A stretch of 64,000 nucleotides of DNA from Lucinisca nassula. Lineage: Eukaryota > Mollusca > Bivalvia > Lucinida > Lucinidae. Below are positions 1-64,000 of the stretch, piece by piece. The DNA lies in contig OY757013.1 of assembly GCA_963580285.1 (NCBI GenBank), forward strand, positions 132,057,027-132,121,026. Reading direction: 5' to 3'. The notes beneath the pieces were generated by a model that searched no databases, was not told the DNA's origin, and saw only the letters and a program-made list of their open reading frames with translations. The position numbers and the translations under genes are program-made. The first letter of the stretch is position 1; every line of letters starts with the position of its first letter.

Positions 1-270
1 TGCGTGGGCTCGGTGACGGCTGTTGTCTGTGCTGGCTCAGGTCGCTGGGTCTTGGGTGCTGGCGATGGTGCTGGCGTGCTGATGGCTGGTCTCTGGTGCG
101 CGATTGTGGACGGCGGCTGTGCTGGTAGGGTGTCGGCGACTGGCGGATCTGTCTGGATGGCTGGTGGCGTTTTCTTCCTTCGTGACAGTTGTTCCTTGGG
201 CCTGGCTGGAGCTGGATTGCACAGGTTCCAGGTTAGTGGTGTAGTCCTGTGGTGACATCAGGCAGTCCAT
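1..270 (-). other. Pro/Ser/Gln-rich open segment at the window edge
   Basis: The first 270 bases are much richer in G+C than the rest. On the minus strand more than one frame is open and reads as low-complexity Pro, Ser, Thr, Gln and Arg residues. This resembles the tail of a retrotransposon polyprotein or a disordered host protein end running off the window. I cannot choose the frame or name the protein. Confidence 0.25.
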
Positions 271-394
271 GGAGTTTGCATGACTTCAAGAAAGCCATAA
301 GTGGCTCTGGGAGTCGGTGGTCTTTCATAGCGACAGACATGTTGTTAGAACGATGTGAACTCATCAAATGACAGACAGTATTCATTCAGTTCAC

Positions 395-577
395 AAAGTA
401 AATGGCAAACAGTGTAGAATCTGATGTGATGACTTCTTTAGATCTTCACTGCGGCAAACAGTGTAGAACCTTGTTAGATGGATCCTTCAGATCAAAAGAA
501 GCCACGTGATCTCGATCTACACTGTTTGCAAAGGTAGACATTGTCGTGTTCAGCAGGATTTAGGATAATAAGGGTTA
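395..577. mobile_element. Degenerate MITE-Q copy
   Basis: Holds two decayed copies of the Q-family palindrome arm (CAGTGTAGA.. and ..TCTACACTGTTTGCA) and ends in a worn CAGCAGGAT...AAGGGTTA terminus. See 4928-5140 for a complete copy. Confidence 0.6.
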
Positions 578-785
578 TCTTTCTTTGAATAGTCAAGATA
601 ACTGCATGGTATCCAATAATATTTGGCTCATACATGTATCTACCACGCCATGACCCTCATGGCCTGTATTTCCATTGCATTGGAAAGAGTTGTACAAACA
701 GGACATGCTCGATTGGATCCATCTCCAAAAAGATATATAGTGCTGTCAGTGCTTTGATGTTCGCCTATTCAAATATAATTTAGGA

Positions 786-934
786 TAAAAAAATGAAGAG
801 TACCCTTAATCTATATTTTTGAGCAAAGATAAGAAAAATAATATATATACATGTATACCCGTGTATACCCCAGTTTTACGATATAAAAGTGAGGTTTAAG
901 TGGTTCAAAATTATATAGGGATGTTTTCGTGATG
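786..934. mobile_element. MITE-X, right half only
   Basis: Contains GAGCAAAGATAAGAAAAATA, the inner AACCCCAGTTTT..AAAAGTGAGGTT hairpin and the terminal TATAGGGATGTTTTCGTGATG-like end. The left half and half of the central palindrome are missing. Confidence 0.7.
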
Positions 935-936
935 CC

Positions 937-1580
937 AAGCCCAGCAAGGACGTCGCTTCCGAGTCGCTGTGACGTCATGGCGCTGCCGAAAAGTTGTATG
1001 AGGAAACGTTACCACAGCAAAACTGTTGATTGATATAACAGTAGGAGCCACGCATCTCTTTACAGAGGTTAAAAACATCATCATCTATCTTTTCAAGAGT
1101 TTCTGAGATTGGCTTTCCAGATGATTCTTGGAGAAAGTACTTGAAATATAATTAAATGGCGATTAGAGACGTACATTCTAAAACCCTCTCGAGATTTTTC
1201 CTACCAAGAGTCCTTACTGTTTGAGCCGGAGAACAGCAATGCCTCCTAAACGAAATGTGCAACCAAAGAAACGCTTGCGAGCCTATGCAATGCGATCACT
1301 AATTTCGTTTTATTTCGCTAGTTCACCACCAGTTCACCATAGGTCCGTGGATATTACGCATGCGGAGACCAAATGTCGGATCAGACGGCGCAGTCTGATT
1401 AGAATCTTTGCTGTCCACAAATAGCCTTTAGTAGATTAATTTTCCCACGTTGATATTTACCATATTTTTGTAAATAAAGAAAGGATATTTTGAATATCAA
1501 GATGGAAAACATATTTTCTTTTATGCTTTATGCTTAGCAATGAAAGTGAAACAATCAAAGCACTAGCAGCACTGGTTTTT
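937..1580. other. No gene recognised
   Basis: AT-rich single-copy-looking sequence. A small open frame at 1221-1424 on the plus strand has no family features. A short GGATCAGACGGCGCAGTC fragment near 1380 resembles part of a MITE-Q palindrome. Confidence 0.5.
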
Positions 1581-1581
1581 G

Positions 1582-1903
1582 TTTGTTTGTTTGTATAGGG
1601 GTTTAACGGCCCAGTCAACATTATTTTAGGTCATTTTTGAGCCGGTCAGTTTACCTATCCACACTTTTCCTTGGCAGGCTTATATACGTAAGCGGTTAGC
1701 CGGTACAGTGCACATTCTTTCGCCAGAAACTGACAACTGCCCTTCTTGAATCAGCGGAAGGGAGAGAATGGCCGTAGTATAGATTTCATGATCAATATCC
1801 ACGAAAGAATGTTGCCGACCCCGGCAGGTATCGAACCCGCGTCCTCCTGATCACCATGCAGTCAGACGCGCACCCCGACTGAGCTGCCGAGGCCGTCTAG
1901 CAT
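1582..1903 (-). mobile_element. SINE-B, tRNA-derived
   Basis: Read on the minus strand it starts with a tRNA-like head (GGCAGCTCAGTCGG A box and a GGTTCGATACC-type B box) and continues to GTTGACTGGGCCGTTAAAC and a (CAAA)n tail. The (GTTT)n at 1577-1600 on the plus strand is that tail. One of about eight copies here. Confidence 0.85.
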
Positions 1904-1959
1904 CACTGGTAGGTTGTAGGCTGGGAAAATTGTCCTGACTGGAAACTGCTTTCATTTAA

Positions 1960-2164
1960 CATTACGAAAACACGCCTATTCAAATGTAATAAGAATGTTG
2001 CCAACAAAAAAAAAAAAAAAAAAAAAAAAATACATCTCTAAAAATGGCTACTTTTCTGATGAATATCCATATTTTTTTTTTCTTATTTTACTGCAAAGAT
2101 AGGTTGTGTGTGCTCGTTAGAACCGCCTCATTGAGGCGGTTCTAACGCGTACCCACAACCTATG
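1960..2164. mobile_element. MITE-X/Y chimera, left part
   Basis: Starts with the X end CATTACGAAAACACGCC, passes a long A run (2008-2030) into Y-type sequence, and carries the core palindrome GAACCGCCTCATTGAGGCGG at 2122-2141. It is cut by SINE-B at 2165. Confidence 0.75.
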
Positions 2165-2456
2165 TCTTGCCTATTGGATGCGCGTCTGACTGGTGAGTTC
2201 GATACCTGCCGGAGTCGGCAACATTCTTTCGTGGAGATTGATCATGAAATCTTTTCTATTGTCATTCTCTCCCTTCCGCGGATTCGAGAAGGGCAGTTGT
2301 CAGTTTCTGGCGAAAGATTGTGCACTGTACTGGTTAACCGGTTGCGTATAATTTTGCCCAGGAAAAGTGTGGATAGGTCAACTGACAAGCTCAAAAATGG
2401 CCTAAAATAGTGTTGACTGGGCCGTTAAACTCCAATACAAACAAACAAACAAACAA
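2165..2456 (+). mobile_element. SINE-B, 5'-truncated
   Basis: Begins inside the tRNA-like head (GCGCGTCTGACTGGTGA, then TTCGATACCTGCCGG) and runs to GTTGACTGGGCCGTTAAAC and (CAAA)n at 2436-2455. It separates two MITE palindromes. Confidence 0.85.
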
Positions 2457-2676
2457 GATGGCTTCTTTTCATATGAAAATCTGTGATATTTTTCTTATTT
2501 ATACTCGTTAGAACCGCATCATTGAGTTGGTTCTAACGAGTACCCACAACCTATTTCTTGGGGCAGAAATAAGAAAAATAATGTATACGCCCGTAAACCC
2601 CAGTTTTCTCTATAGTGTAAAGTGAGGTTAAGTGAGGGTGTTCATTTCACAGACTTGTTCACGTGGTGCTTTTTCC
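2457..2676. mobile_element. MITE-Y copy
   Basis: Carries a shortened core palindrome at 2506-2552, the AACCCCAGTTTTCTC hairpin segment, and the Y terminus TTCACAGACTTGTTCACGTG at about 2650-2672. Confidence 0.75.
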
Positions 2677-2935
2677 TCGTTCAATTAATTCATGTGTTGA
2701 TCTGCGACAGATTGCGTTCAATGCTTTTATCTCACATTATGCATTAAATTTCAGCTAATATTGTTCATTTCTGCAACATGTGTGACGCTTATTCACGTCG
2801 GCAAGCTGCTTAAAGCTTAAGGCGTGAATTAAATTAAGACCACTTAAAGTTAAGACTAATTCTGCTTTAAAAAGCTTATTTAGATGGCTGAAGTTCTTCT
2901 TTCTTTGTGTTTTCGGCATTCAGTGCCCCACCTTT

Positions 2936-2980
2936 GGAACTGTTCAAAAGTGGTCTTAAAGACCACTTTTGAACAGTCCC
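2936..2980. repeat. Inverted repeat, about 21 bp arms
   Basis: GAACTGTTCAAAAGTGGTC is followed almost at once by its reverse complement GACCACTTTTGAACAGTCC. No flanking TIRs of a known family were seen. Confidence 0.8.
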
Positions 2981-3209
2981 AAATGTGGTCCTAATATAGG
3001 AATTTTGCTGTATTATTATATTAATAAGTTTTCTAACCTGGGAACGCGGGAAAAGAACACAGGCAAAGATTGTAGACCCAGTGATATTTTTCCTTATTTC
3101 TGCTCGAAACAGATTATGTGAAATCGTTTGAACCGCCCCAGTGTTTATGTTTATCCAGGGAAATGTGGGTTGGCAGACTTACCGGTTAATTACCGATTCT
3201 ATATACTGG

Positions 3210-3450
3210 AACCCGCCCACCGGGCTTGGTGAAATAGATTGAGCTGTGTTGTAACTAACCGCACACGAGTATTGGTAAACCGCTTAGAAGGACTAAGTCT
3301 GCCGAGGCAAAGTGGAGCGAGTCAGACCGTCCAATGCATATACGCCCTATTGGTTTCATTGAGCGGCAGGGCTTTCGATGCCGGGTAAAAGTCCCACAAA
3401 TTTGGAAGCAACGTCTCCAAAATTACCAAGGACGTTAAAAAAAAAAAAAC
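3210..3450 (+). mobile_element. SINE-A copy
   Basis: Family consensus (plus direction): head near GGGCTTGAAGAAATAGATGG, middle GGTAAACCGCTTAGAGGATC, then GTCGGGTAAAAGTCCCACAA and the tail GGACGTTAAACCTCAAATC. This copy ends in an A run at 3438-3450. About fifteen copies lie in the window. Confidence 0.8.
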
Positions 3451-3483
3451 AGTTCAAACAAAACCGGTTCTATATCATGGGCT

Positions 3484-3546
3484 ATAAACATTCAAACTGA
3501 CCTCCGCCGGTGGTCAATTAAAAACAATTTGATTTATATCCGGAGG
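3484..3546. repeat. Repeat pair member (with 7872-7937, inverted)
   Basis: CTCCGCCGGTGGTCAATTAA and the flanking 60 bp recur in opposite orientation at 7872-7937. The family is not known to me. Confidence 0.7.
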
Positions 3547-3566
3547 TCAGTTTTAACGTTTCCTGC

Positions 3567-3916
3567 TACAGTCGAACTTCAATGGCTCGAACACCTTTGG
3601 GACCTCGAAAATCTGTTCGAGACAGGGGTAGTTCGAGCCACTGAGGTTACTGTCAGGAGGCATGACGAGATATTTTTTGACATCTTTTCGGTGTTCTATA
3701 ATAAAAATGTATGCTATGTGTACTCATTAGAATCGCTTCATCGAGGCTATTCTAATGAGTACACACAGCACACATTTGCAAGATAAAATACTCAAATCTT
3801 CTTAGTTATCCCCTTCTATTTCTTATGTGGAGGATTTCGCTAGGGGCTCAAAAATGGGTTCGACACATCCATGGTAAACGAGCCATCGGTGTTCGAGCCA
3901 TCGAAGTTCTACTGTA
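3567..3916. mobile_element. MITE-P, pogo/Tigger-like ends
   Basis: 350 bp with TIRs TACAGTCGAACTTCAATGGC / its inverted partner ending GAAGTTCTACTGTA, followed inward by CTCGAACACC. The TA at each end suits a Tc1-mariner/pogo 2 bp target. The centre is a palindrome TACTCATTAGAATCGC..GCTATTCTAATGAGTA (3720-3762) homologous to the X and Y cores. Confidence 0.8.
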
Positions 3917-4054
3917 TTAGTATTCGTAATAATAAAACTTCTATGTCTATGTGGGCTGCAGGAAGGTCACAGGTTAGATTAAAATATTATTCTTGACCCA
4001 AAACATTAAAGTCATTGGGTTCGTGTTCTGAAAATAGTGACATCTGAAAATTCA

Positions 4055-4561
4055 CATCACGATAACAAGTCCGTGAAACGAAAACCCCACTTAAGGGGAA
4101 TGGGAACACCTTCAGGGGAGGTAACTCCTGCAAAAGTATTTTTGTCTCCCATGTCAATAGGGGTCAACTCTTAAAGGAAAGAATTTGCTCCAGAGGAGCA
4201 AATTCTTTCCTTTAAGAGTTGACCCCTTTTTCAGTGGGACAGGGCTTATAGAAAGGCTAACAGGAAGTCCCGAAAGTTGTCTCCCTTTGAAAAATGGCGG
4301 AAAAATCTGCCAGGTGTTCCCATTCCCCTTAATATAGATAAAACTGGGGTTTACAGGGGTATACATTATCTTTCTTATTTCTGCTCCAAAACATAGGTTG
4401 TTGGTACGCGTTAGAACCGCCTCAATGAGGCGGTTCTAACGAGCACACACAACCTACGTTTGCTGTATAAATAAAAAAAAATATCAGGGATTTTCACCAG
4501 AAAAGTAGCCATTTTGGAGATGTGAAAAACGCTCTGTCACACGGGTATGTGTTATCGTTAT
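4055..4561. mobile_element. MITE-Y, interrupted by MITE-Z
   Basis: Ends CATCACGATAACAAGTCCGTG and CACGGGTATGTGTTATCGTTATG are imperfect inverted repeats. The core palindrome is at 4394-4456. A Z element with TTAA on both sides splits it at 4091-4332. Confidence 0.85.
4091..4332. mobile_element. MITE-Z with TTAA target duplication
   Basis: TIRs GGGGAATGGGAACACC and GGTGTTCCCATTCCCC, flanked by TTAA (4091-4094 and 4329-4332) as in piggyBac-type elements. The centre is a palindrome TCTTAAAGGAAAGAATTTGC / its inverse (4168-4223). Confidence 0.88.
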
Positions 4562-4927
4562 GAGGCGAGAAACGCTTAAGAACAATGCATAACATTGTTT
4601 TGAAACACAGCAAATCATCAACATCTGTATCAAAGAAATCACAGACAATGCTGGGATAACCGTCAATGATGAGAAATCAACAGACACAACACGTTGAGAC
4701 ACCTCAAATTCAAAATGATCGAAGGTGAACTACGTTTCCAGAAACAGCCGAATGACAAATGTCTCACATTGAAATTCAAATGAGAAAATATGGGGGTGTT
4801 TGAATTTGCCGGGGACCAATCGTGAAAAGCCGAGACCAAACAGGCACCAAATATTTAGCGGTTTGTCATGGGTATTATTAGACTTTGAATGTTTTTATGA
4901 TACTTCGTATGCATAATCTCTAAGCCA

Positions 4928-5140
4928 TTAACCCTTGTCCTGCTGAATATTCAGTTTAGCCACACCCATTTCAGACCTTGAACCAATCAGATTATTTGAT
5001 GTAATTTATTCCTACAAATTCCTAAATTGAATGTCAAACAGTGTAGATCCTAATCAGATGGCTTCTTCAGAAGCCATCTGATCTGGATCTACACTGTTTG
5101 CAAATATATGGGTCGTCGCGAACAGCATGATAAGAGTTAA
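4928..5140. mobile_element. MITE-Q, piggyBac-like, complete
   Basis: TTAA at 4928-4931 and 5137-5140. Ends CCCTTGTCCTGCTGAAT and the inverse AACAGCATGATAAGAG. The centre CAGATGGCTTCTTCAGAAGC-type palindrome lies inside longer arms CAGTGTAGATCC/GGATCTACACTG. Confidence 0.88.
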
Positions 5141-5297
5141 CATTGAGATTCATATCAAGGATGTTTTATTCAACTTATTTAGGGATCCCGATTTAGAGCA
5201 TGTCTCTCTCGAGAAAATCCGGGACCAGAGTTTCAGGTAAACTACCACGCCCAGGAATTCAGTCACTGGTGCCAAACTATTGTATGGAAGGTATTTT

Positions 5298-5462
5298 GTT
5301 TGTTTGATTTGAGGTTTTACGTCCCCGTCAACACTGTAAAGGTCATTTGCCTGGACAGGCTTAGATCCTCTAAGCTGTTTCGCAGTACTTGTGTGCGGGT
5401 CGGTTTCATCTCTGCGTGGAAGCATCATGCAGCCCATATATTTCTTCAAGCCACGATGGGCC
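5298..5462 (-). mobile_element. SINE-A with internal deletion
   Basis: The tail side (GTTTGATTTGAGGTTTTACG) joins directly to the CAGGCTTAGATCCTCTAAGC part, so about 130 bp of the middle are missing. Confidence 0.8.
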
Positions 5463-5826
5463 GAGTGTATGGGTGGTAGAAATGTTTAGCTTTGGTAAGT
5501 AATTTTATTCCATCAATATAGTCAAAGGCCAAAAAATATAACAAATATGCAGCTTTGGCCAAGATATTATGCCTGGGACCAAGCTGATACCGATCCGGGA
5601 CCAAATTCTTGCTAAAAGCTCCTACCCCAAATTTACAAGACCACGGTCTATATGCTTACTTTATTTTCATATTTGCAAATCCATAAACATTAAATTAGCA
5701 TCCCCTTAAACCTTTTAGATTGTTAGAATGGATAATCTGGATTATATAGACCAAAATACTACTTTTTTGCATATATTTGATCCCGGTTTGGTCTCGGCCT
5801 GGTCCACAGCTTATTATTTCTGTCAG

Positions 5827-6092
5827 CCTATACAAATACATAGTCACCTTTATCGCCGAAAAATGAAAATTTTAAGATGAAAAATTGTGATTTTTCTTAT
5901 TTCAGCTCAAAATATAGATTGTGGGTACTCGTTAGAACCGCCTCGATGAGGCGGTTCTAAAGAGTGCCGACAATCTATATTTTAGAGCAGTCTTGAATAA
6001 GAAAAATAAGGTTTACCCCTGCAAACCCCAGTTTTACCATATAAAAGTGGGATTCGAAGGGGTCAAAATTAAATAGGCGTGTTTTCGTGATG
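5827..6092. mobile_element. MITE-X copy
   Basis: Left end worn (CCTATACAAATACATAG). Core palindrome 5915-5978, inner AACCCCAGTTTT..AAAAGTGGGATT hairpin, right terminus TAGGCGTGTTTTCGTGATG. Confidence 0.85.
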
Positions 6093-6203
6093 GTAGAGTA
6101 AATATATGTAACATCTTGTACTCTCTGGCTATATCAAAAAGTATTTTGAGTTACAATAAGAATAAATGTAAAGTTCCAAACAATATTTTGGCACCAATGA
6201 CTG

Positions 6204-6483
6204 CATTACGATAACACACCCGTGCGACATAGTGCATTTTTTCACATCTCCACAATGTCTACTTTTCGGATGAAAATCCATGATATTTTTCTTATAAATA
6301 CTGCAAACATAGGTTGTGGGTGCTCGTTAGAACCGCCTCATTGAGGCGGTTCTAACGAGTACCCACAACCTATGTCTTGGAGTAAAAATAAGAAAAATAA
6401 TGTTTACCCCCGTAAACCCCAGTTTTCTCTTTACAAAATGGGGTGTAAGGGGGTGTTCATTTCACGGATTTGTTCATGTGATG
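6204..6483. mobile_element. MITE-Y, complete
   Basis: Ends CATTACGATAACACACCCGTG-like and CACGGATTTGTTCATGTGATG. The core (6310-6374) is a palindrome with arms over 30 bp around GAACCGCCTCATTGAGGCGG. Confidence 0.88.
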
Positions 6484-6716
6484 GAATTTCCGGACGCGGT
6501 AGTCAACTAGAAATTGTTAGTCCTGGCGTTTTGCCAGAGAATATGGCTCTATATCCGTAACCGATAATAAGATTGAAAACCCTTGATATGTACCTCATAG
6601 GTAATGGTCAAAAGAATCTGCATACCATAAATCATCAAAATTGATCGATCCTAAGAACTATGTCAGACCGTAAAATATTTGGTTTCAGAGTAGGGGGTCG
6701 GCTTTTCCCGATTGGT

Positions 6717-7019
6717 TTTGTTTGTTTGATTTGAGGTTTAATGTCCCCGTCAACACGATAAAGATCATTTTGGAGACGTTGCTTCCAATTTTGTGGGACT
6801 TTTATCCGCCATTGAGATGAAATGACATCTCAAACCCTGTCGCCCAATGAAACCAATAGGGTTTATAAGCATGGACGGTCCGACTCGTACATCCGCTTTG
6901 CCTGGGCAGGCTTAGATCCTCTAAGCGGTTTACCAGTACTCGTGTGCGGGTCGGATTCAGCTCTGCGTGGAAGCATCATGCAGCCCATATATTTTTTCAA
7001 GCCCCGATGGGCGGGGGCC
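6717..7019 (-). mobile_element. SINE-A, full length
   Basis: (GTTT)n tail at 6716-6728, GGTTTAATGTCCCCGTC, TTTACCAGTACTCGTGTGCG, and the head CATCATGCAGCCCATATAT with GATGGGCGGGGG. The open frames over it are repeat artefacts. Confidence 0.85.
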
Positions 7020-7590
7020 GAATCCCGATTGGTTCCGGCAAATACAAATACCCAAATAATCGATTAAAGCCCTTTAAAACTACAGTAACCATGTCGGCAA
7101 TAATATCGAAAATCAAATTGACCGCTTTGTCTTTAAATAAACCCCCGAGTTTATTTTTTGAGCGCATTCTGAGAATTTATGTGAGTGTATCGGGTACCAG
7201 ATCGTATTTGATGTCTGATTAAAGAGAAATTGTAAACGAACATGCTAAACAATGTTTCGGAAGAGGCTATTTGTAAAGAGAATGAGAAGTTTGAGTACAC
7301 TGACGGCCTGAATTTGGCTGTCATTCTTCCAATGACTTTATACTGAACGTAACCCTAAGACAACATTAAGAATCATATTTCATGATTTTCGCTCAAAAAA
7401 TAAAAAGAACATTTTTCATTATAATCTCCATTATTCAAATTGAATGCAAAAATAGCCTGAGCATTGCAGGGAAAACGTGTAGTTTTATAAAAGTAGGTTT
7501 TGGAAGCAGATGTGGTATCGCCGTATCTGACTGTAACCGGAAGCTTGTCATTGCACAATCAGAGCATGCTGACTTTCTACTTTCGATTTC

Positions 7591-7830
7591 ACCTGTGAGC
7601 GTGCGGGACAAAAATGATTGCGACCTTTCAATAACACTTGGTATGAACATAAAGATGAAAAAAAAAAAAAAAAAAAAAAATCTAACAACTTCTGTCATTC
7701 TCCTATTCAGTGTGAGCGTGCGGGACAAAAATGATTGCGACCTTTCAATAACACTTGGTATGAACATGAAGATGCAAAAAAAAAAAAAAAAACCAAAAAA
7801 AACTAACAATTTCTGTCATTCTCCTATTTT
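7591..7830. repeat. Two tandem ~125 bp units with internal A runs
   Basis: GTGAGCGTGCGGGACAAAAA begins both units (7596 and 7711). Each unit has an A run (about 22 and 17 bases) and then AACTTCTGTCATTCTCC or the like. The copies are nearly identical, so the duplication is recent. Confidence 0.9.
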
Positions 7831-7871
7831 TACGATATGTTTTTGGCCAAGAATAATCTTACCGGCCCACG

Positions 7872-7937
7872 ATTACTGACATCCGGATATAAATCAACTT
7901 GTTTTTAATTGACCACCGGCGGAGGTCAATTTGAATA
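7872..7937. repeat. Repeat pair member (with 3484-3546)
   Basis: The reverse complement matches 3484-3546 over about 60 bp with few changes. Confidence 0.7.
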
Positions 7938-8394
7938 TTTACAGCCAGTGTATATGACCTAATTAGTGCTGACTGAGCCGTTCAACGCCAAACAAAGACA
8001 CAAAACCAAAATACGAAAAGGCTGTTATGACTCTGATGTGCAGGAGCATCAATTTAAGGGTTTTTGAGTATTGCCAACTATAATTCTTTTATGTCCCATG
8101 ATTACAATGACAGCTCAAAAGTGGTTTATAATTAAAATCAACATTAGGACCTTTTCACACCCTTTTGTCATTGTACAAAATTATAAATAAATGAAAACAC
8201 ACACTGCAAGTTTAACAATTCATTTCAAAAGACACTCACCATCCAGTAATCAATATTTTATGGGTATGTTTACATTAAGAAGATTTCAGTAGATTAAGAC
8301 TTCGGGGAATATCATGGTTTTAACTACCTTTTTAACATTTAATTATTTTCACCATTGTGTAAAATTTGCCATCCTTACAGTTCTATATTTGCTG
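7938..8394. other. No gene recognised
   Basis: AT-rich sequence without TIRs, tRNA boxes or a family-like open frame. Confidence 0.5.
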
Positions 8395-8505
8395 TAATGC
8401 CAAGCGGACATGTGGCGTCAGAGCAACGTCGCATCAACGTCGATGTAACATCAAGACGTTGCATCGACGTTGATACGACGTAACAAACACGATATGTGCC
8501 CGCTC
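8395..8505. repeat. ACGTCG/ACGTTG-rich inverted repeat
   Basis: GCATCAACGTCGATGTAAC and GTTGCATCGACGTTGATACG are near inverse copies, flanked by CGGACATGTGGC and GATATGTGCCCG. A related stretch is at 12463-12552. Confidence 0.65.
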
Positions 8506-8623
8506 GAGTAGTTTGTCTTTAAGAGAATAGGGCTCGTGATCAACAGCAAATATTGTGGCGGTATAAAATCTTATTTTCTGCGGACACGTGTCATCTTTTA
8601 TGCACCAAAGATAGATTGTTCGC

Positions 8624-8706
8624 CATTACGATAAGACGTCCATGTGCTCAAATGGCGTTTTTCACATCTCTAGAACTTCCATTTTTTCGGATGAAAATGC
8701 TTGGAC
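8624..8706. mobile_element. MITE-Y left-end fragment
   Basis: CATTACGATAAGACGTCCATG followed by CACATCTCTAGAACTTCC and CGGATGAAAAT; the core is absent. Confidence 0.7.
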
Positions 8707-8847
8707 CACGATGAACAAACAAAACAAAAAATAACGCTCTAGGATATGTGCAAATGCAAATATGATTGTGTCATGAAAAAGAAAAACATGGCATATAAAT
8801 TTGCGATACAGATAGTTGGTGCGCGTATGGGCAGCCTCATTGACTTT

Positions 8848-9146
8848 GATTGTTTGATTTGAGGTTTAACGTCCCCGTCAACACTGTAAAGGCCATTTTG
8901 GAGACGTTGCTTGCAATTTTGTGGGACTTTTACCCGACAATGAGATGACATGACATCCCAAGCCCTGTCGCCCAATGAAACCAATAAGGTTTATATGCAT
9001 GGACGGACCGACTCGCACCGCATTGCCTGGGCAGGCTTAGATCCTCTAAGTGGTTTACCAGTACTCGTGTGTGGGTCGGTTTCAGCTCTGCGTGGAAGCA
9101 TCATGCAGCCCATCTATTTCATCAAGCCCCGATGGGCGGGGGCTAG
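8848..9146 (-). mobile_element. SINE-A, full length
   Basis: TTGTTTGATTTGAGGTTTAA tail side to CATCATGCAGCCCATC and GATGGGCGGGGG. Open frames across it are artefacts. Confidence 0.85.
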
Positions 9147-9317
9147 CCTCATTGACTTATCGTGGCGACTTTGCCAGGTTTTATTTTATGCTAGTTTTTT
9201 TTTTATTTTTGAGACAGTTCATGTGAAAAGGGCATTTATCGCCATGGCGTTTAACAAAGGCTCAGGCGTGACTGGGCACATGCGCAGTCTCGCCAGAGTC
9301 TTTGCTGTTCGCAGACA

Positions 9318-9418
9318 TGGTTTAACGACACGTCAACCCTTGTGGGTCATTTTGTGCCGTATCCCAGATAAAGGGAGAAAAGAGATAGAAAAGATAGCAG
9401 AGGAGAAGAAATAAACTT
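9318..9418 (-). mobile_element. SINE-D, 3' part
   Basis: On the minus strand it reads ATTTCTTCTCC...ATCTCTTTTCTCCCTTTA, GGGATACGGCACAAAATGAC, then GTGTCGTTAAACC. The rest of the element is at 9925-10110. Compare 42580-42862. Confidence 0.65.
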
Positions 9419-9482
9419 GTACAAGTTTCGTTTTTCTTCTGTCTGTCCTTCCAATCTTTGTTATTTGCTTGAAGTAAGATAT

Positions 9483-9840
9483 CGTTACAAAAACGAACCT
9501 ATACAAATGCATTGTACAATTCACCGCCGAAAAATAAAAATAAAATAAGATGAAAAACCGTGGTATTTTTTCTTATTTCTGCTCTAAATATAAATTGTGG
9601 GTACTCGTTAGAACTAGAACTGTCTCATCGAGGCGGTTCTAACGAGAATATAGATTGTGGGTACTCGTTGGAACCGCCTCATCGAGGCGGTTCTAACGAG
9701 TACCCACAATCTATATTTTAGAGCAGAATAAGAAAAAATAAGGTTTACCCTTGTAAAACCCCAGTGTTACTATATAAAAGCGGGGTTCAAGGGAGGGGGG
9801 GGGTGGAGTTCAAAATTATATAGGCGTGTTTTCGTAATGT
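9483..9840. mobile_element. MITE-X with duplicated core
   Basis: Ends CGTTACAAAAACGAACCTAT and TATAGGCGTGTTTTCGTAATG-like. It carries two adjacent copies of the core (9593-9646 degenerate, 9650-9712 near perfect). A G run follows at 9791-9803. Confidence 0.85.
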
Positions 9841-9924
9841 TCCACTGCTATTAAAGAGGGAATAACCAGATATTTTTGAATATGCGACTGATTATCAGTC
9901 TAGAAATGAAAGTGGGGACAAAAA

Positions 9925-10110
9925 AGAAAGAGGAGAATGAATGGAAGTGTAGAAAGAGAAGAAATAACAACATCCCCCAACCCCACTGCCCTTACCTACT
10001 ACAGCGACAGCAGACCTTGTCCAGCTGTTAGCCAATATCCGTTGGAAGCTCTAGTGACGCAAGATGCACATCACCTTTACCTCATCCAACCACCCGGACG
10101 CAGATATGCA
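9925..10110 (-). mobile_element. SINE-D, 5' part
   Basis: Pairs with 9318-9418: purine-rich GAATGAATGGAAGTGTAG on the plus strand, then CCCCAACCCCACTGCCCTTA, CAGACCTTGTCCAGC. An X MITE and unknown sequence separate the halves. Confidence 0.6.
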
Positions 10111-10198
10111 GTTCAAGATCCTATTAACCTTTACCACTCTCTAGGCGAATTCAGCAGACGACAAAGTGTTGATATTATTTTTTTTATTTTTCACAGAA

Positions 10199-10298
10199 AA
10201 CAGGACTTGACATCTCATGTAAATTGGAGACAATTTGCATGAGATGTCAAATCCCGTTTTATGGAGATAATTTGCATGAGATGTCAAATCCCGTTTTC
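10199..10298. repeat. Short repeats of CATGAGATGTCAAATCCCG
   Basis: TTTGCATGAGATGTCAAATC appears twice in direct order (10231 and 10271) and once inverted (GACTTGACATCTCATG, 10203). Confidence 0.8.
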
Positions 10299-10576
10299 AG
10301 GGAAAATTAGAAAAAACATTTCCAAATGTCTTCTGCTGCGAAAAAATACCCAGCATGCAGAGCGTTAATTATCTGCGCATGCGCATTTGACAAACCTAAC
10401 TCGGTGAATGGAGAGGGTCAGTTGCTTATGTGTCGGCTTATTACACAATCGAGCCACTTCTCATACAATGGTATACTTCCGAAATATCTTCCAAATATAT
10501 CTGATATAGGAAATGTCAAATCTGACACCTCAAGATGTGGACACTTCGAGCATTTCCGATTGATGTAACCAAAATT

Positions 10577-10857
10577 TCATCATGCTTACAAGTCCTTGTA
10601 ATAACACCTCTCTAAACCCAACTTTATATAGAGAAAACTGGGGTTTACGGGGTAAACATTGTTTTTCTTATTTCTGTTCCAAGTCATAGGTTGTGGGTAC
10701 TCGTTAGAACCATCTCAATGAGGCAATTCTAACGAGCACCCACAATATATCTGTGCAGTGACAGTAAAAGAAATTTCACATTTTTTTTTCATCAAAAAGT
10801 AACGAGTTTGGAGATATGAAAGAATGCATTATATCACACAGGCATGTTAAAGTAACG
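10577..10857. mobile_element. MITE-Y copy (reverse)
   Basis: CATCATGCTTACAAGTCCTTG end, AGAAAACTGGGGTTTACGGG, imperfect core 10686-10746, other end CACACAGGCATGTTAAAGTAACG-like. Confidence 0.8.
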
Positions 10858-10974
10858 AACTAGCGTAAAATCACAGTGTTACTTATGCAATCAGACCACC
10901 GGTGGGTCTATTATCTCTGAGTGTGGTTCTGAACGGGGACTAAGACTGATTCATTTGACCCTTCAGTTCCTCTG

Positions 10975-11042
10975 CCATAAGCAAACGCTGTAGACCCTTA
11001 TGAGACGCCGCAGAACGTGGGTCAGATCTTGGTCTTCTCTGA
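10975..11042. mobile_element. MITE-Q fragment
   Basis: AAACGCTGTAGACCCTTATG, AGACGCCGCAGAACG and GGGTCAGATC match the arms and core of Q copies such as 13919-14145. Confidence 0.5.
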
Positions 11043-11164
11043 TCGCCTAACAGAACACGTGTCCGGTCTTACTTCCTTACACAACACTGACATCACGGCA
11101 TCAAGAATAGCATGGCCTCCGATAACCTACTTACGTTGATATCTTTAATCGACACGCGCCACCG

Positions 11165-11335
11165 TCCATCGGGGCTTGGAGAAATTGATTTGGCTGCATC
11201 GTCCGTCCGTCCGCGCAGAGCTGAATCTGACCAAACTTGAATGCTGGTAAACCGCTTAGGAGGTCTAAACCTGCCCAGGTAGAGTGGTGCGAGTCGGACC
11301 TACTTCTTTCGTCGAGATGTCACCTCAAATCATAT
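11165..11335 (+). mobile_element. SINE-A, truncated
   Basis: CCATCGGGGCTTGGAGAAAT head, GGTAAACCGCTTAGGAGG, then lost after GAGATGTCACCTC. Confidence 0.75.
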
Positions 11336-11465
11336 AGTGTGGGATAATACAAGGGATGCTACTAAGCTAAACGCATACTAACTGAGCCATTACGGTTACG
11401 TCCCTTAACAGTTGAGCGAAACGCCCCGTTTAACTTGTTAACATGTAAAAGTTTGCGTAGAATTG

Positions 11466-11637
11466 AGTGAGTGAGTGAGTGAGTTTTAGTTTTACGTCCC
11501 ACCAACAACTAAGGTCATACGGAGACGGGACCTCGGTTTAAAGACTCATCCGAAAGTCTGGAGAAGCCCGGGATCGATCCTGCGATCCCTGGTTTACAAG
11601 GCGAGTAGCGTAACCACTGCACCACGGAGGCTTCTAG
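11466..11637 (-). mobile_element. SINE-C, tRNA-derived, full length
   Basis: On the minus strand: GCCTCCGTGGTGCAGTGG (A box), CGCAGGATCGATCCCGGG (B box), CCTTAGTTGTTGGTGGGACG and the (ACTC)n tail, seen on the plus strand as GAGTGAGTGAGTGAGTGAG. Five copies occur in the window. Confidence 0.88.
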
Positions 11638-11719
11638 AATTGAAAGAGATCTTAGTTTCATATTATAATTAATGAAAAAAAAAATACGTGTGGTGAAAAA
11701 ACAGAAAAGAAATGGAAAA

Positions 11720-11818
11720 CATCAGGAAAACACGCCTTTATGCTTTTGATCCCCTTTAATCACACTTTAAAAGCAAAACAAGGGTTTACATGGTTCATAA
11801 TAAGCTGATGAACGTATT
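11720..11818. mobile_element. MITE-X end fragment
   Basis: CATCAGGAAAACACGCCTTTA, GATCCCCTTTAATCACACTT, AACAAGGGTTTACATGG; the core and other end are absent. Confidence 0.65.
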
Positions 11819-11845
11819 GGTTGCAAAATTGCCGAATGTGTAGAT

Positions 11846-12030
11846 ATGGACATGTGGAATCTCCACATTGTGGATCCACAATCTCCAGATCCCATTCACA
11901 TTTTGCTCAACATCACCTCCAGAATTTCAATATGGAGATGTGAAGGTAACACATTTTCAATGTGGAGTTTATACAATTCAATGTGGAGATGTGGCGGTTA
12001 CACATTTGCGATGTGGAGATATGGCGGTTG
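11846..12030. repeat. Short dispersed repeats around ATGTGGAGAT
   Basis: TGTGGAGATGTGGCGGTTAC and variants recur four or more times in both directions between 11850 and 12025. The overlapping small open frames on both strands come from this repetition. Confidence 0.7.
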
Positions 12031-12552
12031 AGATACTTATGAAGTCTTGAGACACGGGCCTTCATAATGTTATCTTGTGGTACACCTGGACCTCTTGGAT
12101 CTTTACTCAAGGATTTTCCAGCTACAAACTCCAGAGACTAAGTTATTTCATAGAAGATACCTTTAAATGTACCCTCGAAATTTATCCCTCGAAAGATCAC
12201 TCGAAATTGAAGATTCCGGAGATTTAGTTATTTCAATTTAAACATAAAATTGAAAATTTTTAGTATACCCTTCAATCCCTCAAAACTGAAAAATTGTAGC
12301 CGCTTTTAGAAACAATAAAGCTATTTCAAGATTAGCCTGAAAACTGAAAACTTTCATTACCCTTCCTAGAATGTTCTATAATCCCTCGAAATTGAAACAT
12401 TATAACCCCTTTTGGAAACAACTAAGTTATTTCAAGATTAGCCTGAAATTTCTAACGTTGCACCGATGTAGATGTGACGTTGCATAAACGCTACGACGTT
12501 ACATTGACGTGGATGTGGCGTTGCAGTCATGTCATGACGTTACCGGCACATC

Positions 12553-12830
12553 CATTACGAGAACACGCCTATGTAATTTTGACCCCCTCATACCCAACTT
12601 TATATAGTAAAACTGGGGTTTAAGGGGGTATACATTATTTTTCTTATTTTAGCTCAAAAACATAGATTGTGGGTTCTCGATAGAACCGCCTCGTCGAGGC
12701 GGTTCTATCGAGTCCCCACAATCTATGTTTTTGAGCAGAAATAAGAAAAATATCACAATTTTTCATCTTAAAATTTCTAATTTTTGGCCAAAAATTGGTA
12801 ATGAATTTGTATAGGTGAGTTTTCGTAATG
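12553..12830. mobile_element. MITE-X, complete, with altered core
   Basis: Ends CATTACGAGAACACGCCTATG and TAGGTGAGTTTTCGTAATG. The core (12660-12728) has TTCTCGATAGAACCGCC paired with GGCGGTTCTATCGAGT: both arms differ from the other copies at matching positions. Confidence 0.88.
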
Positions 12831-13182
12831 GATCCGATACTATATGAACGTCACGTGCCTGCTGAGAAACCAGTACGATTCACTTCATGTTCACCAGTCA
12901 GATGGAAATCCAACTGGGCCGCCGAGGTCAGAATCTTACCTGCGCATACGCGAGCCTGTGCATACGTGCCAACTGATCAGAATGTTCGCTGCGTGGTATA
13001 TTTTGTTATGCCAAAAGCATTTTGTTGTGGAAAAGGAAGGCTCTATTCGGGCTCATGGATTACCAATTTGACCACATATGACTCCCTAAACTAATGATGG
13101 AACACCTTACCCTTGTTGGTAAACTTACAGAGGTTTAAACTCATTTGAACCGCTGATTACCTTAAAAGTATTTTTTTTTTTT

Positions 13183-13262
13183 TTTTTTGCAAACAGAATG
13201 GTCCCAGGTCAGACTGCTCCTGCAGTAGCAGTCTGATCCGGGCCCACACTGTTTGCCTGTAT
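13183..13262. mobile_element. MITE-Q centre
   Basis: TTGCAAACAGAATGGTCCCA ... GGGCCCACACTGTTTGC arms around TCAGACTGCTCCTGCAGTAG-type palindrome. Ends not clear. Confidence 0.65.
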
Positions 13263-13821
13263 GCAAAAATATTTTTAAAAAGTTAGCCAAAAAAAATCAG
13301 CAGACGACGAAAGCAGACGACATTTTCAGATCTTGGTTTTCTCAGTGTCGTAAGGGCTAAGACATTTTAGGTTACGATCCTGGAAAAGGATGTTAGTGGA
13401 CCCAAGCCTTCAGCCATGTAGGAGACAATAGTAACATCTAACTGGATACAAATATGATATTGCTGAGTAATAATTAGCTGTTATTTTCTTCTTCCAGGGT
13501 CTTATTTGTGCAGTAAACAAAGAATTTTTGCTTTGATAAAACTTGTACATGTGGTATCTCTGATTAAACTTGTACATGTGGTATCTCTGAATTTCCCAAG
13601 ACTGAATTTTCACACTTGGGCAGGGTTACCTCCCTTAGACTATTAGGATGCTTGAAGGTGTTTTTTCTGTGCTAATTGTGTAGGTGGCAGTTTGTTAACC
13701 ATGTTTTGGGGCAAGAAAATCAATTTGAAATGCAGGTACAGGGTCAAATGTTTACATGTAAGCTTATGTAAATGAAATTAGAAGGCCATAACCTTTAGTA
13801 AGCTTACCCCATAATAAGGGG

Positions 13822-14310
13822 TTGGTTGGGCGAGGCGAAGGTATCCTGTATCTTGCGACACTGGGTGCCCAATTGATATTGGCTTACAGTTCCACAAGGC
13901 CTGCTGTCCTTGCACCAGTTAACCCATTTAGTACCAGAAACCCCAAAACGGGTACCCTGGCAAACTGGCGGCCCAGATCAGACGCCGCAGAACGCGGCGT
14001 CGGATCAGGGCCTCCACTGTTTGCTAAAAGTTCAGTCATTTTCCAAATAAATTTTGATGAAAACACAACCTGACACCCCTATTTTTTTAAATGAACTCCT
14101 GCTATATATAAGGAGGAAGATTCCATTTGGTACAAAAAGGGTTAAGGGTAGAGGATGGGGGTGAATGTTGTAGTTTCTTCTGTTCTTCCTGTCCCTCGCT
14201 TCCATCTACTCTCCTATCTCTTCTATCTGTTTTCTCCATTTCTCTGGGAGACGACACAAATGACCAAAAAGGGTGACATATCGTTAAATCCCAAAACAAT
14301 CAGCCAATAA
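13822..14310 (+). mobile_element. SINE-D interrupted by MITE-Q
   Basis: TGGGCGAGGCGAAGG start, CAAGGCCTGCTGTCCTTGCA, then the MITE, then GGGTAGAGGATGGGG, GGGAGACGACACAAATGACC and tail TCGTTAAATCCCAAAACAAT. The 42580-42862 copy lacks the insert and confirms the join. Confidence 0.75.
13919..14145. mobile_element. MITE-Q variant, piggyBac-like, complete
   Basis: TTAA at 13919-13922 and 14142-14145. Ends CCCATTTAGTACCA and TTTGGTACAAAAAGGG. Core GACGCCGC-AGAAC-GCGGCGTC (13981-14001). Confidence 0.88.
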
Positions 14311-14391
14311 AACCATGATCCAATTGTTTCTATTTGGGCGAGTCTTTATTTTAATCAAAGCACTCACAGCACGGATGGGTCGATTGACTCC

Positions 14392-14558
14392 GAGTGAGTG
14401 AGTGAGTTTTAGTTTTACGTCCCACCAACAGCTAAGGTCATACGGAGACGGGACCTCGGTTTAAAGACTCATCCGAAAGTCTGGAGAAGCCCGGGATCGA
14501 TCCTGCGATCCCTAGTTTACAAGGCGAGTAGCGTAACCACTGCACCACGGAGGCTTCT
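14392..14558 (-). mobile_element. SINE-C, full length
   Basis: Same structure as 11466-11637, with GAGTGAGTGAGTG tail and head GCACCACGGAGGCTTC on the plus strand. Nearly identical to that copy, so young. Confidence 0.88.
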
Positions 14559-14941
14559 CGATTGACTCCGAAACTGGTACTGAATTAGGATGTAAACTTT
14601 TTTATCAGTTACCCCCTGTATATAGTGCATTGTAACGCATTGACCTGATAAAGATATGCTATCTCAGGACAAGTAAGCTTTATCACGTCAACGTGACGTT
14701 GCACTTTTTGAATGAACCTGACAACCGGAAAAATGGCCGAAATGTTATTATTACTAAAAAATCGAAAAAATTACGTTAAAAGTTACCAAAAGAAAATAAC
14801 GGTCAGATGATAGTAAATAATTTGATCGATTATATTCCGCGCGGGAATGTTGGGACACACTCAACACAACCGGTAAATGACCGTAAATTGCCAATATAAA
14901 GAGTTTACCAGGGGATAAACCGATAAATAGAATACCAGATT

Positions 14942-15068
14942 CGTGTCATTTGATATCAAGTTTATCAGGCTCGGCTTCGAGAACGCATGTAGAATCGCTC
15001 GGCAAGCCTCGCGATTCTACAAGCGTTCTCGAAGCCTTGCCTGATAAACTTGATATCAAAAGACACTC
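14942..15068. repeat. Foldback hairpin, about 55 bp arms
   Basis: TTTGATATCAAGTTTATCAG...GCTTCGAGAACGC and its inverse GCGTTCTCGAAGC...CTGATAAACTTGATATCAAA, with GAATCGCTCGGCAAGCCTCG at the centre. Outer GTGTCA/GACAC are also inverse. Confidence 0.85.
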
Positions 15069-15174
15069 ACCTGGTATTCTCTATTTCTTTAACCGTTTAA
15101 ATCTTTACTTAAAGCGTTCCGCGGTGTCTGATCCGGATCCACACTAGTTACCAAGCCTAACACATAGAGGATAT

Positions 15175-15325
15175 TTGATTTTTTCAGTGTAAGATCGAAT
15201 TTTATTTCATCGAATGAACACCAAAACTGTTATTTTCACGAGTGGCGTAGCCACGAGTGAAAATAGCAGTTTTGGTGTTCATGAGTGAAATAAAATTTGA
15301 TCTTGCACTGAAAAAAATCAAATTT
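15175..15325. repeat. Foldback hairpin, about 65 bp arms
   Basis: CAGTGTAAGATCGAATTTTA ... CACGAGTGGC | GTAGCCACGAGTG ... AAATTTGATCTTGCACTG. The arms differ by only a few bases. Confidence 0.85.
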
Positions 15326-15329
15326 TCTG

Positions 15330-15848
15330 TTTCTTACATGCTTCAAAAGGCAATATTTAGCGTCTTTGATGGTGTCGCTCACATTCGGAAAAAATTATCT
15401 TTGTTCCTGTTCGTTTCGCGTCAATTTAGTGGTGTCCATCGTGTTTAGTGGGTATACTATTGGGTGTAAACTGAAAGTTTGCACCTGAGAAATGGCCTGG
15501 GATGGTATTATTATGAATGATTAATGAAATAATTGAGAGAGTAGTTTTCCAAAGAAGTTGCTGGCAAGTCTAACGTCGCGCGACAAAAGACGTGACGTCA
15601 GCGTTATAAATGACATCAGTAACGTCCCCGTCACACATGAACGGGCTATGCGTCAATTAGAACACATTTCAGTATTGTTCAGTTATCTGACAAAGATAAA
15701 ATTGAAATTAGAGTTAGATTTGAAGAAAAAAGTAGTCCCAAAAAGTGAAAAATAAAAAATCGTATTTTCACTGTTTGAAACAGTGAAAATATCGATTTAT
15801 ATTTCACTGATAAATCTCTATCATTCATTGAAAAGCATGTAAGAAATG
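15330..15848. mobile_element. TIR element of unknown family
   Basis: TTTCTTACATGCTTCAAAAG at the left end is the near inverse of TTGAAAAGCATGTAAGAAAT at the right. A smaller palindrome TTTTCACTGTTTGAAACAGTG lies at 15763-15790. No protein domain is recognised inside. Confidence 0.6.
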
Positions 15849-15860
15849 AGTCTGGTCCAC

Positions 15861-16388
15861 ATTACGATAACACACCCGTGCGACAAAGTGCAATTTTTTA
15901 ACATGTCCAAACTGACTTGGCTTCTTTTCTGATGAAAATCCGTGCTGTTTTTCTTTTATTTACTGCAAACATAGGTTGTTGGAACTCGAGAGAACCGCCT
16001 ATAATCAGTAGCAACAACCTATGTCTTGGAGCAGAAATAAGAAAAATAATATATACCCCCGGTAACCCCAGTTTTCTCTATAGAAAGTAGGGTTTAGGCG
16101 GTGTTCACCAAAGTGGAATTCGTTTCCGCTGACCGCTCCAAGGCGGTTCTTCTGTCGCGGTTTATTTTTAATATGGTTTGTCTTTGGGTGTCTGTGTCGC
16201 TTATGTTATTTTGGATAGCCTATTGGCCATTTTGTGGGAAAGTAACTGTCCTTTTGGCTTTTCGCTGTTGATGTTTCCATTAACGTCTGTTGTTTCGTGT
16301 ATGTGTTTCTTTCCCTTTGGTGTCTCTGATGGGAGATGTGGTTTGCCTCCACTTCTATTTTTCATTTCACGGAGTTGTTCACGTGATG
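15861..16388. mobile_element. MITE-Y split by repeat E
   Basis: Starts CATTACGATAACACACCCGTG-like; core partly deleted (15968-16024). After GGTTTAGGCGGTGTTCAC repeat E intervenes, and the Y terminus TTCACGGAGTTGTTCACGTG resumes at 16365. Confidence 0.8.
16110..16360 (+). mobile_element. Repeat E fragment
   Basis: AGTGGAATTCGTTTCCGCTG, CCAAGGCGGTTCTTCTGTCG, TTGGCCATTTTGTGGGAAAG, CCTTTGGTGTCTCTGATGGG. The same order occurs at 29945-30430 and 46255-46690 and inverted at 37975-38400 and 42965-43530. It has no credible coding frame. Confidence 0.75.
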
Positions 16389-16452
16389 AGACCCTCTTCA
16401 CACAAGACTCTGACTTCACAACGATAAGAACATCTCTATAAATAACCTATAC

Positions 16453-16713
16453 ATCACGTGAACAAGTCCGTGAAATGAACACCCCACTTTGTATAGAGAA
16501 AACTGGGGTTAACGGGTGTAAACATTATTTTTCTTATTATTACTCCAAAACATAGGTTGTGGGTACTCGTTATAACCGCCTCAATGAGGCGGTTCTAACG
16601 AGTACCCACAACCTATGTTTGCAGTATAAAAACGAAAAATATCATGGATTTTCACCCGAAAAGTAGCCATTTTGGAGATGTGAACTATGCCGCATGAGTG
16701 TGTTAGTGTAATG
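16453..16713. mobile_element. MITE-Y, complete (reverse)
   Basis: Ends CATCACGTGAACAAGTCCGTG-like and TGAGTGTGTTAGTGTAATG. The core 16553-16617 is almost perfect. Confidence 0.88.
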
Positions 16714-16872
16714 AAATCTTTGATGAAAACAGAAGTGAAGGCAAAGTTCAGGAATCAAGACAATTACGAGTACCTCAAGTATCACATTCAAGCCACCAAA
16801 GGGAATAAAACACCAACATAATACAATTTCACCATAATAGAAACGTCACAAGTGGAAAGCAAAAAGGACAGT

Positions 16873-17192
16873 TTTGTTTGTTTGTTTGTTTGTTTGTTTG
16901 TTTGATTTGATGTTTAACGTCCCCATCAACACTGTAAAGGTCATTTTGGAGACGTTGCTTCCAATTATGTGGGACTTTTACCCGACATTGTGATGAAATG
17001 ACATCTCAAGCCCTGTCGCCCAATGAAACCAATAGGGTTTATTAGCATGGACGGTCCGCCTCGCACCGCGGTTCCTGGACAGGCTTAGATCCTCTAAGCG
17101 GTTTACCAGTACTAGCGTGCGGGCCGGATCAGCTCTGCGTGGAAGCATCATGCAGCCCATATATTTCTTAAAGCCCCTATGGGCGGGGGCTT
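16873..17192 (-). mobile_element. SINE-A, full length
   Basis: Expanded (TTTG)n tail 16874-16906, then the family order to CATCATGCAGCCCATATAT and ATGGGCGGGGGC. Confidence 0.88.
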
Positions 17193-17687
17193 CCAAAAGG
17201 ACAGTACCTTTCCCACAAAACAGCTTTACATGTAATTATATTCTATTTTTTTAGTAACAAGATCTGGAAACTTCTTGTTCAAACAAAACTTTTACTTTCA
17301 AATTGCATAAATATTTCAACACAAGCTTCTTGAAATTTCTATATAGTTCTGGTAGAAATAGAGTTATAAATTACTTTTTTAAAAAGAAATGTAGTGCTTG
17401 ACTTTCTATTGAAATCTAGAAATACCTATATACATGGTGTAGTGGGTCATCTACTACATTCTAGATTGAAAAAAAAAATCCAGCATTATGACTGGATATT
17501 CATGTTATAATCTAGAAAGGCCATTGCTTTGTCAAGAGGCATATAAAGCATCGACTCTGATCAGGACTAGCAGCTGACACCAATAAGTTAGTAACTGAGC
17601 AGTTGGCCGTTTGTAATCAACATTTACATTTTAGTGCAAAAGTGGACAACTCGGAATTGATACTATTGTGGGGGGGGGGACTGGATT
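17193..17687. other. No gene recognised
   Basis: AT-rich; a pair of ACATTCTAGATTG/CAATCTAGAAA-like stretches near 17400-17510, otherwise nothing recognisable. Confidence 0.5.
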
Positions 17688-18008
17688 ATTTTGTTTGTTT
17701 GTTGTTTGTTTGTATTGGAGTTTAACGGCCCGGTCAACACTATTAGGGTCATTTTTGAGCTGGTTAGTTTACCTATCTACTCTTTACCTGGGCACGCTTA
17801 TACGTATGCGGTTAACCAGTACTGTGCACATTCTTCTGCAGAAACTGACAACTGCGCTTCTTGAATCAGCGGAAGGGAGAGAATGACCGCAGAAAAGATT
17901 CCATGATCAATCTCCACGAAAGAATGTTGCCGACCCCGGCAGGGTATCGAGAACCCGCGTCCTCCTGATCACCAGTCAGATGCGCACCTGACTGAGCTAC
18001 CGAGGACG
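17688..18008 (-). mobile_element. SINE-B, full length
   Basis: (TTTG)n tail at 17690-17712, GTTTAACGGCCCGGTCAACA, and at the other end GACTGAGCTACCGAGG (minus-strand A box). Confidence 0.88.
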
Positions 18009-18958
18009 GCAACTGGACTATTAAAAGAGCGAAACAGTCTAAGAGACATCATCAAAGACAAGAATATAAGTTCAGTGAGTTGTTTGTTATTTTGTTAAGG
18101 AGGGTGGGGAGTAATTATTTTCTCTTTAGATTTTTTTTATTTGCTTATATTTTGTAGCTTGAAATCTCTGCACTCGTTTGCCGGTATAAAAATATAGGCA
18201 CACCAGGCTTTTTTTCGAGCTTTTTAGCCTTAAAGATGGGTACTGTTTTCGAATTTATCGAATGTTTCAATAATTACCCCAGTCATTGACAAATTGTCGA
18301 TTACAATTGTTTAAAACAATATTTCCAAGTTTGGTTAAAAAAACACAATGCAGGATACTGTCATGTTTGCGTACCTATGTGTGAAAGACAAACTCTTTCA
18401 CAGATTTTTGTCGAAACAACTATTTACAAATGTCCTTTTCTGCATGTTTTGCTGTTTTGAGATGCAATTTTCGCTATATTTGAAAAAAGAATGCATTTTT
18501 CGTCTTTAGATTTTTCTTATTTTCACATATATTGTGTAATAATATTAGATACACGAAATAGGCGTGAAATTTGACCATGTCACCAGGCATCTGAGAGAAA
18601 TATTGCAGAAAAAATTACCCCACCCCCCAATAAAAATGGCTAAAAAAGCATTAAGATATTGTTTAAATGACAAGAACAAGGATTATACCTTAATTATTGC
18701 ACATACTTTTGCTTCCTTTATGTAATATGAATCAAAGTATTTCATTAGAATTGAAACACAATGTCATTTATAAGTTTTATGGTGTGAAAAATGGATTTTT
18801 CTTGCCAAAAAATGCATGTTCTGATATAGCCATATTGTCGTTTTGTTCATGTTTAAAAGATATGAAGCCATTAACATTGTCGCAGACGTTCAAACAATGT
18901 CAGATGTATGTTTAATATACCTGGGAAACATTATTATACATTTTTAGCTTTCTTTTTT
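18009..18958. other. No gene recognised
   Basis: AT-rich sequence. A small open frame at 18697-18915 has no family features. Confidence 0.5.
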
Positions 18959-18969
18959 GACAATTTATT

Positions 18970-19135
18970 ACCCCCCCCCCCCCCCCCCCCCACCCCCCCC
19001 CCCCCCCCCCCCCTCTCGGCTCGATATGAGTGAAATAATCTTGAAAAACCCAAAAAAAAAAAAAAAAAATCCACCCCTAATGAAATGGGTTGAAATTGAT
19101 TAAAAAAAAATTAAAAAAAAAAAAAAAAAAAAAAT
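18970..19135. repeat. Homopolymer cluster: C run then A runs
   Basis: A C tract of about 43 bases (one A break) at 18970-19013, followed by A runs at 19051-19069 and 19117-19134. Lengths may be unreliable in the assembly. Confidence 0.9.
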
Positions 19136-19374
19136 ACAATACAATAAGCTGATGCAAAAGAATATAAAAATTTCCTTTTTCCCATTTAAGTTCCTGCCGA
19201 CGTTATAGGGAAAGTAGAAACACTTCTAATTATTTTTTTTCTATAATTTTGACAAGTTTTTTTTTTTTGTTTTGTTTTGTTTTCATGCCATATTGACCGG
19301 AAACGCTATTTAATTATCTATTGCCTGTTTATGCAAACTGTGAAAGGGAGGTGAGATAAGATATCCTTTTACTT

Positions 19375-19515
19375 TCCGAAAGTGGATAGAATTGATGGCA
19401 ATGACCTGGAATCGATACAATTACCCAACACCTCCGATCAGACACACCAAAGGGAAAGAACCACGAACATGAATAACTAGACCGTAATGGAAACATCACT
19501 AGCGGAAAGCCAAAA
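19375..19515 (-). mobile_element. Repeat E fragment (reverse)
   Basis: CTCCGATCAGACACACCAAA, GGGAAAGAACCACGAAC and GTAATGGAAACATCACTAGC are the inverse of repeat E. Confidence 0.7.
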
Positions 19516-19860
19516 TGGCAGTTGCATTCCCACATTGTGGTTTCGTGGACCTTGAGAAGGCATTTGGTTGAGTGTCTCGGAAAGTCATCTGGGAGGCACA
19601 GAGAAAATTTGAAGTGGGGGCGTGGAATGTTCGAATGGTCCAGTGGGTATATGCTAATGCGTTTTTGTGTTGGTTCCATTGAAGAATTCGAATTGAAGGT
19701 CGGTGTTCCTCAAGGCTCTTTTCTCAGCCTAATGCATTTCATCATTGTGCTTTATGTCTGGTCATGCGAGTTCTGTTCTGGGGGGGGGGGGGGGGGGGGG
19801 GAAAGCTTTGTAATCATAGCTGAATCACTTCAGTGTGCTACACCACTTCAAAGGCGTCGC
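19516..19860 (+). pseudogene. LINE reverse transcriptase fragment, decayed
   Basis: Pieces of RT palm sequence can be read with frame changes: FVDLEKAF, then KVIWEAQRKFEVGAWNVR, a GVPQGSFLS segment, and VIIAESL after a G tract (19782-19800). FVDLEKAFD, G.PQGS.LSP and the post-ADD DLVIIAESL are RT motifs of non-LTR elements. Stops and a lost YADD region make it dead. Confidence 0.8.
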
Positions 19861-19959
19861 CCAAAAACTTCTCATATATATAGTCTCTACAATGCATGAT
19901 AGTCCCGAACTGGCCTTGAAGAAAATAATTGTGCTGCATGATACTAACCCAATCACTCA

Positions 19960-20117
19960 TGAGTACGAGTAGACCGCCCTGCCCAGGTAAAGTGGTGCAA
20001 GACGGACGGTCCTTATAAACATATAGATTGGTTTCACTGGCTGTCAGATTTCATCTCAATGTCGGGTAAAAAGACCCACAAATTGGGAAGTAACCTCTCC
20101 AAAATGACCAATATTAT
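19960..20117 (+). mobile_element. SINE-A, 5'-truncated
   Basis: CTGCCCAGGTAAAGTGGTGC, then GTCGGGTAAAAAGACCCAC and CTCTCCAAAATGACC. Confidence 0.7.
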
Positions 20118-20127
20118 GTTAACGTTA

Positions 20128-20305
20128 AAATGACATCTCAAGCCCTGCCGCTCAACGAAACCAATAGGGTTTATATGCATGGACGGTCCGACTCGGACCC
20201 ATTTTCCTGGGCAGGTTTAGACCCTCTAAGCGGTTTACTAGTTCTCACGTGCGGTCGGTTTCAGCTCTGCGTGAAAGCATCATGCAGCCCGATTGGCTGG
20301 AGCCG
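20128..20305 (-). mobile_element. SINE-A, 3'-truncated
   Basis: TGACATCTCAAGCCCTGCC to CATCATGCAGCCCGATTGG; it faces the copy at 19960-20117. Confidence 0.75.
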
Positions 20306-20446
20306 GTACATTTACAAAATTATGTTATGATGGTGGATGTGTGGGCATACAAAGGCTCGGTGTGGCACAACCTAAACCATCATCTTTATATTTGAAACAG
20401 ATCAAAGGGATTTTTTCTTGTACACCCTTTTGCTTATGCTTGATTA

Positions 20447-20665
20447 TTGTTTGTTTGATTTGAGGTTTAACGTCCCCGTCAACACTGTAAAGGTCATTTT
20501 GGAGACGTCGCTTCCAATTTTGTGGGACATTTACCCGACCTTAAGATGAAATGTCAACTAAAACCCCGCCGCCAATTGAACCAATAAAGTTTATTAACAT
20601 GGACAGGCCGACTCGCACCGCTTTGCCTTGGCAGGCTTGGATCCTCTAAGCAGTTTACCAGTAGG
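20447..20665 (-). mobile_element. SINE-A, 5'-truncated
   Basis: TTTGTTTGATTTGAGGTTTA through GATCCTCTAAGCAGTTTACC, then unrelated sequence. Confidence 0.8.
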
Positions 20666-21282
20666 CCTACACCTGTTGAGTGCAAGATCCTAATTATGGG
20701 TGCTGGCACAGGCTATTTGTTCACTGAGATGGCTTAACAGTAATTGAACCTGAGACTGCGACTGACAGTTAAAAGAATATTGTGCACTGCCAGGCATTAC
20801 AGTCTGCACTTTTAGTTATCAAATATGGCAGTGTTTTCTTTCCATATATATGACGTCACGCAAACTAAAGTAAACGTCACTACTGATTCATTGTTTTGTT
20901 TGTGTTGACAAAGTATGGCCGTGGAATATGTGAACTGATAGACTCTTCGAGGCTATATTTTTGACACCAATGGAAAAATAAAGTAAACATCGTGCGTTAA
21001 AGAGAGTTCAGATTTGCCATGGACAGCTGATGGGCTGCAATCGGAGGAAACAAACCAGTAGCTGGGTTAGTCTGTTTATCCCTCTATTTTCCTGTGCTTC
21101 CAGCCATGCGGAATAGACAGGAAAGTAGTCTATGAAGTCGCAAAATAATTTATAACAAAGTGCACATTGCAATGGTTATTTAATGTTACAAAAACCTCAG
21201 AAAACACTTTGAAAACTAAATAGAAACAAAAATCATTTTGAGGTAAAAATTCGAACCTGATTACGGCAGAGTCAATTATGCG

Positions 21283-21481
21283 CGACCCTCCTTAAGCGAA
21301 TTTGTGTCTTCGCACATTCCGTCATGACAAATTTTAACTGCGCATGCCCAGCCATTCAGGGGGGCCAGGGATATGGCTTTCTGTCTGAAGGTTCCTCTTG
21401 ATTCACTGCTTGTATGAGCGAGCAGCGAAGGTTCGTTGCTCGCATAAGCGATAAGTACCATAATCGCTTGACGGGGCCCAT
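21283..21481. mobile_element. MITE-R, shortened copy
   Basis: TTAAGCGAATTTGTGTCTTC at one end and ATCGCTTGACGGGGCCC at the other are imperfect inverses; the inside matches 40216-40453 and 55853-56090 (GCCATTCAGGGGGGCCAGGG). Confidence 0.75.
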
Positions 21482-21650
21482 ACGTATATATGTATTTATG
21501 TATAAATTAATTTTGTTTTAATTGAATTTCAAGCATTCTTGTGACAGGTTTCATATTACATGTTACAAATTTCTGTAACATTCAGCAACTCCTTAAATTC
21601 TCTTATATGTCAGATTTCATTTTAAACATTGTAGTCTGTAGAAACATCAT

Positions 21651-22115
21651 TACGAAAACACATCTATTAAAATACATTATAAACTTTACCGCCGAAAAAA
21701 CGTAAATTTTAAGATGAAAAATTGTTATAGTTTTTTTTTATTTCTGTTCAAAATATTGATTGTTGGTACTCGTTAAAACCGCCTCATTGATTATAACGAG
21801 TACCCCAGCCCAAAATATAGATTGTGAGTACTCGATGTAACCGTCTCATCGAAGCGATTCTAATGAGTACCCACAATCTATATTTTTGAGCAGAAATAAT
21901 ATATGGCGGTTCTAACGCCGCCTCATCTTCGTGGTTCTAACGAGTACCCACAATCCATGTTTTTGAGCAGAAATAAGATATGGCGGTTCTAACGAGTACC
22001 AACAATCTATATTTTTGAGCAGAAATAAGAAAAATAATGCATGCCCCTGCAAACCCAAGTTTTACTGTATAAAAGTGGCGTTTAAGGGGGTCAGAATTAT
22101 ATAGATTTCGTGCTG
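21651..22115. mobile_element. MITE-X with four partial cores
   Basis: CATTACGAAAACACATCTATT start. At least four broken copies of the palindrome arm (TTCTAACGAGTACC or TACTCG..) lie between 21765 and 22010, each followed by TATTTTTGAGCAGAAATAA. Ends TATATAGATTTCGTG. Confidence 0.82.
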
Positions 22116-22201
22116 TTCAGGGAGGCGAATAGAGTCATATTACAACTGTAACTAACTTACTCCTTGGAACCTGCAGTTTATCCCAATTACACCATGTACA
22201 C

Positions 22202-22479
22202 ATTACGCTAACACACCCGTGCGAAATAGGGCTTTTTTCACGTCTCCAAAAGGGCTACTTTTCGGATGAAAATCCGTTACATTTTTCTCATTTGTACTGC
22301 AGGCATGGGGTGTGGGTGCTCGTTAGAACCGCCTCATTGAGGCGGTTCTAACTGGTACCCACGGCCTGTGTCTTGGGGTGAGAATGAGAAAGATAAGGTA
22401 TACCCCCGAAAACCCCAGTTTTCTCTATGCGAGGTGGGGTGTAAGGGGATGTTCATATTACGGACTTGTTCACGTGATG
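22202..22479. mobile_element. MITE-Y, complete
   Basis: Ends CATTACGCTAACACACCCGTG-like and CGGACTTGTTCACGTGATG. Core 22306-22373. Confidence 0.87.
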
Positions 22480-22704
22480 ATAGATACGCAATTCTACACG
22501 TCAATTTGTTAACAACCATATATGTTTCCTACAGTGTACAGTTTCTCCTGTTTTTTCCATTTATATCATGAACTGTTTTTTTTTTTTTTTTTTTATCATT
22601 ATTTTGTTGCTGTTCTTGTATTGTAATCTCTGATAAAGAGGAAATAAAGAGTATATATATCACAGTTTCTTCACACCGGTACACTTTATCACAGTTCGAA
22701 TCTG

Positions 22705-22865
22705 TCACTGTTCCTCGTTTGTTCTCGTGACAGCATCAATAACTCTGCTCCCCTTGTGGACGGATTTGAATGGTTTTGGCTTTACTACAATAGCGCCTTT
22801 AATTATGCTGAGCAAATCTTCAGGGACAACCGGATCATCATGGTGGATTACAACCCATATCGCAT
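22705..22865 (-). CDS. TYMP: TYMP terminal exon g with stop codon
   Basis: 161 nt: completes Asp, then [52 protein letters not shown] and TGA at 22707-22705. W.x.VHHD..P is the expected family C-terminus, followed by the usual variable tail. The acceptor CTTAATAG|AT contains TTAA, which also forms the end of a MITE-Z copy (22869-23147); the pyrimidine tract thus seems to come from the MITE. No canonical AATAAA was seen in the next 150 nt downstream; a TATAAA variant lies near 22565-22560. Confidence 0.92.
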
Positions 22866-25800
22866 CTATTAAGAAACAAAATAATTTCCATCTAGCAGAT
22901 TTTTCCGCCATTTTTCAAAGGGTTCTGTTCGCTTTTCCGTCTGTAAGCCCTGTCCCACTGAAAAAGGGGTCAACTCTTAAAGGAAAGAATTTGCTCCTCG
23001 GAGCAAATTCTTTCCTTTAAGAGCTGACCCCTATTGACTTGCTCCTCGGAGCAAATTCTTTCCTTTAAGAGCTGACCCCTATTGACATGGGAGACAAATA
23101 TACTTTTGCATGATTTGTCTACCCTGAAGGTGTCAATTCCCCTTTAATGACTCGAAAACTTTTATTTATCCCTACGGAACTTTGTGCCAGATACCTCGGT
23201 ACCTCAGTCGGGTGCGCGTCTGACTGGTGACAAAGTGGGTTGCGGGTTCTATATCTGTCGGGTCAACAAGATTCGTTTGTAGAGATTGCACATAAAAGTC
23301 TTTCCTACTGCCGTTCTCTACCTTCCCCCGACCATCAGGGCTTGAAGAAATAGATGGGCTGCATGATGCTTTAACGCAGAGCAGAAACCGATCCGCACAC
23401 GTGTACTGGTAAACCGCTTAGAGGATCTAAGCCTGCCCAGGCAATGCGATGTGAGTCCGTGTTTATAAACCTTATTGGTTTCATTGGGCGACAGGGCTTG
23501 AGAAGTCATTTCATCTCAATGTCGGGTAAAAGTCCCACAATTTTGGAAGCCACGTCTCCAAAATGACCTTTACAGTGTTGACAGGGACGTTAAACTTCAA
23601 ATCAAATAAAAAAAAAAACAACTACAATTCGCTGATTCACGAAGGGGTGTGGTCAGTTTCTGGCGTAAAATGCACACCATACTCATGAGTACTGATAAAC
23701 CCCTCATGTATTTGGAAAATGAACTTAAAGGAAAGAAACCATAACAAACCATTACGCAAACACGCCTATACAAATACATTGCCACCTTTATCGCCGAAAA
23801 GAAATGAAAATTTTATGATGAAACATTGTGATATTTTTCTTCAATTATGATTACGGAGCTTTTCCCTGAAACTTGTGAATACAGTGCCAACAGAAAAGAT
23901 AGAAACTCTCATGGCGGCGGGGTGATGTTGCTCGTTCACAGAGACATCTCTCATATGCCAGTCATGGAAATGGAAAACGACTCAGAATCTGTTTGGGTTT
24001 AGACTTTTGCAAACAAAGCTTCTCACTTTGTAGCAAGTTGGTATCGACCACCTAACGGCACAGTTGAAAACTACCAGTTATTTAAAGTTCAGCTTGATCA
24101 TCGCATTAAGTCACAGAATAAGTGTAAAAACTTCCCACAATACATGTTCTAGGTGACTTCAACTTCAGAGAGATCGTTTGGCCCGATAGGCTCAGCAAAC
24201 AAGGCACGATGCTGAGTCTGTCAGAAGGACAAATATTGGTTGACATTATGAATGATCATGGCTTACTTACCTGCTCGTGTTAAGAACACTTTGTATTTGA
24301 TTCTTACACCTTAACTAGGACAAGTACCAGATATTCAGTCTCCAGACAAATTAAGCGATCTTGATATTGTTTTCGGATTTACCACCTATAAAGAAACCTC
24401 GTAGAAAGGTGTACTTATATCAAAAGGGTGACTAAGAAACTATGGGGAAGGATGCGCTGAAATTGCAATGGAGAAATACTTTAATGGTCATTCAGCCAGG
24501 AGAACTTTGATTTGATAAATTCTTTCATTCAAGCATAGTCCAAAAATCGTATCCCCTCCAAAACTCCAAAACTAGCAGGTCCGCATTTTCGATCCCTTGA
24601 ATCATACTAGAAACCAGTGCTTCAGCTGAAGTGCATGACCCGCCAGATGCTTTTAGCTTTATGAGTGTTACCATATATGGGTATGGCGGCCATTTTGGTC
24701 ATGTGACCTGGACCTAAAACGGTTCCCCCAATAAATGCGCGTAAGGAACAAAAATATATCTTATACTTTAGTACTGTATTATGAATCGTTTGCAGGATAA
24801 AATGCATTCTCACTTTTCCAGTACAAAAGCATATGTGTCAAAGTTTGACCTAGGCACAAAGACGGTCAAGGTCAACCCAGGGTCACCATTTTAGCAATTT
24901 ATGATGGGCCTACGTCCTAGATGCTATTTATCAAGTTTCGTGGAAATCTGCCCAGTGGTTCTGGAGAAGACTATTTTTGAAGGGTTTTTACAATATATGG
25001 CTTGGCGGCCATTTTGATCATGTGATCTGGACCCCATGAGCAAATTTTGGTTTCCCTATCCTATAGAGGCTCCATATGAAATTTGACTTCAAACAGACCA
25101 ACGGTTTCCGAGGAGAAGCGGTTCGAAAATTTTCACATTTTCGTCTCGGCGAGGTTATACTAAATGGAATGTAATATTTCGCAAGTTCATTTGTAAGATC
25201 TCATTGATATCTATCAGTATGCCAAAAATTGTTTAAATATTCCACGCGGTTAAGTCACTATCACCAATTTTCACAAACGGGTTACGGACAGACAGACAGA
25301 CAGACCATATATGGCTTGGCGGCCGTTTTGGTCATGTGACCTGGACCCCATGAGCAAATTTTGGTTTCCCCCGTCCCATAGAGGCTTCATATGAAATTTG
25401 ATTTCAATCGGCCCAACGGTTTCCGAGGAGAAGCAGTTCGAAAATTTTCACATTTTTCGCCTCGGCGAGGCTATACTAAATGGAATGTAATATTTCGCAA
25501 GTTCATTGGTTAGATCTATTTGATATCTATCAGTATGCCAAAAATTGTTTAAATATTCCAAGCGGTTAAGTCACTGTCACCAATTTTCACAAACGGGTTA
25601 CGGACGGACCCAAAAAAGGTCAAGGTCAACCCAGGGTCACCATTTTAGAAATTTATGATGGACCTACGTCCCAGATGCTATTTATCAAGTTTCGTGGAAA
25701 TCTGCCCAATGGTTCTGGAGAAGACTATTTATGAAGGGTTTTTACCATATATGGCTTGGCGGCCATTTTGGTCATGTGACCTGGACCCCATGAGCAAATT

Positions 25801-28229
25801 TTGGTTTCCCCCATCCATTAGAGGCTCCATATGAAATTTGACTTCAATCGGCCCAACGGTTTCCGAGGAGAAGCAGTTAAAAAATTTTCACATTTTTTGC
25901 CTCGGCGAGGCTATACTAAATGGAATGTAATATTTCGCAAGCTCATTGATTAGATCTCATTGATATCTATCAGTATGCCAAAAATTGTTTAAATATTCAC
26001 AAACGGGTTACGGACGGACCCAAAAAAGGTCAAGGTCAACCCAGGGTCACCATTTTAGCAATTTATGATGGGCCTACGTCCTAGATGCTATTTATCAAGT
26101 TTCGTGGAAATCTGCCCAGTGGTTCTGGAGAAGACTATTTATGAAGGGTTTTTACCATATATGGCTTGGCGGCCATTTTGGTCATGTGACCTGGACCCCA
26201 TGAGCAAATTTTGGTTTCCCCCATCCATTAGAGGCTCCATATGAAATTTGACTTCAATCGGCCCAACGGTTTCCGAGGAGAAGCAGTTAAAAAAAAATTT
26301 CACATTTTTTGCCTCGGCGAGGCTATACTAAATGGAATGTAATATTTCGCAAGCTCATTGGTTAGATATCATTGATATCTATCAGTGTGCCAAAAATTGT
26401 TTAAATATTCCAAGCGGTTAAGTCACTATCACCAATTTTCACAAACGGGTTACGGACGGACAGACAGACAGACCATATATGGCTTGGCGGCCATTTTGGT
26501 CATGTGACCTGGACCCCATGAGCAAATTTTGGTTTCCCCCATCCCATAGAGGCTCCATATGAAGTTTGACTTCAATCGGCCCAACGGTTTCTGAGGAGAA
26601 GCAGTTCAAAAATTTTCACATTTTTGCCTCGGCGAAGCTATACTAAATAGAATGTAATATTTCGCAAGTTCATTGGTAAGACCTCATTGATATCTATCAG
26701 TATGCCAAAAATTGTTCAAATATTCCAAGCGGTTAAGTCACTATCACCAATTTTCACAACAGGGTTATGGGCGGACAGACAGACAGACCATATATGGCTT
26801 GGCGGCCATTTTGGTCATGTGACCTGGACCCCATAAGCAAATTTTGGTTTCCCCCGTCCCATAGAGGCTTCATATGAAATTTGATTTCAATCGGCCCAAC
26901 GGTTTCCAAGGAGAAGCAGTTCGAAAATTTTCACATTTTTCGCCTCGGCGAGGCTATACTAAATGGAATGTAATATTTCGCAAGTTCATTGGTTAGATCT
27001 CATTGATATCTATCAGTAAGCCAAAATTTATTTAAATATTCCAAGCGGTTAAGTCACTATCACCAATTTTCACAAACGGGTTACGGACGGACAGACAGAC
27101 AGACCATATATGGCTTGGCGGCCATTTTGGTCATGTGACCTGGACCGCATGAGCAAATTTGGGTTTCCCCCATCCCATAGAGGCTCCATATGAAATTTGA
27201 CTTCAATCGGCCCAACGGTTTCCGAGGAGAAGCAGTTCAAAATTTTTCACATTTTTGCCTCGGCGAGGCTATACTAAATGGAATGTAATATTTCGCAAGC
27301 TCATTGGTTAGATCTCATTGATATCTATCAGTATGCCAAAAATTGTTTAAATATTCCAAGCGGTTAAGTCACTATCACCAATTTTCACAAACGGGTTACG
27401 GACGGACGGACACACTGACAGACTGACAGAATGACACGGTGATTTTAGGGCACTCTTAGAAATCAACCGACTTCAGTCGGTTGCTTTTTCTGCGGGTCGT
27501 GCAATAAGAAGAAAGATTCGGCGAAGAAATAAGATTCATGCTAAGGCAAAAAAGTTGGGAAGTGGTAAACTCCGAGCAAAATTTGAGAACTTGAGACAAG
27601 AAATAAAGAATGACAGAAGAACAGCATGATTGGTATGTGAATAACTTGGTAGGTGATGTAATGGCTAATTCCAGAGACTTCTACAGATATATCAATACCC
27701 AGAAGAAAGACAAGCAAGGTATCCCACCACTTGATAAAAGAGTAGGGAACGGAGTTGCTGAATCGAACTCTGAAATGGCAGAGGAATTAGTTGGTCAATT
27801 CAATTAGGTTCCATTGACTGGAAGATCGGCCCTTTCATGAAAAATAGTGTTGTGTCATCGGCGGGAGTGATCAAAGCACTCAAAGGCTTGAAACCAACTA
27901 AAGCTTTAGGACCTGGTGAGCTTCATCCAAGAGTCCTGAAGGAACTAGCAAATGGGTTAGGTACCGTTTTTGTTTTCACATCTTTTCCAACAATCTCTTG
28001 ATACGGATGAAATCACTAAAGAATGGCTCCTAGCGAACATTTGGTTTAAATAATATTTTATTTCAAGCTTTGATATATTTACAATACACATATTTTAGTA
28101 CGATGTGGCTAAAGGATCTGACAGTAAGCCTTGTGGTTTATAGACGTCATCTCCTGGAAATAAAATAGTGTACGACATAACTGAGTAGCAAGATTGAAAA
28201 TATTGAGACAGAATAACTGTGCGTGACAA

Positions 28230-28300
<71 letters not shown>

Positions 28301-31300
28301 ACTGGACCCTGCATGAAGTCTGGACAGGAAAATTAGTAAAGGACTACTATAGGAGCTGCTTAATTATAATAGCGAACATTTGCCCACTTTTCAATATAAA
28401 TGCTCGAAATTATCGCCCGGTGTCCCTGACCTGTGTTCTGTGTAAATTGCTTGAACACATAATCCGCACGGTTATTAATGATTGGGTAAAATCTTGGACC
28501 AAGAGGGGAAGATGGACATATGGGCTTGGAGAAGGCTTTTGACACTCCACCTCATGAACTTCTTAAATCCAAATTATTTGGTTATGGAATTAGGGGTAGG
28601 GGGGCGGGGCTCTCAAATGGATAGATTCCTTCCTTTGCTGCAGAAAACAGCGTGTTGTTGTAACTGGTGAATCCTTTGTATGGGCTCAAGTTTTATCTGG
28701 GACTCTCTCTGTACATTAATGATTATGGTATTTCCACTGACATTGACTACTAACTAAGACTGTTCGCAAACGAGTGTGTTTGCTATCGGGAAATTAGAGA
28801 TAAAGAGTACTCACTGAAACTTCAGAAGGATATAGATAAGAAGGATAAGAATGTTTGGCACGGAAAAGGGCATGGGGTGTCAGCCCGTTAACTCGTAAAC
28901 AGGAAGAGAACAAAAAAATCGAGGCTTCATACACCTTAGAGGGAACAGTCCTCGAAAATGTGAATTTCAATAAATACCTTGGTGTTACAATCAAACACGA
29001 TTTGAGATGGAATACGCACATTAGCAACTTATGTACGAAGGCGAATGGAACACTTGGTTTCCTGAGGCAAAATCTTCACCAGTGTCGACAGCATATAAGG
29101 GACTTGTTCGCGCTATCTTGGAACATGGTAGCTGCACCCAAGTGTAGTCGTCCTTAATGAAGAAACTTGAAAAGTTCAGAATAGAGCTGCTAGATTGGGA
29201 ACAGGCAATTACTGCTTGGAAATTGGAAGCATGACGAGAATTCTAGGAAAATTAAGATGGGAGTCTCTCAAGAAAAGGAGAAGGGACAGAAGGCTCATAC
29301 TCTTATACAAAGGTCTAAAGGGTGCTGCCAGCATTTTGACAGTTGACCTTATTCCCCTAGCCAGGCACGGTAGAAATCATCATTCACTGACGTTTCAGAC
29401 CCCCACTGCAGAAAATAACATCTATAAATAATCGTTCTTCCCCTGAACCATTAGCGATTGGAACCGCCCTTCCCGATTCGATCATATTCACTACAGAAGG
29501 TGCAAAAGATAGTGTAGCTAAGTTTATTACTTTGATGAGAACTAGGGACTAACTCCCAGTATCACATGTCCTGCCTGGTGTATGAATGTCATTTGACGTG
29601 TCACCAGTAACAATTCTGATTCTGAGTCTAATAAGTACACACAACATTCCTTTAGTGTACAGCAGCATTATGCCCTCTTACATCACGCTATGAATACCTG
29701 TGGCAAACCAAGTGCACAATAAACATTGAGACCACGGTGTAAGCTTGAAGATTTCAAATTAGGGTCTGAAGTTTTTAACTAGGGTTTGAAAAGTTTAAAC
29801 CACGATTTCAAAGCGAAACTGTACATTACTTCTTTAAAACATAGATTCAACTTTTAAACCGGGGTTTTAATTCAGTTTAACTTCTATCCTTAGTTTAAAA
29901 ACTTCAAACCCCAGTTTCAACGTCAAATTTCAAAACAGGGTTCCGTGCTGATGATCTGTCTCTGGTCGGGCCCATCGGAGTCTAATGGTGGTCTTCTTTT
30001 TCTCCAGCATTTCAGTGGTTTCCTGCTGTCGCGTCCTCACCGTTGTTTCATCTCTGTGGTTGTTTGACTTATCGTGTTCACGGAGACGATGCACTCATGG
30101 GTTAGGATGCCTTCATGTGGACTGAACAAATTATTTGTCTACATCGCGACGAAAGTAAGGGCGAGGATTGTGGCCACGTAAAACTGATTTAAGCACCCCC
30201 CCCCCCCCCGCCAGTGGAATTCGTTTCACTGACCTTTCCAAGGCGGTTCTACTCTTTTGGTTTATTTGTTATGGTTTGTCTTTGGGTGTTTGTGTCGCTT
30301 ATAGTATTTTGTTTTGGATAACCAATTGGCCATTTTTAGGGAAAGTAACTGTCCTTTTGGCTTTCCGCTATTAATGTTTCCATTAGGGTCTGTTATTTCA
30401 TGTTTGTGTTTTTTTCCCTTTGGTCTCCCTTTGGGTTTCAAACCCTAGTTTGAAAACTTCAATCTGGGGCTTCAAGTTCAAACTGTGCTTTAAAGATTTA
30501 TTCTGCATTTGGCTTGCGATAAATACGCTCAATGTCTTAAACTACTCCGGTCTCGAACAGATTTTCAAAGTTCCAACGGAGTTCGGGCCATTAACCCATT
30601 GTATACTAGTGAACTCTTCCATTGCTTTTTTGGACAAGTCCATTAGTCATATCAGGGATGGTAGGCCTATGTTTTCATTTTATTCTATTTTTGACGGAAA
30701 ATTCTGTTAGCAAAAAGTGCAGGCTCTGATCAGACGCCGCGTTCTGCGGCGTCTGATCTGAGCCTGCACTGTTTGACAAGATACCCTTTTGAGTGTTTCC
30801 CGCCTGCAATGGGTAAAAGTTTAATCTTTTTTTTTTTACCTTTCTCAATTTTTTCACCAACAGACGTGAGGAAATGTAAACCGACGGCATAGTTTATTGG
30901 ATCGCTAGATTTTGTTCTACCAGCTCCAAGCTTTCCTGTTACAATGGCGCATTCAAGAGAGTCGATGTCATGTACGAAACCTGCAAGGTAAGAATGTAGA
31001 AAACCTGCAAGTTAAGAACATTATCACTACACATGTTTCGCAAAATGGAATTGCGTCTCTCACTTCGTGAAGAACTACAATTCATTTTAAAATATGTTTA
31101 TCTCCCAAATATCAAATTATATTTCTCGAAATTACGATCTATATTTCAATTCTCTTTTTAGCATTTTATTTCCTGTATATAAAATGAGGTACATGCATTC
31201 ATTACGAAAACACGCCTATACAAATACGTTGTAAATTTCACCGCCGGAAAAACGAAAATTTTAAGATGAAAAATTGTGATATTTTTTTTTTCTGCTGAAA

Positions 31301-34300
31301 ATATAGATTGTTGGTACTCGTTAGAACCGCCTCGATGAGGCGGTTCTAACGGGTACCCACAACCTTTATTATAGAGCAGAAATAAGAAAAAATAGGTTTA
31401 CTCCTGCGAACTCTATAAAAGTGGGGTTCAAGGGGGGGGGGTCAAAATTATATAGGCGTGTTTTCGTGATGACAATTTGTTTAATCATATTTTATTGCAT
31501 ATAACAGCAAGCAATGGGGTTGGGCCACAAGTTCTCACAACATTATCGTGATGACAAAGACTTGTTAGTGGGGTTTTACAAACTAAACGTTCTCTTGACC
31601 TTATTATTTTAGTGTTCGTCTTGTGAAAATCAATTAAATAGTCCGGGAAACGTATTCAATTAGTCTTCAGAACAAGAGCAAAACATTTGAAAGAAAATGG
31701 TTGTGCGAGATATAAAAACTAAGAAACTTGCAAAGGAATCAGTTCTCGAGAATGAAAAGAAAAAAAACGACGAATTCCAGTATTTCAACTTACACTGTTT
31801 CCCAAATGCCCTTCTCGATGGCTCCATCGGATGCGCGTCTGAATTATGATCAAGACGGGTTGCGGGTTTGATTTATGCTGGGTCGGCAACATTCTTTCGT
31901 AAAGATTGTTCATGAAGTCCTTTTGACGGTTGTTCTCTCCCTCCCGCTGATGAAGAACCCGCTGATGAAGAAAGGCAGTGTGTACTGTACTCGCTGACCG
32001 CTTGTGTGTAAGCCTTTCCAGGAAAAGTGTGGTTAGGTAAACTGTCAGGCTCGATATGACCTTGATAATGTTGACTGGGTCGTTAAACTCTAAACGAACG
32101 AACCAAACAACCCTTAAGCCTATGGAAAATGTGTTCAAAGCAGTTCAAGTAATTAGCGTAGATATCTTTAAAAAAAGCCTTTAGGACTTGTTGCTATACT
32201 TCTTAAATTTTAACAAATTTATTTCACGATCCAGCAAGGAGTCCGAAAGGTGCAGCCTGAATGGCATACAGTGTAGACCCTGATCAGACTACTCCTGATC
32301 TGCAATGTTTTTTCAGGCCTATCTGACCAAATACTTAGGATCATTACGGTATAGCCGTTGAGGATTAATTTCAGCGCCTTGTCAGGATACAAAGTGGAAC
32401 ATTTTTAGAACATCTTTATCCCGGGCTTCTCCAGAATTTCGGATGAGTTTGTAAACCGAGGTCCCGTCTCCGTAGGGCCTTAGCTGTTGGTCAGACGTAG
32501 TAAAACTCAAACAATTACTCCCTCTTTAGAACATCTTTTCCCTATCCCGTATAATGTATATTGGAATCGCCTCACGGAGTGCATATAAAATACACTTTGA
32601 AAATACATTTTAAATTATCATTAGTTTCTTGACTTTGAGAACTCACAAACGATATGAATCACTAAAGTTTTAAAACATTGCGCATTCTTAACACTCATCA
32701 ACAATAAACATATGATAAAAACTTACCTGAATCTGCACATTTCACTTCTGTTGTATGTTTTGCTTTTGGCAAGATTTTCATTACGTCAGTTTCTTTTGCG
32801 CACAATTTGTCCGCAACTTCCGGCTGCACACCTTGTGCTTTACACATGGCGGCGAACTTCGCTAAGGCAGTGCCATCATGAAGTGTGTCATTTATCAAAT
32901 GGAAGCCTTGTTTTACGCCTGTTGCTTTCCCAGACCGGTACAGAAGATGCCCACCTGCAATAGCAATGCACAAAGTCTACGCCACACAAGGTAAAAGGTC
33001 GTTAGCCTAGTTTTCTTTGGTGAGCAAAAAATACTTCCGGTTCTATACTCCACCCAAGATGAGGCACACATTCTTTTCTGTAATAGCTAATGTTAAAGAG
33101 CCGTCCTATCAATAATAATTACCTTGTTCAATTTTAGACATTCAACTGCTTCTTTTTCAAATAACTTAAGGCAAAAAATGTATCTTCTTTGCTCTTTTCG
33201 TTCAACAAATGAGGTGCATCAACTACTTTTTGTCGTAAGGTTAGGTAGTTTTAAAACAAAACGCGCGATAAATGTCAGAAGAGACTGGTTCTATATCATT
33301 TAATATTCAAACTATCAAAGATAATTTATTTTTGCGAAGCAGAAATGACATTAATTATATGATAAATGTTTGAAAATCTCAATGACACTGTACGGAAATG
33401 CATATTTTGCCAACCAGATAAAGAAGTACTCTACTAGTGGAGGTATTTGCACATGCGTAATAAAGGTTACATGTAAAAGCATTGCATCCGTCTATGGATC
33501 CGTCGTGCCTTTGCAGATTTTTTTTATGTACATGCGGACAAAATTTAAGCTATTAAAACACTCAGTGTATTTTGGGGGTCGATTGTTTGTCAGCACGTGA
33601 CTATCACTGATTTTAAGGAAATCAAGGTAATAGTGATTTACGTGACAAAGGCCTTGCTATTCGTCAGAGTGCTGTTTAAGCGGTTTTTCTATAGACTCTG
33701 AACTGGAATCATGTGTTAGGCTTGGTACACAGTGAAGACCCAGACCGACACCGCAGAATGCGACGTCTGGTCAGGGTCTACACTGTTTGCTTTAAATACT
33801 CGTATTTAAGGGTTAAACATTGCGATAACACATCCGTGTGATATAGTATAGTTTTCGAACCTCTAAAAAGGCATTTTTTATGAAAATTTGTGATATTTTT
33901 TTCTTATTTATACTCCAAATATAGGTTTTGGGTACTCGTTAGAACCGCCTCATTGAGGCGGACCGCCTCATTGAGGCGGTTCTTACGAGTACCAACAACC
34001 TAGGTCTTGGAGCAGAAATAAGGAAAATAATGTTTACCCACGAAAACCCCAGTTTTTGTATATAATGTGGGGTTTGGTGAGCAAATATTATTTCCGGTCC
34101 ACCGAAGATGAGGCACACATTCTTTTCTGTAACAACTAATGTTAAATAGTCGTCCTATCAACAATATTTACCTTGATCAATTTTAGACATTTAACTGCTT
34201 CTTTTCCACAAAACCGAAACTAGCTAGTCTGGCCCAGAAAACACGTACACTCCTTATTTTTCAGTTCTGTGGTGTAATCCTTGCTTCCAAAGGATAACCC

Positions 34301-37300
34301 TTTTATAGTACATATTTAACATCACTATAGCTGGTGTATGGGAATGTGTGGCGGCGGTAAAACGTCTCCCTGCCCTACATCACATTGTAGATTATATTTT
34401 CTTGTCCCATGGGATCATTGATTCCATTGTGGAATTTTGAAAATATCTGAGGGTCACTGATGAGGCCTTATTGGCCGAAACTAGCTAGTCTGGCCCAGAA
34501 AAACACGTACACTCTTTATTTTTCAATTATGTGGTGCATTCCTTGCTTCCAAAGGATAACCCTTTTATAGTACATATTTAACCTCACTACAGCTGGTGTG
34601 TGGGAATGTATGGCGGCGTTAAAACGTCTCCCTGCCCTACATCATAGTGTAGATTATATTTTCTTGTCCTTTGGGATCATTGATTCCAATGTGGAATTTT
34701 GAAAACATCTGAGCGTCACTGATGAGGCCTAATTGGCCGAAACTAGATAGTCTGGCCCAGAAAACACGTACACTCCTTATTTTTCAGTGCTGTGGTGTAT
34801 TCATTGCTTCCAAAGGATAACCCTTTTATAGTACATATTTAACTTCACTACAGGTGGTGTGTGGGAATGTGTGGCGGCGGTAAAACGTCTCCCTGCCCTA
34901 CATCATAGAGTAGATTATATTTTCTTGTCCTTTGGGATCATTGATTCCATTGTGGAATTTTGAAAATATCTGAGGGTCACTGATGAGGCCTAATTGGCCG
35001 AAACTAGCTAGTCTGGTCCGGAAAACACGTACACTCCTTATTTTTCAGTTCTGTGGTGTTTTCCTTTCCGCCAAAGGATAACCCTTTTATAGTTCATATT
35101 TAATGAGGTCTTTATTTTACGAACTTGTTCACGTGATGACATGTAAGTCTCCCGTTCAGGCCCATTTTCCGAATTCACTCTCAAAGACAATCGATCCAAC
35201 CGTGATTTCAGTGCTTTGATTGTATATTCCCTATTGCGTTTCAGTCGAGCACATCTTCACACCAACCACTCACAAAAGCTGTAGGCAAAGTTTCTTTCTT
35301 TTAGACTGACGATCAAGATCGGATATAATGAAGATGTATAAGGATATTCCAGCTGACGTCAGTAGCCGCCATTTTTAATTTTTCGGAGGTACATGCTTCG
35401 GTTTTTATCGTGTTGATATTTTTATTTGAAGTTTAACGTCCCCCTCAAAACTGTATAGGTCATTTTGTAGACGTTGCTTCCAATTTTGTGGGACTTTTAC
35501 CCGACATTGAGATGAAAAGTCCTGTCGCCCAATGGAATGAATAGGGTTTAAAAGCAATGGGCGGTCCGACTCGCACTCGCTTTGTCTGGGCAGGCTTAGA
35601 TCCTCTAAGCGGTTTCCCAGTACTCGTGTGCGGCCAGTTTCAGCTCTGTGTGGAAGCATCATGCAGCCCATATATTTCTTCAAGCTCCGATGGAAAAAAA
35701 TGAAAAAAAAAATGTCAAAGCAAGCGGAGAAAATTAATAAACAATCACATTCTATTGCACAACAAAATCAGCGCTAGAAGTGGTATAATGGATTGTTTTC
35801 TCAGAAAAAAAAAATCGGATTATTGAATCATTGTTTGTTTGTATGGTAGTTTAACGGCCCAGTCAACACTACTTTAGGTCATTTTTGAGCCGGTCAGTTT
35901 ACCTATCAACATTTTCCTGGGATGGTGGCTTATACGTAAGCGGTTAACCAGTAGAGTGCACATTCCTTCAACAGAAACGGACCACTGCCCTTCCTGAATC
36001 AGCGGAAGGGAGAGAATGGCCGTAGAAAAGACTTCATGATCAATCTCCACCAAAGAAGTTGCCGACCCCGGCAGGAATCGAACACGCGTCCACGGGATCA
36101 CCTGTCAGATGCGCATCCGATTGAGCTACCGAGGCCGGCAATTATGGAACCATTCTACCTGAAAAATGGTGAGCTGTTAACGACACAGACCCTCCCTTAT
36201 TTGGCGCTAACATGCGCTGTAGATAACTTCATGGTTTCGTTTGACAGAAAATTCCTCTGCTGGTAATTTGCCTTCAACCGATTCATTAATTTGAATTTGT
36301 ATCCTCTTCTTGACGATGCATTCAATCTGTTTGAGATCCGTGATTAAAAATATATATACAAGCTAAAGTTTTGGGATTTGATTTTGTAAACAACAGCTAC
36401 ATGTGACCGAAAAAATGACTGCAAAATTAATATAGGTTATAGCGAAAACTGTAATCTTACATGTACCTAATTTGACTGTAAGGTCCATAAGATCATCTGG
36501 TCCATTACCATGGAGACAGGCAATAGACTCGGCTATCTCGAGGGAGTTACCAACCATACGGCCCAGTGGGGAGTCCATGCATGTCAACAGAGCTACGGTG
36601 CGGATTCCAATTCCATTACCAGCTGCAACCTAGAAATAAGCAATAACCCGCGCGAAAATAAGTCTTCTGGCAATTGCGTTCCACAAACACCATGATCAGT
36701 TTGCCTTGTTTCCTAAACACTCAGAATGATAACTGCAAGTTCTACTTTATTGTGCATTTCGACATGTAGCAGTCCAATAAACCAGCCATTTTACTGCTGC
36801 TGAGTTTATTATCATTATCCTATGCTGCTCCGAAATTCTTTATCTATATTGTCTTATGAAATATCATAAGACCCTGTTATGGATATGATGTTTTCCGAGT
36901 GAGCCTTTGTACTAGTAACCAACACACAGTCATCCTCTGAAAGGAAATTTCGCTATGAAGTTTACAGTCCACGTAGCACTCCTTTTCGAGCAGTTACATG
37001 GTCAAATTTCCTGCCTTCACTCAAAGACACTCGAACTACAATGAAAACTGGATCCATAGAGAATTTTTTTACAAAGCTCCAGGTACATGTATCAATATAT
37101 TTAGGAACAGTTAGGAAATTTTTATCAGATTTTTTTTTAAAGTTGTTCTGCGTGTACACATTACGTAGATATGATTCTATTGGGTACACACACCAGTTCT
37201 TAATATTATACAAGATCGAATAGATATACAGTGGAACTTCAATGGCTCGAACACCTTTGGGGCCACGAAAATCTGTTCGAGACAGGGATAGTTCGAGTCA

Positions 37301-40300
37301 CTGATGGCTACTGCCAGGAGGCATAACGGGGTTAATTTTACTATTTCCTGCGTTCTTTGATAAAAATGTATGCTGTGTGTACTCTTTAGAATCGCCTCGA
37401 TGAGGCGATTCTAATGAGTACACACAGCATATATTTGCAAGATAAAAGTTGAAAATCTCCTTACTTATCCTGCACTACTTCTTATGCGGAGGACTTACCT
37501 AGGGACTAAAAAAATTGGTTCGACTCAGCCATGGTAAGCAAGCCATCGGTGTTCGAGCCATCGAAGTTCTACTGTATAACATTAATCCACATGGTCTGTA
37601 GCTTAAAAAACTCAAACATTTATGGTCCTGAAAGTATTCGAGTTATTGAAAAAAAAAAATATAGAAGTGATGGCAATTATCACATTACGCAAACATGCAT
37701 GCCTATACAAATACATTGCCACTTTTATCGCCGTAAAAAATGAAAATTTTAAGAAGAAAAATTGTGATATTTTTCTTATTTCTGGTCAAAATATAGATTG
37801 TCGGCACTCGTTAGAACCGCCTCATCGAGGCGGTTCTAACGAGTACCCACACTCTATATATTAGAGCACAAATAAGAAAAATAAGGTATACCCCCGGAAA
37901 CACCAGTTTTACTATATAAAAGTGGGGTTCAGTGGGTCAAAATTATAAAGGCGTGTTTTCGTGATGTGGAATCGGTACAATTAACCCACACCGCACAACA
38001 GAGACATCACAGGGAAAGAAACACGAACATGAAACAACTAGACCCTAATGGAAAGATCACTAGAGGAAAGCCAAAATGACAGTTACTTTTCCACCAAATC
38101 GACTATCCAAAACAAAAATATATAAGCGATGCACAAACTCAAAGACGAATTGTAACAAAAATAAACCGTGACAGAAGAACCGCATTGGAACGAACGGTTA
38201 GTAAACATTATTTCACTGGGGGTGGGGGATGGGGGTGGGGGAATGGGGGTGCTTAAATCGATTTTATGCGACCGCGATCCTTGGCATTACTTCTGTCGTG
38301 GTTTTGACAAATAATATGTTCAGTCCGCATGAAGGCTTCCTTAATCATCAGTGCAACATCTCCGAGAACATAAAAATCAAACAATTGCAGATATGAAGCA
38401 ACATCAGGTACCAACAAGCACTACCTAAAATTAAATGTTAAGTAACCAGATTTTTATACCCGATTTTGACTTTGTTGCAATATTTAATTACATGATTTTT
38501 ATGGTCGTAAGACACGAAGTTAATCATTTAGAAAGATCAGTGGTGGAACAAGAGCTTGAATTTGCAATAAAACGTGCTTTGTATCGTCTTTATGAAGTTA
38601 AGGTAACCAATATAACGTCGGAAGCTTTCGGCTTTCTGTAATACGTACAGTTAACTTGGTGGCTGAATGACAAAGGTGGTCATTAACTGCAGTCCTCTCT
38701 AAAGCCTAAAGTTGTAGTTCATAGGCCTTAGTACCACCATGGTCTTGCTGAGAGTATTGACATAATGGGGCCGTCAAACAACGACTGCATTGTTAGCGGC
38801 ATTGTCTGCCGGAGCCAAAACATGCGTATTATGAAATTCTTGAATACGCTTCTTATGCATTTCTTGAATACATAGTTTAAGAAGACGAGTTCAGTAGGTG
38901 TAAAGTAAGTACAGTGGAACTTCGATGGCTCGAACACCGATGGCTCGTTTACCATGGATGTTTCGAACCCATTCTTGAGCCCGTAGCGAAAAACCTCTAC
39001 ATTAGAAATAGTGGGGGATAATTCAAAAGATTTAAGTCTTTTATCTTGCAAATGTATGCTGTGTGTACTCATTAGAATCGCCTCGATGAGGCGATTCTAA
39101 TGAGTACACACAGCATACATTTTCATTATAGAACACCGAAAAGATGTCTAAAAGTATCTCGTTATGCCTACTGACAGTAACCTCAGTGGCTCGAACTACC
39201 CCTGTCTCGAACAGATTTTCGAGGTCCCAAAGGTGTTCGAGCCAGCGAAGTTCGACTGTAGAAAGAAATTCGTGTTCACTAGTTTCAAAATGCTAAGATC
39301 TTTCTGCTCACGATCTCTCGCTTATACCACCAATTACCGAATTCATGCAAGGCAACAGCGATTTCTTCTTTGCACTTATTGAAATCAAGTTTAGAAGGAA
39401 ACCGACACTTCGGTCCTTTAGAAGTTATATTTCGTATCCTAGAATCAGGAATAATCTTTAAATTGCCGGTAATTATATGCCCCGCAGCAGGATAGCAATA
39501 CACTGAGTCGTACAATCTCAGGTATCAGGAGTGTTAGTGTCAATATCAAGATCTGAAACAAGTTTCTTAAAATTCAAAAAGGTTGGTCATATTTATAGCA
39601 AATTATGGGTGTTTTATTTTTTTGAAAATAAGTAGGAATGGATGAAATCATAGAACTGCCCCAGAAGACACTAACCAAATCCCTTATTAATGAAAGTTGA
39701 AAGATATTTTGATGTAATGACGTTTGTGATTAATTTCAGAATCAATGTTTGATTATACAGTCATGAAGTATATCACGCATACCATCCGTCCAGCTAGTTC
39801 TCTCGCCACTGTTTCGTCTTTGATGACTGCTCCTTTCCCAACCTTGACATCAAGGACCAGAGTATCTAACATCTCAGCAGCCTTCTTAGAAATGATGGAA
39901 GCTTTCAAATGACAAAAAATAAACTAGAGCTTTCAGAGGATCTGACTGTAGCCCCGCTGCAGCACTATTTTAAGGAGAAAGACCCATAGTGTTTCATGCT
40001 TACCAGATGCCAGCTAGTTAGGACATGATAAGGCCTAAAATAGCTGTGTTTCCGCTAACATGCCGACAAAGGGTATGGGTCGGTAGGTCGCTAAAACTTT
40101 TTTATTTTTTTTTTTTATTTTTTTTTTTTTTTTGTCAATTGTTTATTTGATGGAAAAAAGCAAACTAAACTTATAAATGCTAAATTCTAACTCTATTATC
40201 TTAAAACATTCAAATGAGCCCCGCCAAGCGAATTTGTGTCTTCGAGCATTCCGTCATGACAAATTTTAACTGCGCGTGCCCAGCCATTCAGAGGGGCCAG

Positions 40301-43300
40301 GGATATGGCTTTCTGTCTGAAGGTTCCTCTTGATCCACTGCTTAAATGAGCGAGCAGCGAAGGTTCTGGCGAGACTGCGCGGATGCGCAGGCTCGCCTGA
40401 ACCTTCGCTGCTCGCATTGGCGATAAGTACCAAAATCGCTTGACGGGGCCCAAATAATGAGGTTTTAAGCATTAACGAAGCAAAAGAACAGGGTTTCAAT
40501 TATTAATTTTGCTATTTTGACAGTTTTATGAATTTTGACAAATTAAGATCGGTAGGTAAGAAAATAGTTTTATCTTTTTAGTATGGCAATAATATTTGCA
40601 GGGTCGGCAGGAAAAATCAAGGTCGGTCGGGTAAGCGGAAACACAGCTATTTTAGGTCTTATAACATGGCAATGTAAAATCAAATCATTTCATTGATGGT
40701 AAACTTTAAAACCTATCAAGGGATGTAACTCCAAGAGTTATGAACCCTTGGCTCTAATTTCTCTACATCAACCCACCGCCCATGTGTGTACCAAATTTCA
40801 ACCTTGTAACCTAAATAGTTCTTGAGATAAGTGTGACGAAAATTTTATCTGATTGGGAAGGAAGGACGGACGGACGGGCGGAAGGAAGGACATGGCAAAT
40901 CCAGTAAAACTCACCCCCATGGGCATCATTTGGACCCGAAATCTCATGGTTGGTCACATATATCAACAACAGAACCAGACATGGTGATAATACAGTGGTT
41001 TGTTTGTTGGTGTTTGTGAGTTTAATGGCCCAGTCAACACTATTTAGTTCATATCGAGCCAGCCAGTTTACCTAAGCGCACTTTTAATAGACATACGTGT
41101 ACACTCATTATTTTGGCAATAACTGACAACTGCGCTTCTTAAATCAGCGTATCCTACTGAGCTAGAGATACTGGGACACAGCAAGCGAGAAGGGGTAACT
41201 AAGCGAGGGCGATTGGCGAAGTCGCACAGAAAAAAGTCTGTACACAACCCTAGTCAGAATACAGTAAAATTTATAAACAGTCGAACTTAAATGGCTCGAA
41301 CTCCTGTGGGGCCATGGAAATTTGTTCGAGACAGCGGTAGTTCGAGCCACACGATTGCATACAAAAATGTCAATATTCTGCCATTAGTAAACGCGACGTC
41401 GTTAAGGACGTCGTATGTGGAACGTTAAGAAACGTATCTAGCTAATTTGCATATTTAATCCACTAGTGGATTATCGAAAATAATACATGGCGTTATTACA
41501 CTCTCAGACGCGACGTCATATGATAAAAATGTATATTGTGTGTACGCATCAGCATCGCCTAATCGAGGCGATTCTAATGAGTACACACAACATTCATTTG
41601 CAAGATAAAAGAAAACAAAATCCCTAAATTATCCCTATATCGTAAGGAATTCCCTGCGGACTCAAGAACGGGTTCGACTGATCCATGGTAAACGAGCCAT
41701 CGGGGTTCGAGCCATTGAAGTTCTACTGTAGATGACCGACAAAGGTTCAGACGCCCAGTCCCGCACAGTCCCGCCCAGAATCTTTACTGCTCGCTGACAC
41801 GAAGAGGAAATCTTTCGGCAGCTTCATGCGTGTAGCCATATTAGTTGGCTGCGAACACGTATTTAAGTGGAATAGGATCACCTGACATATTTTTACATCA
41901 TTTTTCAATGGGAGCGTCATTTTGGACTTCCTGTCGTCTTTTCTATCAACTCTTTCCCACTAAAAAGGGGTCTGCTCTTAAAGGAAAGAATTTGCACCAC
42001 CGGAGCAAATTCTTTCCTTCAAGAGTCGACTCCTATTGACATTGTAGACAAAAATACTTCTGAAGGCGTTGCCTCCCCTGGATGTAAGAATGTTGCTTAG
42101 GGAGTGTTTAGGGCATTTTCGTCGCGCGTAGACTCAAACGTTCCATCCCCTCTCTGGTCAAACCAAATTTAAAAAAAAAATAATGAACTGGGGTTTTTGT
42201 TTGGTGTCGCCTTGGACAAAAACGGAATGTCCATAGTTATAAAAATAATGATTACTTTCTTACAAGTTATGAGACCGATACTCTCAACGGTTCCCGTCAC
42301 GTCTCGTGTGGCGTACATGATTTTATCAGCCGGAACCAGATTACTAGTCTGACCCACAATGCAACAGCCGACTTTCTCTAGGACCGCTTTCATTTCCCGA
42401 TGTGACAATGCTACACGAAACCCAGGGATAGCCTCAAGCTTGTCCAGTGTACCACCTGTATGGCCAAGACCTCGACCAGACACCATAGGAACCTGCCAAT
42501 TGAAAGCAAGTATACAATCTTTAATTCCTTCGTGAAGTTATACGTTATGACACAAAGAATAGTTTTATATTTTGTTTCGTATTGGGTGGTTGGGTGAGGC
42601 TAAGGGTGACGTGTGCCTTGCTTTACTGGGGCGTCCGGATAATGGACAAGGCAGGCTGTCCTTGTAGCAGGTAAGGGTAGGGGAGGAATGTTGTTATTTC
42701 TCCCGCTTCTACACTCCCATTTATTTTCCTCTTTCTCATCTGCCCCTCACTTTCATTTCCTCTGCTATCTCTATATCTTTTTTATCACTCTCTCTGGGAT
42801 ACGACACAAAATGACCAACAAGGGTTGGTGTGTCGTTAAACCCAAAACAATCGTCTTTTAAATTATCATTGATGTTGTGTGTATTTTATTTTATATTTAT
42901 TTTGATTTTTCGGCCATTTCATGAATATACCAATTGGCGTATATGCAAACAGGTCTGGGGTTATAAAAAATAGAAGTGAAGGCAGTGATCAGGAAGCGAT
43001 ACAATTAACCCACATCTCCCATCAGAGACACCAAAGGGAAAGAAACATAAACATGGAGTAACTAGACCCTAATGGAAACATCACTAGCGGAAAGCCAAAA
43101 GGACAGTCACTGTCCCACAAAATGGCCAAATGGCTATCCAATTTCCAACATAGAAAAAGATATAAGCAATACACACATACAAAAACAAGCTATAACAAAA
43201 ATAAACCGCGACAGAAGAACTGCTTTGGAACAGTCAGTAACATGTATTTCACCGAGGGGCTTAAATGTATTTCACCGAGGGGCTTAAATCAACAATCCTC

Positions 43301-46300
43301 GCCCTTACTTCTGTCATGACTTAGCCAAATAACTTGTTAAGTCCGCTTGAAGGCTTTCTAACTAATCAGTGCTATATCTCCGAGGACATGAAAAACAAAC
43401 AAATACAGAGACAAACAACGGTGAGGACGCTACAGTATGGAATAACTGAAAATGCTGGAGCAAAAGGAAACCAATCGTTAGACTCCGGTGGGCCCAACCA
43501 GAGACAGAACATCAGATACCAGCCAACAATTTACGTAAAAGTAAATTTTAAGTAAGCCTTTAAGATCGAACCATCGTAAAATCTGAGGCCTGACCCGCCG
43601 GCGTGCAATCAAAGAGGGAAGCAAAGTTATCAAAGGTGATTGGGTTAACTACCATACATGCAGTCTGTCGTATAACATTTCATTTTATATCGAAGATTGA
43701 TCTAACGAAATCGAGTACTGAAGCTATTGCAAGCATATATTTGTTTTAATTTATACATTCACGTAAGTCACAAAAATCGGGTTTCGATGGGCCTAGTTGC
43801 AGAAAAGGTGTATTTGTTTTTGTTTGTTTGTTTTTAGGTTTTAAATTAACGTCCCCATCAACACTTTATAGGTCATTTTGGAGACGTTGTTTCCAATTTT
43901 GTGGGACTTTTACCCGACAATGAGATGAAAAGACATCACAAGTCCTGCCGCCCAATCAAACCAATAGGGTTTATATGACCCGCATCACTCCTGGGCATGC
44001 TTAGAACCTCTGTGCGGTTTACCAGAACTCATGTGCGGTTGGTTACAGCTCTGCGTGGAAGCATCGTGCAGCCCGATCTATTTCTTCTAGCCCGGGACCA
44101 CCGAAAAGATTTAAGTCCAACGTTGAATTTAGAAACTTAAATCGGAATGACGTCTACACAACCTAGAAAATGTCTATACGTAGTTTATGATACCAATAAC
44201 CCTGATTAACAAGTTTAGCAGTTAACAATTTATTACGAGTGTTAAAGTCATTTATATGACTAGACACTGCAAAATGTAAACACCATAGGGTGACGCTCGA
44301 GGAACATCACCATGTAAGAAAGGAAATTTACCATCTCAAAATCAAAATCATCGCGTTTATTATAAGCTTTGTAAGAAACGTCTTCAATAGATAAATGCAA
44401 ATAAAAAAACGGTGATTAGGTATCAGAAGAATTCACTTTATTTAACCGAAGTCCGGGTTGTGCGCGCGCGCGTGTGTGTGTGGTTGTGGTGGGGGGGGAT
44501 ACTTACTATTTTGTAGCTTAAAAGTGTTTTGATGCATTAACTGGTAATTTGGTAATTCTCATTTGCAATTCTTAACTTGTAAATGCATTTGCTTGTCATT
44601 ATATCTCCCCCGAAAACATTTGTTTTCGGAAAAACATTGTTTTTCCCCCAGGCGTCTGTCTGTCCGTCTGTCACAAAATCGTGTCCGCTCTATAACTTGA
44701 AAACCGTTAAAGCTATCGTCAAGAACCTTCATATAAGTATTAATCAATATTAGATGACGTGCAAAGCGCAAGATAACTCTCGCTTTATTGAGTTATCTCC
44801 CTTGGAAGTTTGTCATTATGTATGTATGGGCATATCGTGTCCGGTCAATAACTTTTTTATTTTAAATGGATTTTGAAATTACTTGGCAGAAATATTAACC
44901 ACCATAAGACGATGTGTGGCGCGCATGACGCAGGTCGGTACCTCAAAGGTCAAGGTCATACTTAGAGGTCAAATTTCAAAAAAGGTACCTTTTTCGTGTT
45001 TGGTCAATAACTTTCTTATTTTTTGATTGATTTTGAAATTACTTGGCAAAAATGTTAACTACCATGAGAGAATGTGTTGCGTGCATGACCCAGGTTGATA
45101 CCTCCAAGGTCAAGGTCATACATAGAGGTCAAAGTTAAAAAAGGGCCCTTTTTCGTGTTTTGTCAATAACTTTCTTATTTTTTGATAGACCTTTAAATTA
45201 CTTGGCAGAAATGTTAACTACCATAAGTCGATGTGTAGCACGTATGATTCAGGTTGGTACCTCAAAGGTCAAGGACATACATAGAGGTCAAAGGTAAAAA
45301 AGTGGCCCTTTTTTCGGGTTTTGCCAATAACTTTCTTATTTTAAGATGGATTTTGAAATTACTTGGCAGAAATGTTAACCACCATGAGAGGATGTGTTGC
45401 GTGCATGACCTAGGTTGTTACCTCATAGGTCAAGGTCATACTTAGAGGTCAAAATTAAAAAAATGAGCCTTTTTCGTGTTTGGTCAATACTTTTTGGCTC
45501 CCAATTTCGATTGGAAGCCATTTAGATTGGATTGGTGATACCCCAGTTTATTTCTAACCGTCTTATGACGTAACTAGGAAAGCCCTACAGATAAGACTGC
45601 TCTCCACATATTTACGCAGTGAAAACTCGTTCGGAATAAACAGGAAAAGCGCCCGTCGATGTCTATTTATAAAGCGTTTCCGGATATCTATTTATAAAAC
45701 GTTCCCAAGAAGTCAAACCAAGAAAACAAAGTTACAGTAGAAACACATCCTGCTTTCACTTTCGTCCTTTTGTTAACCCTGGCCTCTATGGGTTCCAAAA
45801 AATATTCCACCTTTATAAGTCTGGAGTGGTCAATTTCTAAGCACAGGGATGTCATAGTTTCGTGTTAAGTTTTACAAAAATGCATGTACGTTGAGCAAAG
45901 TTTAACAGTTTAGATCTCGATCTGATGCGGCGTCTGATCTGGACCTGCACTATTTGCCAATCTCTCAAAAAGGGCCGCTATGCATATATGGGTTAATTCC
46001 AATCATTGAAGGTCAACGTAAAAAAGCAGGAAAACCCATTTCCCATTATCTTAACTGCCGTATTCGGCGTAATAAGCGTTTGTTTTGATTTGGTCTCTGC
46101 ATTGGCATCATTGGGATAATTATAAACAAGTTGGCTGCTTTCAAAAAGCATCCAATAGGTTTGGTCTTGTCAGTCTACATTCTGATTTGAAACAGGCTGA
46201 TATCATTATCCCACTTAATGTATTTTTTGAATAAAAATACTAAACTTTAAACGTTCCAAGGCGGTTCTTCTGTCGCGGTATGTTTTTGTTATAGTTTGTC

Positions 46301-49300
46301 TGAAGTTTGGAGGCCTTCATGCGGACCGAGCAAATTATTTGTCTAAATCGCGACGGAAGTAAGGACGAGGATTGTGGACACGTAAAATCGATTTAAGCAC
46401 CCCTCAGTGGAATTCCTTTCCGCTGACCGTTCCAAGGCGGTTCTTCTGTCGCGGTTTGTTTTTGTTATGGATTGTCTTTGGATGTTTGTGTCGCTTATGT
46501 TATTTTATTTTGGATAGCCTATTGGCCATTTTATGGGAAAGTAACTGTCCTTTTGGCTATCCGGTGTTGGTGTTTCCATTAGGGTCTGTTGTTTCACGTT
46601 TGTGTGTCGTTCCCTTTGGTGTCTCTGATGGGAGCTGTGGGTTGATTGTAACGATTCCTGATCATTGCCTCCACTTCTATTTTTAATACAAAACGTGTAT
46701 ATAAAATTTCGAAGTCTGTGACCTTGGTATCAGGAGGGGTAGGTAGTGATGAGTATTCTGTGGTAAATTGTTTAACGCCATGACAAGAATAAACTAAATG
46801 TAACTTATATATGGTTTACACATGTATAGCACAAAACTTAACCAAACGAAAATGTAAACCGAATTTTTCAAAGGTCATAACTATGTTAATATTTGGTGGA
46901 CAGTAATACTCGAAACATAAGGCACATCTTCACATCTTAGCCTTACTACATACACTTTATAGGCTTGATCGGATGAAAAATGTATAGCAGAAGTTATACG
47001 GAAACGAAAAAAAAGTTTACGAACGGGCGGACGGACACCAACCCCATAACTTAATACGACCTTTTTTTGTTGTTGTTGTTGTTGTTGTTGTTTTTCAAAC
47101 GGGTATATAAAAAGATTTTTCCTAAGTCGTCAGGCCTTCTATAGGGCCTTGGTTATCTATTTCATTTGTTGTTAACGTCCCTGTTAACACTGTATGAGTC
47201 TTTTTGAGACATTGCTTCCAATCTGTCGCCCAATGAAACTAAATGGTTGAAATGCATGAACGGTCCGACTCGAGCCACTTTTCCTGGGCATGCAGGCTTA
47301 GAAGTTCTAGGCGATTTAACACTACTCATGTGCGGCCGGTATCATCTCTGCGTGGAAGCATCGTACAACCCAATCTATTTCTTAAATCCCCGATTGACGG
47401 GGGCGATCAGTCCTTGGGGCAATATATTGGACCGCATGAGCTGAAACCGACCGAACTTTGAAGTATAGCTGAACCCACTAGGAAGATCTAACCCTGCCCA
47501 GACAAAGTGCTGCGAATCAGACTGTATCTTGAACCTCGGCAGTTTCTTTGAGCGGTACCCCTGCAATAGCCTGAAATTTGCAATCCCTTTGTATATCTTT
47601 CTGGATCACAATTTAATTGTAAAAGAAAATGATTAGTAAAACGTCACGTTTTGAGCGGAAATAAAGAACACCACTCTCGGCTTATCATGCAGATACAATA
47701 GCTCCCATCGAATGTGCCAAAAATCTTTTAACAACTCAGTCTGTAACTGGTGGCAGGTCACTTAGTAGTCATGAAGTTTTTGAACAGAAACTATTGCTAT
47801 CTGTGCTGGGCTAAAGAACAATAAACAGCGAACCATCAACGTTATGACTGTTTCGCTCCCTAAATATTTTATATATTTGGAAGAGTTAGAAGGTTCAAGC
47901 ATGGCACTGACGTTAATTCTAGAAGCAAAGACATGAAAACATTTTTACACACCCAGCGATCTTTTTTATGTTTTGTTTTACAATCCTTTCAAGATTATTT
48001 CACTCACATCAAGCCGATCGTTAATCAGAGGTGAGCGAAAACTGGAGTACCCGATGAAAAACCTCCTGACCTTCCGTTGCAGAACTTCTCATTATGTGAC
48101 CTGAGCCATGCTCAAACCTACAGCGTTGAGAGACCTAATGATTAAGAGTCAGCACTCTCATTCACTAGGCCACGGAGGCCCGTTACACCCAGCGATCTTT
48201 ATAAACGAGGAAAAATAACGTTCTCTGTCTTTCCAACATTTACATATACGTATTATTAGAGCTATCAGCGTACCGAAAGATGTTCAGACTATATAAATCT
48301 GGGGTTGGTAACTCGAAGCCATCGTAAATATATCAACTTAAGATGTACTTGAGACATACTTAAGGGGGTTGGTAACTCGAAGCCATCGTAAATATGTCAA
48401 CTTAAGATGTACTTGAGACATACTTAAGGTGTCCACCGTAAAATTTATGGTCTCGTTATGCCGGTAACTGAAAACCTGTCGTATCGTTTCCATAAAGTTA
48501 TGACCATCTTACCACTTACGATTTACCTGTGTAATTTTTAATCTCGTGCAAAGCGCTTCGGAAACTTTTTGTAAGCCAGGGCATAGCAAAATAAAATAAC
48601 GCTTAACATCTTACTACAAATGATAATACCGGGGTTTGTTTAACAACAAGGCAGCCTTGTTGGAGCCTTTTCTGCCAGAGAAGGCCTGGGTAGCGGTATC
48701 ATAATAGGCAAGGTTCCAAATAAACTATGGGATGAGAAACAATGACACAACTGGCGACCCCTTCTCTACATTTCCCCCTGATTTGCCATGCCTGAGCTCA
48801 TATTAGCATCAATTACTTGAAAGGGTCTTAAACAAATTGTGCAACAGCCAAAATATATATCTTTCAAAAATGAGATTTGAGATCCTAGTCAACACTATAT
48901 CAGTCATGTTCAGCTACTGACAGCTTTTCTGCATAGTTGTCATGCAGCCCCCAAGGGGCGCGGATCTTTGCTTTGGTGAATCGTGTATACAGCCGAACCT
49001 TTAAATGCATAAGCTGATCTGCGGTTCCTGCACAGCAGTCCTCAAGACAGGGCGTACAATATAGAAACTTCTTCATGGTAACACATGTTTGCTTTCCCAC
49101 CTAACCAAGAATTGTCTCCCATTACCATATATTTATCTGTATTATACACCCCCTCCCCCACGTGTGAGACACAATATGGGATTAAACATGGTGTCTCGAG
49201 GAAGAATTTGAATAACATAGTTCCCACGCGAGGAATCCCCTGGTCCATTGAGAAACTTTTTTGATCGCAAACTTACTTGTGCAAGAAAAAGGTGTGAAGT

Positions 49301-52300
49301 AGGAAGCGAGAAATAGGAAGTATTTGTTTGTTTGATTTGAGTTTAACGTCCCCGTCAACACTGTAAAGGTCATTTTGGAGACGATGCTTCCAAGTTTGTG
49401 CGACCTTTACCCGACATTGAGATGAAATGAATCTCAAGCCCTGTCGCCCAATTAAACCATGGACGGTCCGCCTCGCACCACGGTTCCTGGGCAGGCTTAG
49501 ATCCTCTAAGCGGTTTACCAGTACTAGTGTGCGGGCCGGATTCAGCTCTGCGACGAAGCATCATGCAGCCCATATATTTCTTCAAGCCCCTATGGGCGGG
49601 GGCGTTGAAATATGAAGTAGAAATAGGAAATAAGTGAGCAGTCTTGACCGCTATTTCTCAAAAACAAGACGATTGTGGTCAGTAGTACACTTATTGTACA
49701 GGCTATACTATCTTTTTTCTTTTTTTTTCTTCTTCTTTTCTTCCTTTGTTGACACGACTATTGCACACACAAATAAACAGCTTGTACATAATAATTACAT
49801 AGATCGATGACTATTTACTGAACACTACGTCATACGGACCAGTCCATCGGAAACCGTTATGTGGGGGTTACCAAATGTTTTCTCGCTTAATTCACAAAAT
49901 CCTTGCTGTATATTATTCTGATATGACAGCGTTGCAGAAATACGATGTGGCGGTATCGGTTAGATGCATAAACTTTCACGACCTAGTTTACCCAATGGTC
50001 GTAGGTTCGAATCTTAAATTTTGAATAACATTTTTATTTTTCGTTCTTTTTGTTTCCTTTAATATTCACCATATTTGCATTATTGGCTGGCTCCAAGCTT
50101 GCACATTGTCAATATTGGAAAAAACAGGTAACCAGACCCCCCTGACCTTGAAAGGTCAGGGGGGTCTGGTTACCTGTATTTCCAACACTTATAATCTTCA
50201 GACTAGGAACCAGCAGATAATGCAAATAAGGTGAATACAGTTTTATGCAGCGTGTGGCAAAAAATGTTCAAGCCTGAGCTTTTTAAACTTTGCCAACGAA
50301 ATAAACCAGCTTCTCCTTATCGAGTTGACTAGCTTTGAAGAGACACGGGCACACAGTTCTGCGGCTTTCATCATACCATTCTGATCTGAATGCCAAAAAG
50401 ATGATACGGGGATTTTTTTATATTGGCCAAGGAAATTTTCAGCTTCGCATGACAGAGCCTCTGATCGAAGAAGACATTGGAAGCATTGTAGAAAAAGAAT
50501 GGCCTGCGTGCTTAACACATGTCGAAAAGGCTGAACAGGACTGTTATTTTGTGTGATTTGAGGTTTAACGTCCCCGTCAAAACTGTATTGGTCATTTTGG
50601 AGACGTTTCTTCCAATTTTGTGGGACTGTTACCCGACACTGAGATGAAATGACATCTCAAGCCCTGTCGCCCAATGAAACCAATAGGGTTTATTAGCATG
50701 GACGGTCTGCCTCGCACCGCGGTTCCTGGACAGGCTAAGATCCTCTAAGCGGTATACCAGTACTAGTGTGCGGGCCGGATTCAGCTCTGCGTGGAAGCAT
50801 CATGCAGCCCATATATTTCTTCAAACCCCTATGGGCGGGGGCCACAGGTAATTATATATCTGCCTTAATCAAACAATACATGTATCGCATATCATTACTA
50901 AAAGAAACCCTGTGTGCCGAGAAAAAAAGTAGATAGATATACAACGTCTTTTCTTATGCTTCTAGAAGCCTCTGTGGTCGAGTGGTTACGCTACTCGCCT
51001 TGTAAACCAGGGGTCGCAGGTTCGATCCCGGGCTTATCCAGACTTTCGGATGAGTCTTTAAACCGAGGTCCCGTCTCCGTATGACCTTAGCTGTTGGTGG
51101 GACGTAAACTGAAACACTCACTCACTCTTATGCTTCTATGTAGTGTCTGTTTCTTTCGAAATAGTTAAGATTAGGTTACGGCATGCCTGAGTTGTCCGTA
51201 ACTTTACGATATGGTTAAGTTGTCTCCATAAATTACGGTACTTTCGAGTTACTCACACTAATCGCTACGAGTTGATTAAGATATACTTAAGGTCGTCGTA
51301 AGCCTTAAGAGAGCTTAGAGTTACCAACCCCTGTTCCTATCTGTGTGAAGTAAACTTTTGCAAGTTTTGTTTATTTGTATTTAACGGCTCAGTCAACACT
51401 GATTTGGGTCATGTTTGGGACTGTCAGTGTACCTATCCACGCTTTTCCTGAGTAGGCTTATCCGTAAGCGGTTTACCAGGTCAGTGCACATTCTGTCGCC
51501 CAAAACTGACCCCTGCCCTTCCTGAATCAGCGGAAGGGAGAGAATGACCATAGAAAAGATTTCATAATCAATCTCCACGAAAGAATGTTGCCGACCCCGG
51601 TAGGTATCGAACCCGAGTCTTCCTTATCATCAGTCAGACTGCATCCGACTCAGCTACAGCAGCCAGCCACACTTTGTGAGTAGTAGTAGTTATGTTCTGT
51701 TGTTTTTCGTTTCCATGGCCTCATGCATGACTTACTCTATAATGGCATTGCAAGACGTAAAATTTGCGAAAATGACTGCGGCTGTTATAAGTTCCCAATA
51801 AGGGAAATAGATACGCCTTAAGGGGGTGGGCTACTCCTGCAAAAGTAGTTTCTCTTTGGATATGTCTAAGGGGTATACTCTTAAATGAAAGAATTTGCTC
51901 CTGGGGAGCAAATTCTTCCCTTTTAGAGTAGACCCCTTGAGGAGCAAATTCTTCCCCTTTTAGAGTAGACCCCTTTTTCAGTTTGACAGAGCCAACAGAG
52001 TAGCAACCATAAGATCCTTAAAGTTGTATTTCCATCACGAAATCATGCCTATAGAATTGTGATCCCCTTTAATATGTTCTATAAAAGGGTTATCCTTTGG
52101 AAGCAAGGAATACACCACAGAACCGAAAAATATGGTGTACACATGTTTTCTGGGCCAGACTAGCTAGTTTCGGCCAATTAAGCCTCATCAGTGACCATAA
52201 GATATTATCAAAATTCCACAATGGAATCAATGATCCCAAAGGACAAGAAAATATAATCTACACTATGATATAGGGCAGGGAGACGTTTTACCGCCGCCAC

Positions 52301-55300
52301 ACATTTCCATTCACCAGTTGAAATGAAGTGAAATATGTTCTATAAAAATGCTATCCTTTGGAAGCAAGGCGTACACCAAAGAACTGAAAAATATGAAGTG
52401 TACATGTTTTCTGGGCCAGACTAGCTAGTTTCGGCCAATTAGGCCTCATCAGTGACCCTCAGATATTTTCAAAATTCCACAATAGAATCAATTATCCCAA
52501 AGGACAAGAAAATATAATCTTCACTTTTATATAGTAAAGCACGGGTTTGCAGGGTATACATTAACTTCCGTATTCATGATCTGAGACACTAGATTGTGGG
52601 TACTCGATAGAATCCGCCTCGTCGAGGCGTTTCTGTCGACTCCCCGCAATCTATGTTTTGAGCAAAAAAGGCAAATATTCCAATTTTTCTTTTTAATTTT
52701 TTTTCTTTGGCCAAAAAATGACAATGTATTTGTATAGGTGTGTTTCGAAATACGGTAAAAATAGTAGACTCACTGCCACACCTCCCAGGTGTATCCATTT
52801 CCCTTAAGATATTTATTGTTGGAGTTGGAACGCTTGCATTTCGGTCTGTTTCGCTACTCAGACAGGCTGTTTCACGTGATTGCAGTATAGTATTGCATCA
52901 TCGTTAAAGCTGGTTGGTTGATCGCGTCACGTGCCCCTCCATGGAACAGTTACAATCTGGTCATTAGACCCGGTTTGCCTGCCTCATGGCGACCAAACCA
53001 AAAATCTCATGAACTACCATTTTCAGTTCATTACGAAAACACGCCTATTCAAATATATACAGAATTTTGCCACCTAAATGAAAATTATCCGATAAAAAAA
53101 AATCAAAGTTTTTCATATTTTTGCTCTAAACATAGATTGTGGTTACCGCCTCGATGACGCGATTCTAACGACTACCCATTGTCTAGGGGTCTAAATTAGG
53201 CAGGCGCGTTTTCGTAATGTGAAAAAATATTCTTTTTTTTTCTGGTCCAAATATAGATTGTCGGTGCTCGGTGTTCTGACCCAACTAAAAGGTAAATAAT
53301 GTACCCCTGTATACCCAACTTTTTCTATATAAAGTTGGGTTTATAGGGTTGTTCAGTACATATGGGGTAGCCTCAATGTGCTTCTAGTGCCCGGTTACCT
53401 TAAAAACAAGATCATCGTTGTTCAGTACACGGACTTGTTGATGTAATGCTTTTCTTTTCGTAAGGATTTGTAAAAAATGCCTATAGATTACAAAAGTTAA
53501 TTCTGTCACTTGAGCCACACTTCTCTCGGAGTCTCAAACTTTTCATGGTCTCTCAGAATTTCCAGGACGAGTTTACGAAGAGAGCTTGACAGTTGAAATC
53601 AGTAAAAATAGTTTTGCAGAGTCCAGTTACAGGTAGATACTCTAACTAGCTGATAACTTATTGTGTAAAACATTTTTTCCGAGTTGTATTTCACGAAGTA
53701 AATCAATCAGGTGTGCTTGTTGTAGTCTCTATGAAAGTGATATGCCATGTTTTCTTCATTTATTTAGGAACATTATTAACAGTTCCTTTATAAGCGGTGG
53801 GTGAAGAGAAAAACAGTTTTAAACCATTGCAGAACTTGTCTCGATCGTGCCTCGAAACTCAGACAGAAAGAGACCTCATATCCTACCAACATTGTCAGTT
53901 TTACAAAACATGCCATTGTTCATCTCTGAAAGCAAATTGCGTGTCAAACGAGTAATTTAAAAGCTTAACAGGGTTCTGTCTTTTCTGACAAATTATCCAC
54001 CAGCATAAAGCTCGTACGAGTGAGCAGCTCGCCACATTCGCAGCCGTCGCTGTTCATAAATGCCGATTATTTTTAACCATTACAGTTAGATGTGCAACGG
54101 CGTTGCGGTTTCGCATTGTCCTCCTTTCAATGGTTTAAGACGACAGCTAACACTGATACGGTTTCCTTGAAAGTCTTACCAGGAAAATCGTGCTTATTTA
54201 GAACGACAACGTGGACATGGGCATGACATGGGTCTTTTTCACAAAGGCGACCAGCACTGACTCAGGCGAGTCTGCGAGTACGCACAGCCTTACCAGAGCC
54301 TTTGTTGCTCTCGGATATGTAGAAGAGAAGATGCGTTTTAGTTGGCTACGCATATGCATTAAAATTTTGACATGTATGACTATAAGGGGGCGGTAATAGA
54401 GAGGAAATGATTAACGTTTTAAGCCTCAAAACCTGGGAAATCGAGTGAAAAAGAATGTGAAAAATATTGTTTTTTTTTTTACTAGTTGATTACTTTACTT
54501 GAAAATAAATTTTTAAAACGCAAAAATGATTGCTCGAAGGTAAACTTCAACCAAATGCGGAAGCCGATGCTCACGTCGACGAAGGACGCCGGGGGTATGG
54601 CAATAGCTCCCCCTTACTTTCGAAAGGCAAGCAAAAATGGCGGATTTTCAACTTTACAAACTGGGGAAGCCTTCCTTTTAAAAGGAAACTTTTCTTATTT
54701 GTAGATGGATTTTGAAATTACAAGGCAGAAATGTTAACCATAATGAGACGATGTGTCTCTTGCATGACCCATGTTGGTACCTCAAAGGTCAATGCCATAC
54801 TAAGAGGTCAAATGTAAAAAAGGCCTTTTTTTAGTGTTCAGTCAATAACTTTCTTATTCCAGGATGGATTGTGAAATTACTTGGCAGAAATGTTAACCAT
54901 CAGGAGACGATGTGTTGCGCGCCAGACCCAGGTCGGTACATCCAAGGTCAAGGTCATACTAAGAGGTCAAATGTAAAAAAAAAAATGTGTCCAGTCAATA
55001 ACATTTTTATTTCTGGATGGACTTTTTAAAGTTACCTTGCAGAAATATTCACCTTTATTAGACGTTGAGCCGTGTGCAAGACCAAGGTCCATACCTCCAA
55101 TGTCAAGGTCATACCTAGAGGTCAAAGGCCAAAAATGGACCTTTTTGTGTACAGTCAATAACTGTCTTATTCTTTGATGGATTGTGAAATTACTTGGTAG
55201 AAATGTTAACCTACATAAGACGATGTGTTGTATCTCAAAGGTCAAGGCCATACTTAGAGGTCAAAGGTAAAAAATGTCTTTTTTGTGTACGGTCAATAAC

Positions 55301-56593
55301 TTTCTTATTTCCCTCTGAACTTTTTATTTTGCAGAAATTTGTTGCACACAAGACCCAGGTCAATACCTCCAATGTCAATGTCATACTTAGAGGTCAAAAA
55401 GTGGGGATACATCTGTGTTTTTGTAGAAAAACAAATTCTAGTTCTCAACACATGTGCTGTGCAAGAGATCCAATTCCATTCCGGAAACACGCCTTTACAA
55501 ATACATCGTAAATTTTACGACCGAAAAAAATGAAAATTTTCAGATGACAAAATGTGATATTTTTCTTATTTCTGCTCAAAACATAGATTATGGCTACTCG
55601 TTAGAACCGCTCGGTATTCTTCGATATAAAAACACGTCTATGTTTTTGAGCAGAAATTAGAAAAATAATGTATAACCCTGCAAACCCCTGTTTTACTATA
55701 TAAATGTGGGGTTAATGGGGGTCAAAATTATATAGGCGTGTTTTCGTGAGGCATTGCACTCTTCAGCGAAAGAGCAACATTTCGCTCACGGGAAACATGG
55801 GAAAACCTTTCCGCAATTCAATCAAAAGCAAGTTCATTTCTTTGCAATATGAGCCCCGCCAAGCGAATTTGTGTCTTCGAGCATTCCGTCATGACAAATT
55901 TTAACTGCGCATGCCCAGCCATTCAGAGGGGCCAGGGTTATGGCTTTCTGTCTGAAGGTTCCTCTTGATTGACTGCTTGTATGAGCGAGCAGCGAAGTTT
56001 CTGGCTAGACTGCGCGGATGCGCAGGCTCGCCTGAACCTTCGCTGCTCGCATAGGCGATAAGTACCAAAATCGCTTGACGGGGCCCATATTATTACTTTA
56101 ACCCTTATCCCGCTGCATAATTAAGTTAGCCACACCCATTTCTGGCTTTGAACCAATCAGATTACTTGATGTAATTTATAGCTGCAAATTCATAAACCGG
56201 ATGTCAAACATTGTAGATCCTGATCAGATGGCTTCTTCAGAAGCCATCTGATCTGGATCTTCACTGTTTGCAAAGGTAGGGGTTGTCAAGAACAGCAGGA
56301 TAAAGGTTAAATGATACTTTGCACTCGTTCATACCATTAGAGAAAACCACAATTTCTTACAAAGACCATGACTAGATAATCATTACAAACCTTCATTCCA
56401 CAGGCTGCCAGGGCTGGTGCAAGAACAAGACTGACTTTATCCCCCACCCCTCCTGTACTATGTTTATCCACAATGGATCCTTTCCATTCTTCAGGCCAAT
56501 CCAGAACCTCGCCAGAGTGTGTCATGGCACGTGTAAGATGTGTTGTCTCCTCGTTGTTGAGGTCGTTCACAAAAATCGCCATGAGCATAGCAC
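22705..56593 (-). CDS. TYMP: Thymidine phosphorylase gene, 5'-incomplete, seven exons
   Basis: Thymidine phosphorylase cleaves thymidine (and deoxyuridine) with phosphate to the free base and 2-deoxyribose-1-phosphate, a cytosolic pyrimidine salvage and catabolism step. Joined exons 56593-56391, 42492-42264, 39901-39783, 36629-36467, 32954-32727, 30980-30840 and 22865-22705 give about 414 residues in one frame. The intron phases are 0, 1, 0, 1, 1, 1 and every border is GT..AG. Visible motifs are [14 protein letters not shown] (phosphate site), [16 protein letters not shown] (family signature), [12 protein letters not shown] and SIISKK (base and sugar contacts), and a C-terminal alpha/beta domain. 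Animal and bacterial family members are about 440-480 residues, so roughly 60 N-terminal residues are missing. The first exon here starts in phase 1, so a further exon exists upstream. Introns run 1.7-13.9 kb and are packed with transposable elements. No frameshift or internal stop is seen, so the gene looks functional. Confidence 0.93.
22869..23147. mobile_element. MITE-Z abutting the last TYMP exon
   Basis: TTAA at 22869-22872 and 23144-23147. The inside matches 4091-4332 in reverse: GCAGATTTTTCCGCCATTTT, CCCTGTCCCACTGAAAAAGG, and the palindrome TTAAAGGAAAGAATTTGC, here with its second half duplicated (22994-23085). The end nearest the exon is diverged. Confidence 0.75.
23187..23325 (+). 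mobile_element. SINE-B, 5' part (split by SINE-A)
   Basis: CTCGGTACCTCAGTCGGGTG A box region, GTTGCGGGTTCTATATCTG, to CCGTTCTCTACCTTC. Continues at 23617-23720. Confidence 0.85.
23326..23616 (+). mobile_element. SINE-A inside SINE-B
   Basis: CCCCGACCATCAGGGCTTGA head to GACGTTAAACTTCAAATC and an A tail. Flanks CTACCTTC and CTACAATTC suggest an imperfect target duplication. Confidence 0.85.
23617..23720 (+). mobile_element. SINE-B, 3' part
   Basis: CGCTGATTCACGAAGGGGTG, GTCAGTTTCTGGCGTAAAA, GCACACCATACTCATGAGTA; the tail is missing. Confidence 0.75.
23749..23842. mobile_element. MITE-X left-end fragment
   Basis: CATTACGCAAACACGCCTATA, then ACCTTTATCGCCGAAAAG, up to GATATTTTTCTTC where LINE sequence begins. 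Confidence 0.8.
23845..24611 (+). pseudogene. CR1/Jockey-like LINE, endonuclease part, broken
   Basis: The plus strand encodes, with stops and frame shifts, an apurinic-like endonuclease domain: [26 protein letters not shown] and VLGDFNF (24146-24166). These are the conserved EEP-domain blocks of non-LTR retrotransposons. The element continues after the T element at 27509, where [15 protein letters not shown] picks up. It sits in the last TYMP intron, in opposite orientation to the gene. Confidence 0.85.
24612..27508. mobile_element. T element: TIR element with tandem ~310-440 bp units
   Basis: Starts CAGTGCTTCAGCTGAAGTGC, followed by ATGACCCGCCAGATGC, and ends TTCTGCGGGTCGTGCAATA. TGCATGACCCGC and GCGGGTCGTGCA form the inverted ends. 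Inside are about eight units starting at CCATATATGG (24672, 24990, 25306, 25747, 26156, 26474, 26788, 27104), with GGCGGCCATTTTGGTCATGT, CCTCGGCGAGGCTATACTAA and, in most, a GACAGACAGACAGA junction. Two unit types alternate. No protein is encoded. It interrupts the LINE. Confidence 0.85.
27509..28043 (+). pseudogene. LINE, start of reverse transcriptase region
   Basis: Encodes [16 protein letters not shown], then after one frame change [38 protein letters not shown] and, further on, a segment up to EWLLANI. This is the linker and fingers region typical of CR1/Jockey-like elements. A 326 bp insertion follows. Confidence 0.85.
28044..28369. mobile_element. 326 bp insertion in the LINE with 13 bp target duplication
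   Basis: TAGCGAACATTTG occurs at 28031-28043 and again at 28370-28382; removing one copy plus the insert restores the LINE reading [20 protein letters not shown]. The insert has a (GA)n tract. On the minus strand it has a splice-acceptor-like TTTTATTTCCAG, a short open stretch [19 protein letters not shown] with a stop, and AATAAA 13 nt before its end. No tRNA boxes or poly(A) tail. Class unknown. Confidence 0.85.
28230..28297. repeat. (GA)n microsatellite
   Basis: About 34 uninterrupted GA units within the 326 bp insertion. Confidence 0.97.
28370..29640 (+). pseudogene. LINE, rest of reverse transcriptase and 3' end
   Basis: [18 protein letters not shown] (RT block) is followed by an internal deletion, [18 protein letters not shown], a ruined FADD site near 28748, [20 protein letters not shown] (29 kb), and [20 protein letters not shown] ending in [18 protein letters not shown] sequence. 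These last blocks are typical of the C-terminus of CR1/Jockey-like pol. Many stops: inactive. Confidence 0.85.
29735..29944. repeat. Repeated TTTAAACC / GGTTTGAA motifs
   Basis: CTAGGGTTTGAAAAGTTTAA, ACTTTTAAACCGGGGTTTTA, AAACTTCAAACCCCAGTTTC and similar alternate; the pattern resumes after repeat E at 30430-30495, so E is inserted in it. Confidence 0.65.
29945..30430 (+). mobile_element. Repeat E, long copy
   Basis: ATGATCTGTCTCTGGTCGGG, CATTTCAGTGGTTTCCTGC, AAATTATTTGTCTACATCGC, a C run (30197-30210), AGTGGAATTCGTTTCACTG and on to TTTTTCCCTTTGGTCTCCC. Confidence 0.8.
30540..30588. mobile_element. MITE-P remnant
   Basis: CCGGTCTCGAACAGATTTTC and AACGGAGTTCGGGCC match the inner TIR of P copies. 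Confidence 0.6.
30591..30817. mobile_element. MITE-Q variant beside TYMP exon f
   Basis: TTAA at 30591 then CCCATTGTATACTAGTG; other end CTGCAATGGG followed by TAAA (a worn TTAA). Core GACGCCGC-GTTCT-GCGGCGTC (30732-30752) inside GCAGGCTCTGATCA / TGATCTGAGCCTGC arms. Confidence 0.8.
30840..30980 (-). CDS. TYMP: TYMP exon f, C-terminal domain
   Basis: 141 nt: completes Gly, then [40 protein letters not shown] and GEKIEK plus one base. LGAGR.K..DPI....G is the conserved C-terminal domain motif (GAGR). The acceptor is CCTTGCAG|GT and the donor AAAG|GTAAAA. The intronic side of the donor meets a TTAA-type MITE after 22 bp (30591-30817). Confidence 0.94.
31200..31470. mobile_element. MITE-X, complete
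   Basis: Ends CATTACGAAAACACGCCTATA and TATAGGCGTGTTTTCGTGATG-like. Core 31304-31366. Confidence 0.88.
31805..32112 (+). mobile_element. SINE-B
   Basis: GGATGCGCGTCTGAATTATG, GGTTGCGGGTTTGATTTATG (B box altered), CGCTGATGAAGA repeated twice, tail GTTGACTGGGTCGTTAAACT. Confidence 0.82.
32262..32325. mobile_element. MITE-Q fragment
   Basis: ATACAGTGTAGACCCTGATC then AGACTACTCCTGATCTGCAA; the palindrome is half deleted. Confidence 0.55.
32421..32521 (+). mobile_element. SINE-C, 5'-truncated
   Basis: CCGGGCTTCTCCAGAATTTC, CCGAGGTCCCGTCTCCGTAG, CTTAGCTGTTGGTCAGACG. Confidence 0.8.
32727..32954 (-). CDS. TYMP: TYMP exon e
   Basis: 228 nt: completes Gly, then [60 protein letters not shown] and [15 protein letters not shown] plus one base. 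The L.DG.AL.KF..M...QG motif is typical of the family just before the C-terminal domain. The acceptor is CTATTGCAG|GT and the donor TCAG|GTAAGT, a consensus 5' splice site. A 140 bp segment of the intron 65 bp upstream is repeated at 34076-34209. Confidence 0.95.
33019..33158. repeat. Intron segment repeated at 34076-34209
   Basis: GAGGCACACATTCTTTTCTG and the surrounding 140 bp match 34076-34209 in the same orientation at roughly 85-90% by eye. It lies 65 bp upstream of TYMP exon e. Confidence 0.85.
33722..33795. mobile_element. MITE-Q centre, degenerate
   Basis: ACACAGTGAAGACCCAGACC ... GACGTCTGGTCAGGGTC and TACACTGTTTGC. Confidence 0.65.
33811..34075. mobile_element. MITE-Y, left part (right end at 35103-35138)
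   Basis: CATTGCGATAACACATCCGTG start, core with a duplicated GACCGCCTCATTGAGGCGG centre (33941-33984), then AACCCCAGTTTTTGTATATA. Y sequence breaks off after GTGGGGTTT and its terminus TACGAACTTGTTCACGTGAT resumes at 35118. Confidence 0.8.
34076..34209. repeat. Second copy of the 33019-33158 segment
   Basis: Sits between the MITE-Y break and the hammerhead array, so it entered together with the array or in a separate step. Confidence 0.85.
34446..34499 (+). ncRNA. Type I hammerhead ribozyme 1
   Basis: Core CTGATGAG, stem II GGCC-TTATT-GGCC, GAAAC, a minimal stem III within CTAGCTAG, cleavage after GTC (34488-34490). Stem I pairs TCTG/CAGA and GGTCA/TGGCC across the outside, with an AG bulge. 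All invariant core bases of the hammerhead family are present. Confidence 0.88.
34708..34761 (+). ncRNA. Type I hammerhead ribozyme 2
   Basis: Same core with stem II GGCC-TAATT-GGCC. Stem III loop reads CTAGATAG, a loop change only. In stem I GGGTCA is GCGTCA, weakening one pair. Cleavage site GTC ends at 34752. Confidence 0.85.
34969..35022 (+). ncRNA. Type I hammerhead ribozyme 3
   Basis: Intact core CTGATGAG..CGAAAC and GTC ending at 35013. The 3' side of stem I is TGGTCCGGA rather than TGGCCCAGA; it still pairs with TCTG and GGTCA using G-U pairs. Confidence 0.86.
35103..35138. mobile_element. MITE-Y right terminus
   Basis: TTTATTTTACGAACTTGTTC then ACGTGATG, the end missing from the copy at 33811-34075. 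Confidence 0.8.
35421..35697 (-). mobile_element. SINE-A, near full length
   Basis: TTTGAAGTTTAACGTCCCCC to CATCATGCAGCCCATATAT and AAGCTCCGATGG. Confidence 0.85.
35833..36140 (-). mobile_element. SINE-B, full length
   Basis: TGTTTGTTTGTATGG tail, AACGGCCCAGTCAACACTAC, CCGACCCCGGCAGG and GATTGAGCTACCGAGGCCGG. Confidence 0.87.
36467..36629 (-). CDS. TYMP: TYMP exon d
   Basis: 163 nt encoding [54 protein letters not shown] and the first base of a Gly codon. The ALLTxMDxPLGRxVGNxLE block is a strongly conserved family motif that shapes the active-site floor. The acceptor is TTATTTCTAG|GTT and the donor TTAG|GTACAT. Codons and length agree with the family, with no indel. Confidence 0.95.
37227..37576. 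mobile_element. MITE-P, complete
   Basis: 350 bp, TACAGTGGAACTTCAATGGC to GAAGTTCTACTGTA. Core 37374-37432 is a near-perfect palindrome with GAATCGCCTCGATGAGGCGA at its centre. Confidence 0.88.
37680..37967. mobile_element. MITE-X, complete
   Basis: CATTACGCAAACATGCATGCC start, core 37793-37856, end AAGGCGTGTTTTCGTGATG. Confidence 0.87.
37975..38400 (-). mobile_element. Repeat E (reverse)
   Basis: CAGAGACATCACAGGGAAAG, CTAATGGAAAGATCACTAG, AAAATAAACCGTGACAGAAG, then a G-rich stretch (38218-38250) and GTCCGCATGAAGGCTTCC. Confidence 0.75.
38910..39260. mobile_element. MITE-P, complete (reverse)
   Basis: TACAGTGGAACTTCGATGGC to CGAAGTTCGACTGTA. Core 39055-39118 with near-perfect arms. Confidence 0.88.
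39783..39901 (-). CDS. TYMP: TYMP exon c with active-site SIISKK
   Basis: 119 nt. The first two bases complete a Ser codon with exon b, then [39 protein letters not shown]. In the family the Ser and Lys of the S-I-x-SKK segment contact the base, and [10 protein letters not shown] is the conserved strand and turn after it. The acceptor is TTTGAAAG|CT and the donor ATG|GTATGC, phase 0. This exon is too short for a simple ORF search and was found by following the protein. Confidence 0.95.
40086..40136. repeat. T-rich low-complexity run
   Basis: Almost only T from about 40097 to 40132. Confidence 0.9.
40216..40453. mobile_element. MITE-R, complete
   Basis: Ends GAGCCCCGCCAAGCGAATTT and AAATCGCTTGACGGGGCCC. 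Inner palindrome CGAGCAGCGAAGGTTCTGGC / GCGAGCCTGCG with AACCTTCGCTGCTCG on the other side. Direct match to 55853-56090. Flanks AAAT on both sides suggest a short target duplication. Confidence 0.8.
40993..41165 (-). mobile_element. SINE-B, internally deleted
   Basis: GAGTTTAATGGCCCAGTCAA, CTGACAACTGCGCTTCTTAA, then directly CCTACTGAGCTAGAG. Confidence 0.75.
41277..41730. mobile_element. MITE-P with a foldback fragment inside
   Basis: CAGTCGAACTTAAATGGCTC to GAAGTTCTACTGTA. Between 41360 and 41525 it holds GACGTCGTTAAGGACGTCG..TTTAATCCACTAGTGGATTA, the same sequence as the foldback cluster at 57.9-58.7 kb. Core 41532-41590. Confidence 0.82.
41863..42095. mobile_element. MITE-Z, right end worn
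   Basis: TTAAGTGGAATAGGATCACC start, palindrome GGAAAGAATTTGCACCACCG around 41978-42030, then TTGACATTGTAGACAAAAAT. Confidence 0.75.
42264..42492 (-). CDS. TYMP: TYMP exon b with family signature
   Basis: 229 nt, phase 0 start, encoding [20 protein letters not shown], then a hydrophilic stretch, [15 protein letters not shown] and [17 protein letters not shown]. The [11 protein letters not shown] part is the thymidine/pyrimidine-nucleoside phosphorylase signature. [12 protein letters not shown] carries the Arg that contacts the pyrimidine. The acceptor is TTGGCAG|GT and the donor ACTT|GTAAGA, leaving one base (T) for the next exon. No stop or frameshift. Confidence 0.96.
42580..42862 (+). mobile_element. 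SINE-D, intact
   Basis: GGGTGGTTGGGTGAGGC, CAAGGCAGGCTGTCCTTGTA, a long pyrimidine-rich middle, GGGATACGACACAAAATGAC, tail TCGTTAAACCCAAAACAATC. No tRNA boxes found. 90 bp from TYMP exon b. Confidence 0.75.
42965..43530 (-). mobile_element. Repeat E, longest copy (reverse)
   Basis: AAGTGAAGGCAGTGATCAGG to GGTGGGCCCAACCAGAGACA. It fixes the order of the shorter copies. A short duplication GTATTTCACCGAGGGGCTTA lies at 43243-43289. Confidence 0.8.
43815..44097 (-). mobile_element. SINE-A
   Basis: TTTGTTTGTTTGTTTTTAGG tail, family order to GCATCGTGCAGCCCGATC. Confidence 0.83.
44461..44500. repeat. (GC)n(GT)n and G run
   Basis: GCGCGCGCGCGTGTGTGTGT followed by GGTTGTGGTGGGGGGGG. Confidence 0.95.
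44590..45500. repeat. Tandem repeat G, four ~155-bp units
   Basis: Units carry CAATAACTTTCTTATTTT, TGAAATTACTTGGCAGAAAT, GATGTGTTGCG.GCATGACC, GGTCAAGGTCATACTTAGAG and CCTTTTTCGTGTTTGG. Units begin near 44842, 44999, 45154 and 45310. A short unrelated lead (44600-44830) holds AACATTTGTTTTCGGAAAAA, an inverted repeat. Same family at 54690-55410. No coding frame. Confidence 0.85.
45893..45960. mobile_element. MITE-Q fragment
   Basis: AACAGTTTAGATCTCGATC, GATGCGGCGTCTGATCTGG, CCTGCACTATTTGCC. Confidence 0.6.
46255..46690 (+). mobile_element. Repeat E
   Basis: GTTCCAAGGCGGTTCTTCTG occurs twice (46254 and 46429), with TTCATGCGGACCGAGCAAAT between; ends CCTCCACTTCTATTTTTAAT. Confidence 0.78.
46691..47160. 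other. No gene recognised; (GTT)n tract
   Basis: AT-rich sequence with a (GTT)n microsatellite at 47067-47092. Confidence 0.5.
47165..47403 (-). mobile_element. SINE-A, tail side of an inverted pair
   Basis: GTTAACGTCCCTGTTAACAC to GCATCGTACAACCCAATC and CGATTGACGGGGGC. Confidence 0.78.
47385..47580 (+). mobile_element. SINE-A, head side of an inverted pair
   Basis: Shares the CCCCGATTGACGGGGG junction with the preceding copy, then GAGCTGAAACCGACCG, CCCTGCCCAGACAAAGTG. Confidence 0.7.
47949..48200 (-). mobile_element. tRNA-derived SINE with 16 bp target duplication
   Basis: ACACCCAGCGATCTTT flanks it at 47949-47964 and 48185-48200. On the minus strand it begins CGGGCCTCCGTGGCCTAGTG (A box) and GTAGGTTTGAGCATGGCTC (B box), and ends in GATTGTAAAACAAAACATAA. 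The long exact duplication shows a complete LINE-mobilised insertion. Only copy in the window. Confidence 0.88.
48301..48428. repeat. Tandem 62-64 bp duplication
   Basis: GGTTGGTAACTCGAAGCCAT to GTACTTGAGACATACTTAAG occurs twice, with one base changed. Related inverse sequence (GAGTTACCAACCCC) is at 51317-51332. Confidence 0.88.
48430..49324. other. No gene recognised
   Basis: Single-copy-looking intron sequence of TYMP; the small open frames on the minus strand at 48900-49248 have no family features. Confidence 0.5.
49325..49606 (-). mobile_element. SINE-A, near full length
   Basis: TTGTTTGTTTGATTTGAG tail, GATCCTCTAAGCGGTTTACC, CATCATGCAGCCCATATAT, ATGGGCGGGGGC. Confidence 0.87.
50124..50177. 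repeat. Perfect palindrome, 26 bp arms, 2 nt loop
   Basis: ACAGGTAACCAGACCCCCC then TGACCTT, GA, and the exact inverse of both. No mismatch over 26 pairs. No flanking TIR family found. Confidence 0.95.
50546..50842 (-). mobile_element. SINE-A, full length
   Basis: GTGATTTGAGGTTTAACGTC to CATCATGCAGCCCATATAT and ATGGGCGGGGGCC. Confidence 0.87.
50967..51126 (+). mobile_element. SINE-C, full length
   Basis: AAGCCTCTGTGGTCGAGTGG (A box), GGTCGCAGGTTCGATCCCGG (B box), CTTAGCTGTTGGTGGGACG, tail CACTCACTCACTC. Confidence 0.88.
51364..51665 (-). mobile_element. SINE-B, full length
   Basis: TTTGTTTATTTGTATTTAAC, GGCTCAGTCAACACTGATTT, GTTGCCGACCCCGGTAGG, GCATCCGACTCAGCTAC. Confidence 0.85.
52149..52202 (-). 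ncRNA. Type I hammerhead ribozyme 5, weaker stems
   Basis: The core is intact. Stem II has GGCT-TAATT-GGCC (one G-U pair), and the outer stem I arm is TCTTATGGTCA, losing one outer pair. Confidence 0.82.
52410..52463 (-). ncRNA. Type I hammerhead ribozyme 4
   Basis: Minus strand: TCTGAGGGTCA, CTGATGAG, stem II GGCC-TAATT-GGCC, CGAAAC, CTAGCTAG, GTC, TGGCCCAGA. Base for base the same as the consensus of the first array. Confidence 0.88.
53029..53219. mobile_element. MITE-X, core deleted
   Basis: CATTACGAAAACACGCCTATT to GGCGCGTTTTCGTAATG; only one arm of the core remains (53150-53180). Confidence 0.8.
53222..53450. mobile_element. MITE-Y, decayed
   Basis: CCAAATATAGATTGTCGGTG, TGTACCCCTGTATACCCAAC and the end CACGGACTTGTTGATGTAATG; TTGTTCAGTACA is duplicated (53351 and 53417). 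Confidence 0.65.
53451..54685. other. No gene recognised
   Basis: TYMP intron sequence without recognised repeats, apart from an ATTTTTC-rich run near 54470. Small open frames at 54211-54715 have no family features. Confidence 0.5.
54690..55410. repeat. Tandem repeat G, five units
   Basis: TGAAATTACTTGGCAGAAAT, GGTCAAGGTCATAC and AAGAGGTCAAATGTAAAAAA recur about every 150 bp from 54700 to 55400. Same family as 44590-45500. Confidence 0.85.
55477..55751. mobile_element. MITE-X, core partly replaced
   Basis: CATTCCGGAAACACGCCTTTA start and TATAGGCGTGTTTTCGTGAGG-like end. Core: TACTCGTTAGAACCGC on the left, but the right arm is replaced by TCGGTATTCTTCGATATAAA. Confidence 0.82.
55853..56090. 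mobile_element. MITE-R, complete
   Basis: GAGCCCCGCCAAGCGAATTT to AAATCGCTTGACGGGGCCC; about 95% like 40216-40453 by eye. Confidence 0.82.
56098..56310. mobile_element. MITE-Q, complete
   Basis: TTAA at 56098-56101 and 56307-56310. Ends CCCTTATCCCGCTGCAT and AACAGCAGGATAAAGG. Core CAGATGGCTTCTTCAGAAGC-type palindrome at 56225-56254. Confidence 0.88.
56391..56593 (-). CDS. TYMP: TYMP exon a (first exon found)
   Basis: 203 nt, starting with two bases that complete a Gly codon, then [34 protein letters not shown] and the segment through [11 protein letters not shown]. The [11 protein letters not shown] stretch is the phosphate-binding loop of nucleoside phosphorylase family 3. The acceptor reads CCACTTCAG|GT and the donor AAG|GTTTGT, phase 0. 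The preceding residues expected in the family (the N-terminal helical part ending in a QIG-like motif) are absent, so at least one more 5' exon is needed. A piggyBac-type MITE-Q (56612-56824) ends 18 nt before the exon. Confidence 0.94.
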
Positions 56594-56611
56594 CTGAAGT
56601 GGAGTCAGATC

Positions 56612-56824
56612 TTAACCCTTGTCCTGCTGAGCCCGGATATGCCTTATCTTTGAAACAATGTAGATCCAGATCAGATGGCTTCTGAAGAAGCCATCTGATC
56701 AGGATCTTCATTGTTTGCCATCCAGTTTATGGATTTGTTGCAATAATTTGCATCAAGTAATCTGATTGGCTGATTATCAGTAGTGGGTGTGACACATTTA
56801 AATATTCAGCAGGACAAGGGTTAA
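56612..56824. mobile_element. MITE-Q, complete, next to TYMP exon a
   Basis: TTAA at 56612-56615 and 56821-56824. Ends CCCTTGTCCTGCTGA and TTCAGCAGGACAAGGG match exactly. Opposite internal orientation to 56098-56310. Confidence 0.9.
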
Positions 56825-56857
56825 CACAAACGGAAATAATTCGTCCATTGTCCACAG

Positions 56858-57381
56858 CACGAAAACACGCCTACATCACGCGAACAAGTCCGTGAAATGA
56901 ACATCCCTAAACCAACCTTTATATAGTGAAAATTAGGGTTTACGGGAGTATACTCTATTATTCTTATTTCTGCTCCAAAACAAAGTTGTGGGTACTCGTT
57001 AGAACTGTCTCAATGAGGGGGACCTAATGAGCACGACAACCTATGTTTGCAGTATAAATAAGAAAAATGTCTCGGATTTTCATAAGAAAAGTGGCTATTT
57101 TGAAGATGTGAAAAAATTCACTATGTCGAACGGGTGTGTTTTCTTAATGTATAATTTTGATCAACTTAAACCCCACTTTGATGAAAAATGGGGGTTTACG
57201 GGAGTATACAATTTTCCTTGTTTCTGCTTAAAACATAGTCTGTGGATACTCGGTAGAGGCAGTTATAACGAGTATCCACAGTCTGTTTTGAAAAGGAAGA
57301 TGTAAAGTGTCAATTTTCATCTAATTTTTTTATTATTTTTTGCAAATGTTCAATATATTTGAATAGGTGCGTTTTCGTATT
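56858..57381. mobile_element. MITE-X split by a MITE-Y
   Basis: CACGAAAACACGCCTA (to 56873) and TATAATTTTGATCAAC (from 57148) join to the uninterrupted X consensus without any duplication. Its core (57236-57290) is reduced. Ends GGTGCGTTTTCGTATTG. Confidence 0.83.
56874..57147. mobile_element. MITE-Y inside MITE-X
   Basis: CATCACGCGAACAAGTCCGTG to GGGTGTGTTTTCTTAATG; core 56989-57046 imperfect. The host shows the exact ends of Y: C at the start, G at the end, inserted between A and T. Confidence 0.85.
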
Positions 57382-57406
57382 GACGAGTGCAGACAAGAAA
57401 CATTGT

Positions 57407-57686
57407 CATTACGCAAACACGCCTATACAAATACATTGCCACCTTTATCGCCGAAAAAATGAAAATTATATGATGAAAAATTGTAATATTTTTCTTATTT
57501 CTGCTCAAAATATAGATTGTGGGCACTCCTTAGAACCGCCTCATCGAGGCGGTTCTAACGAGTACCAACAATCTTTATCTTAGAGCAGAAATAACAAAAA
57601 TAAGGTTTACCCCTGCAAACCCCAGTTTTACTATATAAAAGTGGGGTTCAAGGGGGTCAAAATTATATAGGCATGTTTTCGTGATG
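57407..57686. mobile_element. MITE-X, complete
   Basis: CATTACGCAAACACGCCTATA to TATAGGCATGTTTTCGTGATG-like; core 57513-57577. The two flanks have no duplication. Confidence 0.88.
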
Positions 57687-57724
57687 TTAATAAACCCCTT
57701 CATCCCTGTACTTTAAGCAAACCG

Positions 57725-58760
57725 AGAAAAAGAGGATCTTGCATGAGTGTTCATGTATTGTTGAATTTATTAAACGATTTGAGGAAAAGGGATAAAAATG
57801 CGAGGCTTTGCCTAGCATTTTATCCCTTTTCCTCAACGAGTTTAATAAATTCCATAATACATAAACACGAATGCAAGATACTACATTTATTATATGACGT
57901 CGCGTCTGAGAGTGTAATAACGCCATGTAATATTTTCGATAATCCACTAGTGGATTAAATATGCAAACTAGCTAGATACGTCCCGTAACGTTACATGTAC
58001 GACGTTCTTAACGACGTCGCGTTTACTTATGACGGAATATTGATATTTTTGTTAAACAATCGTGAATAAAATGCGTTTTAAATGTCATATGATAAATAGA
58101 ATCTTGCATTCGTCTCATGTATTATTATATTTATTAAACTCGTTGAGGAAAAGGGATAAAATGCTCGGCAAAGCCTCGCATTTTATCCCCTTTCCTTAAC
58201 TCGTTTAATAAATTCAATAATACATGAACACTCATGTAAGATCCTCTATGTATTTAAAACGTATTTAATTCACGATTTTTGTACAAAAAGTCAATATTCC
58301 GCAAATAGCAAACGCGACGTCGTTAATGACGCCGTACATGTAACATTACGGGGCGTATCTACCTAATTTGCATATTACATTCTCAGACGCGAAGTCATAT
58401 GATAAATAGAGGATCTTACATGTGTGTTCATGTATTATTGAATTTATTAAACAAGTTGAGGAAAAGGGATAAAATGCGATTTTATCCCTTTTCCTCAACG
58501 AGTTTAATAAATTCAATAATACATGAGCACGAATGCAAGAATCTATTTATCATATGGCATTCAAAACGCATTTTATTCACGATTGTTTATAAAAATGTCA
58601 ATATTCCGCCATTAGTAAACGCAACGTCGTTAAGGACGCCATACATGTAACGTTACGGGACGTATCTAGCTAATTTGCATATTTAATTCACTAGTGGATT
58701 ATCGAAAATATTACATGACGTTATTACACTCTCAGACGCGACGCCATATGATAAGCATAA
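57725..58760. repeat. Cluster of three foldback palindromes
   Basis: Hairpins at 57728-57895, 58100-58245 and 58405-58550 share AGGAAAAGGGATAAAA... / TTTTATCCCTTTTCCTCAA and flanks GATCTTGCATGAGTGTTCAT. Between them lies GACGTCGTTAAGGACG.. and CGTAACGTTACATGTACG with CCACTAGTGGATTA. The central loops differ (GCGAGGCTTTGCCTAGC, GCTCGGCAAAGCCTCGC, GCGA). Confidence 0.85.
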
Positions 58761-58802
58761 TAACGCATGTTTGTGATAGTAAAGACTGCACCATGATGAG
58801 TG

Positions 58803-58842
58803 TTTTTTTATTATTATTATTATTTTTTTTTTTTTTTTCAAA
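58803..58842. repeat. T/A low-complexity run
   Basis: TTATTATTATTATT then a T run. Confidence 0.9.
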
Positions 58843-58982
58843 AAGTGCTTTTTCATTGACAATTTTACCATTTCTGTATTGCACAAAAGTTTTGGCAGTA
58901 TATTTTTAATGAAAAGCAAGAAATTTGAGGAAATATGAAATTTTAACAATAAATGGTCGGATATGTCTCGCTATCAATTTTA

Positions 58983-59145
58983 GAAGCCACCGTGGTGCAG
59001 TGGTTACGCTACTCGCCTTGTAAACTAGGGGTCGCAGGATCGATCGCGGGCTTCTCCAGATTTTCGGACGAGTCTTTAAACGGCGGGCCCGTCTCCGTAT
59101 GACCTTAGCTGTTGGTGGGGCGTAAAACTCAAACACTCACTCACT
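58983..59145 (+). mobile_element. SINE-C, full length
   Basis: AGCCACCGTGGTGCAGTGG, GGGTCGCAGGATCGATCGCG, CTTAGCTGTTGGTGGGGCG, tail CACTCACTCACTC. Confidence 0.87.
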
Positions 59146-59209
59146 CGCTATCAATTTATGTATGATGTTAAATAGACAAAAGGTTTAACAGTCAATCAAG
59201 GTTTCTCAT

Positions 59210-59488
59210 CATAACTATAACACACCCGTGCGACATAGTGCATTTTTTCACATCTCCAAAATGGCTACTTTTCTCAAGAAAATCCGTGATATTTTTCTTA
59301 TAAATACTGCAAACATAGATTGTGGGTGCTCGTTAGAACCGGCGGTTCTAACGAGTACCCACAACCTATGTATTGGAGCGAAAATAAGAAAAATAATGAA
59401 TACCCCGTAAACCCCAGTTTTCTCTATGTAAAGTGGGGTTTAGGGCGGGGGGGGGGGGTGTTCATCTCAAGGACTTGTTCACGTGATG
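59210..59488. mobile_element. MITE-Y, core centre deleted
   Basis: CATAACTATAACACACCCGTG start and GGACTTGTTCACGTGATG end. Core 59316-59372 lacks one GAACCGCCTC half. G run at 59447-59457. Confidence 0.83.
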
Positions 59489-59655
59489 TATCGCCGCAGT
59501 TTTATGGCCAAAAAAATGTCTTTGGCATGTATGCAGTTCTCGGATCTTTATAAAGGAGATTTATTAATCGCCATGAATGATGTTACATTGATAAACAAGG
59601 ATCATGTAACTAACAGGGTCATAATTGAATAACTAAACTGGTTGAAATGCATATT

Positions 59656-61860
59656 GCACGACCCGCAGAAAAAGCAACCGACTGAAGTCGGTTTTTTCTA
59701 AGAGTGCCCTAAAATCACCGTGTCATTCTGTCATTCTGTAATTCTGTCAATCTGTCAGTCTGTCAGTCTGTCATTCTGTCTGTCCGTCCGTAACCCGTTT
59801 GTGAAAATTGGTGATAGTGACTTAACCGCTTGGAATATTTAAACAATTTTTGGCATACTGATAGATATCAATGAGATCTAACCAATGAACTTACGAATTA
59901 ATACATTCCATTTAGTATAGCCTCGCCGAGGCGAAAAATGTGAAAATTTTTGAACATTTTTGAACTGCTTCTCCTCGGAAACCGTTGGGCCGATTGAAGT
60001 CAAATTTCATATGGAGCCTCTATGGGATGGGGGACACCATAATTTGCTCATGGGGTCAAGGTCACATGACCAAAATGGCCGCCAAGCCATATATGGTTTG
60101 TTTGTCTGTCTGTCCGTAACCCGTTTGTGAAAATTGGTGATAGTGACTTAACCGCTTGGAATATTTAAACAATTTTTGGCATACTGATAGATATCAATGA
60201 GATCTAACCAATGAACTTGTGAAATATTACATTCCATTTAGTATAGCCTCGCCGAGGCGAAAAATGTGAAAATTTTCGAACTGCTTCTCCTCGGAAACCG
60301 TTGGGCCGATTGAAGTCAAATTTCATTTGGAGCCTCTATGGGATAGGGAAACCAAAATTTGCTCATGGGGTCTAGGTCACATGACCAAAATGGCCGCCAA
60401 GCCATATATGGTAAAAACCCTTCAAAAATAGTCTTCTCCAGAACCACTGGGCAGATTTCCACGAAACTTGATAAATAGCATCTGGGATGTAGGCCTATCA
60501 TAAATTGCTAAAATGGTGACCCTGGGTTGACCTTGACCTTCTTTGGGTCCGTCCGTAACCCGTTTGTGAAAATTGGTGATAGTGACTTAACCGCTTGGAA
60601 TATTTAAACAATTTTTGGCATACTGATAGATATCAATGAGATCTAACCAATGAACTTACGAAATATTACATTCCATTTAGTATAGCCTCGCCGAGGCGAA
60701 AAATGTGAAATTTTTCGAACATTTTTGAACTGCTTCTCCTCGGAAACCGTTGGGCTGATTGAAGTCAAATTTCATATGGAGCCTCTATGGGATGGGGGAA
60801 ACCTAAATTTGCTCATGGGGTCAAGGTCACATGACCAAAATGGCCGCCAAGCCATATATGGTTTGTCTGTCTGTCCGTCTGTAACCCGTTTGTGAAAATT
60901 GGTGATAGTGACTTAACCGCTTGGAATATTTAAACAATTTTTGGCATACTGATAGATATCAATGAGATCTAACCAATGAACTTGCGAAATATTACATTCC
61001 ATTTAGTATAGCTTCGCCGAGGCGAAAAACTTTCGAACTGCTTCTCCTCGGAAACCGTTGGGCCGATTGAAATCAAATTTCATATGGAGCCTCTATGGGA
61101 TGGGGGAAACCAAAAATTGCTCATGGGGTCCAGGACACATGACCAAAATGGCCGCCAAGCCATATATGGTCTGTCTATCTGTCCGTCCGTAACCCGTTTG
61201 TGAAAATTGGTGATAGTGACTTAACCGCTTGGAATATTTAAACAATTTTTGGCATACTGATAAATATCAATGAGATCTTATCAATGAACTTGCGAAATAT
61301 TACATTCCATTTAGTACAGCCTCGCCGAGGCGAAAAATGTGAAAATTTTCGAACTGCTTCTTCTCGGAAATCGTTGGGCCGATTGAAGTAAAATTTCACA
61401 TGGAGCCTCTACGGGATGGGGGAAACCAAAATTTCCTCATGGGGTCCAGGTCACATGACCAAAATGGCCGCCAAGCAATATTTGGTAAAAACCCTTCAAA
61501 AATAGTCTTCTCCAGAACCACTGTGCAGATTTCCACGAAACTTGATAAATAACATCTGGAACGTAGGCCCATCATAAATTGCTAAAATGGTGACCCTGGG
61601 TTGACCTTGACCTTCTTTGTGCCTAGGTCAAACTTTGACACATATGCTTTTGTGTTGGATTTTATCCTGCAAATGATTCAGAATACAGTACTAAAGTATA
61701 AGATATATTTTTGCTCCTTACGATAAGGCGCATTTATTGGGGGAACCGTTTTATGTCCAGGTCACATGACCAAAATGGCCGCCATACCCATATATGGTAA
61801 CACTCATAAAGCTAAAAGCATCCGGCGGGTCGTGCACTTCAGCTGAAGCACTGGTTTTGC
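59656..61860. mobile_element. T element, second copy, opposite orientation
   Basis: TGCACGACCCGCAGAAAAAG at the left and GCGGGTCGTGCACTTCAGCT at the right match the ends of 24612-27508 in reverse. Inside are about six to seven units with CATGACCAAAATGGCCGCCA and TATAGCCTCGCCGAGGCGAA. Outside the left end is a hairpin AACCGACTGAAGTCGGTT at 59681-59698. Confidence 0.85.
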
Positions 61861-61959
61861 TTAATTTTCTCAAATTCAGTTTGACTAAAATCTACCAATA
61901 AAGCAAATTAGGTCAGAATTCACCTTGCTTATTGGTCCTGAGTAATGACTAGGTAGGGT

Positions 61960-62115
61960 ATTTATTCTTTTCCTTATATAGATTGTAGGTACTCGTGAGC
62001 CGCCTCAACGAGGCGGTTCTAACGGACAATCTATATTTGAACTTGATTTAGGAAAAAATATCAAACATTTTCATCTGAAAAATTGTAGTTCTGGAGATGT
62101 GAAAGACGCCATTTT
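61960..62115. mobile_element. X/Y-related fragment with core
   Basis: ATAGATTGTAGGTACTCGTG, GCCGCCTCAACGAGGCGGTT, then CATCTGAAAAATTGTAGTTC and GGAGATGTGAAAGACG. Confidence 0.7.
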
Positions 62116-62149
62116 TGTAAAAAATGCTAAATTATTTTTTTTTCTCATA

Positions 62150-62310
62150 GCAACAGATAAGTTGCGTTTTTTTTTGTTTTTTTTTTTATAATTGAAGGAT
62201 GGTTTTTCTTATTTCTCCATATAAACTTATGTTGTGGGTATTCATTAGAAACGCCTCGCTGAGGCGGTTTTAATGAATACCCACAACATAGATTTCGTCA
62301 ATTATCCATA
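62150..62310. mobile_element. Core palindrome in a different flank
   Basis: TTGTGGGTATTCATTAGAAA, CGCCTCGCTGAGGCG, then GTTTTAATGAATACCCACAA (62231-62287). C-to-T changes in one arm are matched by G-to-A in the other, compared with the X/Y core. Confidence 0.8.
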
Positions 62311-62512
62311 AAAACCTTTATCATATGACGTCGCTGATAAGCAGTGGATAACGTCGTGTAATGAAAATCGTATGACCACACGTGTAATAACAATTTGGCG
62401 GGATTAAGTAACGTCATGACGACGTCCATGCCAACAATGCATTTTTCGTAGAAAAATTGTCAAATTAAAATGCGATAAAATCCAATATAAAGTAGTCATT
62501 TGATAAAGAGAA

Positions 62513-62612
62513 TTTTACACTCGTGGTCATTTCATAGGATATTTATGAAACTCGCCGAAGGCTCGTTTCATAAATATCATATGAAATGACCACTCGTGTA
62601 AGATCCTCTCTA
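62513..62612. repeat. Foldback hairpin, about 45 bp arms
   Basis: TTACACTCGTGGTCATTTCA...GATATTTATGAAACTCGCC | GAAGGCTCGTTTCATAAATA...TGAAATGACCACTCGTGTAA. Confidence 0.88.
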
Positions 62613-62615
62613 TCT

Positions 62616-64000
62616 TCAGTTATTACAGCATACATGTACCAACCATATCTTGCCAAGGCCCTTTTTCTCGTGTCAGCCCATCTGACTGGCAAAGACTTCT
62701 CCAAACACGGTAGTAGTCAACATTGGGTAACTTTCGATTTTTATCAGAAACTAAATATTTGTCTGGCCTTGAACGATAAGGATACCTTTGCTTGACAAAC
62801 ATGCAGCATAAAGGTTTATCGGAGTTTAACCGAATTTTTACTTTGGAATTTAATAGTTCATCGTATTTTCAGTTTCTTTCTTCAATTTGGCCATGGAATG
62901 CTTCATAATTTTTTTTGTACGATCTTTGGTTCTTTGTGTCTGCTCAACAGCCTCGTTTTATTATCTGCACAAGACAATATTTTCACGATTTCGATAAAAG
63001 ACATGCGAAAACAATGATAACAAGCGGACACTGCCTTATCGCATCCATAATTGTTGTTAAACAACCCCGTGCGTGTGTGCATGCATGCGTCCATTTGCGA
63101 ATGTCGAAGAAACATTTCTACGGGCACATAATAGTGATCGCCAAAGATTTTCTGCAAGCTAACAATTACAGAATATTTAGAGTGGTATACATGCAAACCA
63201 AAAAAGAGAGTTTCATCAGAAATAAAAAAAAAATCAGTTTTCGAGATACGAAAGAATGCTCTTATATAATTTGCATATATGGGCTGAGTTTTAGGCAGTC
63301 TTAAACAGGGAAAACCATATCAGTCCAGTATTTTGACCATGGTGATCGGCTTTGTTTATCGGTTATCTTCATTATAACGCGCAACACCATGGAAGCAGGT
63401 ATGCAAGTGATCTCTTGCACAGAAATTAGATTGATGTCCCTTCGTTGATTTTATCTTTGTCTGGTCTTGGATGATCATGCACCCGGCGAACGTCAACAGA
63501 ATTGAACTTATCCACACAGTAATGTAAACAGTTCCATCTGGGTGCCTGAGATCGCACAAGAAAGCGTCAATACGATGGCCGCATCAGGACTTGGCAATAA
63601 AACCGTTATTTTGATGGCTGTTGAAACAGTCAAAATCATTGCCCCTTGGAGTCGTGGTCGATCCGATTACGATGGTCCCGCAATAGTGCTTGAGATCGGC
63701 CATTCGGCCTTGGCAATAGAGCACCAGTTCGACCACAATACATCGGGACAACAGCTACAACTATTGGGATCAACCATGGTTTTTCATGCATTAACATTTG
63801 CCGGATCCCGAGGAAGCTAGGCTTATACTTAAGCGGTTAACGTTCATCGAAATAACCATGGATGATCGTTGTTCTTGCATAACTTACGATTTCGACAGCA
63901 AATTTTGTCGAAAACGCACAAAAGTTCCAAATAATCTCCATTTAAACTGTTCAAATGCGACCGGCGAACCAACATGGCGGCAAGTTCAGAATGCTGTTTA
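62616..64000. other. No gene or repeat recognised; several open stretches
   Basis: Three stretches are open on one or both strands: 62640-62815, 62903-63304 and 63542-63820. None shows a domain I know, none has a clear ATG in context, and none matches the expected N-terminus of thymidine phosphorylase. The missing TYMP 5' exon could be here only if very short. Confidence 0.4.

Follow-up and report, generated by a model that had tools for sequence, protein, structure and literature searches.

A tandem array of hammerhead ribozymes in an intron of the bivalve Lucinisca nassula, located in the 64,000-nucleotide stretch of DNA analysed here (the window), raises the question of how animal retrozymes are copied back into their host genomes. 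The question is addressed below through a rule for the 3′ ends of such arrays, which was found when the array in the window was compared with its relatives elsewhere in the same genome.

Two hammerhead arrays in the window

The first array occupies positions 34214–35103 of the plus strand and was described by Tandem Repeats Finder as 3.4 copies of a retrozyme unit with a period of 261 and 92% matches. It is opened at its 5′ end by the 3′ half of a hammerhead (CCGAAACTAGCTAGTC, 34214–34229), which ends at a cut site, and continues with three complete type I cores at 34457–34490, 34719–34752 and 34980–35013, each of which is expected to be cut after its last nucleotide. The predicted cut sites (after 34229, 34490, 34752 and 35013) delimit units of 261, 262 and 261 nt, matching the 261–262-nt released RNAs of the original prediction; its count of three full hammerheads and one partial motif in a 261-bp array was also borne out by the repeat analysis, the core positions and the structural descriptor given below. 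From the last cut site, a 90-nt tail ending in CATATTTAA (35014–35103, plus strand) runs to the genomic 3′ end, which is the usual terminus of the family. The position of the array, on the plus strand within an intron and antisense to TYMP, was likewise correctly recognised, as flanking minus-strand stretches match the solved thymidine phosphorylase 2wk5 (residues 257–312 at 36366–36629 and residues 307–383 at 32701–32976).

The array reported at the outset is thus real, but the account was incomplete, since the family is represented by a further array of about 1.8 units, which had been missed at 52534–52068 of the minus strand and is sense to thymidine phosphorylase. Its two hammerhead cores lie at 52452–52419 and 52191–52158 (minus strand), with cuts expected after 52419 and 52158, and the latter core carries one stem II change (GGCT for GGCC). 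The 3′ tail (52068–52157, minus strand) again measures 90 nt from cut site to genomic 3′ end and stops at the same place as in the first array.

Application of a descriptor comprising CTGATGA, a stem II (3 bp or more), GAAA, a stem III (3 bp or more), UH and four contiguous stem I pairs yielded exactly five full hammerheads in the window, three in the first array and two in the second, against none in 200 first-order resampled windows. These motifs have the conserved type I core (CUGAUGA, GAAA, UH) and three stems, and are open at stem I. Their stem III consists of three pairs and a tetraloop and, together with its loop (ACUAGCUAGU), forms a perfect palindrome, so that two hammerheads could also pair and be cut as a dimer. 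The significant Rfam covariance score called for in the original prediction was not obtained: nothing in the whole window reached the gathering threshold, and the best sub-threshold match in a 1-kb stretch was Hammerhead_3, with 19.8 bits against 48.5 (E 0.27). This miss is weak evidence against a hammerhead, because Rfam likewise made no hammerhead call for another array of the family, L021, or for three motifs from viral contigs that resemble hammerheads and share the core found here; the gathering threshold seems to be insensitive to hammerheads of this form. The tandem type I hammerheads with their short stem III were rightly compared with metazoan retrozymes in the original prediction, and the element is best filed as a metazoan non-LTR retrozyme, a known kind.

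Genome-wide copies and the ends of the arrays

The 34-nt consensus core has 15,322 exact copies in the 2.93-Gb genome and the retrozyme tail has 23,350; the core pattern read backwards has no exact copy. The copies are dispersed, with 39 examined regions located on many contigs. Each of the listed arrays has different sequence at its sides, which, as regards an LTR, a primer binding site, a polypurine tract or a protein, leaves just the unit itself.

The new part of the finding is that the 3′ end of the arrays usually lies about 89 nt past the expected hammerhead cut. This end was located 86–94 nt past the cut site in 42 of 44 array segments, with a mode of 89 (15 of the 44) and two exceptions at 77 and 97, and it fell within 10 nt of a cut site in none of them. 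These 44 were retained from 46 segments found, after segment 14 (71% identity, with an end set by divergence) and segment 24 (a duplicate locus of segment 23) had been dropped. A position-ordered sample, considered without two older pieces of L078 that end at 84 and, at the locus edge, at 142, gave ends at 88–92 for four of five distinct arrays, one of which (L076) is already among the 44, and at 72 for the fifth. The 5′ ends are variable, spreading from 11 to 258, although they are rare in positions 1–90 (5 of 44, where about 15 would be expected if they were even). Segments longer than one unit, with cut sites inside, make up 41 of 43 in a set that was picked by full-unit match.

Inspection of the 3′ junctions by eye showed neither poly(A) nor any other tail as a consistent feature, and flank duplications did not exceed chance (the longest is 5 bp, against up to 9 for mispaired flanks). 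The letters CATATT are followed by T in 30 of 42 cases and then by A in 30 of 42, according to end tables that leave out segments 14, 16 and 39. Six array segments in inverted-repeat hosts with empty copies showed, by eye, an empty target with TTTA-like letters at the 3′ junction. The flanks are not enriched in AT, which makes up 63% of the nearest 15 nt and 62% at greater distance.

Comparison of the units within arrays revealed 53 sites with a variant common to all units of an array, whereas 500 reshuffles gave a mean of 4.6 and a maximum of 18; only 12 sites were common to some units only. The duplicate pair L032/L033, with one shared site each, was kept in this count, and 4 of the 21 multi-unit arrays had no variant common to all units. 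In L021, three identical units all carry four differences from the consensus, and L045 is a homogeneous long array of 8 full units; at the same time, many multi-unit arrays are composed of diverged units. As far as sequence comparison can tell, the shared variants suggest that neighbouring units would have arisen from single templates, most simply circles. Among 84 full units, 1.05% of letters depart from the consensus in the hammerhead core region against 2.29% in the rest. Counted over 70 distinct motifs, variation in the catalytic core (0.021) comes close to that of the surrounding sequence (0.026), and within this family none of the 13 stem pairs showed a two-sided, covarying change, the changes being one-sided only.

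A possible route back into the genome

The arrays are probably genomic copies of a non-autonomous retrozyme, made via a circle and internally started, target-primed reverse transcription. Transcripts of an array would cut themselves at each hammerhead, and the unit-length RNA would be closed to a circle, giving the 261-nt circular RNAs envisaged in the original prediction. Nicked target DNA, in many cases with TTTA-like letters that match the RNA, would then prime a reverse transcriptase. The enzyme would begin internally, near position 89 of the RNA, make one to several laps of the circle and fall off at a variable point. It would most likely be of the Penelope type, given that one enzyme of this type has its internal start equally far from a hammerhead.

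In place of the circle, a linear multimer transcribed from a young homogeneous array could serve as the template with all else unchanged. The near homogeneity of some arrays (L021, L045) fits such a template, as does the unprocessed RNA that was the main in vitro substrate of the Anolis element in the passages of PMC11167929 drawn on here. However, many arrays are diverged, and yet the partly shared sites are few compared with those common to all units, which leaves this variant a minor, though appreciable, probability. It is unlikely that the template was a linear RNA whose transcription terminated, or which was processed, at position 89 and which an ordinary LINE copied from that end, as happens with SINEs. 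Target-primed copying would indeed give fixed 3′ and variable 5′ ends, but the multi-unit segments would require RNA that escapes cleavage and nevertheless ends 89 nt past a cut; moreover, the units of one array have variants in common, and neither a consistent 3′ tail nor flank duplications above the chance level accompany them.

Explanations at the DNA level fare considerably worse. Plain satellite DNA, spread and homogenised by unequal exchange with the hammerhead as an incidental feature, would account for the tandem arrangement and for homogeneous long arrays such as L045, but it is very improbable in view of the short arrays at many places, which mostly stop at one 3′ position but begin at varying points, and of the abundance of exact cores. 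Both window arrays also lie inside a short inverted-repeat element, where their placement is almost identical and their orientation equal, as if they were its cargo and had been moved as DNA. For the first array, the left part of this host site, outside the retrozyme, is at 33818–34082 (plus strand) and the right part at 35104–35138; the approximately 140 bp leading from the element to the array (34073–34213, plus strand) are a diverged copy (85%) of 33016–33165, and their left edge overlaps the edge of the element. The corresponding parts for the second array are at 52535–52754 (minus strand) and 52067–52033. In our own reading, however, only about 6 of the 46 segments reside in such elements, at differing positions and in both orientations, and array-free copies of the element are common in the window, so that transport as its cargo is scarcely credible. 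A composite transposon was dropped on the same count, with two more segments having a one-sided hit 27–42 bp away, and the cargo explanation in its general form is refuted by the positions and orientations of the segments across the genome.

The L. nassula genome contains tandem elements that combine reverse transcriptase and GIY-YIG domains; an open frame of this kind would not fit into the 261-nt unit and is encountered in other parts of the genome. A search of 23 GIY-YIG loci (of 138 GIY-YIG matches) revealed no hammerhead, with patterns that were unequally applied: the strict pattern to L053–L072, a looser one to nine of the 23, and a core listing with Rfam to L073–L075, most of the loci including just about 1.5 kb to the left and right of the GIY-YIG part. 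These loci and the retrozyme have no 3′ sequence in common apart from an 89-nt match in L061. The latter was considered as a 3′ tail shared with a Penelope-like element and rejected, as it is a piece of retrozyme that was inserted at a site found empty in L051.

In a broader and tentative reading, to which we would give somewhat less than an even chance, animal retrozymes could be minimal Penelope-type templates, consisting of one hammerhead and the enzyme's internal start about 90 nt past the cut, with arrays made in one step from laps of the circle at TTTA-like nicks. This reading is weakened by the flanks, which are not AT-enriched, and by the Anolis enzyme, which does not need matching letters. 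The Penelope origin or mobilisation of retrozymes and the passage from circle to multimer have already been proposed in print; the shared start site as a link between the two kinds of element is new. Together with one-template arrays, the usual spacing between hammerhead and 3′ end provides a rule that can be measured wherever a genome contains repeats of this type. If true, the rule of a 3′ end about 90 nt past the cut could hold in other animals, and it would add genomic support to the published model of RNA circles copied into multimers.

Comparison with known systems

Metazoan non-LTR retrozymes are described, in the sections of Cervera and de la Pena (2020, PMC7229834) used here, as many-copy tandem units within 150–450 bp with a type I hammerhead, the mussel having about 5000 hammerheads in 350–390 bp repeats. 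The Lucinisca element resembles them in hammerhead type, tandem size range and copy number, but its 261-nt unit has its own sequence. According to the same sections, published retrozymes have target duplications of more than 4 bp when these are present, whereas none above chance was detected in Lucinisca; a fixed 3′ end, as in the Lucinisca arrays, goes unmentioned there. The newt and axolotl hammerhead repeats are also tandem with a weak stem III, and the dimeric cutting reported for them would be possible in Lucinisca, judging from the palindrome; at the same time, the Lucinisca stem III of three pairs and a tetraloop is nearer to the two-pair invertebrate form described in these sections (PMC7229834).

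No relatives of the retrozyme were found in phage records. The viral contigs gave three single matches to the core pattern (L001–L003) and none to a second pattern; these motifs have the same core and GGCC/GGCC stem II as Lucinisca, but occur as one exact match per stretch and have, by eye, a longer stem III.

Penelope-like drivers of retrozymes have been proposed, in the parts of PMC7229834 and PMC7761336 considered, from shared hammerheads, tandem copies and co-occurrence. Poseidon of Anolis, as presented in portions of Frangieh et al. (2024, PMC11167929), is like the Lucinisca retrozyme in its tandem copies and hammerhead. The retrozyme unit, however, has no room for a Poseidon-type protein, and no hammerhead was seen in the sampled Lucinisca GIY-YIG loci. 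The Poseidon enzyme prefers AT-rich targets, needs no matching letters and uses two adjacent start sites, while the Lucinisca flanks are not AT-enriched, the junctions have matching letters and the 3′ ends form one cluster (PMC11167929, same portions). Reverse transcription of Poseidon starts at ORF positions +111 to +118 and its hammerhead is cut at +26 (Frangieh et al. 2024), which by our own subtraction places the internal start 85–92 nt past the cut, against 86–94 nt for the Lucinisca 3′ ends; this matching distance is a likeness of working and not of Penelope membership.

Hammerhead arrays in the window

One 261-nt repeat forms two arrays in the window, array 1 at 34214-35103 on the plus strand, with three full hammerheads and one partial, and array 2 at 52534-52068 on the minus strand, with two full hammerheads. 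All five full motifs carry the CTGATGA core, GAAA and GTC, a stem II of 4 bp with a five-base loop (GGCC/GGCC in four, GGCT/GGCC with a G-U pair in the fifth), a stem III of 3 bp with a tetraloop, and a stem I of at least four contiguous pairs. A structural descriptor returned exactly these five motifs in the window and none in 200 resampled windows, and the hammerheads of array 1 announced in the original prediction were thus borne out. The covariance-model check proposed with it gave another outcome: the Rfam search of the window missed the hammerheads of both arrays at the curated threshold. Hammerhead-like motifs with the same core, the stem II of the retrozyme and a longer stem III occur in three viral contigs (L001, L002 and L003) and likewise received no Rfam hammerhead call at the gathering threshold. 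The assignment to the retrozyme-type repeats stands, and retrozymes of such kind are already known, according to excerpts of PMC7229834 and PMC7761336.

Motif scans of other tandem arrays in the window, at 24993-25609, 26154-27419 and 60547-61486 (units of approximately 315 and 308 bp), found no hammerhead. Tandem repeats of 159 bp are present at 44835-45493 and 54691-55228 and presumably resemble a bivalve satellite. Judged by its repeats, the window may come from a mollusc.

The exons of thymidine phosphorylase lie on the minus strand of the window. Array 1 is antisense to this gene, as predicted, in the intron whose flanking exons align to residues 257-312 and 307-383 of a solved enzyme; array 2 is in the sense orientation, between exons 56340-56726 and 42172-42537. 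Both arrays are located inside copies of a short inverted-repeat element, close to its right end. This element measures approximately 280 bp, has the palindrome GCCTC-GAGGC at its centre, exists in two forms and is common across the window (for example, 57407-57689, 37683-37967, 31199-31472 and 12830-12553). The approximately 140 bp directly 5' of array 1 (34073-34213) resemble 33016-33165, about 1 kb away, and may have been added as filler when the template was switched at the insertion's 5' end.

As circles, the four full window units folded to energies under the shuffle mean (z = -2.8, -2.3, -1.6 and -2.8; 100 shuffles each), with 58-64% of bases paired. For none of the three array 1 motifs, taken in isolation as linear RNA (55-56 nt), was the minimum-energy structure the complete hammerhead fold; since tertiary contacts are absent from plain energy models, these linear folds say little. 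Cutting as dimers is possible, because the stem III strand and its loop together read ACUAGCUAGU, a perfect palindrome, and from related motifs in PMC7761336 we infer that dimeric cutting may actually occur.

The retrozyme family in the genome

The source assembly of 2.93 Gb contains 15,322 copies of the exact consensus core and 23,350 of the exact consensus tail (19 nt), and neither pattern read backwards was found in it. For the array sample, the best 40 of 4460 candidate places were scored (117 match rows), and 39 regions around them were taken; their segments and the two window arrays make up 46, a set picked by similarity to one window unit with no selection for an end, yet not random. 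End counts refer to 44 segments, one old copy and one duplicate being left out.

The hammerhead core region departs from the consensus at 1.05% of letters versus 2.29% elsewhere (84 full units). Among 70 distinct motifs, no two-sided change was seen in any of 13 pairs. The 13 catalytic letters of these motifs differ nearly as often as their neighbours (2.1 and 2.6%), and the core is intact in 54 of the 70; single copies therefore look near neutral from their sequences, and constraint would act on the source copies.

Array ends and the template

The 3'-end rule and the apparent one-template arrays are the part deserving further work. The 3' end lies 86-94 nt past the predicted cut site in 42 of 44 segments, most commonly at 89 (...CCCTTTTATAGAACATATTTA); the two exceptions are at 77 and 97, and no segment stops at the cut or up to 10 nt from it. 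All of these are alignment ends and may take in a few target letters matching by chance. A separate, position-ordered search gave five distinct arrays, four ending at 88-92 (one of them also among the 44) and one at 72; beside one of these arrays lie two older pieces, one with its end at 84 and the other reaching the locus edge. A 91-bp retrozyme fragment, spanning approximately the stretch between cut site and usual 3' end, is present at L061 2120-2211 and L051 7801-7711, with a matching empty site elsewhere. The titles and abstract openings listed in searches of the open-licence literature contained no report of a fixed 3' end of retrozymes. In the genome region L026, two arrays in opposite orientation abut tail to tail by their 3' ends, as though a single TTTAA site had served for both.

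The 5' ends range over 11-258 of the unit, and only 5 of 44 fall in positions 1-90 against approximately 15 expected, perhaps because the enzyme seldom stops just beyond the hammerhead. Flank duplications of 3-5 bp accompany 24 of 44 segments; mispaired flanks, as a control, gave duplications of at least 3 bp in 47%, up to 9 bp. After CATATT, T comes first in 30 of 42 cases and A second in 30 of 42 (each position counted separately), TA making up 7.8% of flank dinucleotides, and empty targets show TTTA-like letters at the 3' junction (by eye, in six segments in inverted-repeat hosts with known empty copies). A few matching target bases may therefore guide the start of copying. Overall, the flanks are 63% AT versus 62% in the neighbourhood.

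Across 21 arrays, each with two or more full units (one locus enters twice), 53 variant sites were common to all units of an array, a count to which column 35, variable across the family, adds in several arrays and which includes some gaps; random dealing of units gave a mean of 4.6 and a maximum of 18. Another 12 sites were partly shared. The three identical units of L021 have four common differences from the consensus, and the four units of L039 share five such differences; no all-unit site was found in 4 of the 21 arrays (L016, one in L017, L022, and L045 with its eight nearly identical units). Mean divergence is 2.7% within arrays versus 3.9% between them. Shared variants and divergence fit repeated copying of one circle: an array would form as the circle is copied over and over, and its units would then decay separately. 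A homogeneous linear multimer may instead have served as the template, which we consider the less likely case.

The copying enzyme

The enzyme may be of the Penelope type or, less probably, come from a LINE. A usual 3' end that lies within the unit, 89 nt downstream of the cut, would not be expected if a cleaved linear RNA were copied starting at its terminus. GIY-YIG frames are common in the source genome (at least 138 matches, with 150 of 746 candidates scored), and two families combine reverse transcriptase and GIY-YIG domains, as two-frame elements (L073, L074 and L075). In tandem, these elements are approximately 99.9% identical to one another. A copy has its 3' end at a point corresponding to just ahead of where the next unit's first frame begins, and (AT)n follows. 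No hammerhead was seen in 23 GIY-YIG loci, scanned with patterns of unequal strictness over often partial elements, and a hammerhead-bearing partner element was not found among them; a LINE may be the partner of the retrozyme.

Penelope-like elements have been proposed as retrozyme drivers (in parts of PMC7229834 and PMC7761336), and an origin of retrozymes from them by reduction has been suggested (in a portion of PMC11722881). According to sections of Frangieh et al. 2024 (PMC11167929), the enzyme of the Anolis Penelope-like element starts inside its own RNA, at +111 to +118 of the ORF, with the hammerhead cut at +26. That element favours AT-rich targets and needs no matching letters, whereas the retrozyme flanks are not AT-enriched and some junction letters match. 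By subtraction of the same figures, its start lies 85-92 nt past the cut, much like the 86-94 of the retrozyme 3' ends, and this agreement, based on one element, is the strongest hint at Penelope-type copying.
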